A stretch of 64,000 bases of DNA from positions 434,001 to 498,000 of the forward strand of contig NZ_JAAIKE010000002.1 in assembly GCF_010915705.1 (NCBI RefSeq). Direction: 5' to 3'. This document shows, piece by piece, positions 1 to 64,000 of this stretch. The position numbers and the translations under genes were made by a program. The notes below the pieces were generated by a model that saw only the letters and a list, made by a program, of their open reading frames with translations, made no database searches and had not been told where the DNA came from. Positions within the stretch are counted from its first letter, which is position 1, and each line of letters starts with the position of its first letter. Source of the stretch: Pseudotabrizicola algicola (lineage in GTDB: Bacteria > Pseudomonadota > Alphaproteobacteria > Rhodobacterales > Rhodobacteraceae).

Positions 1-1
1 C

Positions 2-796
2 GATATTCCGGGGGTGCAGCGCGTGCGGGACGTGCATTACGACTTTGCCCCCGAGGTGGGCGAGCGCGGCACGTTCCGCGATTTCTTCGGCACCCGCGTG
101 ATCGAAGCCGCGATGCCGCCGGGACTGGTCAGTCTGGACCTGACGATGCAGGCGGTGGTGGAACGGGCGGTGGATGACAGCCTGCTGGATCTGTCGCCGC
201 CGCTGGAAGGTCTGGCCGCCGAGGTGGCGGCCTGTCGTGGCGTCGGGCCGGACTCGCCGCATCATTTCACGCAACCCTCGCGCCGGATTGCCGCCGCGCC
301 GCGCATTGCCGATTTTGCCCGCGCCCATGCTGCCGCGGGGTTGACCGTGCGCGGGTTGGTCGAGGCGCTGGGGCGCGCGGTTCATGCGCATATGGCGTTC
401 GATGCCGAGGCCACCCATGTGGACACCGCGCCAGAGGCGGCCTTTGCCCTGCAACGCGGGGTCTGTCAGGATTTCGCGCAGATCATGGTGGGGGGATTGC
501 GCGCGCTGGGGGTGCCTGCGGCCTATGTGGCGGGCTATCTGCGCACCCTGCCGCCACCGGGGCAACCGCGCCTGATCGGCGCGGATGCCATGCATGCCTG
601 GGTGCGGGCCTGGGCGGGGGCGGAAACGGGCTGGATCGATTACGACCCGACCAATGCCTGCTTTGTCCGCAATGACCACATCGACGTGGGTTTTGGACGC
701 GATTATGACGATGTGGCCCCTGTCACGGGCCGGCTGCGGCTGGACGGACACCACTCCGGCAGCCACAGCGTCGATATCGAGGAAATCGCCGCCTAG
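2..796 (+). CDS. Transglutaminase-like family protein, 5' truncated
   Basis: The reading frame is open from base 2, so the true start lies before the window; the GTG at 14 is internal. The N-terminal part resembles the bacterial transglutaminase N-terminal region (RDVHYDF, then RDFFGTRV). The transglutaminase-like core follows, with a candidate catalytic triad: Cys in GVCQDFAQ, His in AMHAWVRAW and Asp in DYDPTNA. Proteins of this family are often encoded with circularly permuted ATP-grasp and alpha-E proteins, which would lie upstream and cannot be seen. Their substrate is generally unknown; they are thought to be peptidases or amidases. It converges with the aldehyde dehydrogenase gene, with 10 bp between the stop codons. 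The family call is firm; the function is not. Confidence 0.85.
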   Translation, partial: DIPGVQRVRDVHYDFAPEVGERGTFRDFFGTRVIEAAMPPGLVSLDLTMQAVVERAVDDSLLDLSPPLEGLAAEVAACRGVGPDSPHHFTQPSRRIAAAPRIADFARAHAAAGLTVRGLVEALGRAVHAHMAFDAEATHVDTAPEAAFALQRGVCQDFAQIMVGGLRALGVPAAYVAGYLRTLPPPGQPRLIGADAMHAWVRAWAGAETGWIDYDPTNACFVRNDHIDVGFGRDYDDVAPVTGRLRLDGHHSGSHSVDIEEIAA

Positions 797-806
797 CGAA
801 GGTCGC

Positions 807-2312
807 CTAGCGCAGATCGGCGGGCAGCAGCGCCTCGGGCAGGTTCTGGTAGCAGACCGGACGCAGCCAGCGGCGGATGGACAGGGTGCCGACCGAGGTG
901 GCGCCAAAGTTGGTGCTAGCCGGATAGGGACCGCCGTGGACCATGCTGTCGGCCACCTCGACGCCCGTCGGGAAGCCGTTGGCAAGGATGCGGCCCGCCT
1001 TGCGCTCCAGAACGGGCAGAAGGGTTTGGCCGAGGGCGGTGTCGGCCTCATCCAGATGCAGGGTGCAGGTCAACTGGCCCTGCAGGCTTTCGGCAATCGC
1101 CTGCATTTCCGAGGCATCCTTTACCCGCAGGATCAGGCCGAGCGGGCCGAACACCTCTTCTGCCAGCATGTGGTCGGCAAGCCAGTCGGTGCCTGACACC
1201 TCGAACAGGTTGGGGGTTGCGGCACGCCCGTCGCAGGTGGTGGCCAGCAGGCTGCGCACCCCGGCGGCTGCGGCGACACGGTCGCGCCCTGCGCGGTAGG
1301 CCTCGGCCATGCCATCGGTGAGCATGGTCTGCGCGGCCACGGGTTCAAGCGCGCTGCGGGCGGCGGCGGCGAAGGCATCGGCCTGCGGCCCGTCGATCAG
1401 CACGGCGATGCCGGGGTTGGTGCAGAACTGGCCTGCGCCCATCGTCAGGCTGGCGGCCCAGCCCTTGGCGATGGCATCGCCCCGCGCCTCCAGCGCGGCG
1501 GGCAGGAGGAACATCGGGTTCACGCTGCCCAGTTCGCCGAAGAAGGGGATCGGGTCGGGGCGTTGGGCGCAGAGGTTGAAAAGCGCGCGCCCTCCGCCGA
1601 GCGAGCCGGTGAAGCCGACCGCGCGGATCGCGGGATGCTGCACCAGCGCCTCGCCCACGTCACGCTTGCCGCCTTGCACGAGGCTGAACACGCCCGCAGG
1701 CATGTTGCAGGATTTCCGCGCCGCGTCGATGGCTTGCGCCACGATCTCGCCGGTGCCGGGGTGGGCAGAGTGGCCCTTGACCACGACAGGGCATCCGGCG
1801 GCGAGGGCGCTTGCGGTGTCGCCCCCCGCCACCGAGAAGGCGAGCGGGAAGTTGGAGGCCCCGAACACCGCGACGGGACCGATGGGGCGCTGCACCATCT
1901 TCAGGTCAGGGCGCGGGAGCGGCTGACGGTCTGGCAGGGCGGCATCGTGGCGGCGGTCGAGGTAGCCCCCCGCGCGGATGTGGCTGGCAAAGAGGCGCAA
2001 CTGGCCGGTGGTGCGCCCGCGCTCGCCCTGCAGGCGGGCGGCGGGCAGGCCGGTTTCCTGCGTGCCGATTTCCGTGATGGCATCGGCGCGGGCCTCGAGC
2101 TCGTCGGCGATGGCCTCGAGAAAGCGGGCGCGGTCTTCGCGCGAGGTGGCGGCGAAGGCGGGGAAAGCGGCAGCTGCGGCGGCGCAGGCCTGATCCACCA
2201 GCGCGGGCGTGCCGACGGCGAAATCATGGGCAGGGCCGTGGGCCGGGGTGGAGGCGAAGGTGGTCGCCCCGGCGATCCAGTCGCCCGCGATGAGGTGCTT
2301 GCCTGTCAGCAT
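807..2312 (-). CDS. 2-oxoglutarate semialdehyde dehydrogenase (2,5-dioxovalerate dehydrogenase), NADP-type
   Basis: This 501-residue aldehyde dehydrogenase would oxidise 2,5-dioxopentanoate to 2-oxoglutarate, the last step of non-phosphorylative pentose oxidation. Visible landmarks are FGASNFPLAFSVAGGDTASA in the cofactor domain, GFTGSLGGGRAL, the general-base Glu in FFGELGSVNP, and the catalytic Cys in GAGQFCTNPG. This pattern is that of the KGSADH branch of the ALDH superfamily. The start at 2312 is preceded by GGAG at proper distance; the frame stays open 13 codons further without a good ribosome site. It is the last gene of the arabinose operon, 84 bp after the aldose dehydrogenase. The same enzyme also serves hydroxyproline and glucarate routes in other bacteria, but its neighbours here point to L-arabinose. 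Confidence 0.88.
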   Translation of the reverse strand: MLTGKHLIAGDWIAGATTFASTPAHGPAHDFAVGTPALVDQACAAAAAAFPAFAATSREDRARFLEAIADELEARADAITEIGTQETGLPAARLQGERGRTTGQLRLFASHIRAGGYLDRRHDAALPDRQPLPRPDLKMVQRPIGPVAVFGASNFPLAFSVAGGDTASALAAGCPVVVKGHSAHPGTGEIVAQAIDAARKSCNMPAGVFSLVQGGKRDVGEALVQHPAIRAVGFTGSLGGGRALFNLCAQRPDPIPFFGELGSVNPMFLLPAALEARGDAIAKGWAASLTMGAGQFCTNPGIAVLIDGPQADAFAAAARSALEPVAAQTMLTDGMAEAYRAGRDRVAAAAGVRSLLATTCDGRAATPNLFEVSGTDWLADHMLAEEVFGPLGLILRVKDASEMQAIAESLQGQLTCTLHLDEADTALGQTLLPVLERKAGRILANGFPTGVEVADSMVHGGPYPASTNFGATSVGTLSIRRWLRPVCYQNLPEALLPADLR

Positions 2313-2396
2313 GTCGGTCTCCGATTTTTGCGGCGGACCGGGGGGTTTCACACCCCCCGACCCCCCCGTGGGATATTTATGAACAGATGAAGGGGG

Positions 2397-3320
2397 TCAG
2401 AAGTGGAATGCGTCTGTGACGATGCGTTTGCCGAGGGTTAGCGCGTCGGCGACGTGGACCATCGGGGCAAGGTCCACCTCGGACCGGCCTGCGGCGACCA
2501 GTTCGGCCATGCGGGCGTAGAGGGCGGGGTATTCATCCATGATGGTGTTTTCACCCTGTGAAGGTTGCCCGCCGATTTCCAGCACATTGCCGCCCATGCG
2601 CAGCGCCATCGGGCCTGCGGTGGTATCAAACTCCATGTCCCAGGTCTGGGGGCCGGTTTGCCGCCAGTCGAAATCGGCGGTGACATTGCCCGAGAAGTGC
2701 AGGCGCGCGGCGATTGGGGTCTGGCGGTTGGCGGGGAATTCGAGTTCCGCCGATTGCAGATGCACAGGGGCCGGCAGGATTTCGGTGAGGATCGACAGCG
2801 CATTGATGCCGGGATCGAAGACACCCATGCCGCCCGGTTCGAACACCCAGTCCTGACCGGGATGCCATTTGCGCACATCCTCGCGCCATGTGATATGGGC
2901 GCGGGTGATGGTTTTACCGGCCAGCCATGCCTTGGCGGGCGCGACCGCATGGGCCATGCGGCTGTGCCATGTGGTGTAGAGCGTGACGCCCTGTTCGGCG
3001 GCAAGGGCTCGCAGGGCGTGGACTTCCGCCAGTGTGGCACCGGGCGGCTTTTCCAGCATGACGTGGCGACCGGCACGCAGGGCCGCCTGTGCATAGGCAA
3101 AGCGCGGCACCGGAGGGATGGCGAGCGAGACGGTGGTGATGTCGGGCCGCGCCTCCAGCATGGTTTCCATGCTGGTGAAGACCTCGACCCCGTCAACCGT
3201 GCCAGCGCGGGACACCGTGGCGGCCAGTTGCCAGTCGGGACTGGCGGCAAGGGCGGGGACGTGTTGGTCCACCGCGATCTTGCCGATGCCGACGAGGGCG
3301 AGGTTCTGCCGGTCTGCCAT
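2397..3320 (-). CDS. L-arabinose/D-galactose 1-dehydrogenase (Gfo/Idh/MocA family)
   Basis: This 307-residue NAD(P)-dependent enzyme should oxidise L-arabinose or D-galactose at C1 to the lactone. It has an N-terminal Rossmann motif (LVGIGKIAVDQH), the family MLEKPPGAT segment carrying the catalytic Lys, and TWHSRMAHAV, WREDVRKWHPGQDW and GMGVFDPGINALSI. From memory these closely match Azospirillum brasilense L-arabinose 1-dehydrogenase and Pseudomonas D-galactose dehydrogenase. Its start overlaps the stop of the arabonate dehydratase in a TGATG junction, so the two are probably translationally coupled. Galactose versus arabinose preference cannot be read from sequence; characterised relatives accept both. 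Confidence 0.88.
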   Translation of the reverse strand: MADRQNLALVGIGKIAVDQHVPALAASPDWQLAATVSRAGTVDGVEVFTSMETMLEARPDITTVSLAIPPVPRFAYAQAALRAGRHVMLEKPPGATLAEVHALRALAAEQGVTLYTTWHSRMAHAVAPAKAWLAGKTITRAHITWREDVRKWHPGQDWVFEPGGMGVFDPGINALSILTEILPAPVHLQSAELEFPANRQTPIAARLHFSGNVTADFDWRQTGPQTWDMEFDTTAGPMALRMGGNVLEIGGQPSQGENTIMDEYPALYARMAELVAAGRSEVDLAPMVHVADALTLGKRIVTDAFHF

Positions 3321-5062
3321 CAGTGGGAATCCTTGCCGACGGGCGCACCGCGGCAGCCCTTGAGGAAGGCGAGGTCGGCGCCGGTGTCGGCTCCTTCGAC
3401 ATGCTGCTGGTGCAGCCAGCCGTAGCCCGATTCATAGGTCTGGTGCGTGGGGGTCCATGCAGCCAGACGGGCGGCCAGTTCCTCATCGGAAATGTCGAGG
3501 TGCAGGCGGCGGTTCGGAACATCGAGTTCGATGAAATCACCGTTGCGCACCACGGCAAGCGGTCCACCCGCCGCCGCTTCGGGCGAGGTGTGCAGGCAGA
3601 CGGTCCCATAAGCCGTGCCGGACATGCGCGCGTCAGAGATGCGGACCATGTCGGTGATGCCCTTTTTCAGCACCTTGGGCGGCAGGCCCATGTTGCCCAC
3701 CTCGGCCATGCCGGGATAGCCCTTCGGCCCGCAATGTTTCAGCACCATGACGCAGGTTTCGTCGATGTCGAGATCGGGGTCGTTGATCTTGGCCTTGTAG
3801 TCGTCGATGTCCTCGAACACCACGGCGCGGCCCCTGTGCACCATCAGGTGCGGGCTGGCGGCAGAGGGTTTCAGCACCGAGCCCTTGGGGGCCAGATTGC
3901 CCTTGAGCACCACGACGCCGCCCGACTGGGTCAGCGCCTTGTCGGTGGGCAGGATCACGTCTTCGTTGTGGTTGCGCACATCCTTCACCTGATCCCACAT
4001 CGTCTCGCCCGAGACGGTCAGCGCATCCTTGTGCAACAGCCCCGCCTCGCCGAGACGCTTGATGACGACGGGCAGACCGCCGGCATAGAAGAATTCCTCC
4101 ATCAGGTATTTGCCCGATGGCATCAGGTTGACGATCGTCGGCACGTCGCGGCCGCAGCGGTCCCAGTCATCGAGAGTCAGGTCGATGCCGACGCGGCCTG
4201 CGATGGCGAGGATGTGGATCACGGCATTGGTGCTGCCGCCGATGGCGGCATTGGTGCGGATGGCGTTTTCGAACGCCTCTTTCTTGAGGATATCAGACGG
4301 CTTCAGGTCATCCTTGACCATCTGCACGATGCGGCGGCCTGTGAGTTGCGCCATGACGCGGCGGCGGCTGTCGACTGCCGGAATCGCGGCATTGCCCGAC
4401 AGGGCCATGCCAAGCGCCTCGGCCATCGAGGCCATCGTGCTGGCGGTGCCCATCGTGTTGCACGATCCGGGGCTGCGCGACATGGATGCCTCGGCCTCGG
4501 CGAATTCCTCTTGCGTCATCTCGCCCGCTTTCACGGCTTCGGAGAATTTCCACAGATGGGTGCCGGAGCCGACGCGTTCGTTGCGGTAATAGCCGTTCAG
4601 CATCGGGCCGCCGGTGACGACGATCGAGGGCAGGTCGGTGGAGGCGGCGGCCATCAGGAGCGAGGGCGTGGTCTTGTCGCAGCCGACCAGCAGCACGCAG
4701 CCATCCATCGGCTGGCCGCGCATCGCCTCTTCCACGGCCATGGCGGCGAGGTTGCGGAACATCATCGCGGTGGGGCGGAAGGCGGATTCTGACGCCGAGA
4801 ACACCGGCACTTCGACCGGGAAGCCGCCAGCCTCGTAGATCCCGTGCTTCACGCGCTGCGCAAGGTCATTCAGATGCGCGTTGCAGGGGGTGAGTTCGGA
4901 CCATGTGTTGAGGATGCCGATGACGGGACGGCCATCGAACAGGTCATGCGGCAGGCCCTGGTTCTTCATCCAGCCACGGTGATAGATCTGGTCGCGGCCC
5001 GTGCCGCCGAACCATTCCTGTGAACGCAGGTGACGGGGCCATTTGGCAGGTTTGAAGGTCAT
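3320..5062 (-). CDS. L-arabonate dehydratase (IlvD/Edd family)
   Basis: This 580-residue protein belongs to the iron-sulfur dehydratase family (IlvD/Edd) and fits the sugar-acid subgroup that converts L-arabonate to L-2-keto-3-deoxyarabonate. Characteristic segments are the N-terminal RSQEWFGGTGRD, ILNTWSELTPCNAHL, VGCDKTTPS with a cluster Cys, and SPGSCNTMGTAS with another cluster Cys. The start at 5062 is chosen because GAGGATGAG precedes it and the upstream gene's TGA overlaps that ribosome site; the open frame runs 18 codons further. Substrate could also be D-galactonate or D-xylonate. The arabinose/galactose context makes arabonate and related acids the best guess. Confidence 0.87.
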   Translation of the reverse strand: MTFKPAKWPRHLRSQEWFGGTGRDQIYHRGWMKNQGLPHDLFDGRPVIGILNTWSELTPCNAHLNDLAQRVKHGIYEAGGFPVEVPVFSASESAFRPTAMMFRNLAAMAVEEAMRGQPMDGCVLLVGCDKTTPSLLMAAASTDLPSIVVTGGPMLNGYYRNERVGSGTHLWKFSEAVKAGEMTQEEFAEAEASMSRSPGSCNTMGTASTMASMAEALGMALSGNAAIPAVDSRRRVMAQLTGRRIVQMVKDDLKPSDILKKEAFENAIRTNAAIGGSTNAVIHILAIAGRVGIDLTLDDWDRCGRDVPTIVNLMPSGKYLMEEFFYAGGLPVVIKRLGEAGLLHKDALTVSGETMWDQVKDVRNHNEDVILPTDKALTQSGGVVVLKGNLAPKGSVLKPSAASPHLMVHRGRAVVFEDIDDYKAKINDPDLDIDETCVMVLKHCGPKGYPGMAEVGNMGLPPKVLKKGITDMVRISDARMSGTAYGTVCLHTSPEAAAGGPLAVVRNGDFIELDVPNRRLHLDISDEELAARLAAWTPTHQTYESGYGWLHQQHVEGADTGADLAFLKGCRGAPVGKDSH

Positions 5063-5069
5063 CTCATCC

Positions 5070-6050
5070 TCACAGGGTATGGACCGATTGCAGCCCGGTG
5101 TCGGGGGCAACGGCAAGCGGGTTTGTCAGCGGCAGGCCGAAGGCGGCCACCTCGATTTCAAAGGTATCACCGGGTTCGGGTCGGATACCATCGGCGAATG
5201 ACAGGGTGGCGGTGCCGAACATATGCACATGCAGATCGCCCGGCTGGCGGAACATGTCATACTTGAAGTGGTGATGTTCCAGATTGGCAAAGCTGTGCGA
5301 CATGTTCGCCTCGCCCGACAGGAAGGGTTTTTCCCAGATCACCGACCCTGCACGGCGGATGCGGCTGGTGCCGCGCACGTCTTGCGGCAGATCGCCCACA
5401 AGGATCTCGGGGCCGATGCTGGCCTGCCGCAGTTTGGAATGGGCGAGGTAAAGGTAGTTGATCCGCTCGGTCACATGATCGGAAAACTCGTTCGCCAGCG
5501 CCCAGCCGACACGGCAGGGGGTGCCATCGGCGGCGATCACATAGATGCCCGCAAGTTCCGGCTCTTCCCCGCCATCGAGCGCGAAGCCGGGGGAGGTGAG
5601 CGGCGCGCCGGGAGCGACCAGATGCACGCCATTGCCCTTGTAGAACCATTCCGGCTGCACGCCGGGGCCGGAGGCGGGCTTGCCGCCCTCCAGCCCCATG
5701 CGGAACATCTTCATGCTGTCGGTGGCATCCTCGGCATTGGCCTTGGTGTGCATGGCGTCACGGGTGGCGGCGCTGCCCAGATGGGTCAGGCCGGTGCCGG
5801 TCAGGTGCAGGTGCGCCGGATCGGGGTGGGTGATGGGCGACAGCATCCGCCCCTCGGAGGCGGCGCGCACCAGATCGACCGCTTGGCCAAGGCCGTGGGC
5901 CGCGATCACGCTGGCGAGGGAGCGGCCGGAATTGGCGGCCTCGAGCGCGAGCGCATAGGTGCTGGCAGCGCCTTGGACGATGGCGGCCTCTGAGCCTTCA
6001 CGGGCGACAACGGCGATGCCGGTTTCCGTCTTGATCTGCGACAACAGCAT
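5070..6050 (-). CDS. araD1: AraD1/GguC-type protein of the FAH superfamily, probable 2-keto-3-deoxypentonate dehydratase
   Basis: This 326-residue protein has the fumarylacetoacetate hydrolase (FAH) fold of the AraD1/GguC group found beside gguAB in rhizobia. Its position between transporter and arabonate dehydratase suggests it converts L-2-keto-3-deoxyarabonate to 2-oxoglutarate semialdehyde. Related FAH-fold enzymes in archaea and Herbaspirillum dehydrate 2-keto-3-deoxypentonates, whereas Azospirillum uses a DapA-like enzyme. Acidic metal-binding residues are likely in the ANEFSDHV and AHSKLRQASIGPEI segments. The annotated start is the second ATG at 6050, because GAGGG lies 6 bases before it; the first ATG at 6062 overlaps the permease stop and lacks a site. 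The pathway role is inferred from context. Confidence 0.75.
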   Translation of the reverse strand: MLLSQIKTETGIAVVAREGSEAAIVQGAASTYALALEAANSGRSLASVIAAHGLGQAVDLVRAASEGRMLSPITHPDPAHLHLTGTGLTHLGSAATRDAMHTKANAEDATDSMKMFRMGLEGGKPASGPGVQPEWFYKGNGVHLVAPGAPLTSPGFALDGGEEPELAGIYVIAADGTPCRVGWALANEFSDHVTERINYLYLAHSKLRQASIGPEILVGDLPQDVRGTSRIRRAGSVIWEKPFLSGEANMSHSFANLEHHHFKYDMFRQPGDLHVHMFGTATLSFADGIRPEPGDTFEIEVAAFGLPLTNPLAVAPDTGLQSVHTL

Positions 6051-6058
6051 GGCGGCCC

Positions 6059-7249
6059 TCATTTGTTTTTGTTGTAAACGTCGAAGATGACGGCGGCGAG
6101 CAGGACCAGCCCCTTGATGACCTGCTGGTAGTCGATGCCGATGCCAAGGATCGACATGCCGTTGTTCATCACGCCCATGATCAGCGCGCCGACCACGACG
6201 CCGATGATCTTGCCCGAGCCGCCCGCCATCGACGCGCCACCGATGAAGACGGCGGCGATCACATCAAGCTCGAACCCGGCGCCCGCCTTGGGGGTGGAGG
6301 AGTTGAGGCGCGCGGCCACGATCATGCCTGCCAGAGCCGCCAGAACGCCCATGTTGACGAAGCAGAAGAACACGAGGCGTTCGGTCTTGATGCCGGAAAG
6401 CTTGGCCGCTTTCTCGTTGCCGCCGAGCGCGTAGATGCGGCGGCCGCTGGTGGTTTTCTCGGTGAAGAAGGCGTAGATCACCGTCAGCACCGCCAGCACC
6501 ATGACCACATTGGGCAGGCCGCGGAAGATTGCCAGTTTGTAGCCGACGAAGACCAGCGCGCCGCAGACGATGGCATTACGGATCCAGAACACCACGGCGG
6601 GTTCGGGGGTGATGCCGAAAAGCGCGTCCTGCGTGCGTTTGCGCAGGCCGAGATAAACCACGATCAAGGCCACGGCCACCACGATCAGAAGCGCGGTGCC
6701 GTTCAGCCGGTCCATCCCCAGAAGCGCCTGATCGGCATCGCCAAAGAGGTCAGGGATGAAGCCGGTGGAGAGGGACTGGAACGAGCGCGGGAAGGGGCCG
6801 ATGTTCTGGCCGTTGAGCAGCCACAGTGTCAGGCCGCGAAACACCAGCATGCCTGCCAGCGTGACGATGAAGGACGGAATTTTCCAATAGGCCACCCAAT
6901 ATCCCTGCGCCGCGCCGATCAGCGCCCCGACCAGCAGGCAGGCGGGGATCACCGCCAGCACCGGCCAGCCCTGATTGACCGTCAGCACCGCCGCCACCGC
7001 CCCGGTGAAGCCCACGACAGAGCCGACCGACAGGTCGATATGGCCCGCCACGATGACCAGCAGCATCCCCAGCGCCATGATGATGACGTAAGAGTTCTGC
7101 AGGAACAGGTTGGTGATGTTCTGTGCCGACAGGAAGTCGACGTCGATGGAGGCACGCACGATCACGGTGAAGAAGAACACGATGGCGACCAGCGCCATGA
7201 TCATTCCGTATTCGCGCAGGTGACTGCCCATGTAACTCTTTTCAGACAT
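6059..7249 (-). CDS. gguB: Multiple-monosaccharide ABC transporter permease (GguB/MmsB)
   Basis: This 396-residue inner-membrane protein is a CUT2-family permease of the XylH/MmsB/GguB type, longer than RbsC-like permeases (about 320-330 residues) because of extra central segments. It has about ten or more hydrophobic stretches, the AGHIDLSVGSVVGF motif common to sugar permeases, and a C-terminal FIGGASMAGGSGKIIG loop. It would form the channel for arabinose, galactose and related sugars delivered by ChvE. The ATG at 7249 has only a distant GGAAGG; an ATG at 7231 is an alternative. It follows the ATPase by 4 bases and overlaps the start region of araD1. Confidence 0.9.
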   Translation of the reverse strand: MSEKSYMGSHLREYGMIMALVAIVFFFTVIVRASIDVDFLSAQNITNLFLQNSYVIIMALGMLLVIVAGHIDLSVGSVVGFTGAVAAVLTVNQGWPVLAVIPACLLVGALIGAAQGYWVAYWKIPSFIVTLAGMLVFRGLTLWLLNGQNIGPFPRSFQSLSTGFIPDLFGDADQALLGMDRLNGTALLIVVAVALIVVYLGLRKRTQDALFGITPEPAVVFWIRNAIVCGALVFVGYKLAIFRGLPNVVMVLAVLTVIYAFFTEKTTSGRRIYALGGNEKAAKLSGIKTERLVFFCFVNMGVLAALAGMIVAARLNSSTPKAGAGFELDVIAAVFIGGASMAGGSGKIIGVVVGALIMGVMNNGMSILGIGIDYQQVIKGLVLLAAVIFDVYNKNK

Positions 7250-7253
7250 TGTA

Positions 7254-8783
7254 TTACGCCGCCTTCCCAGCAGAATTCAGGATCAGGGCCATGATGCGTT
7301 CCTGCGATGCCTCATCGCGGGAAAGCTCCCCGACGATCCGGCCTTCGTTCATCACATAGATGCGGTCGCACATGCCCAAGAGCTCGGGCATTTCCGAGCT
7401 GATCATCAGGATGCCGCGGCCATCGGCGGCCAGCTGGTTCATGATGTTGTAGATTTCAAACTTCGCCCCCACGTCGATGCCGCGCGTGGGTTCGTCAAGG
7501 ATAAGAACCTGCGGATCGGTGAACAGCCATTTCGACAGAACCACCTTCTGCTGGTTGCCGCCCGACAGGTTGACCACCTTTTGCTGCACATTGGGGGTGC
7601 GGATGTTCATGGCGCGGCGGTAATCCTCGGCCACCTGCGCCTCGCGCCGGGGGTTGAGCACGCCGCGCAGGGCGATGCCCGCAAGGTTGGCGAGGCTGAC
7701 GTTGCGCAGGATCGGTTCTTCGAGAATGAGGCCGAGCGCCTTGCGGTCTTCGGTCACATAGGCCAGCCCTGCCGCCACCGCCTTTGTCACGCTGGACGTA
7801 TCCACCGGCTTGCCGCCCATGCGGACGGTGCCGCTGATGTTGCGCCCGTAGCTGTGGCCGAACAGGCTCATCGCCAGTTCGGTGCGCCCTGCCCCCATCA
7901 GGCCCGCGATGCCCACGATCTCGCCCTTGCGGACGGTGAAGCCCGCGTTGCGGATCATCTGGCGGTCTTTCTGGTCGGGGTGGAACACGTTCCAGTCAGT
8001 GACCTCCAGCAGCGTCTCGCCGGGGTTCGGGGTGCGGGCGGGATAGCGGTGCGCCATGTCGCGGCCCACCATGTCGCGGATGATGCGGTCTTCGGTGATC
8101 TCGTCGCGGTTCAGCGTGGAAACGGTGGTGCCGTCGCGGATGATGGTGGTGCGGTCGGCGACACGGCCGATCTCGTTCAGCTTGTGGCTGATGATGATCT
8201 GCGTGACCCCTTGCGCCTTCAGCTCCAGCATCAGGTCGAGCAGCTTCTGGCTGTCGTTTTCCTGAAGCGCGGCGGTGGGTTCATCGAGGATGAGCAGGCG
8301 CACATCCTTGGCCAGCGCCTTCGCAATCTCGATCAGTTGCTGTTTGCCGACGCCCAGCTTGCCCACAACTGTGGTCGGCGCCTCGTTCAGACCGACCTTT
8401 TGCAGAAGCTGGGTGGTTTTCTGGAAGGCCAGCGGCCAGTTGATCACGCCCGCCTTGGCCACCTCGTTGCCCAGAAACAGGTTTTCCGCAATCGACAGCA
8501 GCGGCACCAGCGCCAGTTCCTGATGGATGATGATGATGCCCTTGGCCTCGCTGTCGGCGATGGATTTCATCTCGAGCGTCTGGCCGTCATAGACGATCTC
8601 GCCGTCATAGCTGCCGTGGGGATAGACCCCTGACAGCACCTTCATCAGTGTGGATTTTCCTGCACCGTTCTCGCCGCAGATCGCGTGGATTTCGCCCGCT
8701 TTCACCGACAGGTTCACCTGATCGAGCGCGCGGACGCCGGGGAACAGTTTGCTGATCCCGCGCATTTCCAGAAGCGTTGTCAT
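7254..8783 (-). CDS. gguA: Multiple-monosaccharide ABC transporter ATP-binding protein (GguA/MmsA)
   Basis: This 509-residue protein carries two fused nucleotide-binding domains, as usual for CUT2 sugar transporters. The first domain has Walker [10 protein letters not shown] near residue 38, the LGVGKQQL signature-like segment and Walker [12 protein letters not shown]. The second has a degenerate Walker A (GLMGAGRTE), an intact LSGGNQQKV signature and [17 protein letters not shown] strong ribosome site (GGGGAGGGG) precedes the ATG at 8783. It is separated from chvE by a long stem-loop, which may set its expression below that of the binding protein. It energises uptake through GguB. Confidence 0.93.
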
Positions 8784-8803
8784 CTTCCCCTCCCCGGAGA
8801 AAA

Positions 8804-8841
8804 CCGGGCCTGTCTGCCGGGAGCGTGGCAGACAGGCCCGG
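8804..8841 (-). terminator. Long stem-loop between chvE and gguA
   Basis: Two 15-base arms (8804-8818 and 8827-8841) are perfectly complementary around an 8-base loop. The element lies 13 bases after the chvE stop and 20 bases before the gguA start. No T-run follows on the minus strand, so it is more likely a partial terminator or an mRNA-stabilising hairpin than a full terminator. Confidence 0.8.
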
Positions 8842-8854
8842 ACCTCAGTGCCGA

Positions 8855-9925
8855 TTACTTGAGCTGGTCAGCGGTGTAGTAGCCCGAGCCTACGAGGACT
8901 TCTTCGTAGTTCGAGGCATCGACCGAAACCGGCTCCAGCAGGTAGGACGGAACGACCTTGACGCCGTTGTCATAGGTGGTGGTGTCGTTGATTTCCGGCT
9001 CGGTGCCGGTCAGCAGCGCCTCGACCATGCCCACGGTCACGCGGGCGAGTTCGCGGGTGTCCTTGAACACGGTCGAATACTGCTCGCCCGCGATCATCGA
9101 CTTCACCGAGGGGATTTCGGCATCCTGGCCGGTGACGATCGGCATGGCCAGATCGCCCGAACCATAGCCGACGCCCTTCAGCGACGACAGGATACCGATC
9201 GACAGGCCGTCATAGGGGGACAGCGCGCCGTGCAGGACCTTGTCGCCGTAGTTGGCCGACAGAAGGTTATCCATGCGGGCCTGTGCGACCGCACCGTCCC
9301 AACGCAGGGTGCCGACCACATCCATGCCCATCTGGCCGGAGGGGATGGCGATTTCGCCCGCGTCGATCATCGGCTGCAGGACCGACATCGCACCGTTGTA
9401 GAAGAAGAAGGCGTTGTTGTCGTCCGGCGAGCCGCCGAAGAGTTCGACGTTCCACGGCTTCACATCAGGGAAGCGCTCTTTCAGGCCCTTGACCAGCGAT
9501 TCCGCCTGCTGCACGCCGACCTTGAAGTTATCGAAGGTGGCGTAATAGCTGACATCGCCGCTTTCGCGGATCAGACGGTCATAGGCGATGACCTTGATGC
9601 CGCTGGCAGCGGCGTTTTCCAGCGCGTTCGACAGCGTGGTGCCGTCGATGGCGGCGATCACCAGAACGTTCACACCTTTGGTGATCATGTTCTCGATCTG
9701 GTTGAGCTGGTTCGGGATATCGTCTTCGGCATATTGCAGGTCGGTGGCATAGCCGGCTTCGGTGAACTGCTTCACCATCGATTCCCCGTCCGAAATCCAG
9801 CGGGCCGAGGATTTGGTGGGCATCGAAATGCCGACGGTGCCTTTGTCTTGCGCAAAGGCGGCGGGGCTGCCCAGAAGCGTTGCGGCAACCGCAAGCTTCA
9901 GGATGGCGCGTTTTGTGAAGTTCAT
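8855..9925 (-). CDS. chvE: Periplasmic sugar-binding protein ChvE
   Basis: This 356-residue protein has a signal peptide ([19 protein letters not shown] to AFAQ) and the CUT2 periplasmic-binding fold. Segments [34 protein letters not shown] and [11 protein letters not shown] match the ChvE/MmsE/XylF group, which binds aldoses such as arabinose, galactose and glucose. The start at 9925 is chosen from the strong GGGAGGAG before it and the following signal peptide; the frame runs 25 codons upstream without support. It is the first gene of the operon and is followed by a stem-loop. In Agrobacterium ChvE also presents sugars to the VirA sensor; nothing here indicates that second role. Confidence 0.92.
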
Positions 9926-10095
9926 CAGGTTCTCCTCCCTTGTGCCGCGAAACACGGCAGCGTCGCGGCGGTTTGTCCGTTCCAGAGGCGTCTTGCGCAT
10001 CTGGACCGCGATCAGGCGGGAGATTGACGCCGCAACACATCAGCGTCAAATGAGATTGCGTGAAGCATATACTGCACAATTGATATGGATCAGAC
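9926..10095. promoter_or_regulatory. chvE-gbpR divergent promoter region
   Basis: This 170-bp gap separates the divergent chvE and gbpR starts and should hold both promoters. An inverted repeat CATAT/ATATG with a 12-base spacer lies at 10066-10087, just before gbpR. It is a candidate LysR-type site for GbpR, which in Agrobacterium controls chvE. I could not place a convincing -35/-10 pair. Confidence 0.5.
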
Positions 10096-11019
10096 ATGTC
10101 CCTGCCCCTGCACCATCTGAAGATGACGCATCTGCGCCTGCTCGCGCATCTGGCCGACACGCGGCGGATCACGGCAGCGGCGGACCTGATCGGGGTGTCA
10201 CAGCCCACGGCGTCACGCCTGATTGTCGAGATCGAGGAGATCCTCGGCCAGCCGATCCACGAACGGTCAGGCCGGGGCGTCGCGCTGACGGTGGTGGGCG
10301 AGGCGCTGGCGCGGCGGGCGCGGCGGATATTGACCGAGTTGCAGGAGGCCACGGTCGAGGTGTCGGGTCTTGCCTCGGGTGCGGCGGGGCATTTGCGGCT
10401 GGGATCGGTGACCGCGCCTGCGCTGGGGCTGATGCTGCCCGCGCTGCGCACCTTGCGGCTGACGCATCCGAACATCACCGCCGATGTGTCGGTCGCGCAA
10501 TCGGCGCCGCTGTGTCAGGAGTTGCGGGCGGGGCGGCTTGATCTGGTGCTGGGGCGCCCGTCAGAGCCGCGCGATCAGGAAGAATTCGACGTGCTGCCGC
10601 TGGACACCGAGCCTGTGGAACTGCTGGTGCGACAGGGGCATCCGCTGGCAGGGCGGCAGGATATTTCCCTGGCTGATCTGGTGCAGTTCGACTGGGTGAT
10701 GCCTGCCGAAAGCTCTCCCCTCGGGCGTGCCGTCAACATGGCCTTTCGCGCGCATGACATGCCGCCGCCGCGCCAGACGCTGACCACGGGGTCGTTCCTG
10801 CTGACGCTGACGGTGGTGCGCCAGACCAATGCGATTGCCCCCCTCGCCCGCGCGGTGACCGATGTCTTTGCGGGGCCGGATGGGGGCTATGTGATGCTGG
10901 ACGCGCCCTTGCAGGTCGACGTCGGGCCATACGGGCTGATGACGCGCAAGGGGCAGGCGCGGACGCCTGCGCTGGACCGGCTGATCAACCAGATCCTCGG
11001 GCAGTTGCCGCTCAGCTGA
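10096..11019 (+). CDS. gbpR: LysR-family regulator of the sugar-binding protein operon (GbpR-like)
   Basis: This 307-residue LysR-type regulator has an N-terminal winged HTH (MTHLRLLAHLADTRRITAAA, then GVSQPTASRLIVEIE) and a C-terminal effector domain with the RLDLVLGRPSEP segment. Its position, divergent from chvE, and its resemblance to Agrobacterium GbpR (galactose-binding protein regulator) suggest that it activates the arabinose/galactose operon when sugar is present. The ribosome site before the ATG at 10096 is weak. Its 3' end overlaps the convergent 2-hydroxyacid dehydrogenase gene by 8 bp. Confidence 0.87.
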   Translation: MSLPLHHLKMTHLRLLAHLADTRRITAAADLIGVSQPTASRLIVEIEEILGQPIHERSGRGVALTVVGEALARRARRILTELQEATVEVSGLASGAAGHLRLGSVTAPALGLMLPALRTLRLTHPNITADVSVAQSAPLCQELRAGRLDLVLGRPSEPRDQEEFDVLPLDTEPVELLVRQGHPLAGRQDISLADLVQFDWVMPAESSPLGRAVNMAFRAHDMPPPRQTLTTGSFLLTLTVVRQTNAIAPLARAVTDVFAGPDGGYVMLDAPLQVDVGPYGLMTRKGQARTPALDRLINQILGQLPLS

Positions 11020-11959
11020 CGCGCGACAAGAGGGGCTGGCCGCTGAAATGCGCGTCCAGATTGGCGACCGCCAGTTGCGACATGGCCGCGCGCGATTCAC
11101 GGGTGCCGCTGGCGTGGTGCGGGTAGAGCGTGACATTCGGCAGCGACGTGAGCGCGGGATCGGGGTTGGGTTCGTTCCAGAACACATCCAGCGCGGCATG
11201 GCCCAGCGTTCCGTCACGCAGGGCGGCGATCAGCGCGGTTTCATCCACGACCGACCCGCGGCTGACGTTCACCAGCGTGCCTTGCGGGCCAAGCGCGCGC
11301 AGCACAGCGGCGTCGATCAGGTTCATGGTGCCCTTGCCGCCCGAGACGATGACGACCAGCACATCGGCCCAGCCCGCCAACGCCAGCAGATCGGGCTGGA
11401 ACGGACGGTTCACCCCCGGCTTTTCGGTGCGGCTGAAATAGGCCACCTGCATGCCCGAGGCTTCGGCGCGCGGGATGATGGCCTGTCCGATCTTGCCCAT
11501 GCCGACGATGCCCAGTTTCTTGCCCCGCAGCGAGGATTGCAGCGGGAACATCCCCTGCCGCCCCCAATCGCCCGAGGCGACATAGGCATGCCCCGGCACC
11601 ATCCCGCGCCGCGCGGCAAGGGTCAGCATCAGCGCGGTGTCGGCCACATCATCGGCCAGCGCGTCCGATGTGTTGGTCAGCGGGATGCCCCGCGCCGTCA
11701 GCGCCGCGACATCGATGGTGTCATAGCCCGCAGATCCGCAAGAGACGAGTTGCAGGCCCGGCATCGCCGCGACCATCTCGGCGGTCAGCGGCTCATGTCC
11801 GTTGGTGATGACGGCCTGCACCTTCGGCCCGACCTCGGCCAGCAGGGCCGCCTTGCCTGCCGCACCCGCAAGATCATGGCGATGCAGGGTGTAGCGCGCG
11901 GCCAGATCATCGAGATAGGGCTGCAGCGGCGGGGCGATTACCAGAAGCTCGGGTTTCAT
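11012..11959 (-). CDS. D-2-hydroxyacid dehydrogenase (2-ketogluconate/hydroxypyruvate reductase type)
   Basis: This 315-residue NAD(P)H-dependent enzyme of the D-isomer 2-hydroxyacid dehydrogenase family would reduce a 2-keto acid such as 2-ketogluconate, glyoxylate or hydroxypyruvate. It shows the nucleotide-binding GIVGMGKIGQAI near residue 150 and the three catalytic positions: Arg in NVSRGSVVDE, Glu in VFWNEPNPDP and His in YPHHASGTRES. The start at 11959 is the second of two close ATGs; AGGA is 7 bases before it but only 1 base before the first (11965). It lies 28 bp after gnd in the same direction. This pairing suggests a gluconate/2-ketogluconate link, which remains inference. Confidence 0.82.
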   Translation of the reverse strand: MKPELLVIAPPLQPYLDDLAARYTLHRHDLAGAAGKAALLAEVGPKVQAVITNGHEPLTAEMVAAMPGLQLVSCGSAGYDTIDVAALTARGIPLTNTSDALADDVADTALMLTLAARRGMVPGHAYVASGDWGRQGMFPLQSSLRGKKLGIVGMGKIGQAIIPRAEASGMQVAYFSRTEKPGVNRPFQPDLLALAGWADVLVVIVSGGKGTMNLIDAAVLRALGPQGTLVNVSRGSVVDETALIAALRDGTLGHAALDVFWNEPNPDPALTSLPNVTLYPHHASGTRESRAAMSQLAVANLDAHFSGQPLLSRVS

Positions 11960-11987
11960 GGGCATATCCTTGCGATTGGGCTGGGGG

Positions 11988-13388
11988 TCAGGCCGGGCTG
12001 CCCCAGGGGCCGTGGTGGGCGTCCTTGCCGTCCAGCCGGTCAAAACCATGCGCGCCAAAGAAGTCACGCTGGCCCTGGATCATGTTGGCGGTGCCGCGCG
12101 CCTGACGCATCAGATCGAACCACGCAAGCCCCGCCGACAGGGCGGGCAGCGGCAGGGCCTGAAGCGCGCCATTGGCCACCACGCGGCGCAGGGCGGGCAG
12201 GCCCTTGTCGAGCAGCCCGGCGAAGAACGGGGCGAGGATCAGGTTGCGGGCGGGGTCTTCGGCCAGCGCCTGCGCCATGTCGTTCAGCATGGAAGAGCGG
12301 ATGATGCACCCCGCGCGCCAGACCCGCGCGATGGCGGGCATATCCAGCGCCCAGCCGAATTCCTTGGCCGCTGCCGTCATCATGGCGAAGCCTTGAGCAT
12401 AGCACAGGATCTTGCCCGCGATCATCGCCTGTTCCAGATCATCGAGCGGCAGGGTGATCTTGGCCTTGGCCGCGCCGAAACGGGCCTGACCTGCGGCGCG
12501 TTCGTCGCGGCGGGCAGAGACGTTGCGCGCCATCACGGCGGCCTCGATCACCGGAACTGGCGCCGCCAGATGCTGCGCTTCAACCGCCGTCCAGCGGCCG
12601 GTGCCTTTCTGGCCGGCGGCATCCACGATCATGTCGAGGATCGGCCCGCCGCCAATCGGGTCGGCAGCGGCGGCGACCTGCGCGGAAATCTCGATCAGGT
12701 AGGATTGCAGCGGGCCTGCGTTCCAGCGGTCGAACACCGGCGCGATGTCGGCAGCGGGCAGCGCCATGCCGTCACGCATCACGCCGTAGACCTCGGAAAT
12801 CATCTGCATGTCGGCATATTCGATGCCGTTGTGGACGGCCTTGACGAAATGCCCCGCGCCCGATGGCCCCATGTGATCGGCGCAAGGGGTGCCGTCTTCT
12901 GCGCGGGCGGCGATGGCTTGCAGCAGCGGTTTCATCTGCGCCCAAGCGGCATCGGGGCCGCCTGCCATGATGGCGGGGCCGTGACGCGCGCCTTCCTCGC
13001 CGCCCGACACGCCGATGCCCATGAAGCGGAACGGCAGGTCCGCCCCGTCGCGGCGGTTGGTATCGCGGAAGTTGGCATTGCCCGCGTCGATCACCAGATC
13101 ATCGGGCCCCAAAAGCGGCGCGAGGGCCGCCATCTGGTCATCGACCGCCTGTCCGGCGGGCACCATCAGGATGATGGCGCGCGGCGGAGTGATGGCCTGC
13201 ACCAGTGCCTCCAGCGTGTCGGTGGGGGTGATGCGCGCGGCCAGTTCCCCTGCCCCCGCGTGAAAGGCACGGGTGACTGCGGCGGTGCGGTTCCACACGG
13301 CAATCGGGAAGCCCTTTTCCGCGATGTTCAGCGCCAAGGCGGCACCCATCGTGCCAAGGCCGATCAGGCCGGTGTGTGTAACAGTCAT
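11988..13388 (-). CDS. gnd: 6-phosphogluconate dehydrogenase, decarboxylating
   Basis: This 466-residue enzyme oxidises and decarboxylates 6-phosphogluconate to ribulose 5-phosphate in the pentose phosphate pathway. Diagnostic segments are the Rossmann GLIGLGTMGAALALNIAEKG, the substrate site VSGGEEGARHGP, HFVKAVHNGIEYADMQ with the catalytic Lys, and the family signature ILDMIVDAAGQKGTGRWT. Length is usual for the dimeric long form. It heads a two-gene unit with the 2-hydroxyacid dehydrogenase. A palindrome resembling GntR-type (LacI-family) operators lies about 100 bp before the start, so gluconate-responsive control is plausible. A strong hairpin separates it from the fucose operon upstream. 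Confidence 0.95.
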   Translation of the reverse strand: MTVTHTGLIGLGTMGAALALNIAEKGFPIAVWNRTAAVTRAFHAGAGELAARITPTDTLEALVQAITPPRAIILMVPAGQAVDDQMAALAPLLGPDDLVIDAGNANFRDTNRRDGADLPFRFMGIGVSGGEEGARHGPAIMAGGPDAAWAQMKPLLQAIAARAEDGTPCADHMGPSGAGHFVKAVHNGIEYADMQMISEVYGVMRDGMALPAADIAPVFDRWNAGPLQSYLIEISAQVAAAADPIGGGPILDMIVDAAGQKGTGRWTAVEAQHLAAPVPVIEAAVMARNVSARRDERAAGQARFGAAKAKITLPLDDLEQAMIAGKILCYAQGFAMMTAAAKEFGWALDMPAIARVWRAGCIIRSSMLNDMAQALAEDPARNLILAPFFAGLLDKGLPALRRVVANGALQALPLPALSAGLAWFDLMRQARGTANMIQGQRDFFGAHGFDRLDGKDAHHGPWGSPA

Positions 13389-13489
13389 CTAGAACAGTCC
13401 TTTGCAATGCGCAGTCGCAGTTTGGAACGAGACGGCAGACAGGCATGTCGGCCCGCCGCGTCGCGGTGGATACTGCATCTGCGGCGGAA

Positions 13490-13505
13490 TTGCTATCGAT
13501 AACAT
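13490..13505. promoter_or_regulatory. Palindromic operator candidate upstream of gnd
   Basis: TTGCTATCGATAACAT is a near-perfect palindrome with a central CG. On the minus strand it reads ATGTTATCGATAGCAA, close to what I recall of enterobacterial GntR (LacI-family) gluconate operators. It lies about 100 bp before gnd. The regulator gene is not in this stretch. Confidence 0.45.
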
Positions 13506-13552
13506 GCCAATCGGCCGAAGACAAAAGACGCCGCTTCCGGCGGAAATGCAAG

Positions 13553-13584
13553 CGGCCCAAGGGCGCGGGCGCACCCTTGGGCCG
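13553..13584 (-). terminator. Strong hairpin after the fucose operon
   Basis: Arms at 13553-13563 and 13574-13584 form a perfect 11-bp GC-rich stem with a 10-base loop. It lies 16 bases beyond the stop of the FAH-family hydrolase on the minus strand and before the gnd promoter region. No T-run follows, so termination may be partial or Rho-assisted. Confidence 0.65.
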
Positions 13585-13599
13585 TCCTGTTCGGCGCGA

Positions 13600-14445
13600 T
13601 CAGATGTCTGCGATCACATCCTGGCGCTGGGTGCCGAGACCTTCGATCCCCAGTTCCACCACATCGCCTGCCTTCAGATAGCGCGGCGGTTTCTGCCCCA
13701 TGCCCACGCCGGGCGGGGTGCCTGTCGAGATCACATCGCCCGGATGCAGCGTCATGAACTGCGACAGATAGCTGACGACATGTGCGACGCCGTAAACCAT
13801 CGTCTTGGTCGAGCCGTTCTGCATGGTCTGGCCATTGACCTTGAGCCACATCGGCAGCGACTGCGGGTCGGCCACCTCGTCGCGGGTGACAAGCCACGGG
13901 CCAAGCTGGCCGTAGTTGTCACAGCTTTTGCCCTTGGTCCATTGCCCCGCGCGTTCGGTCTGGAAGGCGCGCTCGCTGACATCATTGGCCACCGCATAGC
14001 CCGCGACATAATCCAGCGCCTCGGCTTCCGAGACGTATTTCGCCTTGGTGCCGATGATGACGGCCAGTTCCACCTCCCAATCGGTTTTCTCGGAGGTGCG
14101 GGGGATGATGATAGGGTCGTTCGGGCCGCAGATGGCGCTGGTGGCCTTCATGAAGATGACGGGTTCCGGCGGCACCGCCATGCCGGATTCGGCGGCGTGG
14201 TCGGCGTAGTTCAGGCCGATGCAGATGAATTTGCCGGTGCCTGCCACGCAGGGGCCAAGGCGGGTCGCCGCATCCACCACGGGCAGTTTGCCCGCATCGA
14301 TGCCGCGCAGCGCCGACAGGCCCACATCCGACAGGACCGCGCCCGAGATATCGGGGACGATGCCGGTCAGGTCGCGGATGGTGCCGTCGCTATGCAGCAG
14401 GCCGGGGCGTTCGGCACCGGGGGCGCCATGACGGAGGAGTTTCAT
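13600..14445 (-). CDS. FAH-family hydrolase, probable 2,4-diketo-3-deoxy-L-fuconate hydrolase
   Basis: This 281-residue protein has the FAH-domain catalytic core: GKFICIGLNYADHA, PVIFMKATSAICGP, a metal-site region around DWEVELAVIIG with ELA acidic residues, YAVANDVSERAFQ, and DVISTGTPPGVGMG. These match the enzymes that cleave 2,4-diketo-3-deoxy-L-fuconate or -rhamnonate to pyruvate and L-lactate. It is the last gene of the fucose operon, directly after the matching dehydrogenase, which fits the final step. The start at 14445 has AGGA about 9 bases upstream. The product is very often annotated ureidoglycolate lyase; the neighbours argue against that. Confidence 0.82.
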   Translation of the reverse strand: MKLLRHGAPGAERPGLLHSDGTIRDLTGIVPDISGAVLSDVGLSALRGIDAGKLPVVDAATRLGPCVAGTGKFICIGLNYADHAAESGMAVPPEPVIFMKATSAICGPNDPIIIPRTSEKTDWEVELAVIIGTKAKYVSEAEALDYVAGYAVANDVSERAFQTERAGQWTKGKSCDNYGQLGPWLVTRDEVADPQSLPMWLKVNGQTMQNGSTKTMVYGVAHVVSYLSQFMTLHPGDVISTGTPPGVGMGQKPPRYLKAGDVVELGIEGLGTQRQDVIADI

Positions 14446-14458
14446 CTGTCAGATCCTT

Positions 14459-15196
14459 TCAAGTATTCGACCAGCCGCCGTCGATGACATTGGCCGTGCC
14501 AGTGACGAAAGCCGATTCGTCCGAGGCGAGAAATACGACAAGCGCAGCGATATCATCGGCCTGCGCAAGTTTTCCAGAGGGTTGGCGCGCCAGAAACGCC
14601 TTGCGTCCGGCCTCGTAATCGCCCGTCGCCGCCATGCGTTCCTGCAGCGATGGCGTATCGACTGTGCCGGGGCAGATGGCGTTGCAGCGGATGCCCTTGG
14701 TGATGAAATCGGCGGCGATGGCCTTTGACATGCCGATGACGGCGGCCTTGGTGCTGCCATAGGCAAAGCGGTTGGGGGCTGCGATGACCGACGAGGCGAC
14801 CGAGGCCATGTTGATGATGGACCCGCCGCCGCCCTCGATCATGGCGGGCAGGAAGGCGCGGCACATGCGAAACATCGCGGTGACGTTCAGATCGAAGCTG
14901 AAGGCCCATTGTTCGTCGTCACAGTCGAGGATGGTGCCGTTGGCGACAAAACCCGCGCAGTTGAACAGCACGTCCACCCGGCCCAGGTCCGCCGCCAAGG
15001 CGGTGATGGCGGCCGGGTCGCGCACATTCAGCACGCGGGTTTCAAGGCCCTGTCCCGTCAGGTCGGCCAGTGCCGCCGCGTTGATGTCGGTGGCGATCAC
15101 CCGCGCGCCCTCGCGCGCCATCGCAAGCGCCGAGGCGCGGCCGATGCCCTGCCCCGCCGCTGTGACCAAAGCCGTCTTGCCGTTCAGCCGTCCCAT
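14459..15196 (-). CDS. SDR, probable 2-keto-3-deoxy-L-fuconate dehydrogenase
   Basis: This 245-residue short-chain dehydrogenase has TAAGQGIGRASA as the cofactor motif, NCAGFVANGTI, the catalytic Ser in INMASVASSV and YGSTKAAVIG with the YxxxK pair. The sequence resembles Xanthomonas 2-keto-3-deoxy-L-fuconate dehydrogenase and the related DHRS6/BDH2 group, including the CPGTVDTPSLQER segment. It would oxidise 2-keto-3-deoxy-L-fuconate at C4, producing the substrate for the FAH hydrolase 13 bp downstream. AGGA precedes the ATG at 15196. L-rhamnose-route orthologues exist, but this genome handles rhamnose by kinase and aldolase at 43-53 kb. Confidence 0.85.
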   Translation of the reverse strand: MGRLNGKTALVTAAGQGIGRASALAMAREGARVIATDINAAALADLTGQGLETRVLNVRDPAAITALAADLGRVDVLFNCAGFVANGTILDCDDEQWAFSFDLNVTAMFRMCRAFLPAMIEGGGGSIINMASVASSVIAAPNRFAYGSTKAAVIGMSKAIAADFITKGIRCNAICPGTVDTPSLQERMAATGDYEAGRKAFLARQPSGKLAQADDIAALVVFLASDESAFVTGTANVIDGGWSNT

Positions 15197-15262
15197 AGGG
15201 TTTCCTGTCTGCGTGGTTTCATCCTTGGGCCGCCGCTGCGACCCCGCCCTGCGCCAAGGGTG

Positions 15263-16771
15263 TTACATCACCGCGCCGATCTGCCAAGGCACGAATTCCG
15301 CGCCGCCAAAGCCGAGGGCTTCGGATTTGGTGACCTCGCCGCTGGCAACCTTGATGAACAGCTCGAACATCTCGCGCCCCTTGTCGGCCAGAGAGACCCC
15401 ACCGTCGATGATGTCACCCGTGTTGAGGTCCATATCCTCTTCCATGTGGCGGAACATTTCGGAATTGGTGGCGACCTTGATACAGGGCACGGGCTTGTAG
15501 CCCGACACCGACCCGCGTCCGGTGGTGAACACGATGAGGTTTGCGCCAGATGCGATCTGGCCCGTCACCGAACAGGGGTCATAGCCGGGGCTGTCCATGA
15601 AGACGAAGCCCTTCTTGGTGATGGGTTCGGCGAACAGATACACGTCTTGCATCGGGGCGGTGCCGCCCTTGGCGACCGCGCCGAGGGACTTTTCCAGAAT
15701 GGTCGTCAGCCCGCCGCGTTTGTTGCCGGGGCTGGGGTTGTTGTTCATCTCGCCCTTGTTGCGGGCGGTGTAATCTTCCCACCAGCGGATGCGGTCGATC
15801 AGCTTTTGCCCGACCTCGACGCTGACCGCGCGGCGGGTCAACAGGTGTTCGGCCCCGTAGATTTCCGAGGTTTCCGACAGGATCGTGGTGCCGCCATGCT
15901 GCACCAGAAGGTCAGAGGCTACGCCCAGCGCAGGGTTGGCGGTGATGCCGGAATAGCCGTCGGACCCGCCGCATTGCATGCCGATGACCAGTTCCGACAC
16001 CGGGATAGGTTCGCGCGCATAGGCATTGGCGATCTCGGCCATCTCGCGCAGCGCCTCGACCCCGCGCTCCACCGTCTTGCGGGTGCCGCCGACCTGCTGG
16101 ATGGTCATGTGGCGGAAGTTGTTGTCGGCCCGCATGCGGCCGCGCCCCACCAGATCGGGGATCTGCAGAACCTCGCAGCCCAGACCCACCAGAAGGATGC
16201 CGCCAAAGTTCGGGTTCTGCGCATAGCCTTGCAGCGTGCGCATCAGGGTGGCGTAGCCTTCGTCCGACCCCGACATGCCGCAGCCCGAGGCATGGGCGAT
16301 GGGCACGATGCCATCGACATTGCCCAGCGCCTTGAACCAGTCGGCCTTTTCCGCCTCTTCGGCGATGAAGCGGGCGACGGAGCCCGAGCAGTTCACCGAG
16401 GTGAGCACGCCAAGGTAGTTGCGGGTGCCCGCCTTGCCGTCAGGGCGACGAAAACCCATGAAGGTGCGCGCTTGGGTGGCAGGGACCAGTGGACGCGCCT
16501 CGGCGGCAAATGCGTAATCCTGCGCGTGGTCGGACATGGCGATGTTGTGCACATGCACATGCGCGCCCGCCGGAATATCCTGCGTCGCGGCCCCGATGAT
16601 CTGGCCATAGCGGCGGATGTTCTCGCCCGCCGTGATGGCCCGATTGGCAATCTTGTGGCCGCGCGCGACGGGGGTGGTCATCGTCACCCCCAGCGCCTCG
16701 GCCCCCGGCAGAAGATCGGTCAGGGCGATGTCGACATTGTCGTCGGGGTTCAGACGGATGCTGATCGGCAT
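15263..16771 (-). CDS. UxaA-family dehydratase, probable L-fuconate dehydratase
   Basis: This 502-residue protein is a full-length UxaA (altronate dehydratase) family enzyme, with an N-terminal SAF-like domain (residues about 1-90, containing HVHVHNIA) and the large core with GFRRPDGKAGTRNYLGV, HASGCGMSGSDEG, GMQCGGSDGYSGITANPA and FMDSPGYDPCSVTGQIASGA. In Campylobacter jejuni a UxaA pair sits in the L-fucose locus and is the presumed L-fuconate dehydratase; the same neighbours occur here. The start at 16771 has GAGG overlapping the upstream gene's stop codon. Altronate or L-galactonate cannot be excluded as substrates. Confidence 0.8.
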   Translation of the reverse strand: MPISIRLNPDDNVDIALTDLLPGAEALGVTMTTPVARGHKIANRAITAGENIRRYGQIIGAATQDIPAGAHVHVHNIAMSDHAQDYAFAAEARPLVPATQARTFMGFRRPDGKAGTRNYLGVLTSVNCSGSVARFIAEEAEKADWFKALGNVDGIVPIAHASGCGMSGSDEGYATLMRTLQGYAQNPNFGGILLVGLGCEVLQIPDLVGRGRMRADNNFRHMTIQQVGGTRKTVERGVEALREMAEIANAYAREPIPVSELVIGMQCGGSDGYSGITANPALGVASDLLVQHGGTTILSETSEIYGAEHLLTRRAVSVEVGQKLIDRIRWWEDYTARNKGEMNNNPSPGNKRGGLTTILEKSLGAVAKGGTAPMQDVYLFAEPITKKGFVFMDSPGYDPCSVTGQIASGANLIVFTTGRGSVSGYKPVPCIKVATNSEMFRHMEEDMDLNTGDIIDGGVSLADKGREMFELFIKVASGEVTKSEALGFGGAEFVPWQIGAVM

Positions 16772-16778
16772 TGGGGCC

Positions 16779-17576
<798 letters not shown>

Positions 17577-17592
17577 TCATTCCTTGCAGATC

Positions 17593-17621
17593 GGGTGGCC
17601 CTGCGCGGTGCAGAGCCACCC
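17593..17621 (-). terminator. Stem-loop after the fucose-locus binding protein gene
   Basis: Arms GGGTGGC (17593-17599) and GCCACCC (17615-17621) enclose a nested CTGC/GCAG pair. On the minus strand it begins 23 bases after the binding-protein stop and ends about 20 bases before the dehydrogenase start. It probably adjusts the ratio of binding protein to enzymes. Confidence 0.6.
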
Positions 17622-17644
17622 TGTTTCAGCCCTGTGTTCAGGGA

Positions 17645-18592
17645 TCAGTCGTACAGGACCGCCGCGATTTCCGGCGCATCCATATTGCTTGCGTCATACC
17701 ATGCGAAGCCCGAGTCGATGGTTTTCGGCAGGGCTTCGCCCTTGGTCGCGGCAATCGCGGCCTTGACCGTTTCATAGCCCATGCCCACCGGGCTCTGGGT
17801 GATCGCGCCTGCCATCAGACCCTCCTTGATGGCAGCTTTCTGGGCTGCACCCGAGTCATAGCCGATGACGACCAAGCCTTGGGTGTTGGTTTCGCGCACG
17901 GCATTGATGACGCCCAGCGCCGAACCTTCGTTGGCGCCGAAGATGCCCTTCATGTCGGGATGCGCGGTCAGCATCGCCTTGGTGATCTCGGTCGACATCA
18001 ACTGGTCACCGCCGCCATACTGGATGTCGACGATCTCGATGTTCGGATAGGCTTCCTTGACGCGGTTCACAAAACCGTCGCGGCGGTCAATGCCGGTGCG
18101 CGAGGTCTGGTCGTGGACCACAAGCGCGACCTTGCCCGCGCCGCCGATCAGTTCCGCCATCTTGTCTGCGGCCAGCGCGGCTGCGGCAAGGTTGTTGGTG
18201 GTGACGGTGGTCGCCGGAATATCGCTGTCAACGCCGGAGTCGAAGGCGATGACAGGGATGCCGGCGTCTTGCGCCTGACGCAGCAGCGGCGTTGCGGCCT
18301 GGCTGTCGAGCGCGGCAAAGCCGAGCGCCGCGGGCTTCTTGGCAAGGGCGGCAGCCAGCATATCCATCTGCTTGTCGACCTGTGCTTCGGTGTCTGGGCC
18401 TTCGAAGGTGACTTCGACGCCGAATTCGGCAGCGGCCTGATCAGCTCCGGCTTTCACGGCCTGCCAGAACTGGTGCTGGAAGCCCTTGGAGACGAGCGGA
18501 ATGTAGATCTTGTCCTGCGCGCTGGCGAGGCTTGCCGAAAGCATCAGCGCGGTGGCGGATGCGGCGGCGAGCAGGGTGCGTCTGGTGAACAT
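17645..18592 (-). CDS. Periplasmic sugar-binding protein (RbsB-like), fucose locus
   Basis: This 315-residue protein has a signal peptide (RRTLLAAASATALMLSASLA to ASAQ) and a CUT2 type-I periplasmic binding fold: IYIPLVSKGFQHQFWQAV, GFAALDSQAATPLLRQA, IAFDSGVDSDIPATTVTTNN and VIGYDSGAAQKAAI. A twin-Arg (RR) precedes the hydrophobic stretch, but it reads as a normal Sec signal. Start 18592 has GGAGGAT 5 bases upstream; the frame runs 5 codons further. It follows the permease gene by 66 bp, an A-C-B order unlike the SBP-first order of the arabinose and rhamnose operons. Its position suggests L-fucose or L-galactose as ligand, by inference only. Confidence 0.85.
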   Translation of the reverse strand: MFTRRTLLAAASATALMLSASLASAQDKIYIPLVSKGFQHQFWQAVKAGADQAAAEFGVEVTFEGPDTEAQVDKQMDMLAAALAKKPAALGFAALDSQAATPLLRQAQDAGIPVIAFDSGVDSDIPATTVTTNNLAAAALAADKMAELIGGAGKVALVVHDQTSRTGIDRRDGFVNRVKEAYPNIEIVDIQYGGGDQLMSTEITKAMLTAHPDMKGIFGANEGSALGVINAVRETNTQGLVVIGYDSGAAQKAAIKEGLMAGAITQSPVGMGYETVKAAIAATKGEALPKTIDSGFAWYDASNMDAPEIAAVLYD

Positions 18593-18658
18593 CGGGTATC
18601 CTCCCATGGTGTCGATGTTTGTGGATGCGGGGCGTTCGTCGCCCTCTGGTTGGTGTTC

Positions 18659-19657
18659 TTAGCTGGCCGCGCGGCGGCGGCGCAGCATATCGGCGTAAAC
18701 GGCGGCGATGATGATGGCCCCGGTCACAACCGTCTGCCATTCTTGCGCCACGGACATCACGCGCAGGCCGTTCAGCAGCACCGCCATGATGAGCGCACCG
18801 ATCATGGTGCCGAGGATGGACCCGCGACCACCCGCAAGCGAGGTGCCGCCGATCACCACCGCGGCAATCGCATCGAGTTCATACCCGAGCCCCAGCGCGG
18901 GCTGCGCCGAGTTGAGGCGCGAGGCGATGATCAGGCCCGCGATGCCGCAGATGCTGCCCGCCAGAGCGTAGATGGCGATCTTCCACGCGTCGGTGTTGAC
19001 GCCCGACAGGCGCACCGCCTCTTCGTTGGACCCGAGCGCAAAGCAATAGCGGCCCAGCACGGTGCGGTTCAGCACATAGCCGATCACCAGCGCCAGAATG
19101 AACAGGATCAGCACGCCATTGGGGACCGGCACGGCGGGAAACACCTTGCCGATCAGCGATCCGGTGGAGATCTCCGAAAATCCGGGGGTGTCGTTGAAGT
19201 AGATCGGCTTGGTGCCGGAAATGATCAGCGACAGGCCCTTGAGGATCAGCATCATGCCCAAGGTGGCGATGAAGGGCGGAATCTTCATCTTGGCCACCAG
19301 CGTGCCCGAAATGGTGCCGCAGATCGCCCCCACCGCGATCGCCCCCAGAACGCCCAAGGGCAGCGGCATTCCGGCATTGGTCAGGATCACCCCGGCCATG
19401 ACCGCACAAAAGGTCATCAACGTGCCGACCGACAGGTCGATGCCCCCTGTGATGATGACCAGCGTTGCGGCAATCGCCAGCACCCCGTTGACCGAGGTGG
19501 CCTGCAGGATCGCCAGAATGTTCGAGGTTTGCAGGAAATTCGGCGAGGCCAGCGAGAAGAACACCAGAAGCGCGATCAGGCTGGCGAAGGCCAGCAGCTT
19601 TTGCTGCGCGCCAGAGGCGGGTTTGCGGGCCGGTGTGGCGGCGGGAAGGGTTGTCAT
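18659..19657 (-). CDS. CUT2 sugar ABC transporter permease (RbsC-like), fucose locus
   Basis: This 332-residue inner-membrane protein has about eight to ten hydrophobic segments and the family motif [13 protein letters not shown], followed by the C-terminal [16 protein letters not shown] loop. It pairs with the double-domain ATPase encoded just upstream; the two genes overlap by ATGA. GAGGAGG lies shortly before the ATG at 19657, which sets the start; the open frame extends 36 codons upstream inside the ATPase gene. It would import the sugar bound by the RbsB-like protein. Confidence 0.88.
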
Positions 19658-21174
19658 GCTGTGGCCTCCTCGGGTGCGCTGTGCCGGACGGTGGCCAGTC
19701 GCATGATGTCTTCCTGACTTGTGGACGGGCCGCCGGGCAGGATGCCGGTCAACCGGCCTTCGCACATGACGGCAATGCGGTGCGACAGGCGCAGCACCTC
19801 GGGCAGTTCGGAACTGATGACGATGATGGCTTTGCCATCTGCGGCGAGCGCCTGCATCAGGCGGTAGATTTCCGCCTTGGCGCCCACATCGATGCCGCGC
19901 GTGGGCTCATCGAAGATGAGGATGTCGCAGTCGCGCAGCAGCCATTTGGCGATGACGATCTTTTGCTGGTTGCCGCCCGACAGCAGCCGCACCTCCTGCC
20001 GGTCCGACGGTGTGCGGATGGCGAGTTGGGCGATATAATCGCGCGCGGTTTTCTCCAGCGCAGCCTCGTCCAGCACGCCCATCGCGTTGGCAAAACGCTC
20101 GAGGCTGGTCATGCCGACATTGGCGCGCACATCCAGACCAAGCGCGAGGCCAAAGTGTTTGCGGTCTTCGGACAGATAGCCGATGCCTGCGGCCACAGCG
20201 TCCTTGGGGGTGCGGATGCTGGCGGGCTTGCCATGCACGATGATCTCGCCGCTGTCGCGCGGATCGGCACCAAAGATCGCGCGGGCCACCTCGGTGCGTC
20301 CGGCCCCCATCAGCCCCGCAAAGCCGAGGATCTCGCCACGTTTCAGGCTGAACCCCACATCGCGGATGGCGCGGCCCCGGTTCAGACCCCGCACCTCGAG
20401 TGCCACCGGCGCCGTGGAGAGGTCGGGAATATCGACATGCACCGCTTCAAGCTCGCGGCCCACCATCATGCTGATGATCGTCTCGATCGGGGTATCGGCG
20501 GCATGCACGGTGCCTACATAGGCCCCGTCGCGCATGATGGTCACGCGGTCGGAAATACGGCGGATCTCGTCCATCTTGTGGCTGATATAGACCACGCCCA
20601 CGCCTTCGGCCTTCAGCCCCCGGATGATGGCAAAAAGCTCGTTCGTCTCTGCCTCGTTCAGCGCGGCGGTGGGTTCGTCCATGATGAGGATACGCGAGCG
20701 GAAGGACAGCGCCTTGGCGATTTCCACCATCTGCTGCTTGGCCACCGAAAGCGTGCGCACTTCGGCCTGCGGGTCGATATGCACCTTCATCTGCGCAAAG
20801 ATCGCGGCGGCGTCGGCGTTCAGCTGCGCCTCGTCCAGACGGCCAAAGCTGCGGCGGGGTTCGCGTCCGATGAAGATGTTCTGCGCGACGGTCAGATCAT
20901 TCATCAGCGCCAGTTCCTGATGGATGATCCCGATGCCCAGCGCCTGCGCCGCCCGTGGGCCGCTGATGGTGACAGAGGCACCCGACACCTCGACCGTGCC
21001 GCCATCGGGCTGGTAGATGCCCGACAGCACCTTCATCAGCGTCGACTTGCCCGCGCCGTTTTCGCCCATAAGCGCATGCACCTCGCCCGGCATAAGGTCA
21101 AACTGCGCCGATTTCAGCGCATGGACGCCGGGGAAATGCTTGTCGACTGCAGTCATGCGGACAAGATGGGTCAC
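19654..21174 (-). CDS. CUT2 sugar ABC transporter ATP-binding protein (RbsA-like), fucose locus
   Basis: This 506-residue protein contains two ATPase domains. The first has GENGAGKST, an [15 protein letters not shown] signature and [11 protein letters not shown]. The second has the degenerate [21 protein letters not shown] and [16 protein letters not shown]. Its ATG overlaps the stop of the zinc alcohol dehydrogenase by four bases (ATGA) and its own stop overlaps the permease start, so all three are translationally coupled. It powers uptake for the fucose-type pathway downstream. Confidence 0.9.
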
Positions 21175-22187
21175 GCCTGCCCCCCGATTTTCACGACGAC
21201 CTTGATGAGCGCCTCGCGGTTGGCAACCAGCGCGGGGAAGCGGGCAGGAAGATCGGCCAGCGGCAGGGTTTCCGAGATCAGGCGCGCGGCGTCGACGGTG
21301 CCATCGCGCAAGGCTTGCATGACGGCGGCGAAATCTTCGTCAGTGGCGTTGCGACTGCCCATCAGGGTCATTTCGCGCTTGTGGAATTCGGGGTCCGAAA
21401 AGGTGATGTCATCCTTGACCACCGACACAAGGCAGTAGGTGCCGCCATGCGCGACATGGGCAAATCCGGCCTGAATGGCGCGGGCGTTTCCGGTGGCGTC
21501 AAAAACCACATCAAAACCGTCTGGCGGCAGCAGGTCTTCAACACCATGCAGATCGGCAAAGCCAAAGCCGGCCGCCGCCTGAAGCCGCGCCGCGCTTGCA
21601 TCGCGCAGATGCACCTTTGCCCCGCGGGCGCGCGCAAACAGCGCCGTGCCAAGGCCGATCGGCCCCGCTCCGGTGACCAAGACCGCATCGCCCCGTTGGG
21701 GCGCGGCGCGGCGCACCGCATGCGCGCCGATGGCCAGAAACTCCGTCAGCACCGCCGCGCCTTCGGGCAGGCCGGTGGCGTCGTAAAGATTGCCCGCAGG
21801 CACCGCGATACGGGCGCACATGCCGCCGTCGCGGTGGACACCCAGCACGGCAATATCGGTGCAACAGTTGGGCTTGCCCTTGCGACAGGCGATGCAAGTG
21901 CCGCAGGACAGATAGGGGTTGATCACCACCGGCCTGCCTTTGGGCCAACCTGCCGCCGTCTGCGCGACATGACCCGAAAGCTCGTGACCGATCACGCGCG
22001 GATAGGCCAGAAACGGATGCTTGCCTTCGAAGATGTGAAAGTCGGTGCCGCACAGGCCCACGGCGTCGATATCGACCAGAACCCAGCCTTCGGGCGCGGT
22101 CTGCGGCAGCGGGCGCGGCTCCAGCGCAAAGGTGCCGGGCGCAGCGCAGGTGCCACACAGCATGGTCTGGGCGACCGAGCCATCCAT
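21171..22187 (-). CDS. Zinc-dependent alcohol dehydrogenase (medium-chain), first gene of the fucose operon
   Basis: This 338-residue medium-chain dehydrogenase keeps the catalytic zinc ligands (Cys in [11 protein letters not shown], His-Glu in [10 protein letters not shown]) and the four-cysteine structural zinc lobe ([15 protein letters not shown]). The Rossmann motif [12 protein letters not shown] starts near residue 165. It resembles L-galactonate, sorbitol and threonine dehydrogenases (LgoD/RspB-like). As first gene of a fucose/galactose-type operon it may oxidise L-galactonate or another polyol-acid intermediate, but the exact step is unknown. Start 22187 has GGGAGGGG 9 bases before it; the open frame extends 187 codons further over the regulator and is spurious. 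Confidence 0.82.
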
Positions 22188-22349
22188 GATCCGAAACCCC
22201 TCCCAAGGTTGCTGATCGCATCCCCGACTCAGCCGGTGATTTTTATCATTAAAGACACCATGACTTGCCGATTCAGGCTTGCCAACTGTTTTTAATTTTT
22301 TAATGCATAGAAACAGGGCGGGCCTTTCCGCCGCTCGGGGAAGGACCGG
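22188..22349. promoter_or_regulatory. Divergent promoter region of the fucose operon and its GntR regulator
   Basis: This AT-rich 162-bp gap separates two divergent starts. It contains a near-palindrome TTTATCATTAAA (22242-22253) and a direct repeat CTTGCC at 22264-22269 and 22278-22283, either of which could be a regulator site. A T-rich tract follows near 22289-22301. No clean promoter hexamers were assigned. Confidence 0.45.
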
Positions 22350-23252
22350 ATGGCACGCACCGACACCCGCTTTCGCCAGTCGCACAACGCCATGCTGGAC
22401 ATGCTTTCGGCAATGGCGGTGGGCGATGGTCTGCCCTCGGAGGTGCAGTTGGCCGCGCGTCTCGGGGTCTCGCGCACCGTAATCCGTTCGGTCATGCAAA
22501 AGCTGGGTTCGGATGGCATCATCACGGGCAGCGGCCGCGACAAGCGGATGCTCCGCCGTCCCAATACCAAAGACCGCTTGCCCCTCCGCGAAGACTACAT
22601 CGGCCGCGACGAGCTTGAGGCGCGGTTTCTGGATTGGGTGCTGCGTTTTGACGTTCCGGCGGGAACCGCGCTGAACATCACGCAACTGGCCCGCCAGTTC
22701 ATGGTGCCGCCGCATGCCTTGCAGGAGTTTCTGGCCAGTCTGGGGCAATCGGGCCTGATCGAACGGCGGGCACGGGGCGGCTGGCGGCTTTTGGGCTTTA
22801 CCGCTGATTACGCAGTCGAGTTGTCAGAGTTCCGGCAGGTGCTGGAGTTGAATGCCATCCGTGTCTTTGCCGCACTTCCGGACGACCATCCGGCATGGGC
22901 CGCCCTAAGCGCGGTGCGCGACGAGCATCTGGATCTTCTGCATCGCATCGAGCGCGACTTTCACGATTTTTCGCGGCTGGACGGGCGGTTCCATGCTCTG
23001 GTGAATTCGGTCGTCCGCAACCGTTTCGTGGCAGAGTTCCAAAAGGTGATCTCGCTGATCTTCCACTACCACTACCAGTGGGACAAGACGATGGAACGCT
23101 ACCGGAACGAAGCGGCGATCCGCGAGCATCTGACCATCATCAACGCCCTGCAGGCCCGAGACGGCGCCGAGGCCGAGGCGCGGGCGCGGGCGCATCTGGC
23201 GACATCGAAGGAAACGCTCCTTTCGTCGATGCGCGGGCATCATCTGGCCTAG
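22350..23252 (+). CDS. GntR-family (FadR-type) transcriptional regulator
   Basis: This 300-residue protein has an N-terminal HTH (LPSEVQLAARLGVSRTVIRS, then LGSDGIITG) and an all-helical C-terminal FCD-like domain with metal/effector-type residues (DEHLDLLHRIERDFHDFSRLD, FHALVNSVVRN). The N-terminus is unusually long: a second HTH-like stretch (ALNITQLARQFMVPPHALQE) follows at about residues 110-130. It is divergent from the fucose operon and probably represses it, released by the sugar or a sugar acid. Its ATG follows GGGGAAGG. Confidence 0.83.
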   Translation: MARTDTRFRQSHNAMLDMLSAMAVGDGLPSEVQLAARLGVSRTVIRSVMQKLGSDGIITGSGRDKRMLRRPNTKDRLPLREDYIGRDELEARFLDWVLRFDVPAGTALNITQLARQFMVPPHALQEFLASLGQSGLIERRARGGWRLLGFTADYAVELSEFRQVLELNAIRVFAALPDDHPAWAALSAVRDEHLDLLHRIERDFHDFSRLDGRFHALVNSVVRNRFVAEFQKVISLIFHYHYQWDKTMERYRNEAAIREHLTIINALQARDGAEAEARARAHLATSKETLLSSMRGHHLA

Positions 23253-23259
23253 CGCGGCT

Positions 23260-23937
23260 CTAGGGATAGCCGCGCGCCGTGCCGCCGTTTTCGGCCACCC
23301 AGTCGCTTGCCCCCTTGGACACCGCCAGATAGACCGCGCGGCCGATCACTTCTCCGGCTGCGGTGTGCAGGCCCGTGAAGGCTACATTGCCCTGATCTGC
23401 GGCTATGGCGATGCAGTCGGTGCCGGTGCCGGTCGCCCGCTCGCCCCCCGGCAGGCGCAGCCCGCAATCCAGAACCGCCGCCGTGCGCGCCTGCGCGGCG
23501 ATGGTCAGGGCCTCGATCTGGGCGGCTTCGGTCAGACCGATATCAATCTGCACCAGCAGGTTGATCGTGCCATAATGGGTAGACCATCCGATACCGTTCA
23601 CCGCGCGCCGCGAGCCCACCGCCTCGGCATTGCCCAGCCCCACCGTCGCCAGACAGGTGGCGCGCTGTCCCTCTGTCTCGGCCTCGGCCAGCACATAGCG
23701 CGCCACATCGCGCGATGTCAGCATGCCGACAGAAGATGTGTGGCCCTGCTGCGCAAGATCGCGCGTGAACCAGTCGGCGACATCCAGATCGGGCGTCAGG
23801 TCGGCATCGCGCACCTCGCGCCACACCACGTGCCGCGCGGTCACAAAACCGGGGCGGTGCGGGGCAAAGGACAGGACGCGGCGCGGCGCGCCAAGGTCGG
23901 CCACAAGCCAGGGCCGGTGCAGTGAAAGGGTCATCAT
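23260..23937 (-). CDS. cbiZ: Adenosylcobinamide amidohydrolase CbiZ
   Basis: This 225-residue protein is a CbiZ-family amidohydrolase that removes the aminopropanol arm or nucleotide loop from imported cobamides, giving cobyrate for remodelling. Recognisable segments are the GMLTSRDVARYV, LATVGLGNAEAVG, TINLLVQIDIGLTEAAQIEA and TGTGTDCIAIA stretches, the last a strong family marker. It ends the btuBFCD operon, as in Rhodobacter sphaeroides. The start is one of two adjacent ATGs; the first (23937) gives an ATGA overlap with btuD. Its presence means the organism can salvage cobinamide and probably foreign cobamides. Confidence 0.92.
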   Translation of the reverse strand: MMTLSLHRPWLVADLGAPRRVLSFAPHRPGFVTARHVVWREVRDADLTPDLDVADWFTRDLAQQGHTSSVGMLTSRDVARYVLAEAETEGQRATCLATVGLGNAEAVGSRRAVNGIGWSTHYGTINLLVQIDIGLTEAAQIEALTIAAQARTAAVLDCGLRLPGGERATGTGTDCIAIAADQGNVAFTGLHTAAGEVIGRAVYLAVSKGASDWVAENGGTARGYP

Positions 23938-24677
23938 GGCGCGACCGTATCCATCGGAAAGAACACCGCGCCCGCCGCCGTTTCCGCGCGATAGGCGGTA
24001 ATGCCGAAGACACGCGCCATAAGGGCATCGGTCAGCACAGCATCCGGTGGCCCGTCCGCAGCGACCCCCCCGGCATGCAGGACGATGATCCGCGTGCAAT
24101 GACGCGCGGCAAGCCCCAGATCGTGCAACGACACCACCACCGAATGGCCCTCTGCGGCCAGATCGCGGAACACCCGCATGGTGCGGATCTGCTGCGCGGG
24201 GTCCAGTCCGGCGGTCGGCTCGTCAGCCATGAGCAGCGGCGTATCCTGTGCCAGCGCGCGCGCGATCAGCACCCGCGCCTGCTCGCCCCCCGAAAGCCCA
24301 TTGGCGGTGCGCCCGGCAAAGGGGCCAAGCGCCATACGGTCCAGCGCGCGCTGCACGGTCGGGTGATCCGCCGGACGCCCGCGCGCCATTGCGCCAAGGC
24401 TGACCAGATGGCGCACGCTGACCGGCCATGCGATCTGCGGCGATTGCGGCAACCACGCGGCCTGCGCGGCCCGCGCCGCGGCAGTCAGGCCCGCCAGCGA
24501 TGCGGTGCCTTCGGCGGGCATCAGCCCGAGCGCGGCGCGCATCAGCGTGGTCTTGCCCGCCCCGTTCGGGCCGATCAGCCCGACGCATTCCCCCGCGCCG
24601 ACGGTCAGAGACACATGCGACAGTACGGCGCAAGGCCCGCGCCGCACGGTCAGATTGTCCAGCCGCAGCAGGGTCAT
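23934..24677 (-). CDS. btuD: Cobalamin ABC transporter ATP-binding protein BtuD
   Basis: This 247-residue single-domain ATPase has Walker A IGPNGAGKTT, signature LSGGEQARVLIARAL, Walker B LLMADEPTAGLDP and the switch His in VVSLHDLGLAA. It is of the FecE/BtuD type that works with FecCD-like permeases. Placement between btuC and cbiZ, overlapping both by four bases, under a cobalamin riboswitch, assigns it to B12 uptake. Confidence 0.9.
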   Translation of the reverse strand: MTLLRLDNLTVRRGPCAVLSHVSLTVGAGECVGLIGPNGAGKTTLMRAALGLMPAEGTASLAGLTAAARAAQAAWLPQSPQIAWPVSVRHLVSLGAMARGRPADHPTVQRALDRMALGPFAGRTANGLSGGEQARVLIARALAQDTPLLMADEPTAGLDPAQQIRTMRVFRDLAAEGHSVVVSLHDLGLAARHCTRIIVLHAGGVAADGPPDAVLTDALMARVFGITAYRAETAAGAVFFPMDTVAP

Positions 24678-25660
24678 GACTGCCCCCGCATGCGCCAGAT
24701 CAGGTTGAGGAAGACCGGCGCGCCGACCAGCGCCATCAGCACCCCCAGTTTCAGATCGCGCCCCGGCAGCACCATCCGCACCGCGATATCCGCCGCCAGC
24801 ACCAGCGCCGCACCGCCAAGCGCCGAGGCCAAGAGCAGGCGCGACGGACGCCCGCCCACCAAGGGGCGCAAGAGATGCGGCACCACAAGCCCGACAAAGC
24901 CGATGGCCCCCGCCACCGCCGTCGCCGCCCCGACCGAGGCCGCCACCCCGCCCAGCAGGATCAGCCGCAGCCGCGCCAGATCGACCCCCATCGACGCGGC
25001 GGCATCTTCACCCAGCGTCAGCGCCTCCAGCCCGCGCCCCGTGCGGGCCAGCGCCAGCCAGCCAAGGGCCATGATCGGCAGCGCCATCAGCACATGGTCA
25101 AAGGAGCGGTCGGCCAGCGAGCCCATCATCCAGAACACGATTTCATTGGCCGCAAAGGGGTTGGGCGACAGGTTCAGCACCAGCGAGGTCAGCGCCCCCG
25201 TCAGCGCCGAAAGCGCGATGCCCGCGAGGATAAGCGTAAAGGCCCCGCCCCCCGGCCCTGCGAGGAACAAGATAGCCCCGACGCCGACCAGCGCGCCGAC
25301 CAGCGCGGCCACCGGCAAGGCCAGCGCGAAGCTGGCGGCAAATCCGGTTTGCAGCGCCAGAACCGCGCCCAGCGCCGCCGAGGATGACACCCCGATCAGC
25401 CCCGGTTCGGCCAGCGGGTTGCGCAAAAACCCCTGCATCGCCGCGCCTGACAGGCCAAGGCTGACCCCGATCATCACCGCCAATATGGCGCGCGGCAGGC
25501 GGATTTCTCGCATGACCATCGTCAGCGGCCCGCCATCATCGCGGAAAAGCGCGGCAAGGCTTTCGCCGGGGCCGACACGGGCCACGCCCGTGACCAGCGA
25601 CAGCGCGAAAAGGGCGACAACCAGCATGGTCAAAGCGGCGATCAGATGGCGATAGCTCAT
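24674..25660 (-). CDS. btuC: Cobalamin ABC transporter permease BtuC
   Basis: This 328-residue FecCD-family permease has about ten membrane segments and the family stretches VMIGVSLGLSGAAMQGFLRNPLA (split over residues about 55-78), GVSSSAALGAVLAL and GVDLARLRLILLGGVAA. FecCD permeases serve siderophores, haem or cobalamin; the riboswitch upstream and cbiZ downstream select cobalamin. It overlaps btuF and btuD by four bases each. Confidence 0.9.
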   Translation of the reverse strand: MSYRHLIAALTMLVVALFALSLVTGVARVGPGESLAALFRDDGGPLTMVMREIRLPRAILAVMIGVSLGLSGAAMQGFLRNPLAEPGLIGVSSSAALGAVLALQTGFAASFALALPVAALVGALVGVGAILFLAGPGGGAFTLILAGIALSALTGALTSLVLNLSPNPFAANEIVFWMMGSLADRSFDHVLMALPIMALGWLALARTGRGLEALTLGEDAAASMGVDLARLRLILLGGVAASVGAATAVAGAIGFVGLVVPHLLRPLVGGRPSRLLLASALGGAALVLAADIAVRMVLPGRDLKLGVLMALVGAPVFLNLIWRMRGQS

Positions 25661-26505
25661 GGCGCGGACCCGATCCGTGCCCGCACCGCCCGCATGCGGC
25701 CAACCGCATCGACCACACCGGGAAGGCCGCAGACCCAGTCACGGTCTTCAAGCGTTTCGCGCCCGCCGGGCAATTGGGCCAGCGCGGGGTGCGAGAGGAT
25801 TTCTTCGGCGCGCGAATTGCCGGGATAGGTGTCGCCCACCACCACCAGATCGGGCGCGGAAAGGATCAGCGCCTCGAGCGGGACAAAGCCGCCGTGGGTC
25901 AGGCCCAGTTCCGCCGCCAGATGCCGGAAGCCGGCGGCGCGGATGATGTCGCCGGACAGGCTGTCCGCGCCGGGGGTGTAGCCGCTGGCGGCATAGGTCG
26001 CGGCAACGGGGCCGTGGGCCGGGTCAGGCGCGACCACCTGCGCCAGACCGTCATCAAACCGCGCCAGCATCGCCGCTGCCTCTGCCTCGCGCCCCAAGGC
26101 AGCGCCCATATCCACCATGCCCTGCCGCACATCCTCCAGCGAGGACGGTGGAGGGAAAGTGATTACGGGAATCCCCAGCCGCTCCAGCATGGCAACGGTG
26201 GCCGTGGCGCTGAAGCTGCCCGCCAGCACAAGATCGGGTTTCAGAAGATAGACCTCTTCCGCCAGGGCGCGGTTGGACGGATAGGCCATTGCCGCATCGA
26301 CCATGACCGAAGAGCGCGGATCTTGCGCAAGGAAAGACACCGAAACCAACTGGCCGGGGGCGGCAAGCAACATGGCAAGCTGGTCGGTGCAGAGGTTGAT
26401 CGACACCACCCGCCCGGGGGCCTCAGCCAAAGCAGAAGCCGCAGCCGCCACCCAGAAGGCGGCGCAGGCCAGCCCGCCGATCAGCTTTGGCACCCGTGCG
26501 AACAT
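25657..26505 (-). CDS. btuF: Cobalamin-binding periplasmic protein BtuF-like
   Basis: This 282-residue protein has a signal peptide (LIGGLACAAFWVAAAASALA) and a class III (cluster A-II) binding fold: RVVSINLCTDQLAMLLA, YLLKPDLVLAGSFSATATV and LILSAPDLVVVGDTYPG. It should deliver cobalamin from BtuB to BtuCD. It starts 51 bp after btuB, beyond a GC-rich hairpin, with AAGGAAG before the ATG at 26505. Confidence 0.87.
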   Translation of the reverse strand: MFARVPKLIGGLACAAFWVAAAASALAEAPGRVVSINLCTDQLAMLLAAPGQLVSVSFLAQDPRSSVMVDAAMAYPSNRALAEEVYLLKPDLVLAGSFSATATVAMLERLGIPVITFPPPSSLEDVRQGMVDMGAALGREAEAAAMLARFDDGLAQVVAPDPAHGPVAATYAASGYTPGADSLSGDIIRAAGFRHLAAELGLTHGGFVPLEALILSAPDLVVVGDTYPGNSRAEEILSHPALAQLPGGRETLEDRDWVCGLPGVVDAVGRMRAVRARIGSAP

Positions 26506-26522
26506 GGAACTTCCTTTGTAAG

Positions 26523-26548
26523 AACCGGGCGGCCCGCGCCGCCCGGTT
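26523..26548 (-). terminator. GC-rich hairpin between btuB and btuF
   Basis: A perfect 10-bp stem (26523-26532 with 26539-26548) encloses a 6-base loop. It begins 9 bases after the btuB stop and ends close to the btuF ribosome site. It may partly terminate transcription so that the receptor is made in excess, or mask btuF translation. Confidence 0.6.
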
Positions 26549-26556
26549 CAACTGCC

Positions 26557-28404
26557 TCAGAACTTGGCCGCCAGTCCGACAAAGACCGACCGCCCGGGCT
26601 GGCCGTAATCCTTCACCGTCTGATATTTGGTGTCGAACAGGTTCTCGACCCGCAGATAGGCCGATGTCTTGTCGTTGATGTCGTAATTCACGCTGAGATT
26701 GGCGATGGTGTAATCCTTCAGCGCAAGGCGACGGGTGGCCCCGAACGGCGGGATGGACGTGTCGTAATAGTCGTCCTTGATCCCGGCCACATGCTGCACC
26801 GTCACCATGCCCGACCATCCGTCGGCCAGCCGCCCTTCGACGCCCAGCACCAGATCATGCCGCGGCACGCGGATGGCGTCGCTCTTGACGCCCGTGCGCG
26901 AAACCAGCGTGGCATCGGTAAAGGTGTAGTTTCCGAACACTTCCCAGCCGTTGGCAATCGGTGCCCGCCCTATCAGCTCCAGCCCGCGTGTCCGCGTGGT
27001 GCCCGAGGTCTGGTTGTAGCGGCTGCCGACGAAATCGATCTTGTCCTCGATGCGGGTGTCGAACAGCGTCGCCTGCACCGATCCGCCATTCGGCAGCAGA
27101 TATTCCGCCCCGAGTTCAAAGCTGCGGCTTTCCTCGGGCTTGAGGGTGCGGGTGCCGAAGGGACCGTAAAGTTCATACAGCGACGGCGCGCGGAATCCGG
27201 TGCCTGCCACAGCGCGGATCACCCAGTCGCCGGTCGGGCGATAGGCAAGCGCGGCGCGGCCCGAAGTCTGGCCGCCAAACTCGCTGTGCTCGTCCCGCCG
27301 CAGCGCCAGCGACAGATCGAGCGCGTCATTCGGTGCGTAAAGCAGTTCGGCCAGCGCCGATGTGGTGCGCGATTTGCCGCGATCGCTGCCCGCGCCAAAG
27401 CTTTCCTCGGTGTGGTCGAGACCCCAGTTGAGCGACGCCATGTCATTGGCCTGCCAGCGCCCTTTATAGGCAAGCTGTTCGCGCTCTCCGGTGTAAAGCT
27501 GCACCCAGCCCAGAGGATAATCGCGTTCGGTCGTGGTGCGGGCAAAGGACAATTCGTGCTGCGTGCCGACGACATCCAGCGTGGCAAAGGCGCGGATGCC
27601 GCGCAGCTTGCCGTTTTCCGTTTCCGCCGTATCGCGATACTGGCTGTCAAACTCGGTAAAGCTGTCGCGGGCAAACCCGTTCAGCCCGATGGTGAGCGCG
27701 TCGGTCGCGGCATAAGAGCCGTAGAACGACAAGGTGGTGGCGCGGAATGCGTCATCCTCGGTGCCGTAGGCATAGGCCGAAATGCCGTCCGTCACGCTGC
27801 GCGACAGGCTGAAGGCCAGCTCGGCACGATCTGTCTTGACGCCGACCGAGGCGGTGCCGCCAAAGCTGGCGTTCGATCCGGCTTCCAGCGCGACGCGCGC
27901 CTCGGTGCCTTCTTCGGTGGCGCGGAAGGTGGTGATGTCGACCACCCCGCCAATCGCCTCGGACCCGAACAGTGCCGATTGCGATCCGCGCAGCACCTCG
28001 ATCCGCGACAACCCGCCCGAGGTGGTGGAGCCGAAATCATAGGCGCATTGGGTGCCCGACGGATCGGCCACGTCAATGCCGTCGATCCGCACCCCGATGT
28101 AGGGCCCCGAAAGCCCGCGCAGCCGCAGCGCGGTTGACGTGCCAAGCCCGCCATTGCGCGACATGCTGACCCCCGGAAGCCGCGACAGAAGCACCGCAGC
28201 CGACTGGTTGCCCGCCTGTTGCAGTTCATCCGCCGACACTACATTCACCGTGGCCCCGGTGCGCCCCAGCGGCACGGGTTCGCTCGACGCGATCACGGTG
28301 ATGGTGTCCAGCGCGATATCGTCGCTGCCTTGCGCCAGTGCCGGAGCGGCAGCCGCCGAAGCGGCCAGCGCAGAAAGAAGTGCCAGTCGAGAGATGCCGT
28401 GCAT
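26557..28404 (-). CDS. btuB: TonB-dependent cobalamin outer-membrane receptor BtuB
   Basis: This 615-residue protein has a signal peptide (ISRLALLSALAASAAAAPAL to AQG), a TonB-box-like stretch (DTITVIAS), a plug domain (SAAVLLSRLPGVSMSRNGG, RIEVLRGSQSALFGSEAIGG) and a C-terminal barrel with the TonB-dependent receptor ending VFVGLAAKF. Its length equals that of BtuB. Expression is controlled by the cobalamin riboswitch directly upstream. Start 28404 is chosen because AGGA lies 10 bases before it and the signal peptide begins there; an ATG at 28434 has no site and lies inside a small inverted repeat. Confidence 0.92.
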   Translation of the reverse strand: MHGISRLALLSALAASAAAAPALAQGSDDIALDTITVIASSEPVPLGRTGATVNVVSADELQQAGNQSAAVLLSRLPGVSMSRNGGLGTSTALRLRGLSGPYIGVRIDGIDVADPSGTQCAYDFGSTTSGGLSRIEVLRGSQSALFGSEAIGGVVDITTFRATEEGTEARVALEAGSNASFGGTASVGVKTDRAELAFSLSRSVTDGISAYAYGTEDDAFRATTLSFYGSYAATDALTIGLNGFARDSFTEFDSQYRDTAETENGKLRGIRAFATLDVVGTQHELSFARTTTERDYPLGWVQLYTGEREQLAYKGRWQANDMASLNWGLDHTEESFGAGSDRGKSRTTSALAELLYAPNDALDLSLALRRDEHSEFGGQTSGRAALAYRPTGDWVIRAVAGTGFRAPSLYELYGPFGTRTLKPEESRSFELGAEYLLPNGGSVQATLFDTRIEDKIDFVGSRYNQTSGTTRTRGLELIGRAPIANGWEVFGNYTFTDATLVSRTGVKSDAIRVPRHDLVLGVEGRLADGWSGMVTVQHVAGIKDDYYDTSIPPFGATRRLALKDYTIANLSVNYDINDKTSAYLRVENLFDTKYQTVKDYGQPGRSVFVGLAAKF

Positions 28405-28550
28405 CTTGTCCGTTCCTTGTCCCGAACGGGTCATTGACCCGCAATACGAATTGATCCGGGAAAGCGATCACGCTTCCACAGACGATGAGATTTCGTCACC
28501 GCTGCGGAATAACCGCCTCCGTGGCGCGCCCCGCGCCCGGAAAGGGTGAT

Positions 28551-28720
28551 CATCCAAGCAGGTCTCCTGGCTCACGGGTCTTCGCTCGGTCGACCTTCCC
28601 GGGTTGCCCCAGTGGTATATGCGACGTCGCTCACCGCTCACAGTTGCGGGGGCAGCCACGGCCAAAGGCAAGGCCTTTCCGTGTTCCCTTTTCATCCGGC
28701 TTGCGACCGGAACTTGGATG
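28551..28720 (-). ncRNA. Cobalamin riboswitch
   Basis: On the minus strand this 170-nt leader has the hallmarks of an adenosylcobalamin riboswitch: GATGAAAAGGGAAC near its 5' side, CCGCAACTGTGA in the core, and the B12 box GCCAGGAGACCTGC near the 3' end (28559-28573 region). The ends CATCCAAG (28713-28720) and CTTGGATG (28551-28558) pair perfectly to form the P1 stem. About 145 bases separate it from btuB. High cobalamin should turn the btuBFCD-cbiZ operon off. Confidence 0.96.
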
Positions 28721-28725
28721 CGGCG

Positions 28726-28755
28726 TTTCTATGGAGCGGCGATGCCCAAAGTCAA
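28726..28755 (-). promoter_or_regulatory. Promoter for the riboswitch-btuB operon
   Basis: On the minus strand TTGACT (28750-28755) and TAGAAA (28726-28731) are spaced by 18 bases, a good sigma-70 arrangement. A start about 7 bases downstream would be near 28719, at the first base of the riboswitch P1 stem. Confidence 0.65.
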
Positions 28756-29085
28756 GGCAGAGATTAGACCCCTGCCACAAAGGTCTTGCAGCCGCGTCGC
28801 CGAGGGTTGCAACTTCGGGCGCCAAAGCGGCGCGACTGTGCCAATTTGCACAGTGGCAGGGCGTTTGCCGGGTTTTCAGGGCAAGAGGGTGACAAGAACG
28901 GTCGATATAATTGTTTCAGCGGGGTTTCTTGTGAAAAAATTGTCACAAGACGTCGATAGAGCGCTTGTCTGACTCGCTCGCACACCTTTAACCTTCTCCG
29001 ATAAGCCGCGAATCCATTCCGGTCGGTCGGGCAGCCGGAAATGGGTGACAAGCGGGAACGAAACGATCAACCGGGAGAGACTCTT
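28756..29085. promoter_or_regulatory. Intergenic control region between the B12 operon and the SBP operon
   Basis: This stretch has no gene. It holds two inverted repeats: ACTGTGC/GCACAGT with a 6-base spacer (28835-28854) and CTTGTGA/TCACAAG with an 8-base spacer (28928-28949). A TATAAT hexamer lies at 28906-28911 on the plus strand, but I find no matching -35. The repeats are candidate operators for the plus-strand transporter operon. Confidence 0.5.
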
Positions 29086-30189
29086 ATGATGACGAAGAAA
29101 CTGCTTGGGCTGACGACCGGCCTTGCGCTGGTGCTGAGCGCGCCGCTGGCCTCGGCGCAATCTCTGGCCGAAATCGAGGCCGCGGCCAAGGCCGAAGGCA
29201 TGCTGTCGACCATCGCCCTGCCGCATGACTGGTGCGGCTATGGCGACGTGATCGCCGGGTTCAAGGCGAAGTATCCGGAAATCACCGTGAACGAGTTGAA
29301 CCCCGACGCAGGCTCGGCTGACGAGATCGAGGCCATCAAGGCCAACAAGGACAACAAGGGCCCGCAGGCCCCCGACGTGATCGACGTCGGTCTGGCCTTT
29401 GGCCCGCAAGCCAAGGCCGAAGGTCTGACCCAGCCCTACAAGGTCGCCACCTGGGACGAAATCCCCGATGCGATCAAGGACCCCGAAGGCCATTGGTATG
29501 CCGACTACTATGGCGTGATGTCCTTCCTCGTGAACACCGACATCGTCGAGAACGTGCCGCAGGACTGGGCCGATCTGCTCAAGCCGGAATATGCGGGCAT
29601 GGTGGCACTGGCAGGCGATCCGCGTGCCTCGAACCAGGCGATTCTGGGCGTTCAGGCGGCTGGCCTTTCGACCGGGGCCGCTCCGGGCGAAGCTGCCGGC
29701 AAGGCAGGGCTGGAGTTCTTCAAGGCGCTGAACGACGCGGGCAACTTCGTGCCGGTCATCGGCAAGGCCGGCACGCTGGCCCAAGGCACCACCCCGATCG
29801 TCATCATGTGGGACTATAACGCACTGGCCGCCCGCGACACGCTGGCCGGCAACCCGCCGGTGGAAGTCGTCGTGCCGAAATCCGGCGTTCTGGCCGGGGT
29901 CTATGTGCAGGCGATCAGCGCCTATGCGCCGCAGCCCAACGCCGCCAAGCTGTGGATGGAATACCTCTATTCCGACGAAGGTCAGCTTGGCTGGCTGAAG
30001 GGCTACTGCCACCCCGCACGCTTCAACGCGATGGCCGCCGCAGGCAAACTGCCAGCCGACCTGATGGAAGCGCTGCCCCCGGCCGAAGCCTATGAGGCCG
30101 CCTACTTCCCGACGCTGGAAGAAGTTGACGCAAACAAGGCCGCTGTTGTCGGTGGCTGGGATGCTGTCGTCGGCGCAAACGTTCAGTAA
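29086..30189 (+). CDS. ABC transporter substrate-binding protein (family 1, iron/thiamine/polyamine type)
   Basis: This 367-residue protein has a signal peptide (KLLGLTTGLALVLSAPLA to ASAQ) and a class II periplasmic-binding fold like those of Fe(III), thiamine or polyamine transporters. Segments include LPHDWCGYGDVIAGFK, APDVIDVGLAFGP, YYGVMSFLVNTDIV and PIVIMWDYNALAARDT. I see no clear pair of iron-binding tyrosines, so iron is not favoured. Start 29086 follows GGGAGAG; the ATG at 29041 lacks a site and would precede the signal peptide by 15 residues. It heads a four-gene operon, with a stem-loop after it. The ligand is unknown. Confidence 0.85.
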   Translation: MMTKKLLGLTTGLALVLSAPLASAQSLAEIEAAAKAEGMLSTIALPHDWCGYGDVIAGFKAKYPEITVNELNPDAGSADEIEAIKANKDNKGPQAPDVIDVGLAFGPQAKAEGLTQPYKVATWDEIPDAIKDPEGHWYADYYGVMSFLVNTDIVENVPQDWADLLKPEYAGMVALAGDPRASNQAILGVQAAGLSTGAAPGEAAGKAGLEFFKALNDAGNFVPVIGKAGTLAQGTTPIVIMWDYNALAARDTLAGNPPVEVVVPKSGVLAGVYVQAISAYAPQPNAAKLWMEYLYSDEGQLGWLKGYCHPARFNAMAAAGKLPADLMEALPPAEAYEAAYFPTLEEVDANKAAVVGGWDAVVGANVQ

Positions 30190-30200
30190 CATCTGAACCC

Positions 30201-30227
30201 GCCTGCCCGGTTTCGCACCGGGCAGGC
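30201..30227 (+). terminator. Stem-loop after the SBP gene
   Basis: An 11-bp perfect stem (30201-30211 with 30217-30227) closes a TTCGC loop, 11 bases after the binding-protein stop and about 50 bases before the first permease. It probably reduces readthrough or stabilises the upstream mRNA. Confidence 0.75.
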
Positions 30228-30279
30228 ACCCGTTTCGGAAAAAGGGGCCGCCAAGTGCCTCGGACCACAGGGGAATGTG

Positions 30280-31152
30280 ATGCCAAAGCAAACAGGGGGC
30301 CAGCGCCTTCGCCTGCCGCTTGAATGGTTGGGCATTCTGCCCTTTGTCGTTTTTGCAGTGCTGTTCCTGATCCTGCCCACCATGAAGATCGTGGTCGGTG
30401 CGTTCCAGACCCCCGATGGCGGCTTCACCCTGCAAAACCTGCTGGACCTGAACACTCCTTCCATCCGCTCGGCCTATTGGACCTCGATCAAGCTGTCCTT
30501 CGTGACCGCGCTTCTGGGCTGTGCCATCGGCTTTGCCATGGCGGCGGCGGTGGTGTTCGGCGGCATGCCCAAGGGCGTGCGCAACCCGCTTGTCACCTTC
30601 TCGGGCGTTGCCTCCAACTTCGCGGGCGTGCCGCTGGCTTTTGCCTTCATCGCAACCCTCGGCCCGGTGGGGCTGGTCACGGTCTGGCTGCGGACCGAAT
30701 TCGGCATCAACCTGCGGGCGATGGGGTTCAACCTTTTGTCCTTCTGGGGCCTCGTCATCACCTATCTGTTCTTCCAGATCCCGCTGATGATCCTCATCAT
30801 CATTCCGGCGCTCGACGGGCTGAAGCGCGAATGGCGCGAGGCGGCGGCGGTGCTGGGGGCGACGGGCGCGCAATACTGGCGCATGGTGGCGCTGCCAATC
30901 CTGTTCCCGTCGCTGCTCGGCACCTTCGCGTTGCTGTTTGCCAATGCCTTCGGCGCGGTCGCCACCGCCTTTGCACTGACGGGGCCGCAGCTTAACATCG
31001 TGCCGATCAAGCTGTTCGCGCAAATCCGGGGCGATGTGCTGGGCAACCCGAACCTTGGCTATGCGCTGGCCTTTGGCATGATCGTCATCACCGCGCTGGC
31101 CAACTTCCTGTATATCTGGCTGCGCGTGCGCTCTGAAAGGTGGCTGAAATGA
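30280..31152 (+). CDS. ABC transporter permease 1 (PotB/CysT-like)
   Basis: This 290-residue permease has about six membrane segments and the binding-protein-dependent transport EAA loop (EWREAAAVLGATGAQYWRMV) near residues 185-205. It resembles PotB/ThiP-type permeases. The codon before the ATG at 30280 is a GTG, also in frame; GGGGAA is placed better for the ATG. Its stop overlaps the next permease start as ATGA. The substrate is that of the upstream binding protein and is unknown. Confidence 0.87.
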   Translation: MPKQTGGQRLRLPLEWLGILPFVVFAVLFLILPTMKIVVGAFQTPDGGFTLQNLLDLNTPSIRSAYWTSIKLSFVTALLGCAIGFAMAAAVVFGGMPKGVRNPLVTFSGVASNFAGVPLAFAFIATLGPVGLVTVWLRTEFGINLRAMGFNLLSFWGLVITYLFFQIPLMILIIIPALDGLKREWREAAAVLGATGAQYWRMVALPILFPSLLGTFALLFANAFGAVATAFALTGPQLNIVPIKLFAQIRGDVLGNPNLGYALAFGMIVITALANFLYIWLRVRSERWLK

Positions 31153-31931
31153 CCCGCTTTTTCGCATGGGGCACCTTTCTTCTGGGATGCCTGTTCTTTG
31201 CCCTTCCCCTGATCGGGATGACAGAGTTCAGCCTGAAGATGCGGCGCGGCGAATATTCCTTCGACGCCTATCGCCGCGTGTTCGAGGACCAGCGCTTCTG
31301 GGATACGTTCAGCTATTCGCTGATCCTTGCCGCCGCGACCATCGTCGTTGGCGTGTTGCTTGTGGTGCCGACCGCCTATTGGGTGCGGCTGAAGCTGCCG
31401 CAGGCGCGGCCGGTGATCGAATTCATCACCCTTCTGCCGCTGGTGATTCCGGCCATCGTGATCGTGTTCGGCTATATCCGGCTTTACAACACCTCGAGTT
31501 TCCTGCCGCTCACCGGCTCGGCCCTTGGCACCGACATCCTGCTGACGATGGGCTATACCACCCTTGCCCTGCCCTACATGTATCGGTCTGTCGATACGGG
31601 TCTGCGCACGATTGACGTGGCCACGCTGACCGAGGCCGCGCAAAGCCTTGGCGCAGGCTGGATCACCATATTGTCGCGGATCATCCTGCCCAATGTGATG
31701 GTCGCCGTGCTGTCGGGCGCGTTTCTGACGCTTGCCATCGTCCTTGGCGAATTCACCATGGCGGCGCTGCTCAACCGCCCTGCCTTCGGCCCCTTCATGC
31801 AGCTTCTGGGTGCCAACCGCGCCTATGAACCGCCCGCACTGGCCGTGATCGCCTTTGCCATCACCTGGGGTTGCATGGGCCTGATGCAGCTTGTCACACG
31901 CTTTTCCAAACACGAAAGGGCGAAAGCCTGA
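31149..31931 (+). CDS. ABC transporter permease 2 (PotC-like)
   Basis: This 260-residue permease has about six membrane segments and an EAA-type loop (LTEAAQSLGAGWITILSRII). It is the partner of the preceding permease. The start at 31149 gives an ATGA overlap with it and has AAGG 8 bases before; the GTG at 31140 is an in-frame alternative. It ends in a TGATG junction with the ATPase gene. Confidence 0.87.
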   Translation: MTRFFAWGTFLLGCLFFALPLIGMTEFSLKMRRGEYSFDAYRRVFEDQRFWDTFSYSLILAAATIVVGVLLVVPTAYWVRLKLPQARPVIEFITLLPLVIPAIVIVFGYIRLYNTSSFLPLTGSALGTDILLTMGYTTLALPYMYRSVDTGLRTIDVATLTEAAQSLGAGWITILSRIILPNVMVAVLSGAFLTLAIVLGEFTMAALLNRPAFGPFMQLLGANRAYEPPALAVIAFAITWGCMGLMQLVTRFSKHERAKA

Positions 31932-32992
31932 TGTCCTTCCTGACCCTCACCCATCTTGAGAAGAGCTTTGGCGCGAACCGCGTGGTCAAGGATTTCAACC
32001 TGTCGGTGGAAAAGGGCGAGTTCATCTCGCTTCTCGGCCCGTCAGGCTGCGGCAAGACCACGGTTTTGCGCATGGTCGCGGGGTTTGAAACACCCACCGC
32101 AGGCGGCATCACGATTGACGGCCGGGATGTAACCTCTCTCAAGGCCAATTCCCGCAATATCGGCATGATGTTTCAGGCCTATGCGCTGTTTCCCAACATG
32201 ACCGTTGCCGACAACGTGGCCTTCGGGCTGCGGGTGAAAGGCGTGCCGCGTGCCGAGCGCGATGCCCGCGTGGCCGAGATGCTGGCGCTGATCGGCCTGT
32301 CGGAAATGGGCGGGCGCTTTCCCTTCCAGCTTTCGGGCGGGCAACAGCAACGCGTGGCGCTGGCGCGCGCGCTGGCGCCGCGCCCCTCGGTGCTGCTGCT
32401 TGATGAACCGCTCTCGGCGCTGGATGCCAAGGTGCGGGTGTCCTTGCGCAACCAGATCCGGCAGATCCAGCAGGATCTCGGGATCACCACCATCTTCGTG
32501 ACCCACGATCAGGAAGAGGCGATGAGCATTTCCGACCGCATCGTGGTGATGAATGGCGGTGTCGCCGATCAAGTCGGCGCGCCGTTTGAAATCTACAACC
32601 GCCCCCGCACCAAGTTTGTCGCCAACTTCGTCGGCACGCTCAACACCTTCGAGGTGCGGGTGACAGACCCCGCGACGGGCCGCGTCGCGCTGGCGGGCCA
32701 AGACCTGACCCTGCCGGATGCTCCGCTTTCGGCGCGGACGGGCGAGACGCTGACAGTCGCCCTGCGCCCCGAGGCGCTGCGCCTCGGCCGCCTCGCCGAT
32801 GCCGAGGCTCTGCTGCCCGCAAAGGTCACCGATGTGCATTTCATGGGCTCGGTCATCCGCCTGCGCGCCGATGTGGCCGGAACGGATGTGTCGCTTGACA
32901 CCTTCAACCGCCCCGATACGCCGCCGCCGACCGTCGGCAGCATGATCGAGGTCAGCCTGTCGGGCCGCGATTTCATTCAGTTGCGAGCGTAA
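31931..32992 (+). CDS. ABC transporter ATP-binding protein (PotA/CysA-like, with TOBE domain)
   Basis: This 353-residue ATPase has Walker A GPSGCGKTT, signature LSGGQQQRVALARAL, Walker B VLLLDEPLSALD and the switch His in FVTHDQEEAM. A C-terminal TOBE regulatory domain covers roughly residues 270-350. This architecture belongs to polyamine, iron, thiamine and phosphonate importers. The start overlaps the preceding stop by one base. It is the last gene of the operon and is followed by a bidirectional hairpin. Confidence 0.9.
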   Translation: MSFLTLTHLEKSFGANRVVKDFNLSVEKGEFISLLGPSGCGKTTVLRMVAGFETPTAGGITIDGRDVTSLKANSRNIGMMFQAYALFPNMTVADNVAFGLRVKGVPRAERDARVAEMLALIGLSEMGGRFPFQLSGGQQQRVALARALAPRPSVLLLDEPLSALDAKVRVSLRNQIRQIQQDLGITTIFVTHDQEEAMSISDRIVVMNGGVADQVGAPFEIYNRPRTKFVANFVGTLNTFEVRVTDPATGRVALAGQDLTLPDAPLSARTGETLTVALRPEALRLGRLADAEALLPAKVTDVHFMGSVIRLRADVAGTDVSLDTFNRPDTPPPTVGSMIEVSLSGRDFIQLRA

Positions 32993-33001
32993 AGTCAGGC
33001 A

Positions 33002-33026
33002 AAGGGCGGGGGGGTTCCCCGCCCTT
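33002..33026. terminator. Bidirectional hairpin between convergent operons
   Basis: AAGGGCGGGG and CCCCGCCCTT form a stem around a short G/T loop, between the ATPase stop (32992) and the iron alcohol dehydrogenase stop (33042). The A-run on one side and T on the other suit termination from either direction. Confidence 0.65.
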
Positions 33027-33041
33027 GCCCGCGTCTCTGCC

Positions 33042-34202
33042 TTACATGCAGGCGTCAAACAGCGCGCGGGTATTCTCGCGCGTCATCTCAACAGGGTTGC
33101 CCCCGCAAGACGGATCTTCCAGCGCCATGTCGGTCAGACGCTCCAGATCCTCTGCCTTGACGCCCATCGCGGTCAGGTTTGCCGGAATGGCCAGCGCCGC
33201 ACGCAGTTCCATGATCTTGGCGCGGAAGCCGTCAAAGCCGCCCGCAATGCCCAGATAGGCAGCGGCGGCGTTGATACGGTCTTCGATGGCGTGACGGTTG
33301 AAGTCGAGCACCATCGGCATGACGACGGCATTAGTGGTGCCGTGGTGGGTGCCATAGACCGCGCCCACAGGGTGCGACAGCGAGTGGATCGCGCCAAGGC
33401 CCTTCTGGAACGCAACCGCCCCCATTGCCGCCGCAGACATCATATGCCCGCGCGCCATCAGATTGCCGGGCTCCTGATAGACCACGGGCAGGTTCTCGAA
33501 CACCAGCCGCATGCCTTCCAGCGCGATGCCCTGACTCATCGGGTGATAGAACGGGCTGCAATAGGCCTCGAGGCAATGGGCCAGCGCATCCATGCCGGTG
33601 CCCGCGGTGATGAACTTCGGCATCCCCACCGTCAGCGCCGGATCGCAGAGCGTGACCGCAGGCATCAGTTTGGGGTGGAAGATGATCTTTTTCTTATGGG
33701 TTTCGGAATTGGTCAGAACGCCCGCGCGCCCCACTTCCGACCCCGTTCCGGCGGTCGTCGGCACCGCAAGGATCGGCGCGATCTTGTCGGCATCGGCGCG
33801 GGTATACCAGTCGTCGATGTCCTCCAGATCCCAGACGCTCAGATCGGCGCGCTGATGCGCCATCAGGGCGATCATCTTGCCAAGGTCCAGCGCCGAGCCG
33901 CCGCCAAAGCAGATCACGCCATCATGGCCGCCGGCCAGATAGACCTTGATCCCGTCGGCCATGTTCTTCTCGTTCGGGTTCGGGTCCACATCGGAGAACA
34001 CCGCGCGGCCAAGGCCGGCAGCTTCCAGCACCGACAGGGCTTCCGCCGTGATCGGCAGGCTGGCCAGCGCCTTGTCGGTCACCAGCAGCGGCTTTTTCAG
34101 GCCGATGCTTTTGGCATGATCGGCCAGTTCGGAAATCCGGCCGACACCGAATTTGATTGCGGTCGGATAAGACCAGTTGCGGGAAGGCACGCCATGCGAC
34201 AT
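33042..34202 (-). CDS. Iron-containing alcohol dehydrogenase
   Basis: This 386-residue group III alcohol dehydrogenase has the NAD-binding GGGSALDLGKMIAL near residue 100 and the metal-site segments AGTGMDALAHCLEAY (Asp and His ligands) and LGAIHSLSHPVGAVYGTHHG (two further His ligands). It would interconvert an alcohol and aldehyde. It follows the aldehyde dehydrogenase by 4 bp and ends the gamma-glutamylation-type operon. With the glutamine-synthetase-like enzyme in the same operon, the substrate may be a gamma-glutamyl amino alcohol, which is inference. Confidence 0.9.
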   Translation of the reverse strand: MSHGVPSRNWSYPTAIKFGVGRISELADHAKSIGLKKPLLVTDKALASLPITAEALSVLEAAGLGRAVFSDVDPNPNEKNMADGIKVYLAGGHDGVICFGGGSALDLGKMIALMAHQRADLSVWDLEDIDDWYTRADADKIAPILAVPTTAGTGSEVGRAGVLTNSETHKKKIIFHPKLMPAVTLCDPALTVGMPKFITAGTGMDALAHCLEAYCSPFYHPMSQGIALEGMRLVFENLPVVYQEPGNLMARGHMMSAAAMGAVAFQKGLGAIHSLSHPVGAVYGTHHGTTNAVVMPMVLDFNRHAIEDRINAAAAYLGIAGGFDGFRAKIMELRAALAIPANLTAMGVKAEDLERLTDMALEDPSCGGNPVEMTRENTRALFDACM

Positions 34203-34206
34203 GGGG

Positions 34207-35586
34207 TCAGACTTTCTTGAGGTGATAGGATTTCGGGCGGGTCACCGACAGGAACCCGAGATAGGACAGAGAATTGCCGCGCCCCGTGTTCTTGCAGCCG
34301 GTCCAGCACAGCGCGGGGTCGAGATAATCGGCGCGGTTCATGAAAATCGTGCCGGTCTCGATCTGCGCGCCGATGGCGGCGGCGGTGTCATAATCTTCGG
34401 TCCAGATGCTGGCGGTCAGGCCGTATTGGCTGTCGTTCATCAGCGCGATGGCCTCGGCGTCGTCCTTCACCTTCATGATGCCGACCACAGGGCCAAAGGA
34501 TTCCTCGGTCATCACCCGCATCGTGTGATCGACATTCACCAGCACCTGCGGCGCGAGATAAGCCCCGCCATCGTCGGCAGGGAAGTTTGCGGGGTCGATC
34601 AGCGGCTTTGCCCCCGCCGCAATCGCCTCGGCCACCTGATCGCGCACCACCTTTGCAAAGCGGGCATGCGCCATCGGCCCCATCGTGCTGTCCGCGTCGA
34701 ACGGGTTGCCCAGTTTCAGCGCGTTGGTCCATGCCACCGCCTTTTCGACAAATGCATCATAGAGCGATTCGTGCACATAGATCCGCTCGATCCCGCAGCA
34801 GCACTGGCCCGCGTTGAACAGCGCGCCATCCATCAGGGTATCCACCGCCGCATCCAGATTGGCATCGGCCCGCACATAGCCGGGGTCCTTGCCGCCCAGT
34901 TCCAGCCCGAGCGGCGTGAAGGTGCCAGCCGCCGCCCGTTCGATCGCCTGTCCGCCGCCGACCGATCCGGTAAAGTTGATGAAGTCGAAGGACCGCGCCT
35001 TGATCAGCGCCTCCGTGGTGGCGTGATCCAGCACGATGTTCTGGAACACATCTTCCGGCACGCCCGCCGCGTGGAAGGCCTCGGCCAGACGCTCGCCCAC
35101 CAGAAGGGTCTGGCTTGCATGTTTCAGGATCACCGTGTTGCCCGCGATCAGCGCAGGGACCAGCGTGTTGATCGTGGTCAGGTAAGGGTAGTTCCACGGC
35201 GCGATGATGAAGACCACGCCCAACGCCTCGCGCGCGAGATAGCGGCGGAAGGCGTCACTGTCTTCCACCACCTTGCGAGCCAGCGTCTCGGCGGCGATCT
35301 CGGACATGTATTCGGTGCGGGCGTTCACACCGCCAAACTCGCCGCCAAAGCGAGTGGGGCGGCCCATCTGCCATGCCAACTCCTCGACGATCACATCCTT
35401 CATCTCGTTCAGCCGCGCGACACCGGCCTTGACCAGGGCAATCCGCTCGTCCAGCGGACGCGCCGCCCAAGGCTTTTGCGCCGCGCGCGCCGCCGCAACA
35501 GCGGCTTCCGCGGCCCCCTGCGCCAGCGGCATACGCTCGGCATAGACCCGGCCATCGACCGGAGAAATCAGTTGAATCGGCTTCAT
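34207..35586 (-). CDS. NAD(P)-dependent aldehyde dehydrogenase
   Basis: This 459-residue aldehyde dehydrogenase has IIAPWNYPYLTTINTLVPAL for cofactor entry, FINFTGSVGGGQAIE, the general base in LELGGKDPGYV, and the catalytic Cys within NAGQCCCGIERIYV; three Cys in a row make the exact nucleophile less obvious, but the first or middle one aligns. It is about 20 residues shorter than usual at the N-terminus. Start 35586 follows GAGGACGG. It sits between a PuuA-like synthetase and an iron alcohol dehydrogenase, so it may oxidise a gamma-glutamyl-amino aldehyde. Confidence 0.88.
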   Translation of the reverse strand: MKPIQLISPVDGRVYAERMPLAQGAAEAAVAAARAAQKPWAARPLDERIALVKAGVARLNEMKDVIVEELAWQMGRPTRFGGEFGGVNARTEYMSEIAAETLARKVVEDSDAFRRYLAREALGVVFIIAPWNYPYLTTINTLVPALIAGNTVILKHASQTLLVGERLAEAFHAAGVPEDVFQNIVLDHATTEALIKARSFDFINFTGSVGGGQAIERAAAGTFTPLGLELGGKDPGYVRADANLDAAVDTLMDGALFNAGQCCCGIERIYVHESLYDAFVEKAVAWTNALKLGNPFDADSTMGPMAHARFAKVVRDQVAEAIAAGAKPLIDPANFPADDGGAYLAPQVLVNVDHTMRVMTEESFGPVVGIMKVKDDAEAIALMNDSQYGLTASIWTEDYDTAAAIGAQIETGTIFMNRADYLDPALCWTGCKNTGRGNSLSYLGFLSVTRPKSYHLKKV

Positions 35587-35601
35587 GTTCCGTCCTCGCA
35601 G

Positions 35602-35691
35602 GGCGGGGCTCACCCCGCCATTCCCTTGCCTCAAAGGCGGGGGTGTCCCCGCCCTACCCCGTTTCGTGTAGGGTGCGTGCTTGCACGCACC
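35602..35691. repeat. Cluster of three short palindromes between the synthetase and aldehyde dehydrogenase genes
   Basis: Three near-perfect palindromes follow each other: 35602-35619 and 35636-35653 (both GGCGGGG/CCCCGCC types) and 35672-35691 (GGTGCGTGC/GCACGCACC). Their regular form and intergenic place suggest REP-like dispersed elements, and the last is a type I recall from rhodobacterial spacers. They may also act as mRNA processing or attenuating hairpins. Confidence 0.6.
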
Positions 35692-35697
35692 GCCTGG

Positions 35698-37065
35698 TCA
35701 GGCCCGCTCGAGCAGGCGCTGCACCTCGAAATCCGTCACCACACGGTCGCTCTCGGCGATCTCCCAGCGGGCCGCATGGGTGTAATGATCGACCACGTCA
35801 TCGCCAAAGGCCGCGCGCAACATGGCCGAGCCGTTCAACAGGTCCGCCGCCTCGCGCAGGTTATGCGGGATCTCGCGGATGCCCTTGGCCGAATACATGT
35901 CGCCCTTCATCTCGGGCTCCAGTTCCATCTTGCCCTCGATGCCCGCCAGACCCGCAGCCAGCAGCGCGGCGCAGGCCAGATAGGGGTTCACGTCACTGCC
36001 CGGAATGCGGCATTCGACGCGCACCGCCTTGGTATGCGCACCACACACGCGGAATCCCGCCGTGCGGTTGTCCGCGCTCCACACCGCTTTGGTGGGGGCG
36101 AACATGCCGATGGTGAAGCGCTTGTAGCTGTTGACGTAAGGCGCGAGGAAGGCGGTGATTTCCTGCGCATGCGCCAGTTGGCCGGCAAGGAAATGCTTCA
36201 TCACCTCTGACATGCCGTTGGCGTCGTCATGGTCGTAGAACGCCGCCTTGCCATCCTTGGTCCACAGGCTCTGGTGCACATGCGCCGAAGACCCGGCCTT
36301 GCGGTGGTCATACTTCGCCATGAAGGTCACCGACTTGCCCTTGGCATGGGCAATGTCCTTGACCGCCTGTTTCACCACGATGTGGTTGTCGGCGGTGTCC
36401 AGCGCGTCGGAATAGCGGTAGTTCACCTCGTGCTGGCCGGCATCGGCCTCGCCCTTGGTGTTTTCCACCGGAATGCCCGCCGCATAGAGCCCGTTGCGCA
36501 CGTCGCGCATCAGCCCTTCTTCCTTGGTGGTCTGGAAGATGTGGTAATCCTCGTTATAGCCCGAAATCGGCTTGAGCCGCGACAACCCGCCATCGCGCAG
36601 GTCCTCATAGGCGTTCTCGAAGATGTAGAACTCCAGTTCCGTCGCCATCATCGGCTCGAAGCCCATGGCACGGGCGCGGGCGACCTGACGTTTCAGAATG
36701 GCGCGCGGGCTGACACTGATGTCTTCCTTGCCCGCGTGATCCATCAGATCGGCCAGCACCAGCACCGTGCCGGGCAGCCAGGGCAGAACCCGCATGGTGG
36801 CCAGATCGGGCTTCATCATGTAGTCGCCATAGCCTTGTTCCCAGCCGGCGGATTTGTAGCCCGGCACGGTCGTCATCTCCATGTCGACCGCCAGCAGGTA
36901 GTTGCAGCAATGGGTTTCCTTATGCCCGCCGTTCAGGAAGAACGCCGCGTGAAAGCGCTTGCCCATCAGGCGGCCCTGCATGTCGACCGCAGCCACCAGC
37001 ACCGTGTCGATCGTGCCCGCGTCGACCAATTCGCGCAAAGCGTCCAGCGTCAGATTTCCCGGCAT
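35698..37065 (-). CDS. Glutamine synthetase family protein, gamma-glutamylpolyamine/amine synthetase-like (PuuA-like)
   Basis: This 455-residue protein has the glutamine synthetase catalytic core: the ATELEFYIF metal-site glutamates, AGQHEVNYRY, SSAHVHQSLW with the HxH pair, and the NRTAGFRVCGAHTKAVRVEC ATP/glutamate region. The N-terminal part is of the PuuA/GlnT class, not that of GlnA. Such enzymes attach glutamate to an amine (putrescine, ethanolamine, isopropylamine) at the cost of ATP. Neighbouring aldehyde and alcohol dehydrogenases and an amidohydrolase fit a gamma-glutamylated pathway. The start at 37065 follows GGGGAAG. The amine is unknown. Confidence 0.87.
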   Translation of the reverse strand: MPGNLTLDALRELVDAGTIDTVLVAAVDMQGRLMGKRFHAAFFLNGGHKETHCCNYLLAVDMEMTTVPGYKSAGWEQGYGDYMMKPDLATMRVLPWLPGTVLVLADLMDHAGKEDISVSPRAILKRQVARARAMGFEPMMATELEFYIFENAYEDLRDGGLSRLKPISGYNEDYHIFQTTKEEGLMRDVRNGLYAAGIPVENTKGEADAGQHEVNYRYSDALDTADNHIVVKQAVKDIAHAKGKSVTFMAKYDHRKAGSSAHVHQSLWTKDGKAAFYDHDDANGMSEVMKHFLAGQLAHAQEITAFLAPYVNSYKRFTIGMFAPTKAVWSADNRTAGFRVCGAHTKAVRVECRIPGSDVNPYLACAALLAAGLAGIEGKMELEPEMKGDMYSAKGIREIPHNLREAADLLNGSAMLRAAFGDDVVDHYTHAARWEIAESDRVVTDFEVQRLLERA

Positions 37066-37110
37066 GCGTCTTCCCCGTCTGTCCGTTTTTGATCATATTC
37101 TTGCAAATGA

Positions 37111-37133
37111 GGGGGCGCAATGGATGCGCCCCC
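37111..37133 (-). terminator. Stem-loop after dctP
   Basis: An 8-bp perfect stem GGGGGCGC/GCGCCCCC (37111-37118 with 37126-37133) with a 7-base loop lies 21 bases after the TRAP binding-protein stop and 45 bases before the synthetase start. It probably partly insulates the enzyme genes from the transporter genes. Confidence 0.65.
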
Positions 37134-37154
37134 GAAGCTGTCGCAGTGCAGGGC

Positions 37155-38207
37155 TCAGCCGTAGCGATACGGACGCCCGGCCTTGTTCTGCACCTCGTTG
37201 TATTGCTTGAAGATCTCCACGACCTTGGCCTTCACTTCGGATTCGGCGGCGATCTCGTCCCAGAACTTGACGGCGGCCTCCTCGACAGTGGCCCATTCCT
37301 CGTCGGGAATCGTGGTCAGCTGCAGCTTGCCACCGTTCAGGCGCAGATCGGCCTCGCCGGCCCAATACCAGTGCTGGCGGTAGTAATGCGACTGCTCGAA
37401 ACAGGTGGCCAGCATTTCCTGCAGGTGCGGCGGCAGGGCGTTCCACTTGTCCATGTTGGCAAAGAAATGCCCGATCCACGCGCCCGAGATGTTGTTGGTC
37501 AGGAAGTAGTTGGTCACATTCGACCAGCCCACGGTGTAAACCTCGGTGATGCCCGACCATGCGATGCCATCCAACTCGCCGGTCTGCACCGCAACCTCGA
37601 TGTCTTCCCACGGCAGGGTGACCGGCACCACGCCGAACTGCGTCAGGAAGCGGCCAGCGGTCGGGAAGGTGAAGATGCGCTTGCCCTGCAGATCGGCAAG
37701 GCTGTTGATCGGGTCCTTGGTGGCAAAGTGGCACGGGTCCCATGCGCCCGCCGAGATGTGCTTGACGCCCACCTTGGCATATTCCTCTTCCCAGATCTCC
37801 TTCAGCCCGTATTTGTTGAACAGGGCCGGCACATCGAGGCTGTAGCGCAGCGCCAGCGGGAAATAGCCGCCGAACACGGTCACCTCGGTGGGAGATGCCA
37901 TCGAGTCGTCATCCGACTGCACGCAATCGATGGTGCCGCGCTGCATGGCCTGAAACAGCTCTCCGGTCGGGACAAGCTGATCGGCGTAGAACAGTTCAAT
38001 CTCCATCTGGCCCTGCGCCATCCGGTTGAAGGCATCGACGGCAGGTTTGACGACCTCCTCCCCCAGGGCCGCGCCGGCATAGGTCTGCATACGCCACTTG
38101 ATCACATCCTGTGCGCGGGTGACGGCGGGTGCTGCCAGCGTGGCGGCTCCGGCGCCCACGGCGAGCGAAGCGCCTTTTGTCAGGAAGGAACGTCTTGATG
38201 TCGTCAT
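37155..38207 (-). CDS. TRAP transporter substrate-binding protein (DctP)
   Basis: This 350-residue periplasmic protein begins TSRRSFLTKGASLAV, a twin-arginine-type signal followed by a hydrophobic stretch to AAPAVTRAQ. The DctP fold is seen in VIKWRMQTYAG, FNRMAQGQMEIELFYADQLV, LQGKRIFTFPTAGRFLTQFG (with the conserved Arg that binds carboxylate ligands) and ELDGIAWSG. TRAP ligands are usually carboxylates, so an acidic amine-derived or keto-acid ligand is possible. It follows dctM by 61 bp, an SBP-last order. Start 38207 has GAGG upstream. Confidence 0.9.
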   Translation of the reverse strand: MTTSRRSFLTKGASLAVGAGAATLAAPAVTRAQDVIKWRMQTYAGAALGEEVVKPAVDAFNRMAQGQMEIELFYADQLVPTGELFQAMQRGTIDCVQSDDDSMASPTEVTVFGGYFPLALRYSLDVPALFNKYGLKEIWEEEYAKVGVKHISAGAWDPCHFATKDPINSLADLQGKRIFTFPTAGRFLTQFGVVPVTLPWEDIEVAVQTGELDGIAWSGITEVYTVGWSNVTNYFLTNNISGAWIGHFFANMDKWNALPPHLQEMLATCFEQSHYYRQHWYWAGEADLRLNGGKLQLTTIPDEEWATVEEAAVKFWDEIAAESEVKAKVVEIFKQYNEVQNKAGRPYRYG

Positions 38208-38268
38208 CTGTGATACCTCTTGTTGGTGGGTGGGCGGGCGCGGTTATGTCCGCGCCTCGATTCAGAAC

Positions 38269-39612
38269 TCAGTTTCGATAGACCAGATGCGGCAGCCACA
38301 GGGCGATCTGCGGAAAGGCCATGATCAGCCCCAGCGTGACCACCATCACCCCGACAAAGGGCGTGACCGAGCGGTAGATATCGCCCATGCTAATCTCCTT
38401 GGGAGCAAAGGCGCGCATCAAAAACAGGTTATAGCCGAAGGGCGGCGTCAGATAGGCGATCTGGCAGGTAATGGTGTAAAGCACCCCGTACCAGACCAGC
38501 ACATCCAGACGCGGCATCCCGAAATCGAGCATGGCGACCAATGGCACATAGAGCGGTGCCACGATCACCAGCATGGCGGTATCGTCCAGGAACATGCCCA
38601 TCAGCAGGAAGGACAGCTGCATCAGGATCAGGATGGTCCACGGCCCCATGTGCAGGCGGTCGACGAACAGCGACTCCACCGCCTTGACCGCGCCCAGGCC
38701 GTCAAACACCGCGCCAAAGGACAGCGCGGCAAGGATCACCCACATGAACATGCAGGTGATGCCGAGCGTGTTGCGCGTCGCGGTTTCAAACACGGCTCGC
38801 GTGAAGGTGCCCTTGATGACCGCGCCCGTGACCGTGGCCGCCACGCCGATCACACTGCTTTCCACCAGACTGGTCCAGCCATAGATGAAGGGCAGCATCA
38901 TCGCGCCGAAGATGACGAAGGGCAAAAGCCCCGCGCGCAGACTGCGCAGCTTTTCGGCGCGGGTGATCTGCGCCATCTCTTCCTCTGTCAGCGCGGGGGC
39001 CAGCCACGGCTGCCAGCGGCTGCGCAGCAGGATGTAGACGATGAACATCGTCGCCATCAGCAGCCCCGGCACCAGCCCGGCCAGCCAAAGCTCCGACACG
39101 GGGGCGCGGGCGATCATCGCATACAGAACCAGCACCACAGAAGGCGGAATCAGGATGCCCAGCGACGATCCGGCCTGAATGACGCCGGTCACCATGCGCT
39201 TGTCATAGCCGCGCCGCAAAAGCTCCGGCAGCGCGATGGTGGACCCGATCGCCATGCCCGCCACCGACAGACCGTTCATCGCCGAAATCAGCACCATCAG
39301 CAGGATGGTCCCCACCGCCAGACCGCCCCGCACGCGGCCGAACCACAGGTGGAACATGCGATAGAGGTCATCGGCAAGGCGGCTTTCGCTCATCACATAG
39401 CCCATGAAGACGAACATCGGCAGCGACAGCAGCGGATACCAGCGCATCAGCTTCATGGTGGCGGAAAAGCCCATCTGCTCGCCGCCCTGCCCCCAAAGGG
39501 CAAGCGCGGCAACCACGGCAACAAAGCCGATGATCCCGAACACCCGCTGCCCGGTCATCATCATGAGCAGCATGGTCGAGAACATGAGCGCGGCGATCAT
39601 CTCGTAGGGCAT
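38269..39612 (-). CDS. TRAP transporter large permease (DctM)
   Basis: This 447-residue inner-membrane protein has about twelve hydrophobic segments and the family stretches LSLPMFVFMGYVMS, ISAMNGLSVAGMAIGSTIA, GSSLGILIPPSVVLVLYA, and LTPPFGYNLFLM. It is the ion-motive transporting subunit. Its start overlaps the dctQ stop by one base (TGATG), so the two are coupled. Confidence 0.92.
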   Translation of the reverse strand: MPYEMIAALMFSTMLLMMMTGQRVFGIIGFVAVVAALALWGQGGEQMGFSATMKLMRWYPLLSLPMFVFMGYVMSESRLADDLYRMFHLWFGRVRGGLAVGTILLMVLISAMNGLSVAGMAIGSTIALPELLRRGYDKRMVTGVIQAGSSLGILIPPSVVLVLYAMIARAPVSELWLAGLVPGLLMATMFIVYILLRSRWQPWLAPALTEEEMAQITRAEKLRSLRAGLLPFVIFGAMMLPFIYGWTSLVESSVIGVAATVTGAVIKGTFTRAVFETATRNTLGITCMFMWVILAALSFGAVFDGLGAVKAVESLFVDRLHMGPWTILILMQLSFLLMGMFLDDTAMLVIVAPLYVPLVAMLDFGMPRLDVLVWYGVLYTITCQIAYLTPPFGYNLFLMRAFAPKEISMGDIYRSVTPFVGVMVVTLGLIMAFPQIALWLPHLVYRN

Positions 39613-40118
39613 CAGATGGTTTCCCCGCGGATGGTGGCCACGTCACGGGTCAGCGCGGCCAGCGCCTGCAGCAGCATGAGGAAAAAGCCCACGCACAGGA
39701 TCACCTTGATCGGCCACAGATAGGGCCGCCACGCGGTCGGGCTGCGTTCGTTGTATTGCAGCGAATACATCGTGCTGTCGATCGCACCCCACAGCATGAC
39801 GCCCAGATAGAAGATCAGTGCCAGCACGGTGATCGCATCCCACCAGGCCTGCCGCACCGGACTTTGCTTGGCGTAGAACAGGTCCATCCGCACATGGCTG
39901 CCCATCTGCATCGCATAGGGTCCGCCCAGCACGAAATAGGCCACCATCACGAATTGCGCCATCTCCAGCGTCCAGAGCGAGGGGGTGAACGCCGCCTTGC
40001 TGATGGTGGACCACATCAGGATGCCCATCAGCACGAACAGCAGATACATCGCCATCCGCCCCACGCCGTAATTGAACCTGTCGACCAGCCGCACAAAGCC
40101 CTTGGCAATCCTCGGCAT
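39612..40118 (-). CDS. TRAP transporter small permease (DctQ)
   Basis: This 168-residue protein has four hydrophobic segments and the small-subunit segment SHVRMDLFY, typical of DctQ. It assists DctM and DctP. GGAGG lies 8 bases before the ATG at 40118, overlapping the end of the amidohydrolase gene, whose stop is 3 bases away. Confidence 0.88.
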   Translation of the reverse strand: MPRIAKGFVRLVDRFNYGVGRMAMYLLFVLMGILMWSTISKAAFTPSLWTLEMAQFVMVAYFVLGGPYAMQMGSHVRMDLFYAKQSPVRQAWWDAITVLALIFYLGVMLWGAIDSTMYSLQYNERSPTAWRPYLWPIKVILCVGFFLMLLQALAALTRDVATIRGETI

Positions 40119-40121
40119 CGC

Positions 40122-40889
40122 TCAGACCTCCGCCACGGCGGCAAGCGCGGATTGCAGCACCGGCGCAAGTCTGTCCGCCATCGCCTCGGCCATCTCGGAC
40201 GTTGCAATCAGGTCATTGCGGATTTCCAGCATCGCATTCGCCAGACCATAGGGCGTGGCCTGAAGGCGCAGCGTATGCGTGACACCATCGGCGGCGGAAT
40301 AGGGTTCGTTCAAGGCGCAGGCAAGGTCCGTGCCACGCTGCGCTGCCTCGACAATGGCGCGCGCCAGACGGTCATCGGCATCATGGATCACGCCGAATTC
40401 CACGCTGCGCGGGCGGCCATGATAGACCGGCGTGAAAGAATGGATCGTCACCAGCACCGTGACCCGCCCAAGCGCCAGACGCCGCGCAATCTCGGCGTGC
40501 AGGGCGTTGTGAAACGGCAGATACAGCGCCTCGGTGCGGTGCAGCCTGTCCTCTGCGCTCAGCCCCTTGTTGCCGGGAATGTCGTGCACCTCAGACCGCT
40601 CGGCCATCGCATCGGCGCGGTCCGGCCCGCGGTTCAGATCATAGATCAGGCGGCTTGCGGGGGCATGAACCAAGGCCGCATCCAGACGCCGCGCCAAAGC
40701 GCGCGACAGGTCCAGCGCGCCCGGGTCCCATGCCACATGAGCGGCCTGCTGCGCCTCGGTCAGGCCAAGGCTGCCCCACGGCGCGGGAAAGGCGTTGCTC
40801 GCGTGTTCGCAGACCAGCAGAATCGCCCCGGCGGCGTCGCGGTTTTCGACATGGGCCGCGAAATCAGACTGGATGGAATGCAGGCTCAT
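40122..40889 (-). CDS. N-formylglutamate amidohydrolase family protein
   Basis: This 255-residue protein belongs to the FGase family: LLVCEHASNAFP (metal/catalytic region), DPGALDLSRALARRL, ASRLIYDLNRGPDR and VTIHSFTPVYHGRPR. Classical members split N-formylglutamate in histidine degradation, but no hut genes are here. It is the first gene of an operon with a PuuA-like synthetase, so it may hydrolyse a gamma-glutamyl amide or another glutamate amide. Start 40889 is chosen because upstream extension would run into the divergent rpiR gene; its ribosome site is weak. Confidence 0.8.
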   Translation of the reverse strand: MSLHSIQSDFAAHVENRDAAGAILLVCEHASNAFPAPWGSLGLTEAQQAAHVAWDPGALDLSRALARRLDAALVHAPASRLIYDLNRGPDRADAMAERSEVHDIPGNKGLSAEDRLHRTEALYLPFHNALHAEIARRLALGRVTVLVTIHSFTPVYHGRPRSVEFGVIHDADDRLARAIVEAAQRGTDLACALNEPYSAADGVTHTLRLQATPYGLANAMLEIRNDLIATSEMAEAMADRLAPVLQSALAAVAEV

Positions 40890-41060
40890 CAGTGACTCGG
40901 CCCCCTTGTCGCCGCCCCTAGGCTTCCTGATGCACCCTGCCTCTGTCAAGAATTTTTCTTCTGCACAATTTCTGTTACAATAATTTCTGAAATCTAGCAG
41001 AGTGGTCGCCACATCCCGCAGCACACGGCATGATGCGGGCAGAAAACGGACAGGAAAGGC
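40890..41060. promoter_or_regulatory. Divergent promoter region of the amidohydrolase-TRAP operon and RpiR regulator
   Basis: This AT-rich 171-bp gap contains the palindrome ATTTCTGAAAT (40983-40993) and a direct repeat AATTTCTG at 40967-40974 and 40982-40989. GAAA/TTTC palindromes suit RpiR-family operators. No promoter hexamers were assigned. Confidence 0.5.
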
Positions 41061-41936
41061 ATGGAAATGGACCTTCCCCTTGGCGTCGAAGACAAGATGC
41101 GCGCAGCCCTGCCCGATCTGACGCGGGCCGAGCGGCAGGTCGCCACCCATATCCTGCGCCATTATCCGGTGGCGGCCTTGGGCTCTATCACCGCGCTGGC
41201 GCAGGCCGCCGAAGTCTCTACCCCCACCGTCGTGCGCCTGTGCCAGAAACTGGGCTATCGCGGCTATCCCGATTATCAGGCCGCGCTGCGCGGCGAGGTG
41301 GGGGCGATGTTGGAATCGCCGCTCGTCAAACATGACCGCTGGGCCGGGGGCGTGCCCGACACCCATATCCTCAACCGCTTTGCCGATGCGGTGGTCGCCA
41401 ATCTTCAGGCCACGCTCAGCCAGATCGACCACGCGGTGTTCGATGCGGTGGTCGCCCTGCTGGCCGACCCGTCACGCCGCATCTTTGCGATGGGCGGGCG
41501 CATCACCCATGCCCATGCCGATTATCTCGTGTCGCTGATGAAGGTGGTCCGCCCCGAGGTCACGCTGCTTTCCGACATGTCGAACACATGGCCGCCCGCG
41601 CTTCTGGATATGAAACCGGGCGATGTGCTGGTCGCCTTCGACATCCGCCGCTATGAAAACTCGGTGCTGCAACTGGTGGAACTGGCGGTGGAACAGGGGG
41701 CCGAGGTTGTTGTCATCACCGACCGTTGGGTCAGCCCCGCCGCCGCCCATGCCCGCCACACGCTGACCTGCCATATCGAGGCACCGTCCGCATGGGATTC
41801 GACCGTCTCGATCCTCGTGCTGGTCGAAACGCTGCTCGCCTCCGTGCAAAGCAGGACATGGGGCGAAACAGAAGGGCGGATGAAGCGGCTGGAAACCCTT
41901 TATGACCGTTCCCGCTTCTTCCGCCGGTATCGCTGA
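41061..41936 (+). CDS. MurR/RpiR-family transcriptional regulator
   Basis: This 291-residue regulator has an N-terminal HTH (LTRAERQVATHIL, ALAQAAEVSTPTVVRLCQKL) and a C-terminal SIS domain (roughly residues 115-250; RIFAMGGRITHAHADYLVSL, GDVLVAFDIRRYENSVL). SIS domains usually sense phosphosugars, though in amine operons the ligand may differ. It is divergent from the operon at 33-41 kb and likely controls it. AGGAAAGG precedes the ATG at 41061. Confidence 0.88.
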   Translation: MEMDLPLGVEDKMRAALPDLTRAERQVATHILRHYPVAALGSITALAQAAEVSTPTVVRLCQKLGYRGYPDYQAALRGEVGAMLESPLVKHDRWAGGVPDTHILNRFADAVVANLQATLSQIDHAVFDAVVALLADPSRRIFAMGGRITHAHADYLVSLMKVVRPEVTLLSDMSNTWPPALLDMKPGDVLVAFDIRRYENSVLQLVELAVEQGAEVVVITDRWVSPAAAHARHTLTCHIEAPSAWDSTVSILVLVETLLASVQSRTWGETEGRMKRLETLYDRSRFFRRYR

Positions 41937-41991
41937 CCCCCTGTCACGCGCAAGGCGGCAGGGGATCAACAGGATTTAGGCGGGCGCTTTG

Positions 41992-42519
41992 TCAGTGGCC
42001 CATCGCGGAATGGTCGGCGTGATCGTCAGCGGCATCCGAGGGATCGACGCTGAATTCTATTTCGACCCGGCCCGCACGTTCAAAGATCAGCACCCCCGGC
42101 ACCATCTGGCCTTCGACCAGCGGTTCGGTCAGGCCCATCAACATGATGTGCAGACCGCCGCGTTCCAGCAGGACCGTCTCTCCGGCGGGGATGTCGATGG
42201 CGTCCAGATGCATCATCCGCGCCACGCCATCCGCGCCATGCTCGGTGGTGTGCAGTTCGGCATGTTTGACCGACGGCACTTCGATGCCGATCAGCCGGTC
42301 GGCGGTGTCGCCTTCGTTTGAAATGCCCATGAAGCCGCCCGCCGATTTGGCCGAGGCAATCGGGGCAAGGATATGCGGGTGGATGATCTCCAGATCACCG
42401 ACGGTCACGCCGTGGGCATTGGCACCGGGTGCCAGCATCAGGGCGGCGCAGATCGCCAGCATCGGGCCTTGGACAGCCCGCACAGACAGAAGGGTTCGGA
42501 AGGAAGAAAACAGGGTCAT
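41992..42519 (-). CDS. PCu(A)C-type periplasmic copper chaperone
   Basis: This 175-residue protein has a signal peptide ending near GANAHG and a PCu(A)C domain. The copper motif is visible as KHAELHTTEH, then MMHLDAI, and GGLHIMLMGL, giving the H(M)X10MX21HXM-like pattern. A His-rich C-terminus (DDHADHSAMGH) may add metal binding. It would deliver copper to cytochrome oxidase CuA. It follows the DUF2946-like gene by 72 bp in the same direction. Confidence 0.9.
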   Translation of the reverse strand: MTLFSSFRTLLSVRAVQGPMLAICAALMLAPGANAHGVTVGDLEIIHPHILAPIASAKSAGGFMGISNEGDTADRLIGIEVPSVKHAELHTTEHGADGVARMMHLDAIDIPAGETVLLERGGLHIMLMGLTEPLVEGQMVPGVLIFERAGRVEIEFSVDPSDAADDHADHSAMGH

Positions 42520-42591
42520 GGTTGTAACCTATTGGCAAAGGCACGGCTTCTGCCGGCCGTCAGAGCGTGTGTTGAACGTGAACAGACAGGC

Positions 42592-42957
42592 TCAGGCCAA
42601 AGGTGGCGCGCGCGGGGCGTGGGCGGGATCTGGCCCCGATACCACGGCGCGCGGCGGGGCGGGGCCGAAAACGGCGGCGGCCATGCGCAATTCGGCCGCG
42701 CGGGGATGGCTGACATCGGCGGGCACAAGGGCGCTGCCCGCAAGCGTGCAGACAGGGCAAGGATCGTGCAGACCTGACGGATCATCGCCCAGGCTGCCGC
42801 ACAGATCCGGCAAGGCAAAGCCTGCCGTCAGAAAGCCTTGCAGCGCGGCATCTTGTTGCGAGGGCGTCCGATGGCCAAAGCCGATGATGCCCAAGGCAAG
42901 CGCCAGCAGGGCAACCAGCGCCACACGGCGCAACCTTATGATCGGTGACAAGACCAT
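42592..42957 (-). CDS. Small membrane-anchored protein, DUF2946-like
   Basis: This 121-residue protein has one N-terminal hydrophobic segment (RVALVALLALALGIIGFGHR), then a short region with CGSLGDD and a CPVC motif (DPCPVCTLAG). This layout resembles DUF2946 proteins, which occur next to copper-related genes. The Cys motif could bind copper. Start 42957 is preferred because AAGG lies 6 bases upstream; the TTG/ATG-like start at 43011 has none. Its neighbour encodes a PCu(A)C copper chaperone, supporting a copper role. Confidence 0.65.
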   Translation of the reverse strand: MVLSPIIRLRRVALVALLALALGIIGFGHRTPSQQDAALQGFLTAGFALPDLCGSLGDDPSGLHDPCPVCTLAGSALVPADVSHPRAAELRMAAAVFGPAPPRAVVSGPDPAHAPRAPPLA

Positions 42958-43021
42958 CCGTGCCTTTTGTCGCAGATCGCGCCGCTGTTCAACAGGACAG
43001 AGTGTCGCCAACCGCAGAGGA

Positions 43022-44377
43022 TCACGGCCCCGCCGTCACCCGCGCCCGCCAAAGCCGCGCATAGGCTTCCTGCCGCGGGTCGGGCGCGCGGTCTGCGCTG
43101 GCCTCTGCCACGGTCTCGGCCCGTTGCAGCAGCATCGCCGCGCCCACCGCCGTGCCGGTGCGCGCCGTCGAAATCAGCGCAGGCCGTCCGGTGGCTGCGC
43201 GCAACATGCCGCAAAACCACGGGTTCGCGGCAAAAGGCCCCTCGACAATGCTTGGTCCCTCGGCACCGATGGCCTCCAGACATTCCGCCGTCATCAGCGC
43301 AAGATAATAGCCCAAGGCGACCTCTGTCTGCGCATCAGTCTGCGGCGCACTGGTCCAGCGATGCGCACGGCCCTGAAACGGGCCGCTGTCGCTGACCACC
43401 GAAGGCAACAGCATAAGCCCCGAGGCTAGCACCTGATCTGAGTCGCCCTCCTTGGCGCTGGCGGGACGACCGGCCTGTATCAGATCATATTCCCGCCCGC
43501 CCATGAACCGCGCCGAAGGCACGGCGGACCCGAACGCATTGACATTCACCAGCGTGTCGCGCGACGGGTCAAGCGCCACGGGCCGCCCGCCCACCGCCAT
43601 CGACACCACCCATGTTCCGGTCGAGATCACGGCAAACGGCGCCTGCCGCCCCAGAAGATGCGGCAACAACGATGCATTGCTGTCGTGCAGACCCACCAGA
43701 ACCGGCACCGGGCCAAGACCAAGCTCGGCCTGCAACTCTGGGCGCAGGGTGCCAAGCCTGTCACCGGGCGCCCGTGGCGGGGCCATTTTCCCATCCAGCC
43801 CAAGCGCCTTGGGCAGGCTGGAAAAATCGCCGCGCGCCGGAGTCCACAAGTCGGTATGGCAGCCCAGCGAGCAGATGTCGCTTGCCACCTGACCGGTCAG
43901 CAGATGGCCCCAGAACTGCGGCCACATCACCACATGGCTGATACGGTCGCGCAATCCGGCATCCTCGCGCAGTTGCCAGAACAGTTGCGCGCCAAGGTTC
44001 AGGCCAAGCGGCAGCGCCGGACTTCCGGTTTCGGCAAAGGGCGGGCGGATCAGATCATACTGCGCCCGGCACGTCTCCGGCCCCGGATGTTCGTAATCCA
44101 GCACCGGCGCGGCAAGGTTTCCCCCTGCATCCAGCAGCGCCGCACAGGCCCCGTGCGTGGTGACGCAGATCGCATCGACCCGATGGCTCGCCGCCAGCGC
44201 GCGCAAACCGTCGCGCAGGAAGGCCCATTGCGCGCCGGTGTCGAAATGCGGCCACGGCGGGCCGGGCAGCACCCGGTTTGCCATCGTGCGCACCGCCACC
44301 TCGGTCAGGCTGTCCAGATCGACCAAGGCCAGTTTCACATTGGTCTTGCCGATGTCGATGATCGCCGCGTGCTTCAT
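43022..44377 (-). CDS. rhaK: L-rhamnulose kinase RhaK (FGGY family)
   Basis: This 451-residue FGGY carbohydrate kinase has the phosphate-binding [16 protein letters not shown] near the start, the central [16 protein letters not shown], and [15 protein letters not shown], the adenosine/phosphate segment. It phosphorylates L-rhamnulose. In Rhizobium leguminosarum the rhaRSTPQUK operon ends with this kinase, and its product is also needed for rhamnose transport; the same order holds here. Start 44377 gives an ATGA overlap with rhaU. Confidence 0.87.
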
Positions 44378-44688
44378 GGCATGTGGAACACGGTCACCAA
44401 GGGCTCTGCCACCGGCGCGTTGTCCGGGTGCGTCTCCATCAGATCGGCCATATGCGCCCACCAGCGTTGCATCACCGGATGGGCCGGCAGATCGTCCATC
44501 CGGTGGTCATCACGCCGCCACAGCACGCCAAACAGGATGCGGCTTTCGCGGTCCAGATGGATGGAATAATCCTGCACGCCCGCCTCTTTCAGCAAGGCCA
44601 CCAGTTCCGGCCAGATCTCGTCATGGCGGCGGGTGTATTCCGCCTCTGCCCCCGGATGCAGCCGCATCTTGAACGCATATTTCTGCAT
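44374..44688 (-). CDS. rhaU: L-rhamnose mutarotase RhaU (RhaM)
   Basis: This 104-residue protein matches L-rhamnose mutarotase: [40 protein letters not shown], and the [16 protein letters not shown] end. It interconverts alpha and beta anomers so that the isomerase gets its preferred form. Two adjacent ATGs (44691, 44688) follow a GGAGGAG; the second overlaps the rhaQ stop. Small size and place between rhaQ and rhaK agree with the rhizobial operon. Confidence 0.92.
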
Positions 44689-45665
44689 CATCTCCTCCGC
44701 AGCAGACGGGGCAGCGCGATCACACCGATCAGGAGCACCCCAAGGAAAATGCTCATCACGATTCCCGGCACGTTCAGCAGGCCGAAGCCGAAGGTCACCA
44801 TCCCCATGATCAGCGCCGCCAGCACCACGCCCGGAATGCTGCCCGACCCGCCAAGGATGCTGACCCCGCCCAGCACCACCATCGTGACCACCTCCAACTC
44901 CCATCCCGTCGCAATCGACGGTCGGGTAGAGCCGAGGCGCGAGGTCAGGCAGACGGCGGCAATCCCGCTCATCACGCCCGTCAGGAGGAACAGGATGAAC
45001 CGCACCCGCGCGACGCGGATGCCGGAAAACTGCGCGGCGGTGGCGTTGTTGCCAATGGCAAAGACCGCGCGGCCAAAACTGGTGCGGTGCAGCAGCAGGT
45101 AATAGACCACCGCCATCACCGCGAACAGCGCAAGCTCAAAGCTGATAACCCACCAGACATAGCCCTGCCCGAAGAACTTGAAGCTGGCCGGATAGCCGGT
45201 GAAGGCCTTGTCGCCCAGAACGATATAGGCGATGCCGCGGAACAGGCTCATGGTGCCGATGGTCACCACGATGGATGGCAGGCCCATCCCCGCCACCAGC
45301 GCCCCGTTGATCACCCCGCAGAGCAGCCCCGTCCCGATCCCCACCAGCACCAGCACGGGCGTATCCGCCCCCGCCGCCATCGCCACCCCCATCGCCGTAG
45401 AGGCGAGCGCGATGATGGAGGCGACCGACAGGTCGATATCGCCCGCAATGATCAGCATCGCCATCGCAAAGGCGATCAGCGCCTTTTCGGTGAAGTTGAA
45501 GGTGGCGTCCGACAGGTTCCATGCGTTCAGGAAATAGGGCGAGGCAAAGCTGTTGGTGACGAAGACGGCAATCGCCACGGCCACCAGAATTGCCTCCCAA
45601 CTGCGCAGCGCACGCGCCGCGGGGGATTGCAGCCGGTCGGGCAGGATACGGGGAGAGCGGGTCAT
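44688..45665 (-). CDS. rhaQ: L-rhamnose ABC transporter permease RhaQ
   Basis: This 325-residue CUT2 permease has about nine to ten hydrophobic segments, [14 protein letters not shown], and a C-terminal [16 protein letters not shown] loop. One of two permeases of the rhamnose transporter; paired permeases are typical of the rhizobial type. It overlaps rhaP by four bases and rhaU by one. Confidence 0.88.
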
Positions 45666-46630
45666 CTTGCCTCGGCTGATTTCAGGATGATGCGGCCGGA
45701 TGCGCGCGATTGGGTGGCATTGAAGGTCACGGCCAGCACGATGGCCGCGCCGGAAATCGCCATCTGCCAGAAGGGCGAGATGCCGACGACCGGCAGGGCA
45801 TTCTTGATGACGCCAAGGAATAGCGCGCCCAGCACCGCCCCCGTCACCGTGCCCGCCCCGCCGGCAATCGCGATGCCGCCGATCACGCAGGCGGCCACCA
45901 CATCGAGTTCAAACCCGCCCGCGATATCGACATAGGCCACCGCATAGCGCGCCACCCAGAGATACCCCGCCAGCCCTGCCAGCGCGCCCGAGATCACAAA
46001 GGCCGCGAACTGGGTGCGCCCCACGTTGATACCGGCATAGACCGCCGCATGCGGATTGTCGCCCACCGCATAGAACGACCGGCCCAGCGCCGTGCGGGTC
46101 AGCACCACGGTGAACAGAACGATCAGCGCAATCGCCATCCAGCTCATCACCGGCAGACCCAGCAACACCGTGCGCGGCAGCGCCTTGAACGCATCGCTCA
46201 TCTGATGCGCGTTGACCCATTGCCCGCCGGTCATCAGAAAGATCGAACCGCGAAAGATCGTCATCGTGCCCAGCGTCACCACGATGGAGGGGATACCCAG
46301 CTTCCACACCAGCACCCCGTTCACCGCACCAAGGACCGCGCCCAGCAGGATCACCCCCGGCAGGATCAGCGCCAGCGGCACGCCCGCGCCGTTCATCAGC
46401 GCCGCCACCATCCCGCACAGCGCAAGGTTCGCCGCCACCGAAAGGTCGATGCACTTCGTCAGGATCACGATCATCTGCCCGATGGCCAGAATGATCAGCG
46501 GCGAGGTGTCGTTGAACACATTCGCAAGGTTTGCAGGCCGCACAAAGGCCGGAAACCGCGCTGCCACCACGCCGATCAGCACCAGAATGGCCAGCGCCAG
46601 CAGCGCCTCGCGGGATCTCAGCAGGCTCAT
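45662..46630 (-). CDS. rhaP: L-rhamnose ABC transporter permease RhaP
   Basis: This 322-residue CUT2 permease has LTKCIDLSVAANLAL in place of the more common GGIDLSVG motif, and a VIGGIAIAGGAGTVTG loop near its end. With RhaQ it would form a heterodimeric channel. Both ends overlap neighbours by four bases (ATGA), indicating tight coupling with rhaT and rhaQ. Confidence 0.88.
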   Translation of the reverse strand: MSLLRSREALLALAILVLIGVVAARFPAFVRPANLANVFNDTSPLIILAIGQMIVILTKCIDLSVAANLALCGMVAALMNGAGVPLALILPGVILLGAVLGAVNGVLVWKLGIPSIVVTLGTMTIFRGSIFLMTGGQWVNAHQMSDAFKALPRTVLLGLPVMSWMAIALIVLFTVVLTRTALGRSFYAVGDNPHAAVYAGINVGRTQFAAFVISGALAGLAGYLWVARYAVAYVDIAGGFELDVVAACVIGGIAIAGGAGTVTGAVLGALFLGVIKNALPVVGISPFWQMAISGAAIVLAVTFNATQSRASGRIILKSAEAR

Positions 46631-48123
46631 GCCGCCACCGCCAATCCGGCCGCCGCGCGCACCAGCACCTCGGGCGTCATCCGCTCGCCCGTCACCTCAT
46701 CCACGATCCGGCCCTCGCGCATCACGATCACCCGGTCCGACATGCCAAGCACCTCGGGGATTTCCGAACTGACCATCATCACCGCCAGCCCTTCGGCGGC
46801 CAGTTCCGCCATGAATTCATGCACCGCCGCCTTCGACCCGATGTCGATGCCCTTGGTCGGCTCGTCCAGAATGATGACGCGCGGCTTGGTCGCCAGCCAT
46901 TTGGCGATCACCACCTTTTGCTGGTTGCCCCCCGACAAGAGCCCCACATCCTGATCCAGACTGGCGGCGCGCAGGTCCAGCCGCTGCGTATACTCCCGCG
47001 CCAGCCTGAACTCCTCGGCCAGCCGCAAGAAACCTGCCCGCGACGTGCGGGGCAGCGACGGCAGGGTGACATTCTGGAAAATCGGCAGGCCCTTGACCGC
47101 GCCCTGCTTGCCGCGATCTTCCGGCACATAGACGATGCCCGCCGCAATCGCCTCGGAGGTGGAGCGGATCACCCGCACCTGATCATCGATCCGCGTCGCG
47201 CCCTTCGAAGGCTTGGTGATCCCGAACAGCGCCTGCATCACCTCGGACCGTCCGGCCCCGACAAGACCATAGAACCCCAGAATCTCGCCGCGATGCAGGG
47301 TAAAGCCGATGTCGGCAAACTCGGTGGGGTGGCTGTAGCCGGAAACCGTCAGCACCGGCGGGCCGATGTTGCGGGCGCGCTGCGGAAAGATCTGGTCGAC
47401 CGACCGGCCCACCATCATCTGCACCAGATCGCCCTCGGTCACATCTTCCATCGCGCCTTCGCCGACGAACTGGCCATCGCGGAACACGGTATAGCGGTCG
47501 GCAATCCGGAAAATCTCGTCGAACTTGTGGCTGATGAACAAGATCGCCTTGCCCTGCGCCTTCAGCTTTTCGACCAGTTCGTAAAGCTCGTGAATCTCCT
47601 TGTGGCTCAGCGCCGCCGTGGGCTCGTCCATGATCACCACCCGCGCATCGATCGACAGCGCCCGCGCGATGGCCACCAGATGTTTCGACGCAATCCCCAG
47701 ATCGCGCAGCCGCAGATCGGGGTTCAGACTCGCCCCGATCCCCTCCAGCAGCCGCACCGCGCCCTCGCGCATCGCGCGCCGGTCGATCAGTCCGAACCGG
47801 GTGCGCGGCGCATGGCCCAGCCAGATGTTCTCGGCCACCGTCATCTCGTCAAACAGCACCGTCTCCTGATGAATCGCCGTCACGCCCGCCGCACTCGCCG
47901 CTTGCGCGGTCGGGAACTGCACCTCGGCCCCGCCCATCGTGATGTGCCCCGCGTCGGGCTGGTACACCCCCGTCAGCACCTTCACGATGGTGGATTTGCC
48001 TGCGCCATTTTCGCCGATCAGGGCGGTCACCTGCCCTGCATAAAGATCAAGCTGCACCTCGCTCAGCGCCTTGACCCCCGGAAATGACTTGGAAATGCCG
48101 CGCAGCGACAGGACGGGATTCAT
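46627..48123 (-). CDS. rhaT: L-rhamnose ABC transporter ATP-binding protein RhaT
   Basis: This 498-residue protein has two ATPase domains. The first has [16 protein letters not shown], a weak LGIASKHLVAIARAL signature, and [12 protein letters not shown]. The second has [31 protein letters not shown] and VIILDEPTKGIDIGSK. Start 48123 has AGGA 8-9 bases before; seven in-frame codons upstream lack a site. It lies 63 bp after rhaS across a hairpin. The symbol follows rhizobial usage and is unrelated to the E. coli RhaT symporter. Confidence 0.9.
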   Translation of the reverse strand: MNPVLSLRGISKSFPGVKALSEVQLDLYAGQVTALIGENGAGKSTIVKVLTGVYQPDAGHITMGGAEVQFPTAQAASAAGVTAIHQETVLFDEMTVAENIWLGHAPRTRFGLIDRRAMREGAVRLLEGIGASLNPDLRLRDLGIASKHLVAIARALSIDARVVIMDEPTAALSHKEIHELYELVEKLKAQGKAILFISHKFDEIFRIADRYTVFRDGQFVGEGAMEDVTEGDLVQMMVGRSVDQIFPQRARNIGPPVLTVSGYSHPTEFADIGFTLHRGEILGFYGLVGAGRSEVMQALFGITKPSKGATRIDDQVRVIRSTSEAIAAGIVYVPEDRGKQGAVKGLPIFQNVTLPSLPRTSRAGFLRLAEEFRLAREYTQRLDLRAASLDQDVGLLSGGNQQKVVIAKWLATKPRVIILDEPTKGIDIGSKAAVHEFMAELAAEGLAVMMVSSEIPEVLGMSDRVIVMREGRIVDEVTGERMTPEVLVRAAAGLAVAA

Positions 48124-48146
48124 CACGGATTCCTTTGAAGGCAAAG

Positions 48147-48176
48147 GCCCCGGCCGGGGAAGCAGCCAGCCGGGGC
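48147..48176 (-). terminator. Stem-loop between rhaS and rhaT
   Basis: An 8-bp perfect stem GCCCCGGC/GCCGGGGC (48147-48154 with 48169-48176) encloses a 14-base loop. It starts 10 bases after the rhaS stop and ends 23 bases before the rhaT start. It likely keeps the binding protein more abundant than the rest of the transporter. Confidence 0.65.
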
Positions 48177-48186
48177 AAGTGACAGA

Positions 48187-49176
48187 TCAGAAGATCGACT
48201 TGAACTGCTCGATGTTCGACTTGTCATAGGTGAAGGGGTCAGACATGGCCGCTTCGTTGTTTTCATCCAGCACCGCCGCGCCGATCCGTCCCATCGGGAT
48301 GGATGCGCCCGGCTCTGCCGTTGCACCCTTGACCAGATTGTAAGACAGCATGGTCGCCGCGTAGCCCAGATCGATCGGGTTCCAGATCGCAAAGCTGATC
48401 GTCGCGCCCGATTCCACCGCGCCCGCCATTTCCGAAGGCAGGCCGAGGCCGGTCACGTTGATCTCGCCGATCTTGCCCGCATCGGTCACCGCCTGGCTGG
48501 CTGCCAGAATCCCCACCGTGGTCGGCGCGATAATGGCCTTCAGGTTTGGATAGGTCGCCATCAGGCCCTGCGCCTCGCGATAGGACTTGTCGGCCAGATC
48601 GTCGCCGTAAACCGTCGCCACAAGGTTCACATTCGGATAGTTCGGCAGCACCTTCTTGGCCTCTTCGATCCAGATGTTCTGGTTGGTCGAGGTCGAGGTG
48701 GCCGACAGGATCGCCACATCGCCGGTGCCTTCGATATGGTCGGCCGCCAGCTTGATGATGGTGTTCCCGATCAGCGCACTGGACGACGGGTTCAGGTGCA
48801 TCTGGCGGCCTTCCTTCGCCACGCCCGAATCCCACGAAATCACCGTGATGCCGCGATCCATCGCGCGTTGCAGCGCCGGGGCCACCGCGTCGGGGTCATT
48901 GGCCGAAATCGCAATCGCATCCACGCCTTGCGCGATCAGGGCGTTGATCACCTCGATCTGGCCCTCGGCAGTGGTGCTGGTCGGGCCGGTGTAGATGATT
49001 TCCACATCGCCCAGTTCCGCCGCAGCCTCTTCCGCGCCCTTGGCGGCGGCTTCAAAGAAGCCGATGCCCAGCGCCTTGACCACCAGCGCGATCTTTACGT
49101 TTTCCGCGGCCGCTGTCTGCGCCATCAGCACGGTGGCAATCGCCGCCGTCGTCAGTGCCTTCTTCAGAATGCCCAT
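48187..49176 (-). CDS. rhaS: L-rhamnose periplasmic binding protein RhaS (rhizobial type)
   Basis: This 329-residue protein has a signal peptide (LTTAAIATVLMAQTAAAE) and the CUT2 binding fold: KIALVVKALGIGFFEAAAKG, AIAISANDPDAVAPALQRA, VISWDSGVAKEGRQMHLN. The first segment matches rhizobial rhamnose-binding proteins. It follows rhaR by 34 bp and starts the transport part of the operon. GGGAGG precedes the ATG. Confidence 0.88.
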   Translation of the reverse strand: MGILKKALTTAAIATVLMAQTAAAENVKIALVVKALGIGFFEAAAKGAEEAAAELGDVEIIYTGPTSTTAEGQIEVINALIAQGVDAIAISANDPDAVAPALQRAMDRGITVISWDSGVAKEGRQMHLNPSSSALIGNTIIKLAADHIEGTGDVAILSATSTSTNQNIWIEEAKKVLPNYPNVNLVATVYGDDLADKSYREAQGLMATYPNLKAIIAPTTVGILAASQAVTDAGKIGEINVTGLGLPSEMAGAVESGATISFAIWNPIDLGYAATMLSYNLVKGATAEPGASIPMGRIGAAVLDENNEAAMSDPFTYDKSNIEQFKSIF

Positions 49177-49210
49177 GAGTTCCTCCCTTATGAGCCGTTA
49201 CCCCTCCGCA

Positions 49211-50023
49211 TCAGGCGTCGCCCGCGCGGTCCTCGCTTCTGTCCGCGGCGCCCACCTGCGTCACGATCAGCCTGATATCCGCAGCCTCCAGCATGGCGGC
49301 GTCGCGGTCTGTGATGCCGTCATCGGTGATGACGGTATGGATGCGCGACAGTGCGCAGAGCAGCAGGCTCGACCGCGCGGCAAACTTGGTGCTGTCGGCC
49401 AGCACCACCAGCTCGTCCGCCTGCCCGATCAGCTTTTGCTCGGCCTGCACCAGCAGCGGATCGCCCTCCATCAACCCCAGCGGACCCAGCCCCCGACAGC
49501 CCATGAACATGCGCCGCGCGTAGAAATGGCGGCTGCCATCCTCGTCAAAGGGCGACAGGATGATGTTCTGCTCGCGGTAGATCGCGCCCGCAGGCAGCAG
49601 CACGGTGTTCTTGGAATGCTTCAGCAGATGCTCGGCAATCGGAAAGCTGTTGGTGAACACCTGACACCGCTTGGCGGTCAGAGGATGCACCATCTGGAAC
49701 GTCGTGGTGCCGCCGTTGATGATGATCGCCTCGCCATCCGCGCACAGATCGACCGCCGCCCGCGCAATCGCCCGCTTTTCCGCCAGCCTTATGCCTTCGT
49801 TCACGCTGAACGGCCGTGCATTGATGCCCACGAATTGCGGCGGCGCGATGGATTCCGCCCCGCCGCGCACCCGCCGCAGCTTTTTCTGCACATGCAACGT
49901 GGCAATGTCCCGCCGGATCGTCGCCTCGGACGATCCGGTCAGCGTGACCAGATCGGCGACCGTCACGACGGGCCGCCCCTCGATCGCGGAAAGTATCACC
50001 CTGTGTCGTTCGCTTTCGTGCAT
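49211..50023 (-). CDS. rhaR: DeoR-family regulator RhaR
   Basis: This 270-residue DeoR-type regulator has an N-terminal HTH (HRVILSAIEGRPVVTVADLV, GSSEATIRRDIATL) and a sugar-phosphate-binding DeoR C-terminal domain (GEAIIINGGTTTFQMV, LVVLADSTKF). It is the first gene of the rhaRSTPQUK operon and probably represses it and the divergent rhaDI genes. Start 50023 follows GGGAGAA; the upstream 16 codons lack a site. Confidence 0.9.
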   Translation of the reverse strand: MHESERHRVILSAIEGRPVVTVADLVTLTGSSEATIRRDIATLHVQKKLRRVRGGAESIAPPQFVGINARPFSVNEGIRLAEKRAIARAAVDLCADGEAIIINGGTTTFQMVHPLTAKRCQVFTNSFPIAEHLLKHSKNTVLLPAGAIYREQNIILSPFDEDGSRHFYARRMFMGCRGLGPLGLMEGDPLLVQAEQKLIGQADELVVLADSTKFAARSSLLLCALSRIHTVITDDGITDRDAAMLEAADIRLIVTQVGAADRSEDRAGDA

Positions 50024-50185
50024 CGTGTTCTCCCTGACCCGCAATACTCCACCTGAATCGCTCAGTGTCAATCATTTTCGATCATCATTTATCTTTCTGC
50101 ACCGCAGAATGATTGGAGTTGATCGTTTATGATTGACAAAAGGCCGCACGCTGGCACATTTGCCGCCATGGGCGAGGAGGATTTC
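50024..50185. promoter_or_regulatory. rhaR-rhaD divergent promoter region with repeated ATGATTG elements
   Basis: The 162-bp gap contains TGTCAATCAT (50066-50075) and its exact inverse ATGATTGACA (50129-50138). Further ATGAT copies lie between them (ATGATTGGAG at about 50109 on the plus strand and ATGATGATC on the minus strand near 50080). These repeats are good candidate RhaR sites serving both operons. Confidence 0.6.
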
Positions 50186-52282
50186 ATGACCAGCACCGGA
50201 AACCGTCTGCAAAACCTGTGGGATGACACCCGCGCCAGCACGATGAGCGAGTCGGAAAAGCTGCTCTATCGCTCCAACCTTCTGGGCTCGGACAAGCGGG
50301 TGACGAATTACGGCGGCGGCAACACCAGCGCCAAGGTGATGGAACGCGACCCGCTGACCGGCCAGATGGTCGAGGTGCTGTGGGTCAAGGGCTCGGGCGG
50401 CGATATCGGCTCGATGAAGATGGACGGGTTTTCCACCCTCTACATGGACAAGCTGAACGCCCTGCCCGGCCTTTATCGCGGCTTGGCCCATGAGGATGAA
50501 ATGGTGGGCTACCTGCCCCATTGCACCTTCGCGCTGAACCCGCGCGCGGCCAGCATCGACACACCGCTCCATGCCTATGTGCCACGCAAACATGTCGACC
50601 ATGTCCACTCCGACGCCATCATCGCCATCGCCGCCTCGGTCAACTCCAAGGAACTGACGGCCGAGATTTTCGGGTCCGACATCGGCTGGCTGCCGTGGAA
50701 GAAACCGGGGTTTGAACTCGGCCTCTGGCTGCAGGCGTTCTGCCGCGACAATCCCCATGCGCGCGGTTGTGTTCTGGAAAGCCACGGGCTGTTCACATGG
50801 GCCGATGATGCGAAAGACTGCTACCTGACCACGCTTGACGTGATCAATCAGGCGGCAGACTGGCTGGCGGCGAAATCGGCGGGCAAAGCGGCCTTCGGCG
50901 GCCAGACCCGCCCCACCCTGCCCGCCGAGGAACGCCGCGCGGTGGCCGCCCGTCTGATGCCAGTGATCCGCGGGCTGATCTCGCAAGACCGGCACAAGGT
51001 CGGGCATTTCGATGACAGCCCCGCCGTGCTCGAATTCCTCGGTTCGGCCATGCTGGAAACGCTGGCCCCGCTGGGCACCTCCTGCCCCGACCATTTCCTG
51101 CGCACCAAGATCTGCCCGCTGGTCGTGTCCTTCGATCCCGCCGCGCCCGATCTGGACGCCACCCTTGCCACGCTGGCCCCCGCGGTCGACGCCTATCGCG
51201 CGGATTACGCCGCCTATTACGACCGCTGCAAACACGAGAACAGCCCCGCCCTGCGCGACCCCAACGCCGTGGTCTATCTGGTGCCGGGGGTGGGCATGAT
51301 CACCTTCGCGCTCGACAAGGCCACCGCCCGCATCTCGGGCGAATTCTACGTCAACGCCATCAACGTGATGCGCGGGGCAAGCCTTGTCTCCACCTATCAG
51401 GCGCTGCCCGAACAGGAAGCCTTTGACATCGAATACTGGCTGCTGGAGGAGGCAAAGCTGCAACGCCTGCCCAAGCCGAAATCGCTGGCAGGGCGGGTGG
51501 CGCTGGTCACGGGCGGCGCAGGCGGCATCGGTGCTGCGACCGCCGAAAGGCTGCTGACCGAAGGCGTCTGCGTGATGCTGGCCGATATCGACGCCGTAGC
51601 TTTGGGCGATACCGCCGAAAGCCTGACCAGACGCCACGGCAAGGATGTGGTCCGCACGGTGCAGATGAACGTGACAGACGAGGCGCAGGTAACCGCCGCC
51701 TATGCGGCAGCGGCGGTGGAATTCGGCGGCATCGACATACTGGTGTCAAACGCCGGCATCGCCTCGTCCGCGCCGATCGAAGACACCAGCCTCGCCCTGT
51801 GGAACAAGAACATGGACATCCTGTCGACCGGCTATTTCCTCGTGTCGCGCGAAGCCTTCCGCCTGATGCGCACCCAAGGCATCGGCGGCTCGGTGGTGTT
51901 TGTCGCGTCCAAGAACGGCCTCGCCGCCAGCCCCAACGCAAGCGCCTATTGCACCGCCAAGGCCGCCGAAATCCACCTTGCCCGATGCCTTGCGCTCGAA
52001 GGGGCCGAAGCGGGCATCCGCGTGAATGTGGTAAACCCCGACGCCGTGCTGCGCGGCTCGAAAATCTGGTCCGGCGAATGGCTCGACCAGCGCGCCAGCA
52101 CCTACAAGACCGACAAGGACGGGCTGGAAGAGATGTATCGCCAGCGGTCCCTTCTGAAGCGTTCGGTCCTGCCCGAAGACATCGCCGAGGCGGTGTATTT
52201 CCTCGCCTCCGATCTGGCGGCCAAATCCACCGGCAACATCCTGAATGTGGATGCGGGCAACAAGGAAGCGTTCACGCGCTAA
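50186..52282 (+). CDS. rhaD: Bifunctional rhamnulose-1-phosphate aldolase/lactaldehyde dehydrogenase (RhaD)
   Basis: This 698-residue protein fuses two enzymes. Residues about 1-410 are a class II aldolase/adducin domain with GGGNTSAK, KGSGGDIGSM and the zinc-binding HVDHVHSDA segment. Residues about 432-698 are a short-chain dehydrogenase with LVTGGAGGIG, SNAGIASSAPIE, catalytic Ser in VFVASKNGLA and YCTAKAAE with the YxxxK pair. It cleaves L-rhamnulose 1-phosphate to DHAP and L-lactaldehyde, which the second domain oxidises to L-lactate. Start 50186 has GAGGAGG 5 bases before; the frame is open 19 codons upstream. Confidence 0.93.
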   Translation: MTSTGNRLQNLWDDTRASTMSESEKLLYRSNLLGSDKRVTNYGGGNTSAKVMERDPLTGQMVEVLWVKGSGGDIGSMKMDGFSTLYMDKLNALPGLYRGLAHEDEMVGYLPHCTFALNPRAASIDTPLHAYVPRKHVDHVHSDAIIAIAASVNSKELTAEIFGSDIGWLPWKKPGFELGLWLQAFCRDNPHARGCVLESHGLFTWADDAKDCYLTTLDVINQAADWLAAKSAGKAAFGGQTRPTLPAEERRAVAARLMPVIRGLISQDRHKVGHFDDSPAVLEFLGSAMLETLAPLGTSCPDHFLRTKICPLVVSFDPAAPDLDATLATLAPAVDAYRADYAAYYDRCKHENSPALRDPNAVVYLVPGVGMITFALDKATARISGEFYVNAINVMRGASLVSTYQALPEQEAFDIEYWLLEEAKLQRLPKPKSLAGRVALVTGGAGGIGAATAERLLTEGVCVMLADIDAVALGDTAESLTRRHGKDVVRTVQMNVTDEAQVTAAYAAAAVEFGGIDILVSNAGIASSAPIEDTSLALWNKNMDILSTGYFLVSREAFRLMRTQGIGGSVVFVASKNGLAASPNASAYCTAKAAEIHLARCLALEGAEAGIRVNVVNPDAVLRGSKIWSGEWLDQRASTYKTDKDGLEEMYRQRSLLKRSVLPEDIAEAVYFLASDLAAKSTGNILNVDAGNKEAFTR

Positions 52283-52293
52283 GGGGGGCCAGC

Positions 52294-53538
52294 ATGGCAC
52301 ACGCATACGATTCCGCCCGCCAGCAGTTCGCAGACTGGGGCGTCGATACCGAAGCCGCGCTGGCGGCACTGGCGGCCATCCCCATCTCGATGCATTGCTG
52401 GCAGGGCGACGACGTAAAGGGGTTCGAGCGCAAGTCCGGCACCGCAGGCGGTGGCATACAGGCCACCGGCAACCATCCGGGCCGCGCCCGCAACGTGGCC
52501 GAGTTGCGCGCCGATATGGAATTTGCCTACGCGCAAATCCCCGGCAAGCACCGGCTGAACCTGCACGCCTTCTATATGGATACCGACGAGTCGCCCGACC
52601 GCGACGCCATCGAATACCGCCACTTCGCGCCGTGGGTGGAATGGGCGAAGTCCCGGGGCCTTGGCCTTGATTTCAACCCCACCTTCTTTGCCCACCCCAA
52701 GGCCGATGACAACCTCACCCTGTCGCACCCCGACGCGGGCATCCGCGATTTCTGGGTCGAGCACGGCAAGCGCAGCCGCGAGATCGCGGCACAGATGGGC
52801 GCGGCGCTGGGCAGTCCGGTCGTCAACAACGTCTGGGTGCCCGACGGGTCCAAGGATACGCCGGTGGACCGCATGGCAGCACGGCGGCGGCTGGAGGCCT
52901 CTCTCGACGCGATGATGGCCACGCCCCTCCCCAAGACGCAGATGCGCGATGCGGTGGAATCGAAGCTGTTCGGCATCGGGGTCGAATCCTGCACCGTGGG
53001 CAGCCATGAATTCTACCTTGGCTATGCCATCCGCAGGGGCATTATCCTTTGCCTCGACATGGGCCATTTCCATCCCACCGAAAACGTGGCCGACAAGCTG
53101 TCCTCGGTCGCGCTGTCGGTGGATGAACTCCTCCTGCACGTCTCGCGCCCCGTGCGCTGGGACAGTGACCATGTGGTGCTGCTCAACGATGACCTTCTGG
53201 CGATGGCGCAGGAACTGGTCTTTGCCGACCTTCTGGGCCGCACGCATATCGGGCTCGATTTCTTCGACGCCACCATCAGCCGCACCGCTGCCTGGGTCAT
53301 CGGCACCCGCAACATGCAAAAGGCGCTGCTGCGCGCGCTGCTGCTGCCACAGGCCCGGCTGAAGGCGGCGGAAGAGGCGCTCGATTACACCACCCGCCTG
53401 ATCCTGACGGAGGAGGCGAAAGACCTGCCCTTCGCCGCCGTGTGGGAGGAATTCTGCGCCCGCGCCGACGTGCCGACAGGGGCCGCCCTATTGGCCCGAC
53501 TCGCAACCTATCAGACCAGCGTCGCCCAGCGCGGCTGA
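52294..53538 (+). CDS. rhaI: L-rhamnose isomerase RhaI
   Basis: This 414-residue TIM-barrel isomerase converts L-rhamnose to L-rhamnulose. The sequence is of the Rhizobium/Pseudomonas type, different from E. coli RhaA: KHRLNLHAFYMDTDESPDRD, GLDFNPTFFAHPK, GSHEFYLGYAIRRGI, LDMGHFHPTENVADKLS and WDSDHVVLLNDDL carry the metal-site Glu, Asp and His residues. It starts 11 bp after rhaD with a GGGGGG ribosome site and converges with the iol aldolase gene. Confidence 0.93.
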   Translation: MAHAYDSARQQFADWGVDTEAALAALAAIPISMHCWQGDDVKGFERKSGTAGGGIQATGNHPGRARNVAELRADMEFAYAQIPGKHRLNLHAFYMDTDESPDRDAIEYRHFAPWVEWAKSRGLGLDFNPTFFAHPKADDNLTLSHPDAGIRDFWVEHGKRSREIAAQMGAALGSPVVNNVWVPDGSKDTPVDRMAARRRLEASLDAMMATPLPKTQMRDAVESKLFGIGVESCTVGSHEFYLGYAIRRGIILCLDMGHFHPTENVADKLSSVALSVDELLLHVSRPVRWDSDHVVLLNDDLLAMAQELVFADLLGRTHIGLDFFDATISRTAAWVIGTRNMQKALLRALLLPQARLKAAEEALDYTTRLILTEEAKDLPFAAVWEEFCARADVPTGAALLARLATYQTSVAQRG

Positions 53539-53540
53539 TC

Positions 53541-54380
53541 TCAGGCGCGGCCCGAAGCCCCGAGTCCGGCAAAGATCGCGCGGGCCGCGTCACAAAGCGG
53601 GGCTTCGGTCTCTTGCAGCAGCTGGGTGCGGTCAAACCGCTCCGGGTCACGCGCCACCGCCTGCCGCAGCGCCGCGCCAAAGGCCATGCGCAATTCTGTG
53701 CCGATGTTGAACTTGGCAATCCGGCTTTGCGCCGCAAGCATCCTGCGCTGCTCTGCCGGCACGCCCGATCCGCCGTGAATCACCAGCGGCACATGGGTGG
53801 CCGTCTCGATCGCCCGCAGCCGTTCCAGATCGAGCCCCTGCCCCGCGCCTTGCTGCAGATGCAGATTGCCCACCGAAACCGCCATCGCATCGACACCGGT
53901 TTCATAGGCAAAGCGCGCGGCTTCCTCGGGGTCGGTTCCCGCGGACCCTGCCCCGCCCACATAGCCGACTAAGCCGATCTCCCCCTCGCAGGATGCCCCT
54001 GCCGCATGGGCCAGCGTTGCCACCGCCGCGGTCTTGTCGATGTTCTCGGCCAAGGGCAGGGCCGAGCCGTCAAACATCACAGAGGTGAAGCCAAGCTCCA
54101 GCGCCGCGCGACATTCCTCCAGCGAGGTGCCATGATCCAGATGGATCACCACCGGCACGCTGGCATGGTCCGCCAGATGCCCCAGCATCGCCGCCAGCAC
54201 CGGCAGCGGCGTATGCGCGCGGCAGCCCGGCCCGGCCTGCAAGATCACCGGCGCCCGCTCTGCCTCGGCTGCGGCCACATAGGCGCGCATATCCTCCCAG
54301 CCAAGACAGACCAGCCCCGGCACGGCATAGCCCCCCTTGACCGCAGGGCGCAGCACATCGCGCAACGTGGCCCGCGTCAT
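53541..54380 (-). CDS. Class II fructose-bisphosphate aldolase family protein (IolJ-like)
   Basis: This 279-residue zinc aldolase has VVIHLDHGTSLEECRAAL with zinc His residues and catalytic Asp, GEIGLVGYVGG, VSVGNLHLQQG, VIHGGSGVPAEQR and the phosphate-binding FNIGTELR. It ends the iolD-C-B operon, so it probably cleaves 2-deoxy-5-keto-gluconate 6-phosphate to DHAP and malonate semialdehyde (the IolJ reaction). Tagatose or fructose bisphosphate aldolase would look alike. It overlaps iolB by four bases. Confidence 0.83.
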   Translation of the reverse strand: MTRATLRDVLRPAVKGGYAVPGLVCLGWEDMRAYVAAAEAERAPVILQAGPGCRAHTPLPVLAAMLGHLADHASVPVVIHLDHGTSLEECRAALELGFTSVMFDGSALPLAENIDKTAAVATLAHAAGASCEGEIGLVGYVGGAGSAGTDPEEAARFAYETGVDAMAVSVGNLHLQQGAGQGLDLERLRAIETATHVPLVIHGGSGVPAEQRRMLAAQSRIAKFNIGTELRMAFGAALRQAVARDPERFDRTQLLQETEAPLCDAARAIFAGLGASGRA

Positions 54381-55216
54381 TTGAACTTGGCCACCATGTC
54401 CATGATCCCCGGAATGGTGCGCAACTGGGCCGCATGGGTGGGCTGGAAATACTGCTTCAGACTGCGCTGGCTCTGCCCGCCCAGAATGGTGAAGTAATAC
54501 ATCTCATACCCCGGCAGCACACAGCAGGGGTGATATCCTTTGTCGATCAGCACGGTCGAGCGGTCCATGATGTGATAGGCCTCCCCCGGCTCGTTATCGA
54601 CGCGCTGCAACATCTGCAGACCTGACCCGTAATCGGGGCGAAAGCGGAAGTTGTAACATTCGTCATGCCGCGTCTCGTCCGGCAGCCGGTCGGTGTCATG
54701 CTTGTGGCTCGGAAACCCCGACCAGCCCCCCGCGCCCACGGTGTAAAGCTCGGACACCAGCAGGCGGCCCACGCGGTCATGATAGGCCGCGCCAAGGATG
54801 TGCTTGATCTTGCGATGCGTCTTGGTGTCATCGGACCCGTATTGCACCATGTCGATCTGGTCGGCGCGCACCGCAAAGGGGCGCAGGGTCTCGTGGAACT
54901 TCGCCCCCGCGATGAACACCTCGGCCTCGCGAAGCGCGGTGATCCGCGCACCGCTGTCCTGCGGCACATACACCCCCTCGGGTTCGCCATCCCACACATC
55001 CGCCCCGCGCTGGCCGATGGCGGCAAAGGTCTCGCCCATCGTCTCCACCGTCACCGTGCCGGTGGCAGGCACCACGCAGGTTTCATATCCCGGCGTGCGA
55101 TAGTCGAAAACCTCGCCCGCCCGCAGGCGCAGGATGTTGAAATAGACCAGCGGCACCACCGGATCATCCAGATCGACGATCGGGCGGTTCTGGTTGTCAT
55201 GGGGGGCAATATGCAT
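54377..55216 (-). CDS. iolB: 5-deoxy-glucuronate isomerase IolB
   Basis: This 279-residue bicupin protein matches IolB, which converts 5-deoxy-glucuronate to 2-deoxy-5-keto-gluconate. Family segments are HDNQNRPI near the start, GEPEGVYVP, SGFPSHKHDTDRLPDETRHD with metal-binding His/Glu, and DKGYHPCCVLPGYEMYYF. The start at 55216 has GGAGG 4 bases before it. It lies 10 bp after iolC. Confidence 0.93.
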   Translation of the reverse strand: MHIAPHDNQNRPIVDLDDPVVPLVYFNILRLRAGEVFDYRTPGYETCVVPATGTVTVETMGETFAAIGQRGADVWDGEPEGVYVPQDSGARITALREAEVFIAGAKFHETLRPFAVRADQIDMVQYGSDDTKTHRKIKHILGAAYHDRVGRLLVSELYTVGAGGWSGFPSHKHDTDRLPDETRHDECYNFRFRPDYGSGLQMLQRVDNEPGEAYHIMDRSTVLIDKGYHPCCVLPGYEMYYFTILGGQSQRSLKQYFQPTHAAQLRTIPGIMDMVAKFK

Positions 55217-55226
55217 GGGGCCTCCT

Positions 55227-56204
55227 TTATGCGGTGGGGCCGGGGTGGCTGGCCAGAAACTCGTCAAGCTCGGCGCGGCTGGGCATCGCGGGGGCGCAGG
55301 CCACCCGCGCCACCACCATCGCCGCAGCGGCAGAGCCGCGCAGCACCGCATCCCGCACCGGATGGCCAAGGGAAAGCGCCGCCAGAAACGCCCCCAGAAA
55401 ACTGTCGCCCGCGCCCGTCGGCTTCAGCGCGCGGGTCGGATAGATGCCGGTGGCAAACTCGCCTTCCGGAGTAAGGGTGATCGCCCCCTTCTCGCCCATC
55501 TTGTAGATCACAATCCGCGCGCCCTCGGCACTCAGGCTGCGGGCCTTCTCAAGCCCTTTGCCCGCGCTGCCCGCCATCACGTCAAATTCCAGATCATTGC
55601 CCACGATCACATCGGCCAGCGCGGCTGCCCGCGCGCAGGCGACCGAGGCCATCAGCGCCGAAGGCCATGAATAGGGGCGGTAATCAAGGTCCAGCACCAC
55701 CGGCAGGCCTGCCGCCCGTGCCAGTTCGAAGGCGCGAAAACTGGCCGACCGCGACGGCTCGGCGGCCAGTCCGGTTCCTGTGGCGACAAGCGCGGAATGG
55801 GCGGCAAAATCCACCGCCTCGATATCGGCCATGTTCATCGCAAAATCCGCGGCATTGTTGCGATAGATCACCGACTGGCAATCCACCGCCCGCGTTTCCA
55901 CCAGCGCAAGCGAGGTGCGCGCATCGCCGGATTGCACCTGCACATGCCGCCGGTCGATGCCGTAATCGTCAAGCTGGCGCAGGCAGAACCGCCCCACCGC
56001 ATCATCCGAAACCCGCGTGACCAGCGCGGCGCGGCAGCCCTGACGCACCAGCGCCACAGCGATATTGGCCGCCGATCCGCCCAAGGCCGTTGTAAACCGG
56101 AGCGCCTCTTCGGCGCGGGTGCCGGGGGGGTCGGCGTACAGGTCCATCCCCGCCCGCCCCATCACCAGAAAGCTGCCCCCCGAAAGCCGCGCAAGATCGC
56201 CCAT
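55227..56204 (-). CDS. iolC: 5-dehydro-2-deoxygluconokinase IolC
   Basis: This 325-residue PfkB-family kinase has LVMGRAGMDLYADPPGT, TALGGSAANIAVAL, and the catalytic anion-hole/base motif KPTGAGDSFLGAF. It phosphorylates 2-deoxy-5-keto-gluconate. The start overlaps the iolD stop by one base (TGATG), so the two are coupled. The GRAGMDLY start is typical of IolC and not of other PfkB kinases. Confidence 0.9.
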   Translation of the reverse strand: MGDLARLSGGSFLVMGRAGMDLYADPPGTRAEEALRFTTALGGSAANIAVALVRQGCRAALVTRVSDDAVGRFCLRQLDDYGIDRRHVQVQSGDARTSLALVETRAVDCQSVIYRNNAADFAMNMADIEAVDFAAHSALVATGTGLAAEPSRSASFRAFELARAAGLPVVLDLDYRPYSWPSALMASVACARAAALADVIVGNDLEFDVMAGSAGKGLEKARSLSAEGARIVIYKMGEKGAITLTPEGEFATGIYPTRALKPTGAGDSFLGAFLAALSLGHPVRDAVLRGSAAAAMVVARVACAPAMPSRAELDEFLASHPGPTA

Positions 56205-58075
56205 CACAGACCCCGCCGCTGCGCCGCGCGGCCAGCCTCCATCTGGGCGTGGCTTGCGCTGACAGTGGCCGAAGTCGACACCTCGGCCGTCCCGATCTCC
56301 CACCAGGCGTGGCCTTGCGCCGTCCAGCCGTCATAGGGATCGACCTGCATCACGATCACGCTGGTCCGGTCCGCCGCCTTGGCGCGGGCAAAGGCATCGG
56401 CCAGTTCGGCCGGGCTGGCCACGGTTTCCGCCAGCGCCCCCATCGCGCGGGCATGTGCCTCGAAATCCACCGCAAAGGGGGCCGGCACCGTCGGACAATC
56501 GGCGATCAGCGTGTTGAATCCGGGCTGTCCGGTGTTGTTCTGCAACTTGTTGATGACCGCAAAACCACCGTTATCCAGCACCAGCACAATCAGCTTCTTG
56601 CCCGTCAGCACCGAAGAATAGATGTCGGAGTTCATCAGAAGATAGCTGCCATCGCCGACGAACACGATCGTATCGCGCTCCGGCTCTGCCTCGGCCTGCG
56701 CGATCCGCGCGCCCCATCCGCCCGCAATTTCGTATCCCATGCAGGAAAAGCCGAATTCCACATCCACTGTGCCGATGCCCAGCGTGCGCCAGTTGGCGGT
56801 GATCTCGGCAGGCAGCCCCCCCGCGGCTGTCACGATCCGGTCACGCGGGTGGCACAGGCCGTTCACCACGCCAATCGCCTGCGCATATGAGTTCGGGCGG
56901 TTCCCCGGCGCGACATTGCCCGCCACATAGGCATCCCACGTCCGGCGCTCTGCCTGCGCCTTCTCCAGCCACGCGGCGGGGGCGCGAAAATCGCCAAGCG
57001 CCGCGCCCAGACTCTCCAGCCCCAGCCGCGCATCGCCCACCACCGCCAGCGACTGGTGCTTGGCCGCATCCTGCCGCCCGACGTTCAACCCGATCAGCCG
57101 CGCCTCCGGCGCAAACACCGACCATGATCCGGTGGTGAAATCCTGCAACCGCGTGCCGACCGCCAGCACCACATCCGCCGCGCCCGCGACCGCATTGGCG
57201 CTGTCCGATCCGGTCACACCCAAAGGCCCGATGTTCAGCGGATGGTCGGCCAACAGGTTGGCCCGCCCCGCGATGGTTTCCACCACAGGAATCCCGTGCG
57301 CCCCTGCAAAGGCGGTCAGCACCGCCGCCGCCCCCGAATACTGCACCCCGCCGCCCGCGATGATCAGCGGGCGCTGCGCCCCGCGCAGCAGGGCCGCAGC
57401 CTCGGCCACCTCCCGTGCATCGGGTGACTGGCGGCGAATCCGGTGCACCCGCCGCTCGAAGAACGCCGCCGGATAGTCATAGGCCCAGCCCTGCACATCC
57501 TGCGGCAGGCCGATGAAGGCAGGCCCGCAATCGGCGGGGTCCAGCATCGTCGCCAGCGCGGCGGGCAGCGATTGCATCACCTGCGCCGGATGGGTGATCC
57601 GGTCCCAGTAGCGGCTCACAGCCTTGAACGCGTCATTCAGCCCCAGCGCGGGATTGCCGAAATGCTCCAGTTGCTGGAGCACCGGATCGGGCAGGCGGGT
57701 CAGGAAGGTATCGCCGCACAGCATCAGTATCGGCAGGCGGTTGGCATGGGCCAGCGCGGCCGCGGTCAGCAGGTTCGCCGTCCCCGGACCGGCGCTGGCG
57801 GTGCAGAACATGAAGCGGCGGCGCAGGTGATATTTGGCATAGGCGGCCGCGGCAAAGCCCATGCTCTGCTCGTTCTGCCCGCGATACTGCGGCATTTCCT
57901 GATGCACGGCATACAGCGCCTCGCCAAGACAGGGCGCATTGCCGTGGCCGAAGATGCCAAAGCCGCCACCGCACACGCGCTGCTCGGTGCCACCCACCTC
58001 GATGTATTGCGCCATCAGCCAGTGCACGATGGCCTGCGCCACGGTCAGCCGGATGTTGCCTTGTGCTGTGCTCAT
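56204..58075 (-). CDS. iolD: 3D-(3,5/4)-trihydroxycyclohexane-1,2-dione hydrolase IolD
   Basis: This 623-residue thiamine-diphosphate enzyme opens the ring of the inosose-derived dione. It has a TPP N-terminal domain (FGIFGHGNAPCLGEAL, the catalytic-region EQSMGFAAAAYAK), a central domain and a TPP-binding GDGSYLLMNSDIYSS, then LDNGGFAVINKLQ. Start 58075 follows GGGGG; longer open frames upstream cross the divergent operon and are not real. It is the first gene of the iolDCB unit, transcribed away from iolG across a LacI-type palindrome. Confidence 0.93.
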   Translation of the reverse strand: MSTAQGNIRLTVAQAIVHWLMAQYIEVGGTEQRVCGGGFGIFGHGNAPCLGEALYAVHQEMPQYRGQNEQSMGFAAAAYAKYHLRRRFMFCTASAGPGTANLLTAAALAHANRLPILMLCGDTFLTRLPDPVLQQLEHFGNPALGLNDAFKAVSRYWDRITHPAQVMQSLPAALATMLDPADCGPAFIGLPQDVQGWAYDYPAAFFERRVHRIRRQSPDAREVAEAAALLRGAQRPLIIAGGGVQYSGAAAVLTAFAGAHGIPVVETIAGRANLLADHPLNIGPLGVTGSDSANAVAGAADVVLAVGTRLQDFTTGSWSVFAPEARLIGLNVGRQDAAKHQSLAVVGDARLGLESLGAALGDFRAPAAWLEKAQAERRTWDAYVAGNVAPGNRPNSYAQAIGVVNGLCHPRDRIVTAAGGLPAEITANWRTLGIGTVDVEFGFSCMGYEIAGGWGARIAQAEAEPERDTIVFVGDGSYLLMNSDIYSSVLTGKKLIVLVLDNGGFAVINKLQNNTGQPGFNTLIADCPTVPAPFAVDFEAHARAMGALAETVASPAELADAFARAKAADRTSVIVMQVDPYDGWTAQGHAWWEIGTAEVSTSATVSASHAQMEAGRAAQRRGL

Positions 58076-58180
58076 GCCGCCCCCCTTTGCGCGCCCGCAC
58101 GGGGCTTGCGCGCTGCGCCAAGGCAGGATACATATTTTGCAACCGGTTGCAATACCGGCTGCAAGCGGGGAGGCTTTCAG
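58076..58180. promoter_or_regulatory. iolD-iolG divergent promoter with 16-bp LacI-type operator
   Basis: TTGCAACCGGTTGCAA at 58137-58152 is a perfect 16-bp palindrome with a central CG, typical of LacI-family operators. An overlapping partial copy (GCAATACCGGCTGCAA) follows at 58149-58164. It lies between the divergent iol operons, 29 bp before iolG, so a bound repressor could block both. The LacI-family gene at 61.3-62.3 kb is the obvious candidate. Confidence 0.75.
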
Positions 58181-59296
58181 GTGCCGGACATCGGAATCGG
58201 GCTGGTGGGGGGCGGCTATATGGGCAAGGCGCATGCCGTCGCCCTCTCGGCGGTGGGCGCGGTGTTTGACACCCCCCTGCGCCCGCGGCTCGAGGTGATT
58301 GCCGCCAGCAGCGCCGAAAGCGCCGAACGCTATCGCCGCGCCTACGGCTTTGCCCGCGCCACGGGTGACTGGCGCGATCTGGTCGCAGACCCCAAGGTGC
58401 AGGCGGTGGTCATCGCCTCGCCGCAATCCACCCACCGCGCGATTGCAACCGCCGCCTTTGCCGCCGGAAAGCCCGTGTTCTGCGAAAAGCCGCTGGGCGC
58501 GTCGCTTGACGATGCGCAGGCGATGGTGGCGGCGGCTAGGGCATCCGGCCTGCCCAATATGATCGGCTTCAACTATGTGCGCACTCCGGCCACCCAGTTC
58601 GTGCGGCGCCTGCTGGCCGAAGGCACCATCGGCACCCCGATCTGGTTCCGCGCCGAACATACCGAAGATTTCCTCGCAGACCCCGCTTTGCCCGCCACAT
58701 GGCGCACACGGGGCCGCGCCAATGGCTGCATGGGCGATCTGGCCCCGCATCCCGTCAACTGCCTCCTGGCGTTGATGGGCCCCGTGGCCGAGCTTTCGGC
58801 CCGCATCGAAACCGTCCACGCCACCCGCACCGGTCCGGACGGGCCGGAACCCGTGACGAATGACGACCAGGCCCAACTGATGCTGCGCTTTGCCTCCGGC
58901 GTGATGGGGCATCTTTTCGTCAGCCGCGTCGCGACGGGGCGCAAGATGGGCTACTCCTATGAAATCCACGGCACCAAGGGCGCGATCCGCTTTGATCAGG
59001 AAGACCAGAACGCGGTGCACCTCTACCGCGCCGAAGGGCCCGAGGCGACGCGCGGCTTTGCCCGCATCCTGACCGGCCCCGCGCATCCCGATTACGCCGC
59101 CTTCTGTCAGGGCCCCGGCCACGGCACCGGCTATCAGGACCAGATCATCATCGAGGCCCGCGATTTCCTGCACGCCATCCACAGCGGCCAGACCCTCTGG
59201 CCCAGCTTTGCCGACGGGCTTGCGGTCAGCCAGATCATCGAAACCGCCTTCGCCGCGTCCGAAACAGGGCGCTGGCATCCCGTTCCACAGGCATGA
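58181..59296 (+). CDS. iolG: Gfo/Idh/MocA dehydrogenase, probable inositol dehydrogenase
   Basis: This 371-residue NAD(P)-dependent enzyme has the Rossmann GLVGGGYMGKAHAVAL, VIASPQSTHRAIATAAF, and the catalytic-Lys motif FCEKPLGASL. The conserved dehydrogenase segment GDLAPHPVNCLLAL follows. It likely oxidises an inositol isomer to inosose; myo versus scyllo cannot be told. The start is a GTG at 58181, chosen because GGGGAGG lies 7 bases before it; the open frame extends about 740 bases upstream over iolD and its promoter and is an artefact. It begins the second iol operon. Confidence 0.85.
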   Translation: MPDIGIGLVGGGYMGKAHAVALSAVGAVFDTPLRPRLEVIAASSAESAERYRRAYGFARATGDWRDLVADPKVQAVVIASPQSTHRAIATAAFAAGKPVFCEKPLGASLDDAQAMVAAARASGLPNMIGFNYVRTPATQFVRRLLAEGTIGTPIWFRAEHTEDFLADPALPATWRTRGRANGCMGDLAPHPVNCLLALMGPVAELSARIETVHATRTGPDGPEPVTNDDQAQLMLRFASGVMGHLFVSRVATGRKMGYSYEIHGTKGAIRFDQEDQNAVHLYRAEGPEATRGFARILTGPAHPDYAAFCQGPGHGTGYQDQIIIEARDFLHAIHSGQTLWPSFADGLAVSQIIETAFAASETGRWHPVPQA

Positions 59297-59303
59297 GGTT
59301 CCC

Positions 59304-60194
59304 ATGACCATCCGTATCGGCAACGCACCCTGCTCTTGGGGCGTCGAGTTTGCAAACGATCCGCGCAATCCGCCGTGGCGGCAGGTGCTGGCCGATTGCG
59401 CGGATGCCGGCTATCGGGGCATCGAACTCGGCCCCATCGGCTACATGCCCGAAGACCCCGCGCTTCTGGGCGAAGCGCTGGCCGAACACGGCCTGACGCT
59501 GATCGGCGGGGTGGTCTTCCGCCCCTTCCACGACCCTGCCAGATGGGACGAGGTGCTTGATGCCGCCCACCGCACCTGCCGCGCTCTGGTGGCGCATGGC
59601 GCGCGTCATCTGGTGCTGATCGATTCCATCTCGCCCCGCCGCGCCCCCACCGCAGGCCGCGCGCAAGATGCCGAACAGATGGACAGTGCCGAATGGGCCG
59701 CCTTCCGCGACCGCATCGCCACCGTCGCCCGCCTCGGCAGCGAAGACTATGGCCTCACCGTCGGCATCCACGCCCATGCGGCGGGCTTCATCGACTTTGA
59801 ACCGGAGCTGGAGCGTTTGCTGGACGAGGTAGACGAAAGCATCCTGAAAATCTGCTTCGACACCGGCCACCATTCCTACGCGGGCTATGATCCCGTGGCC
59901 TTCATGCGCCGCCACATCGACCGCATTTCCTACATGCACTTCAAAGACATAGACCCCGTGGTCAAGGCCCGCGCCATCGCCGCCAGCACCGGTTTCTATG
60001 ACGCCTGCGGGCAGGGCATCTTCTGCAACCTCGGGCAGGGCGACGTAGACTTTCCCGCCGTCCGGCAGATCCTTCTCGACGCCGGCTTCTCGGGCTGGTG
60101 CACCGTCGAACAGGACTGCGACCCGACGCTGGATGTCAGCCCGGCGGATGACGCGCGCAAGAACCGCGACCACCTTTCCTCCATCGGTTTCTGA
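59304..60194 (+). CDS. iolE: TIM-barrel inosose dehydratase IolE
   Basis: This 296-residue protein is a xylose-isomerase-like TIM barrel of the IolE type: RIGNAPCSWGVEFANDP at the start is a strong family sign (NAPCSWG), followed by GYRGIELGPIGYMP, VGIHAHAAGFID, ICFDTGHHSYAGYDPV and HFKDIDP with metal-site residues. It dehydrates 2-keto-myo-inositol to the dione used by IolD. The start at 59304 has GAGG formed by the iolG stop. It lies 7 bp after iolG. Confidence 0.92.
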   Translation: MTIRIGNAPCSWGVEFANDPRNPPWRQVLADCADAGYRGIELGPIGYMPEDPALLGEALAEHGLTLIGGVVFRPFHDPARWDEVLDAAHRTCRALVAHGARHLVLIDSISPRRAPTAGRAQDAEQMDSAEWAAFRDRIATVARLGSEDYGLTVGIHAHAAGFIDFEPELERLLDEVDESILKICFDTGHHSYAGYDPVAFMRRHIDRISYMHFKDIDPVVKARAIAASTGFYDACGQGIFCNLGQGDVDFPAVRQILLDAGFSGWCTVEQDCDPTLDVSPADDARKNRDHLSSIGF

Positions 60195-60201
60195 GGGCAT
60201 C

Positions 60202-61335
60202 ATGGCAAAACTCAACTGGGGCATGATCGGCGGCGGCGAGGGAAGCCAGATCGGCCCGGCCCACCGCTTGGGCGCTTTGGCCGACGGGCATTTCACCTTG
60301 GCCGCAGGCGCGCTGGACCACCGCGCCGACGTGGGGCGCGCCTATGGCCAGCGCCTCGGCATCGCGCCCGACCGCGCCTATGGCGACTGGCAAGAGATGC
60401 TGGCGGGCGAACGCAATCGCCCCGACCGCTGCGATCTGGTCACGGTCGCCACCCCCAATGCCACGCATTTCGAGATCACCAAGGCGTTTCTCGAGGCGGG
60501 CTTCCACGTGCTGTGCGAAAAGCCGATGACTGTCACGGTCGAAGAGGGCGAAGAGATCGTCCGCATCGCCGCCCGCACCGGCCGGATTTGCGCGGTCAAC
60601 TACTGTTATTCCGCCTACCCGATGGTGCGTCAGGCCCGCGCGATGGTGCGGGCGGGCGACATAGGCCGCGTGCGCCTTGTTGTCACCAGCTTCAGCCACG
60701 GCCACCACGGCGACGCCACCGACGCCGACAACCCGCGCGTCCGCTGGCGCTATGATCCGGCCACGGCGGGCGTGTCGGGACAGTTCGCCGATTGCGGCAT
60801 CCATGCGCTGCACATGGCCAGCTTCATCTGCGATGACGAGGTGGAACGCCTCTCTGCCGATTTCGCCTCCACCATCCCCTCGCGCCAGCTCGAGGATGAC
60901 GCGATGGTCAACTTCCGCATGACACGCGGCACCGTCGGGCGGCTCTGGACCTCATCCGTCGCCATCGGACGGCAACACGGGTTCGATATTCAGGTGTTCG
61001 GCGAAACCGGCGGCTTCCGCTGGGCCTCGGAACAGCCCAACCAGCTTGTCTATACCCCGGTCGGCGGGCGCACCCAGATCATCGAGAAGGGCGAGTCGGG
61101 GCTATATGACGATGCCAGACGGCTCAGCCGCGTGGCCATCGCCCATCCCGAAGGCTTTCCGCTCGCGGTCGCCAACATCTATTGCGACCTTGCCGATGCC
61201 ATCCGTGGCACCCCGCGCGATGGCCTGCCCAGCGCCGAAGCGGGCCTGCGCTCGATGGCGGCCGTCCATGCCGCCGTGGCCTCGGCCCGCGCCCAAGGCG
61301 CGTGGCTCGACGCCCGCCCCCCGATGCTGCGCTGA
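60202..61335 (+). CDS. Second Gfo/Idh/MocA dehydrogenase of the inositol cluster
   Basis: This 377-residue enzyme has GMIGGGEGSQIGPAHRLGAL at the N-terminus, TVATPNATHFEITKAFLEAG, the catalytic VLCEKPMTVTVEEGE and AVNYCYSAYPMVRQAR. The GGGEGSQIGPAHR start is typical of a subgroup that often sits beside iol genes and may act on scyllo-inositol, D-chiro-inositol or another polyol. It is only about half alike in layout to iolG, so it is not a recent copy. It lies 7 bp after iolE, with GAGGG from the stop as ribosome site. Confidence 0.85.
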   Translation: MAKLNWGMIGGGEGSQIGPAHRLGALADGHFTLAAGALDHRADVGRAYGQRLGIAPDRAYGDWQEMLAGERNRPDRCDLVTVATPNATHFEITKAFLEAGFHVLCEKPMTVTVEEGEEIVRIAARTGRICAVNYCYSAYPMVRQARAMVRAGDIGRVRLVVTSFSHGHHGDATDADNPRVRWRYDPATAGVSGQFADCGIHALHMASFICDDEVERLSADFASTIPSRQLEDDAMVNFRMTRGTVGRLWTSSVAIGRQHGFDIQVFGETGGFRWASEQPNQLVYTPVGGRTQIIEKGESGLYDDARRLSRVAIAHPEGFPLAVANIYCDLADAIRGTPRDGLPSAEAGLRSMAAVHAAVASARAQGAWLDARPPMLR

Positions 61336-61341
61336 CTCTCC

Positions 61342-62331
61342 CTAGCGCAGGGTGCCGCGTTCGATCACGCGACACGGAAACAGCCGCACCTCGGGCGTTC
61401 GTCCGGGGTCGGCGATCGTATCGACCACCAGCGTGATCGCGGCCTCGATGATCTGCGCCACCGGCTGATGGATTGTGGTCAGCCCGATGTTCTGCCAGCG
61501 CGACATTTCCATGTCGTTCAGCCCGATCAGCCCGATATCGCCCGGCACCGACAGGCCCGCATCCTCGATCGCGCTCAGCGCGCCCACCGCCAGCAGATCG
61601 TCACCGCAGAAATAGGCCTCGGCCTGCCCCGCCGCCAACAGGCGCTGCATCTCGGCGCGGCCCGCATCGAAGGTGTAGTCGCTCGCAAAACTGGCGCTGC
61701 TCGTCACGCCCGGATGTCCTGCAACGGCAGCCAGAAACCCGGCCATGCGGTCTTGCGTCGATGTCGCACTTTGCGGCCCGCCCAGAAACGCCACACGCCG
61801 ATAGCCGCGCGCCAGCAACGCCTCGGCGGCCATGCGCCCGCAGGCCACGTTGTCGATGCCCACCACCGACACATCCGGCGCCGCCGAAGGCCGCCCGAAA
61901 CTGTGAACCACCGGCAGCCCCGCGCTCTTGAAGGCCTCCGCAAAGCTCGCGGGCAGCGTGGAGGAGGCCACGATCACCCCGTCCACCGAATATTGCCGCA
62001 ACATCCGGACCGAGGCCGCAGGGTCCGAAGCGCCGCTCAGATTCACCAGCAAGGGCCGCAGCCCGCGATCCTGCAAGCCGCGCGTGAACAGGTCGAACAC
62101 TTCCAGAATCAGCGGGTTGTGAAAGTTGTTGGCGATCAGCCCGATCAACTTGGTGCGCCCTGTCGTCAGGCTCGACGCCAGCGCATTGGGCGCATAGCCC
62201 AACTCTGCCGCCGCCTTCTCGACCTTGGCGCGGGTCTTGGCAGAAACCGACGCCCCTTCGGTAAAGGTCCGCGATACCGCCGAGCGCGATACGCCAGCGC
62301 GCATCGCCACCTCTTTCAGCGTCACCGCCAT
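61342..62331 (-). CDS. LacI-family transcriptional regulator, probable iol repressor
   Basis: This 329-residue LacI-type regulator has an N-terminal HTH (VTLKEVAMRAGVSRSAVSRT) and a hinge helix (YAPNALASSL) with the Leu that normally intercalates at a central CG, then a periplasmic-binding-like effector domain (KLIGLIANNFHNPLILEVFD). It converges with the second inositol dehydrogenase gene, 6 bp apart. The perfect palindrome between iolD and iolG has the central CG expected for such a protein. An inverted repeat upstream of this gene may mediate autoregulation. Confidence 0.9.
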   Translation of the reverse strand: MAVTLKEVAMRAGVSRSAVSRTFTEGASVSAKTRAKVEKAAAELGYAPNALASSLTTGRTKLIGLIANNFHNPLILEVFDLFTRGLQDRGLRPLLVNLSGASDPAASVRMLRQYSVDGVIVASSTLPASFAEAFKSAGLPVVHSFGRPSAAPDVSVVGIDNVACGRMAAEALLARGYRRVAFLGGPQSATSTQDRMAGFLAAVAGHPGVTSSASFASDYTFDAGRAEMQRLLAAGQAEAYFCGDDLLAVGALSAIEDAGLSVPGDIGLIGLNDMEMSRWQNIGLTTIHQPVAQIIEAAITLVVDTIADPGRTPEVRLFPCRVIERGTLR

Positions 62332-62766
62332 CGCGCCCTGTCCCTCCGCTCGCTCTTGCCCCGACTATACCGGCGACGGGCGCAATGGAAACCATTGCTT
62401 GCCCGCCCGGCCTTGGCGCCGCCGCCGGCAACGGTCCCGTCATGAAAGGGTGACCTGCCCGACATGCCCCCGTCATCCCCGGTTGTTAGCCAACCCCCCG
62501 GCCCCCGCCACGGGCCGCACCCGAGGAATCACATCTTTATTTCGAAGAATCAACATGTTCCATACCGCAACCCCGCACTGGCCCCGCGCAGGCACTTGAT
62601 GTCGCATCCACAGCCCGATCGCGCGAAATCTGCGCAAGGTTGAAGGCTGCGATGATTTTTCTTGCGTTTTTTACATTTGTGCTAGTGTCGGATTGGGTTT
62701 GCACACCTGCGCAATGACAACCGAAACGCCATGCACCGTGCATGACGCCACAAGGAGACGGACCAT
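62332..62766. promoter_or_regulatory. Intergenic region between the LacI gene and the ferric-type SBP gene
   Basis: No gene is visible in these 435 bp. An inverted repeat GCAATGG-AAA-CCATTGC lies at 62382-62398, about 50 bp before lacI. On the plus strand a possible promoter for the SBP is TTGCGT (about 62661-62666) and TAGTGT (about 62683-62688). A 13-base palindrome ATGCACCGTGCAT follows at 62731-62743. AAGGAG lies just before the SBP start. Confidence 0.5.
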
Positions 62767-63783
62767 ATGACACACCGCCTTGCCCTACTGGGGGCCACCG
62801 CCCTTTCCCTGCTGCCATTCGGCGCTTTTGCGCAGCCCAAGGAATTGGTGCTTTACTGTTCGGTCAACGAAGAATGGTGCCGCGCGCAATCCGAAGCCTT
62901 CATGCGCGAAACCGGCATCAATGTGCTGATGACCCGCAAATCCTCGGGCGAGACCTACGCCCAGATCAAGGCCGAGGAAGGCCAGCCGCGCGGCGATGTC
63001 TGGTGGGGCGGCACGGGCGATCCGCACCTTCAGGCCGCGCAGGAAGACCTGACCGAAGCCTACGAATCGCCCGTCCTTGCCGAATTGCAGCCTTGGGCGC
63101 GCGCACAGGCCGAAACCTCGGGCTTCAAGACGGTGGGTGTCTACGCCGGCGCGCTGGGTTTTGGCTATAACTCCACGATGGTCACCGAGAACCCGCCCGC
63201 CTGCTGGGCCGATCTGCTCGACGAACGCTATGCCGATGATATTCAGGTCGCGAACCCGAACTCGTCGGGCACCGCCTATACCATGCTGGCCACGATGGTG
63301 CAGCTGATGGGCGAGGATGAGGCCTTTGCCTATCTGGCCAAGCTCCATGCCAACATCAACCAGTATACCAAATCCGGCTCGGCCCCGATCCGCGCCGCCG
63401 CCACCGGCGAAAGCGCCATCGGCATCGTGTTCATGCATGACGCCGTGGCCGAAACCGTCTCCGGCGCGCCCATCGTCACCGTCGCGCCCTGCGAGGGCAC
63501 CGGCTATGAGGTGGGGTCGATGTCGCTCATCAAGGGCGGCCCCAACCCCGAGGCCGCAAAAATCTGGTATGATTGGGCCTTGTCTCCCGCCGCGCAGGAA
63601 ATCGGCGCCACCGCGAAAAGCTATCAGGTGCCGTCCAACTCTTCGGCAGCAACCCCGCCCGAGGCTCCGAAACTGGCCGACATCAAGCTGATCGACTACG
63701 ACTTCGCCAAATACGGCTCGTCCGAAACCCGCGCGGCGCTTCTGGCGCGCTGGGATGCCGAAATCGGCGCGCTGCCCAAGTGA
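62767..63783 (+). CDS. Iron(III)-type ABC transporter substrate-binding protein (FbpA/AfuA-like)
   Basis: This 338-residue protein has a signal peptide (RLALLGATALSLLPFGAFAQ) and the class II binding fold of ferric-iron binding proteins: ELVLYCSVNEEWCRAQSEAF, SSGETYAQIKAE, GDVWWGGTGD, and GIVFMHDAVAETV. The usual double tyrosine of FbpA is not evident, so the cargo may be an AfuA-like sugar phosphate or another anion and not iron. AAGGAG lies before the ATG. Its stop overlaps the next gene's ATG (TGATG), as in transporter operons. Confidence 0.85.
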   Translation: MTHRLALLGATALSLLPFGAFAQPKELVLYCSVNEEWCRAQSEAFMRETGINVLMTRKSSGETYAQIKAEEGQPRGDVWWGGTGDPHLQAAQEDLTEAYESPVLAELQPWARAQAETSGFKTVGVYAGALGFGYNSTMVTENPPACWADLLDERYADDIQVANPNSSGTAYTMLATMVQLMGEDEAFAYLAKLHANINQYTKSGSAPIRAAATGESAIGIVFMHDAVAETVSGAPIVTVAPCEGTGYEVGSMSLIKGGPNPEAAKIWYDWALSPAAQEIGATAKSYQVPSNSSAATPPEAPKLADIKLIDYDFAKYGSSETRAALLARWDAEIGALPK

Positions 63784-64000
63784 TGCAGGCGCTGCAAGGC
63801 CGGATCGGCCTGTTTTGGTCCGGCCTCCTGATGGCCGCAGTTCTGGCCCTGCCCTGGTATAAGGGCGGGGCCACCCTTGCCTCGGCCCTGTCCGAAGGCG
63901 TGGCGGGGCGCGTCTGGCTCCTGCCTCTGGTGGGGGCGGCGCTGGCGCTGGCCCTGCTGTCCGTCGCCACGCGCGACTGGCGGGTGCATCCCGCAGGGGC
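63783..64000 (+). CDS. Probable ABC transporter permease, 3' truncated by window end
   Basis: Only the first 72 codons are present. The product starts MQALQGRIGLFWSGLLMAAV and has two hydrophobic segments (about residues 9-25 and 46-62), as expected for the N-terminus of a ferric-type permease. The TGATG overlap with the binding-protein gene indicates coupled translation. The family call rests mainly on context because little protein is visible. Confidence 0.7.
   Translation, partial: MQALQGRIGLFWSGLLMAAVLALPWYKGGATLASALSEGVAGRVWLLPLVGAALALALLSVATRDWRVHPAG

Follow-up and report, generated by a model that had tools for sequence, protein, structure and literature searches.

What does an operon that joins a glutamine synthetase-like (GS-like) enzyme, a protein of the N-formylglutamate amidohydrolase family (FGase), two dehydrogenases, and a TRAP importer do in Pseudotabrizicola algicola? 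The genes lie at positions 33042 to 41936 of the window, the 64,000-nucleotide stretch of DNA analyzed here. We read them as an Eto operon, a non-eut route by which ethanolamine, a lipid-derived amine, would be converted via gamma-glutamylation to glycine and glutamate, and we place the probability of this reading at about 93%.

Gene layout of the operon

All eight frames were recovered by an open reading frame check at, or very near, their predicted coordinates, and every encoded protein scored above the Pfam cut-off for its expected family. Seven structural genes lie on the minus strand in the following order: an FGase-family amidohydrolase (40122..40889; PF05013, 138 bits), predicted to be a gamma-glutamylglycine hydrolase (GGAH); DctQ, the TRAP small permease (EtoV; 39612..40118; PF04290, 78.9 bits); DctM, the large permease (EtoW; 38269..39612; PF06808, 208 bits); DctP, the solute-binding protein (EtoX; 37155..38207; DctP Pfam match, 82 bits, with homology to 4uab); the GS-like protein, a predicted ethanolamine gamma-glutamylase (ETAGA; 35698..37065; Gln-synt_C, 356 bits); an aldehyde dehydrogenase (ALDH; 34207..35586; PF00171, 399 bits), predicted to act on the gamma-glutamyl-aldehyde (GAADDH); and an iron alcohol dehydrogenase (Fe-ADH; 33042..34202; PF00465, 151 bits; ADH_Fe_C PF25137, 144 bits), predicted to act on gamma-glutamylethanolamide (GETADH). 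The eighth gene, for an RpiR/MurR-family regulator (41061..41936, plus strand; HTH_6, 60.9 bits; SIS, 62.6 bits), is divergent from the operon. Within the operon, DctQ and DctM overlap by 1 base, and the widest gap, between GS and ALDH, is 111 bases. The most likely start codon of the FGase is the ATG at 40889, in preference to a GTG lying upstream in the long frame, and that of the ALDH is the ATG at 35586. The original prediction of seven minus-strand genes with a divergent RpiR gene was thus confirmed by frames, Pfam families, and conserved order.

Conservation across the Rhodobacteraceae

The GS-like protein matched 179 of 295 family genomes at the cut-off used, the matches being listed in part. 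From these, 80 family loci were sampled (60 in about rank order plus 20 chosen from lower ranks); a second sample took the best 80 of 583 matches from a contig scan, and because the two overlap by 11, the 160 loci comprise 149 distinct ones. Gene presence was counted by tblastn. All eight genes were present in 39 of the 80 family loci, every one of the 39 sharing the order and strands of the window, with GS identities spanning 59 to 94%. Paracoccus denitrificans PD1222 also carries the full set, its synthetase and dctP orthologues being PDEN_RS22650 and PDEN_RS22645. Counting against the Eto reading, the TRAP genes were absent from 27 and the FGase from 30 of the 80 loci, contig ends explaining some of these absences, and the RpiR gene was divergent wherever relatives keep it. 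Such conservation of the eight-gene set excludes chance co-location. Gene neighborhood had been named beforehand as a possible refutation of the predicted pathway, and the prediction withstood it: GS, ALDH, and Fe-ADH occurred together in 76 of 80 loci. A non-eut ethanolamine route would accordingly be common among the Rhodobacteraceae sampled.

Proposed pathway

By analogy with characterized homologues, EtoX would bind ethanolamine for import by EtoVW, and the GS-like enzyme would join it to glutamate at the expense of ATP, yielding gamma-glutamylethanolamide. The Fe-ADH would then oxidize this amide to the aldehyde and the ALDH the aldehyde to gamma-glutamylglycine, which the FGase-family enzyme may hydrolyze to glycine and glutamate, the freed glutamate being recycled. 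The operon would be under RpiR control, probably exerted through a direct repeat in the intergenic region. We infer all of these protein functions for the window strain. The corresponding observations come from homologues: EtoX of Phaeobacter sp. MED193 binds ethanolamine with a Kd of 7.9 uM, five of the eight proteins of the MED193 operon are up on phosphorylethanolamine (PMC10132767), and GlnA4 of Streptomyces, itself GS-like, glutamylates ethanolamine (PMC6529630).

Binding protein, importer, and the identity of the amine

The solute-binding protein points to ethanolamine. The window DctP is identical at 249 of 319 residues (78%) to 4uab (Csal_0678), in whose structure ethanolamine is bound and held on a Glu, and from which the carboxylate-binding Arg of TRAP proteins is reported to be missing. 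The window protein has likewise lost this Arg, the position being Phe179; among 53 aligned DctP sequences (the window's plus 52 complete sequences from the 80 family loci), the column holds Phe in 48 and Tyr in 5, and Glu222 is kept in all 53. Matched by position alone, Glu222 would be the counterpart of Csal_0678 Glu220, the acidic platform residue; the 4uab chain has two Glu between positions 205 and 230, one of them at 217. The loss of the Arg together with the kept Glu222, as in Csal_0678, argues for the Eto reading. The predicted structure of the window EtoX was poor (mean pLDDT, 56.4) and was given no weight. A twin arginine was noted by eye at the DctP N-terminus.

Relatives in which the importer has been exchanged point both ways. 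Six distinct loci had a swapped TRAP slot. In favor of ethanolamine, three of them have in that slot an APC protein that scores best in NCBIfam against ethanolamine permease; against it, these scores (347 to 365 bits) are under the NCBIfam cut-off of 381.75, and the other three slots hold another APC family.

The chemistry would suit any primary amino alcohol, and the same steps might instead serve another small one (2-amino-1-propanol [alaninol], 1-amino-2-propanol, or serinol) or isopropylamine, ethanolamine being a side substrate. The entry 4xf5 is the Csal_0678 protein with 2-amino-1-propanol. Six sequences, including one from L115, a locus with all eight genes, are altered at DctP columns 180, 181, and 220, beside the ligand residues, so ligands may vary; a DctP subgroup that is 57 to 62% identical differs at these same columns. 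Moreover, of the 135 distinct loci with an Fe-ADH, 49 carry after it a gene for an FAD-dependent, D-amino-acid-dehydrogenase-like protein (in locus L059, at 13037-14296), which could act on D-alanine derived from alaninol. Set against this, a secondary alcohol or isopropylamine gives no aldehyde directly, and the swapped transporter is nearest to ethanolamine permease in 3 of the 6 distinct cases. In addition, the measured ligand of EtoX is ethanolamine, and the operon proteins rise on phosphorylethanolamine (PMC10132767). We regard another principal substrate as very improbable; the amino alcohol of the original prediction can be narrowed to ethanolamine.

Family identity of the enzymes

Automatic annotation names two of these genes "glutamine synthetase family protein" and "N-formylglutamate amidohydrolase." Taken at face value, these names would favor an ordinary glutamine synthetase beside the HutG of histidine catabolism, the two being chance neighbors, yet the proteins fit neither model: the GS-like protein scored 263.4 bits against a GlnA cut-off of 429.15, and the FGase 27.2 bits against a hutG_amidohyd cut-off of 278.75. 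Compared with the GlnA-like paralogue encoded elsewhere in the same genome, the window protein lacks DGSS and has GMFAP in place of GFEAP (Phe for Glu); we take DGSS and GFEAP to be the ammonium-site motifs of glutamine synthetase. The genome also holds three further FGase-family genes, and the genes of the operon travel together across loci. On these sequence grounds, the explanation by GlnA and HutG is strongly disfavored, and we give it almost no credence. A Puu-type putrescine pathway is just as improbable, for although the synthetase belongs to the PuuA superfamily, it scored 214.5 bits against a gamma-glutamylputrescine synthetase cut-off of 650, the Fe-ADH implies an alcohol to oxidize, and a Pfam search found no amine oxidase among the eight genes. 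The identities HutG, GlnA, and PuuA were all rejected on curated model cut-offs and motifs.

The best PDB chain for the GS-like protein was 5dm3 (604 bits); the FGase is 51% identical to 2odf (Atu2144) over 243 columns, and its AF2 model has a pLDDT of 87.9. EutB had no match in the genome (among 14 control genomes, the same model matched E. coli alone), which, together with the GlnA-like gene elsewhere, supports the Eto reading.

Candidate operator and linked accessory genes

A candidate operator/promoter ahead of the FGase gene (40942..40987, minus strand) consists of box 1, GAAATTATTGTAACAGA (40971-40987), and box 2, GAAAAATTCTTGACAGA (40942-40958), whose TTG starts are 31 bp apart; box 2 covers a -35-like TTGACA. 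Of the box spacings searched (10 to 60), 31 was by far the commonest. The exact two-box pattern occurs once in the organism's own 4.49 Mb genome, and the box pattern matched 1 of 40 regions, with boxes at region ends left out of the count. RpiR probably acts on this direct repeat. A separate intergenic palindrome (35673-35690) occurs in one place only within the window on a repeat check of both strands.

Convergent with the operon is a linked, putatively accessory ABC importer (29041..32992, plus strand) comprising an SBP_bac_6 binding protein (29041-30189), two permeases, and an ATPase. Its neighbors in 20 regions did not point clearly to a substrate, the clusters for a membrane dipeptidase, an AlkZ-like protein, and a class-III aminotransferase each numbering four members. 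Tentatively, and with the odds against it, these elements might form a wider ethanolamine island, in which RpiR reads the 31-bp-spaced repeat, the ABC importer brings a bulkier ethanolamine source (e.g., phosphoethanolamine or glycerophosphoethanolamine) into the pathway, and the FAD protein, as a glycine/D-amino-acid oxidoreductase, adds a further step in other genera. The operator candidate, the swaps between TRAP and APC transporters, the linked FAD oxidoreductase, and the linked ABC importer were not found in those parts of the published Eto descriptions that were compared, and the words "operator" and "FAD" are absent from the text of PMC10132767.

Comparison with known systems

In the PuuA and IpuC pathways, glutamylation precedes oxidation and hydrolysis comes last, as proposed here, though their substrates are different from that of the window operon. 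Closer is the GlnA4 cluster of Streptomyces coelicolor, which shares a GS-like ethanolamine gamma-glutamylase, two dehydrogenases, and a proposed gamma-glutamylglycine hydrolase; unlike in the window, its figure legend names a short-chain dehydrogenase, a glutamine amidotransferase, and a putative transporter for ethanolamine but no TRAP genes, and its named regulator is EpuRI (PMC6529630). The gammaproteobacterium Chromohalobacter salexigens, of a different class from the window organism, shares the four enzyme families and the 78% identical DctP: a 2022 review lists PF00120, PF00465, PF00171, and PF05013, FGase included, for ethanolamine use by Chromohalobacter (PMC9397018), which again supports the Eto reading. 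Closest is Phaeobacter sp. MED193, which is of another genus and matches the window in all eight genes and in their order, the RpiR gene and an ethanolamine TRAP binding protein included, with no difference in gene set seen among the genes described (PMC10132767). This match, with the 78% identity of DctP to Csal_0678, underlies our reading; according to PMC10132767, Vetting et al. 2015 demonstrated the pathway in both Chromohalobacter and Agrobacterium.

The outline originally inferred (a gamma-glutamylated amino alcohol oxidized from alcohol to aldehyde to acid, FGase-family hydrolysis, TRAP import, and RpiR control) is therefore borne out by analogy with the Eto operon of PMC10132767. The accompanying claim that no described pathway has exactly this set fails: PMC10132767 matches it gene for gene, PMC6529630 and PMC9397018 describe steps of this kind that include a hydrolase of the formylglutamate-amidohydrolase family, and Csal_0678 has been published as a TRAP protein that binds ethanolamine. 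The cluster is an already described system, unremarkable except for some accessory features, and the comparison narrows the substrate for a cluster whose genes carry generic annotation.

Operon layout and genomic setting

Open reading frames and Pfam profile matches confirmed the eight genes of the original prediction, in both position and family. Seven lie on the minus strand in the order FGase (formylglutamate amidohydrolase family; GGAH in the Eto ethanolamine system), DctQ, DctM, DctP (EtoX), the glutamine synthetase-like GS (ETAGA), aldehyde dehydrogenase (ALDH; GAADDH) and iron alcohol dehydrogenase (Fe-ADH; GETADH), with RpiR divergent (window 33042-41936). Gaps among the seven ranged from a 1-base overlap (DctQ/DctM) to 111 bases (GS/ALDH), and FGase most likely starts at the ATG at 40889. 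Two spacers held hairpins, dctP/GS (37066-37154, minus strand; z -1.9) and GS/ALDH (35587-35697, minus strand; z -3.6). The GS/ALDH hairpin contains the palindrome GTGCGTGCAAGCACGCAC; both possibly reflect mRNA processing or a repeat element.

The host genome comprises 4.49 Mb in 29 contigs, and the window GS shared 94% identity with records from Pseudotabrizicola and Cypionkella. Elsewhere in the window are a PCu(A)C copper chaperone gene directly past RpiR (41992-42519, minus strand), an iron-siderophore-type uptake set (TonB receptor, Peripla_BP_2, FecCD, ATPase; 23934-28434, minus strand) and, at 43022-61335, sugar/inositol-type genes: FGGY kinase, sugar-type ABC importer, DeoR regulator, fused class II aldolase/short-chain dehydrogenase, class II FBP-type aldolase, KduI/IolB, TPP enzyme and Gfo/Idh/MocA.

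Conservation of the gene neighborhood

GS matches at E <= 1e-140 occurred in 179/295 genomes of the family Rhodobacteraceae. Among 80 GS places sampled from family genomes, the full eight-gene set was present in 39, with order and strands kept in all 39; GS, ALDH and Fe-ADH occurred together in 76, DctP in 53 and FGase in 50, contig ends explaining some of the losses. A second sample from named genomes (the best 80 of 583 GS matches) held all eight genes in 26 loci, order being kept in 26/26, and the three-enzyme core in 67. The samples overlapped by 11 loci; across the 149 distinct loci, 61 had all eight genes and 133 had GS, ALDH and Fe-ADH. The synthetase and the other enzymes travel together, which does not refute the original prediction. 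The full set also lies, in order, on Paracoccus denitrificans PD1222 plasmid 1 and on a Ruegeria plasmid.

One subgroup of loci (L071, L075 [the same as L177], L077, L080, L086 and L168) had TRAP genes (DctP 56-62% identical) without an FGase or RpiR match. Each had a nearby gene of one cluster, whose L080 member is glycerol-3-phosphate-oxidase-like. DctP columns 180, 181 and 220 were altered in L071, L075, L077, L080 and L086, and in the full locus L115.

Substrate and catalytic steps

Over 319 residues, the window DctP was 78% identical to PDB 4uab, the TRAP binding protein Csal_0678 of Chromohalobacter salexigens with ethanolamine bound. The Arg with which TRAP binding proteins ordinarily bind a carboxylate is missing from Csal_0678; this position is Phe179 in the window DctP, and Phe (48) or Tyr (5) in the 53 aligned sequences. 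Glu222, which we equate by position with the published platform Glu220, was kept in 53/53. At six distinct loci, an APC permease occupied the TRAP-triplet slot between FGase and GS. Those at L044 (4776-6278; same contig as L131), L196 (8390-9922) and L197 (8412-9926) best matched the NCBIfam ethanolamine permease, at 347-365 bits and thus under its 381.75 cut-off, while those at L183 (8357-9904), L189 (8302-9903) and L190 (8111-9841) belonged to another APC family. Judged by permease family, therefore, half of the six swaps favor ethanolamine and the other three say nothing about the substrate.

The window synthetase fell under the cut-offs of the GlnA, type III and gamma-glutamylputrescine models. 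It differs from the genome's GlnA-like paralogue (L007) in having no DGSS and in reading GMFAP instead of GFEAP; its Phe322 was invariant in 16/16 aligned orthologues. The closest solved structure was 5dm3, which we take to be the product of the gene adjoining Csal_0678. FGase, one of four such family genes in the host genome, fell under the HutG model cut-off; its fold was nearest 2odf (Atu2144; 51% identity), and it was 16-17% identical to 2q7s, an entry named N-formylglutamate amidohydrolase. EutB had no match in the host genome. The catalytic steps in the P. algicola strain are inferred.

A candidate operator before FGase

The divergent RpiR-FGase region was collected from 95 sequences including the window (89 unique). 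With spacings of 18-31 searched, a TTGTAACAGA-like box (<=2 mismatches) preceded an exact TTGACA by 30-31 bp in 43/89, the spacing being 31 in 42; across 30 shuffled sets the count averaged 0.07 and never exceeded 1. At spacings of 30-32, the pair was found in 45/89 regions (shuffles: mean 0.03, maximum 1) and followed RpiR identity: 40/44 at >=65%, 4/5 at 55-65% and 1/40 at <55%. It also preceded 5/8 RpiR genes without an FGase neighbor; neither the PD1222 region nor the Ruegeria one yielded it (RpiR 60% and 45% identical, respectively). The host genome holds the exact box pattern once. TTGACA by itself could be simply a -35 box, and in close relatives regulator and site are inherited in common, so that the operator role of the pair, at 40942-40987 in the window, is a prediction.

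Linked genes

An ABC importer (29041-32992, plus strand), with an SBP_bac_6 binding protein and a PhnT2-like ATPase (under cut-off), is convergent with the operon; its matches to 2-aminoethylphosphonate-type models were below cut-off. The binding protein was found in 47/295 family genomes, 39 of which also had GS (hypergeometric P 0.0004, kinship ignored). In at least 7 of these 39 (G000, G135, G225, G275, G279, G284 and G292), a lower bound from GS places among the matches listed, the importer lay <12 kb from GS; among these listed places, the two were not near each other in most genomes that had both. It adjoined RpiR in 7/7 loci with Rhizobiaceae names and stood beside DctM and DctP relatives in loci L240 and L246. 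Because placements differ among linked loci, this linkage suggests a functional tie to the operon.

A FAD-dependent DadA/ThiO-like oxidoreductase gene (e.g., L059 13037-14296, with relatives in other loci) lay directly downstream of Fe-ADH in 27/77 family, 27/68 named and 49/135 distinct loci with Fe-ADH. It was absent from the window, its nearest relatives in the host genome being 36% and 28% identical. The protein fell under the cut-offs of both NCBIfam models; that it oxidizes glycine or D-alanine is our guess. The candidate operator, FAD gene and ABC importer are accessory features and modest leads; none of the three appears in the literature passages cited below.

Comparison with known ethanolamine systems

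The original prediction held the gene set to be novel, a claim that does not survive comparison: as described in the available portion of PMC10132767, Phaeobacter MED193 has an operon of the same genes in the same order. Its EtoX binds ethanolamine (Kd 7.9 uM), and phosphorylethanolamine raises levels of GGAH, EtoX, ETAGA, GAADDH and GETADH. That paper, the sole relevant one by title among the matches listed for literature on ethanolamine, RpiR and EtoX, does not contain the words "operator" and "FAD" in its text; it credits Vetting et al. 2015 with the pathway in Chromohalobacter and Agrobacterium. In excerpts of PMC6529630, GlnA4 gamma-glutamylates ethanolamine, a formylglutamate-amidohydrolase-family hydrolase is proposed, and Gerlt 2016 and a 2015 abstract are credited for Chromohalobacter; an excerpt of PMC9397018 lists the Chromohalobacter ethanolamine pathway families as PF00120, PF00465, PF00171 and PF05013. 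Gene order, orthology and binding-site residues firmly place the window operon in the Eto group. Since the operon is published in Phaeobacter MED193 and its enzyme families are already listed, what the window holds is one more case of a known system, alike in gene set and order to the MED193 Eto operon as far as the quoted source presents it.
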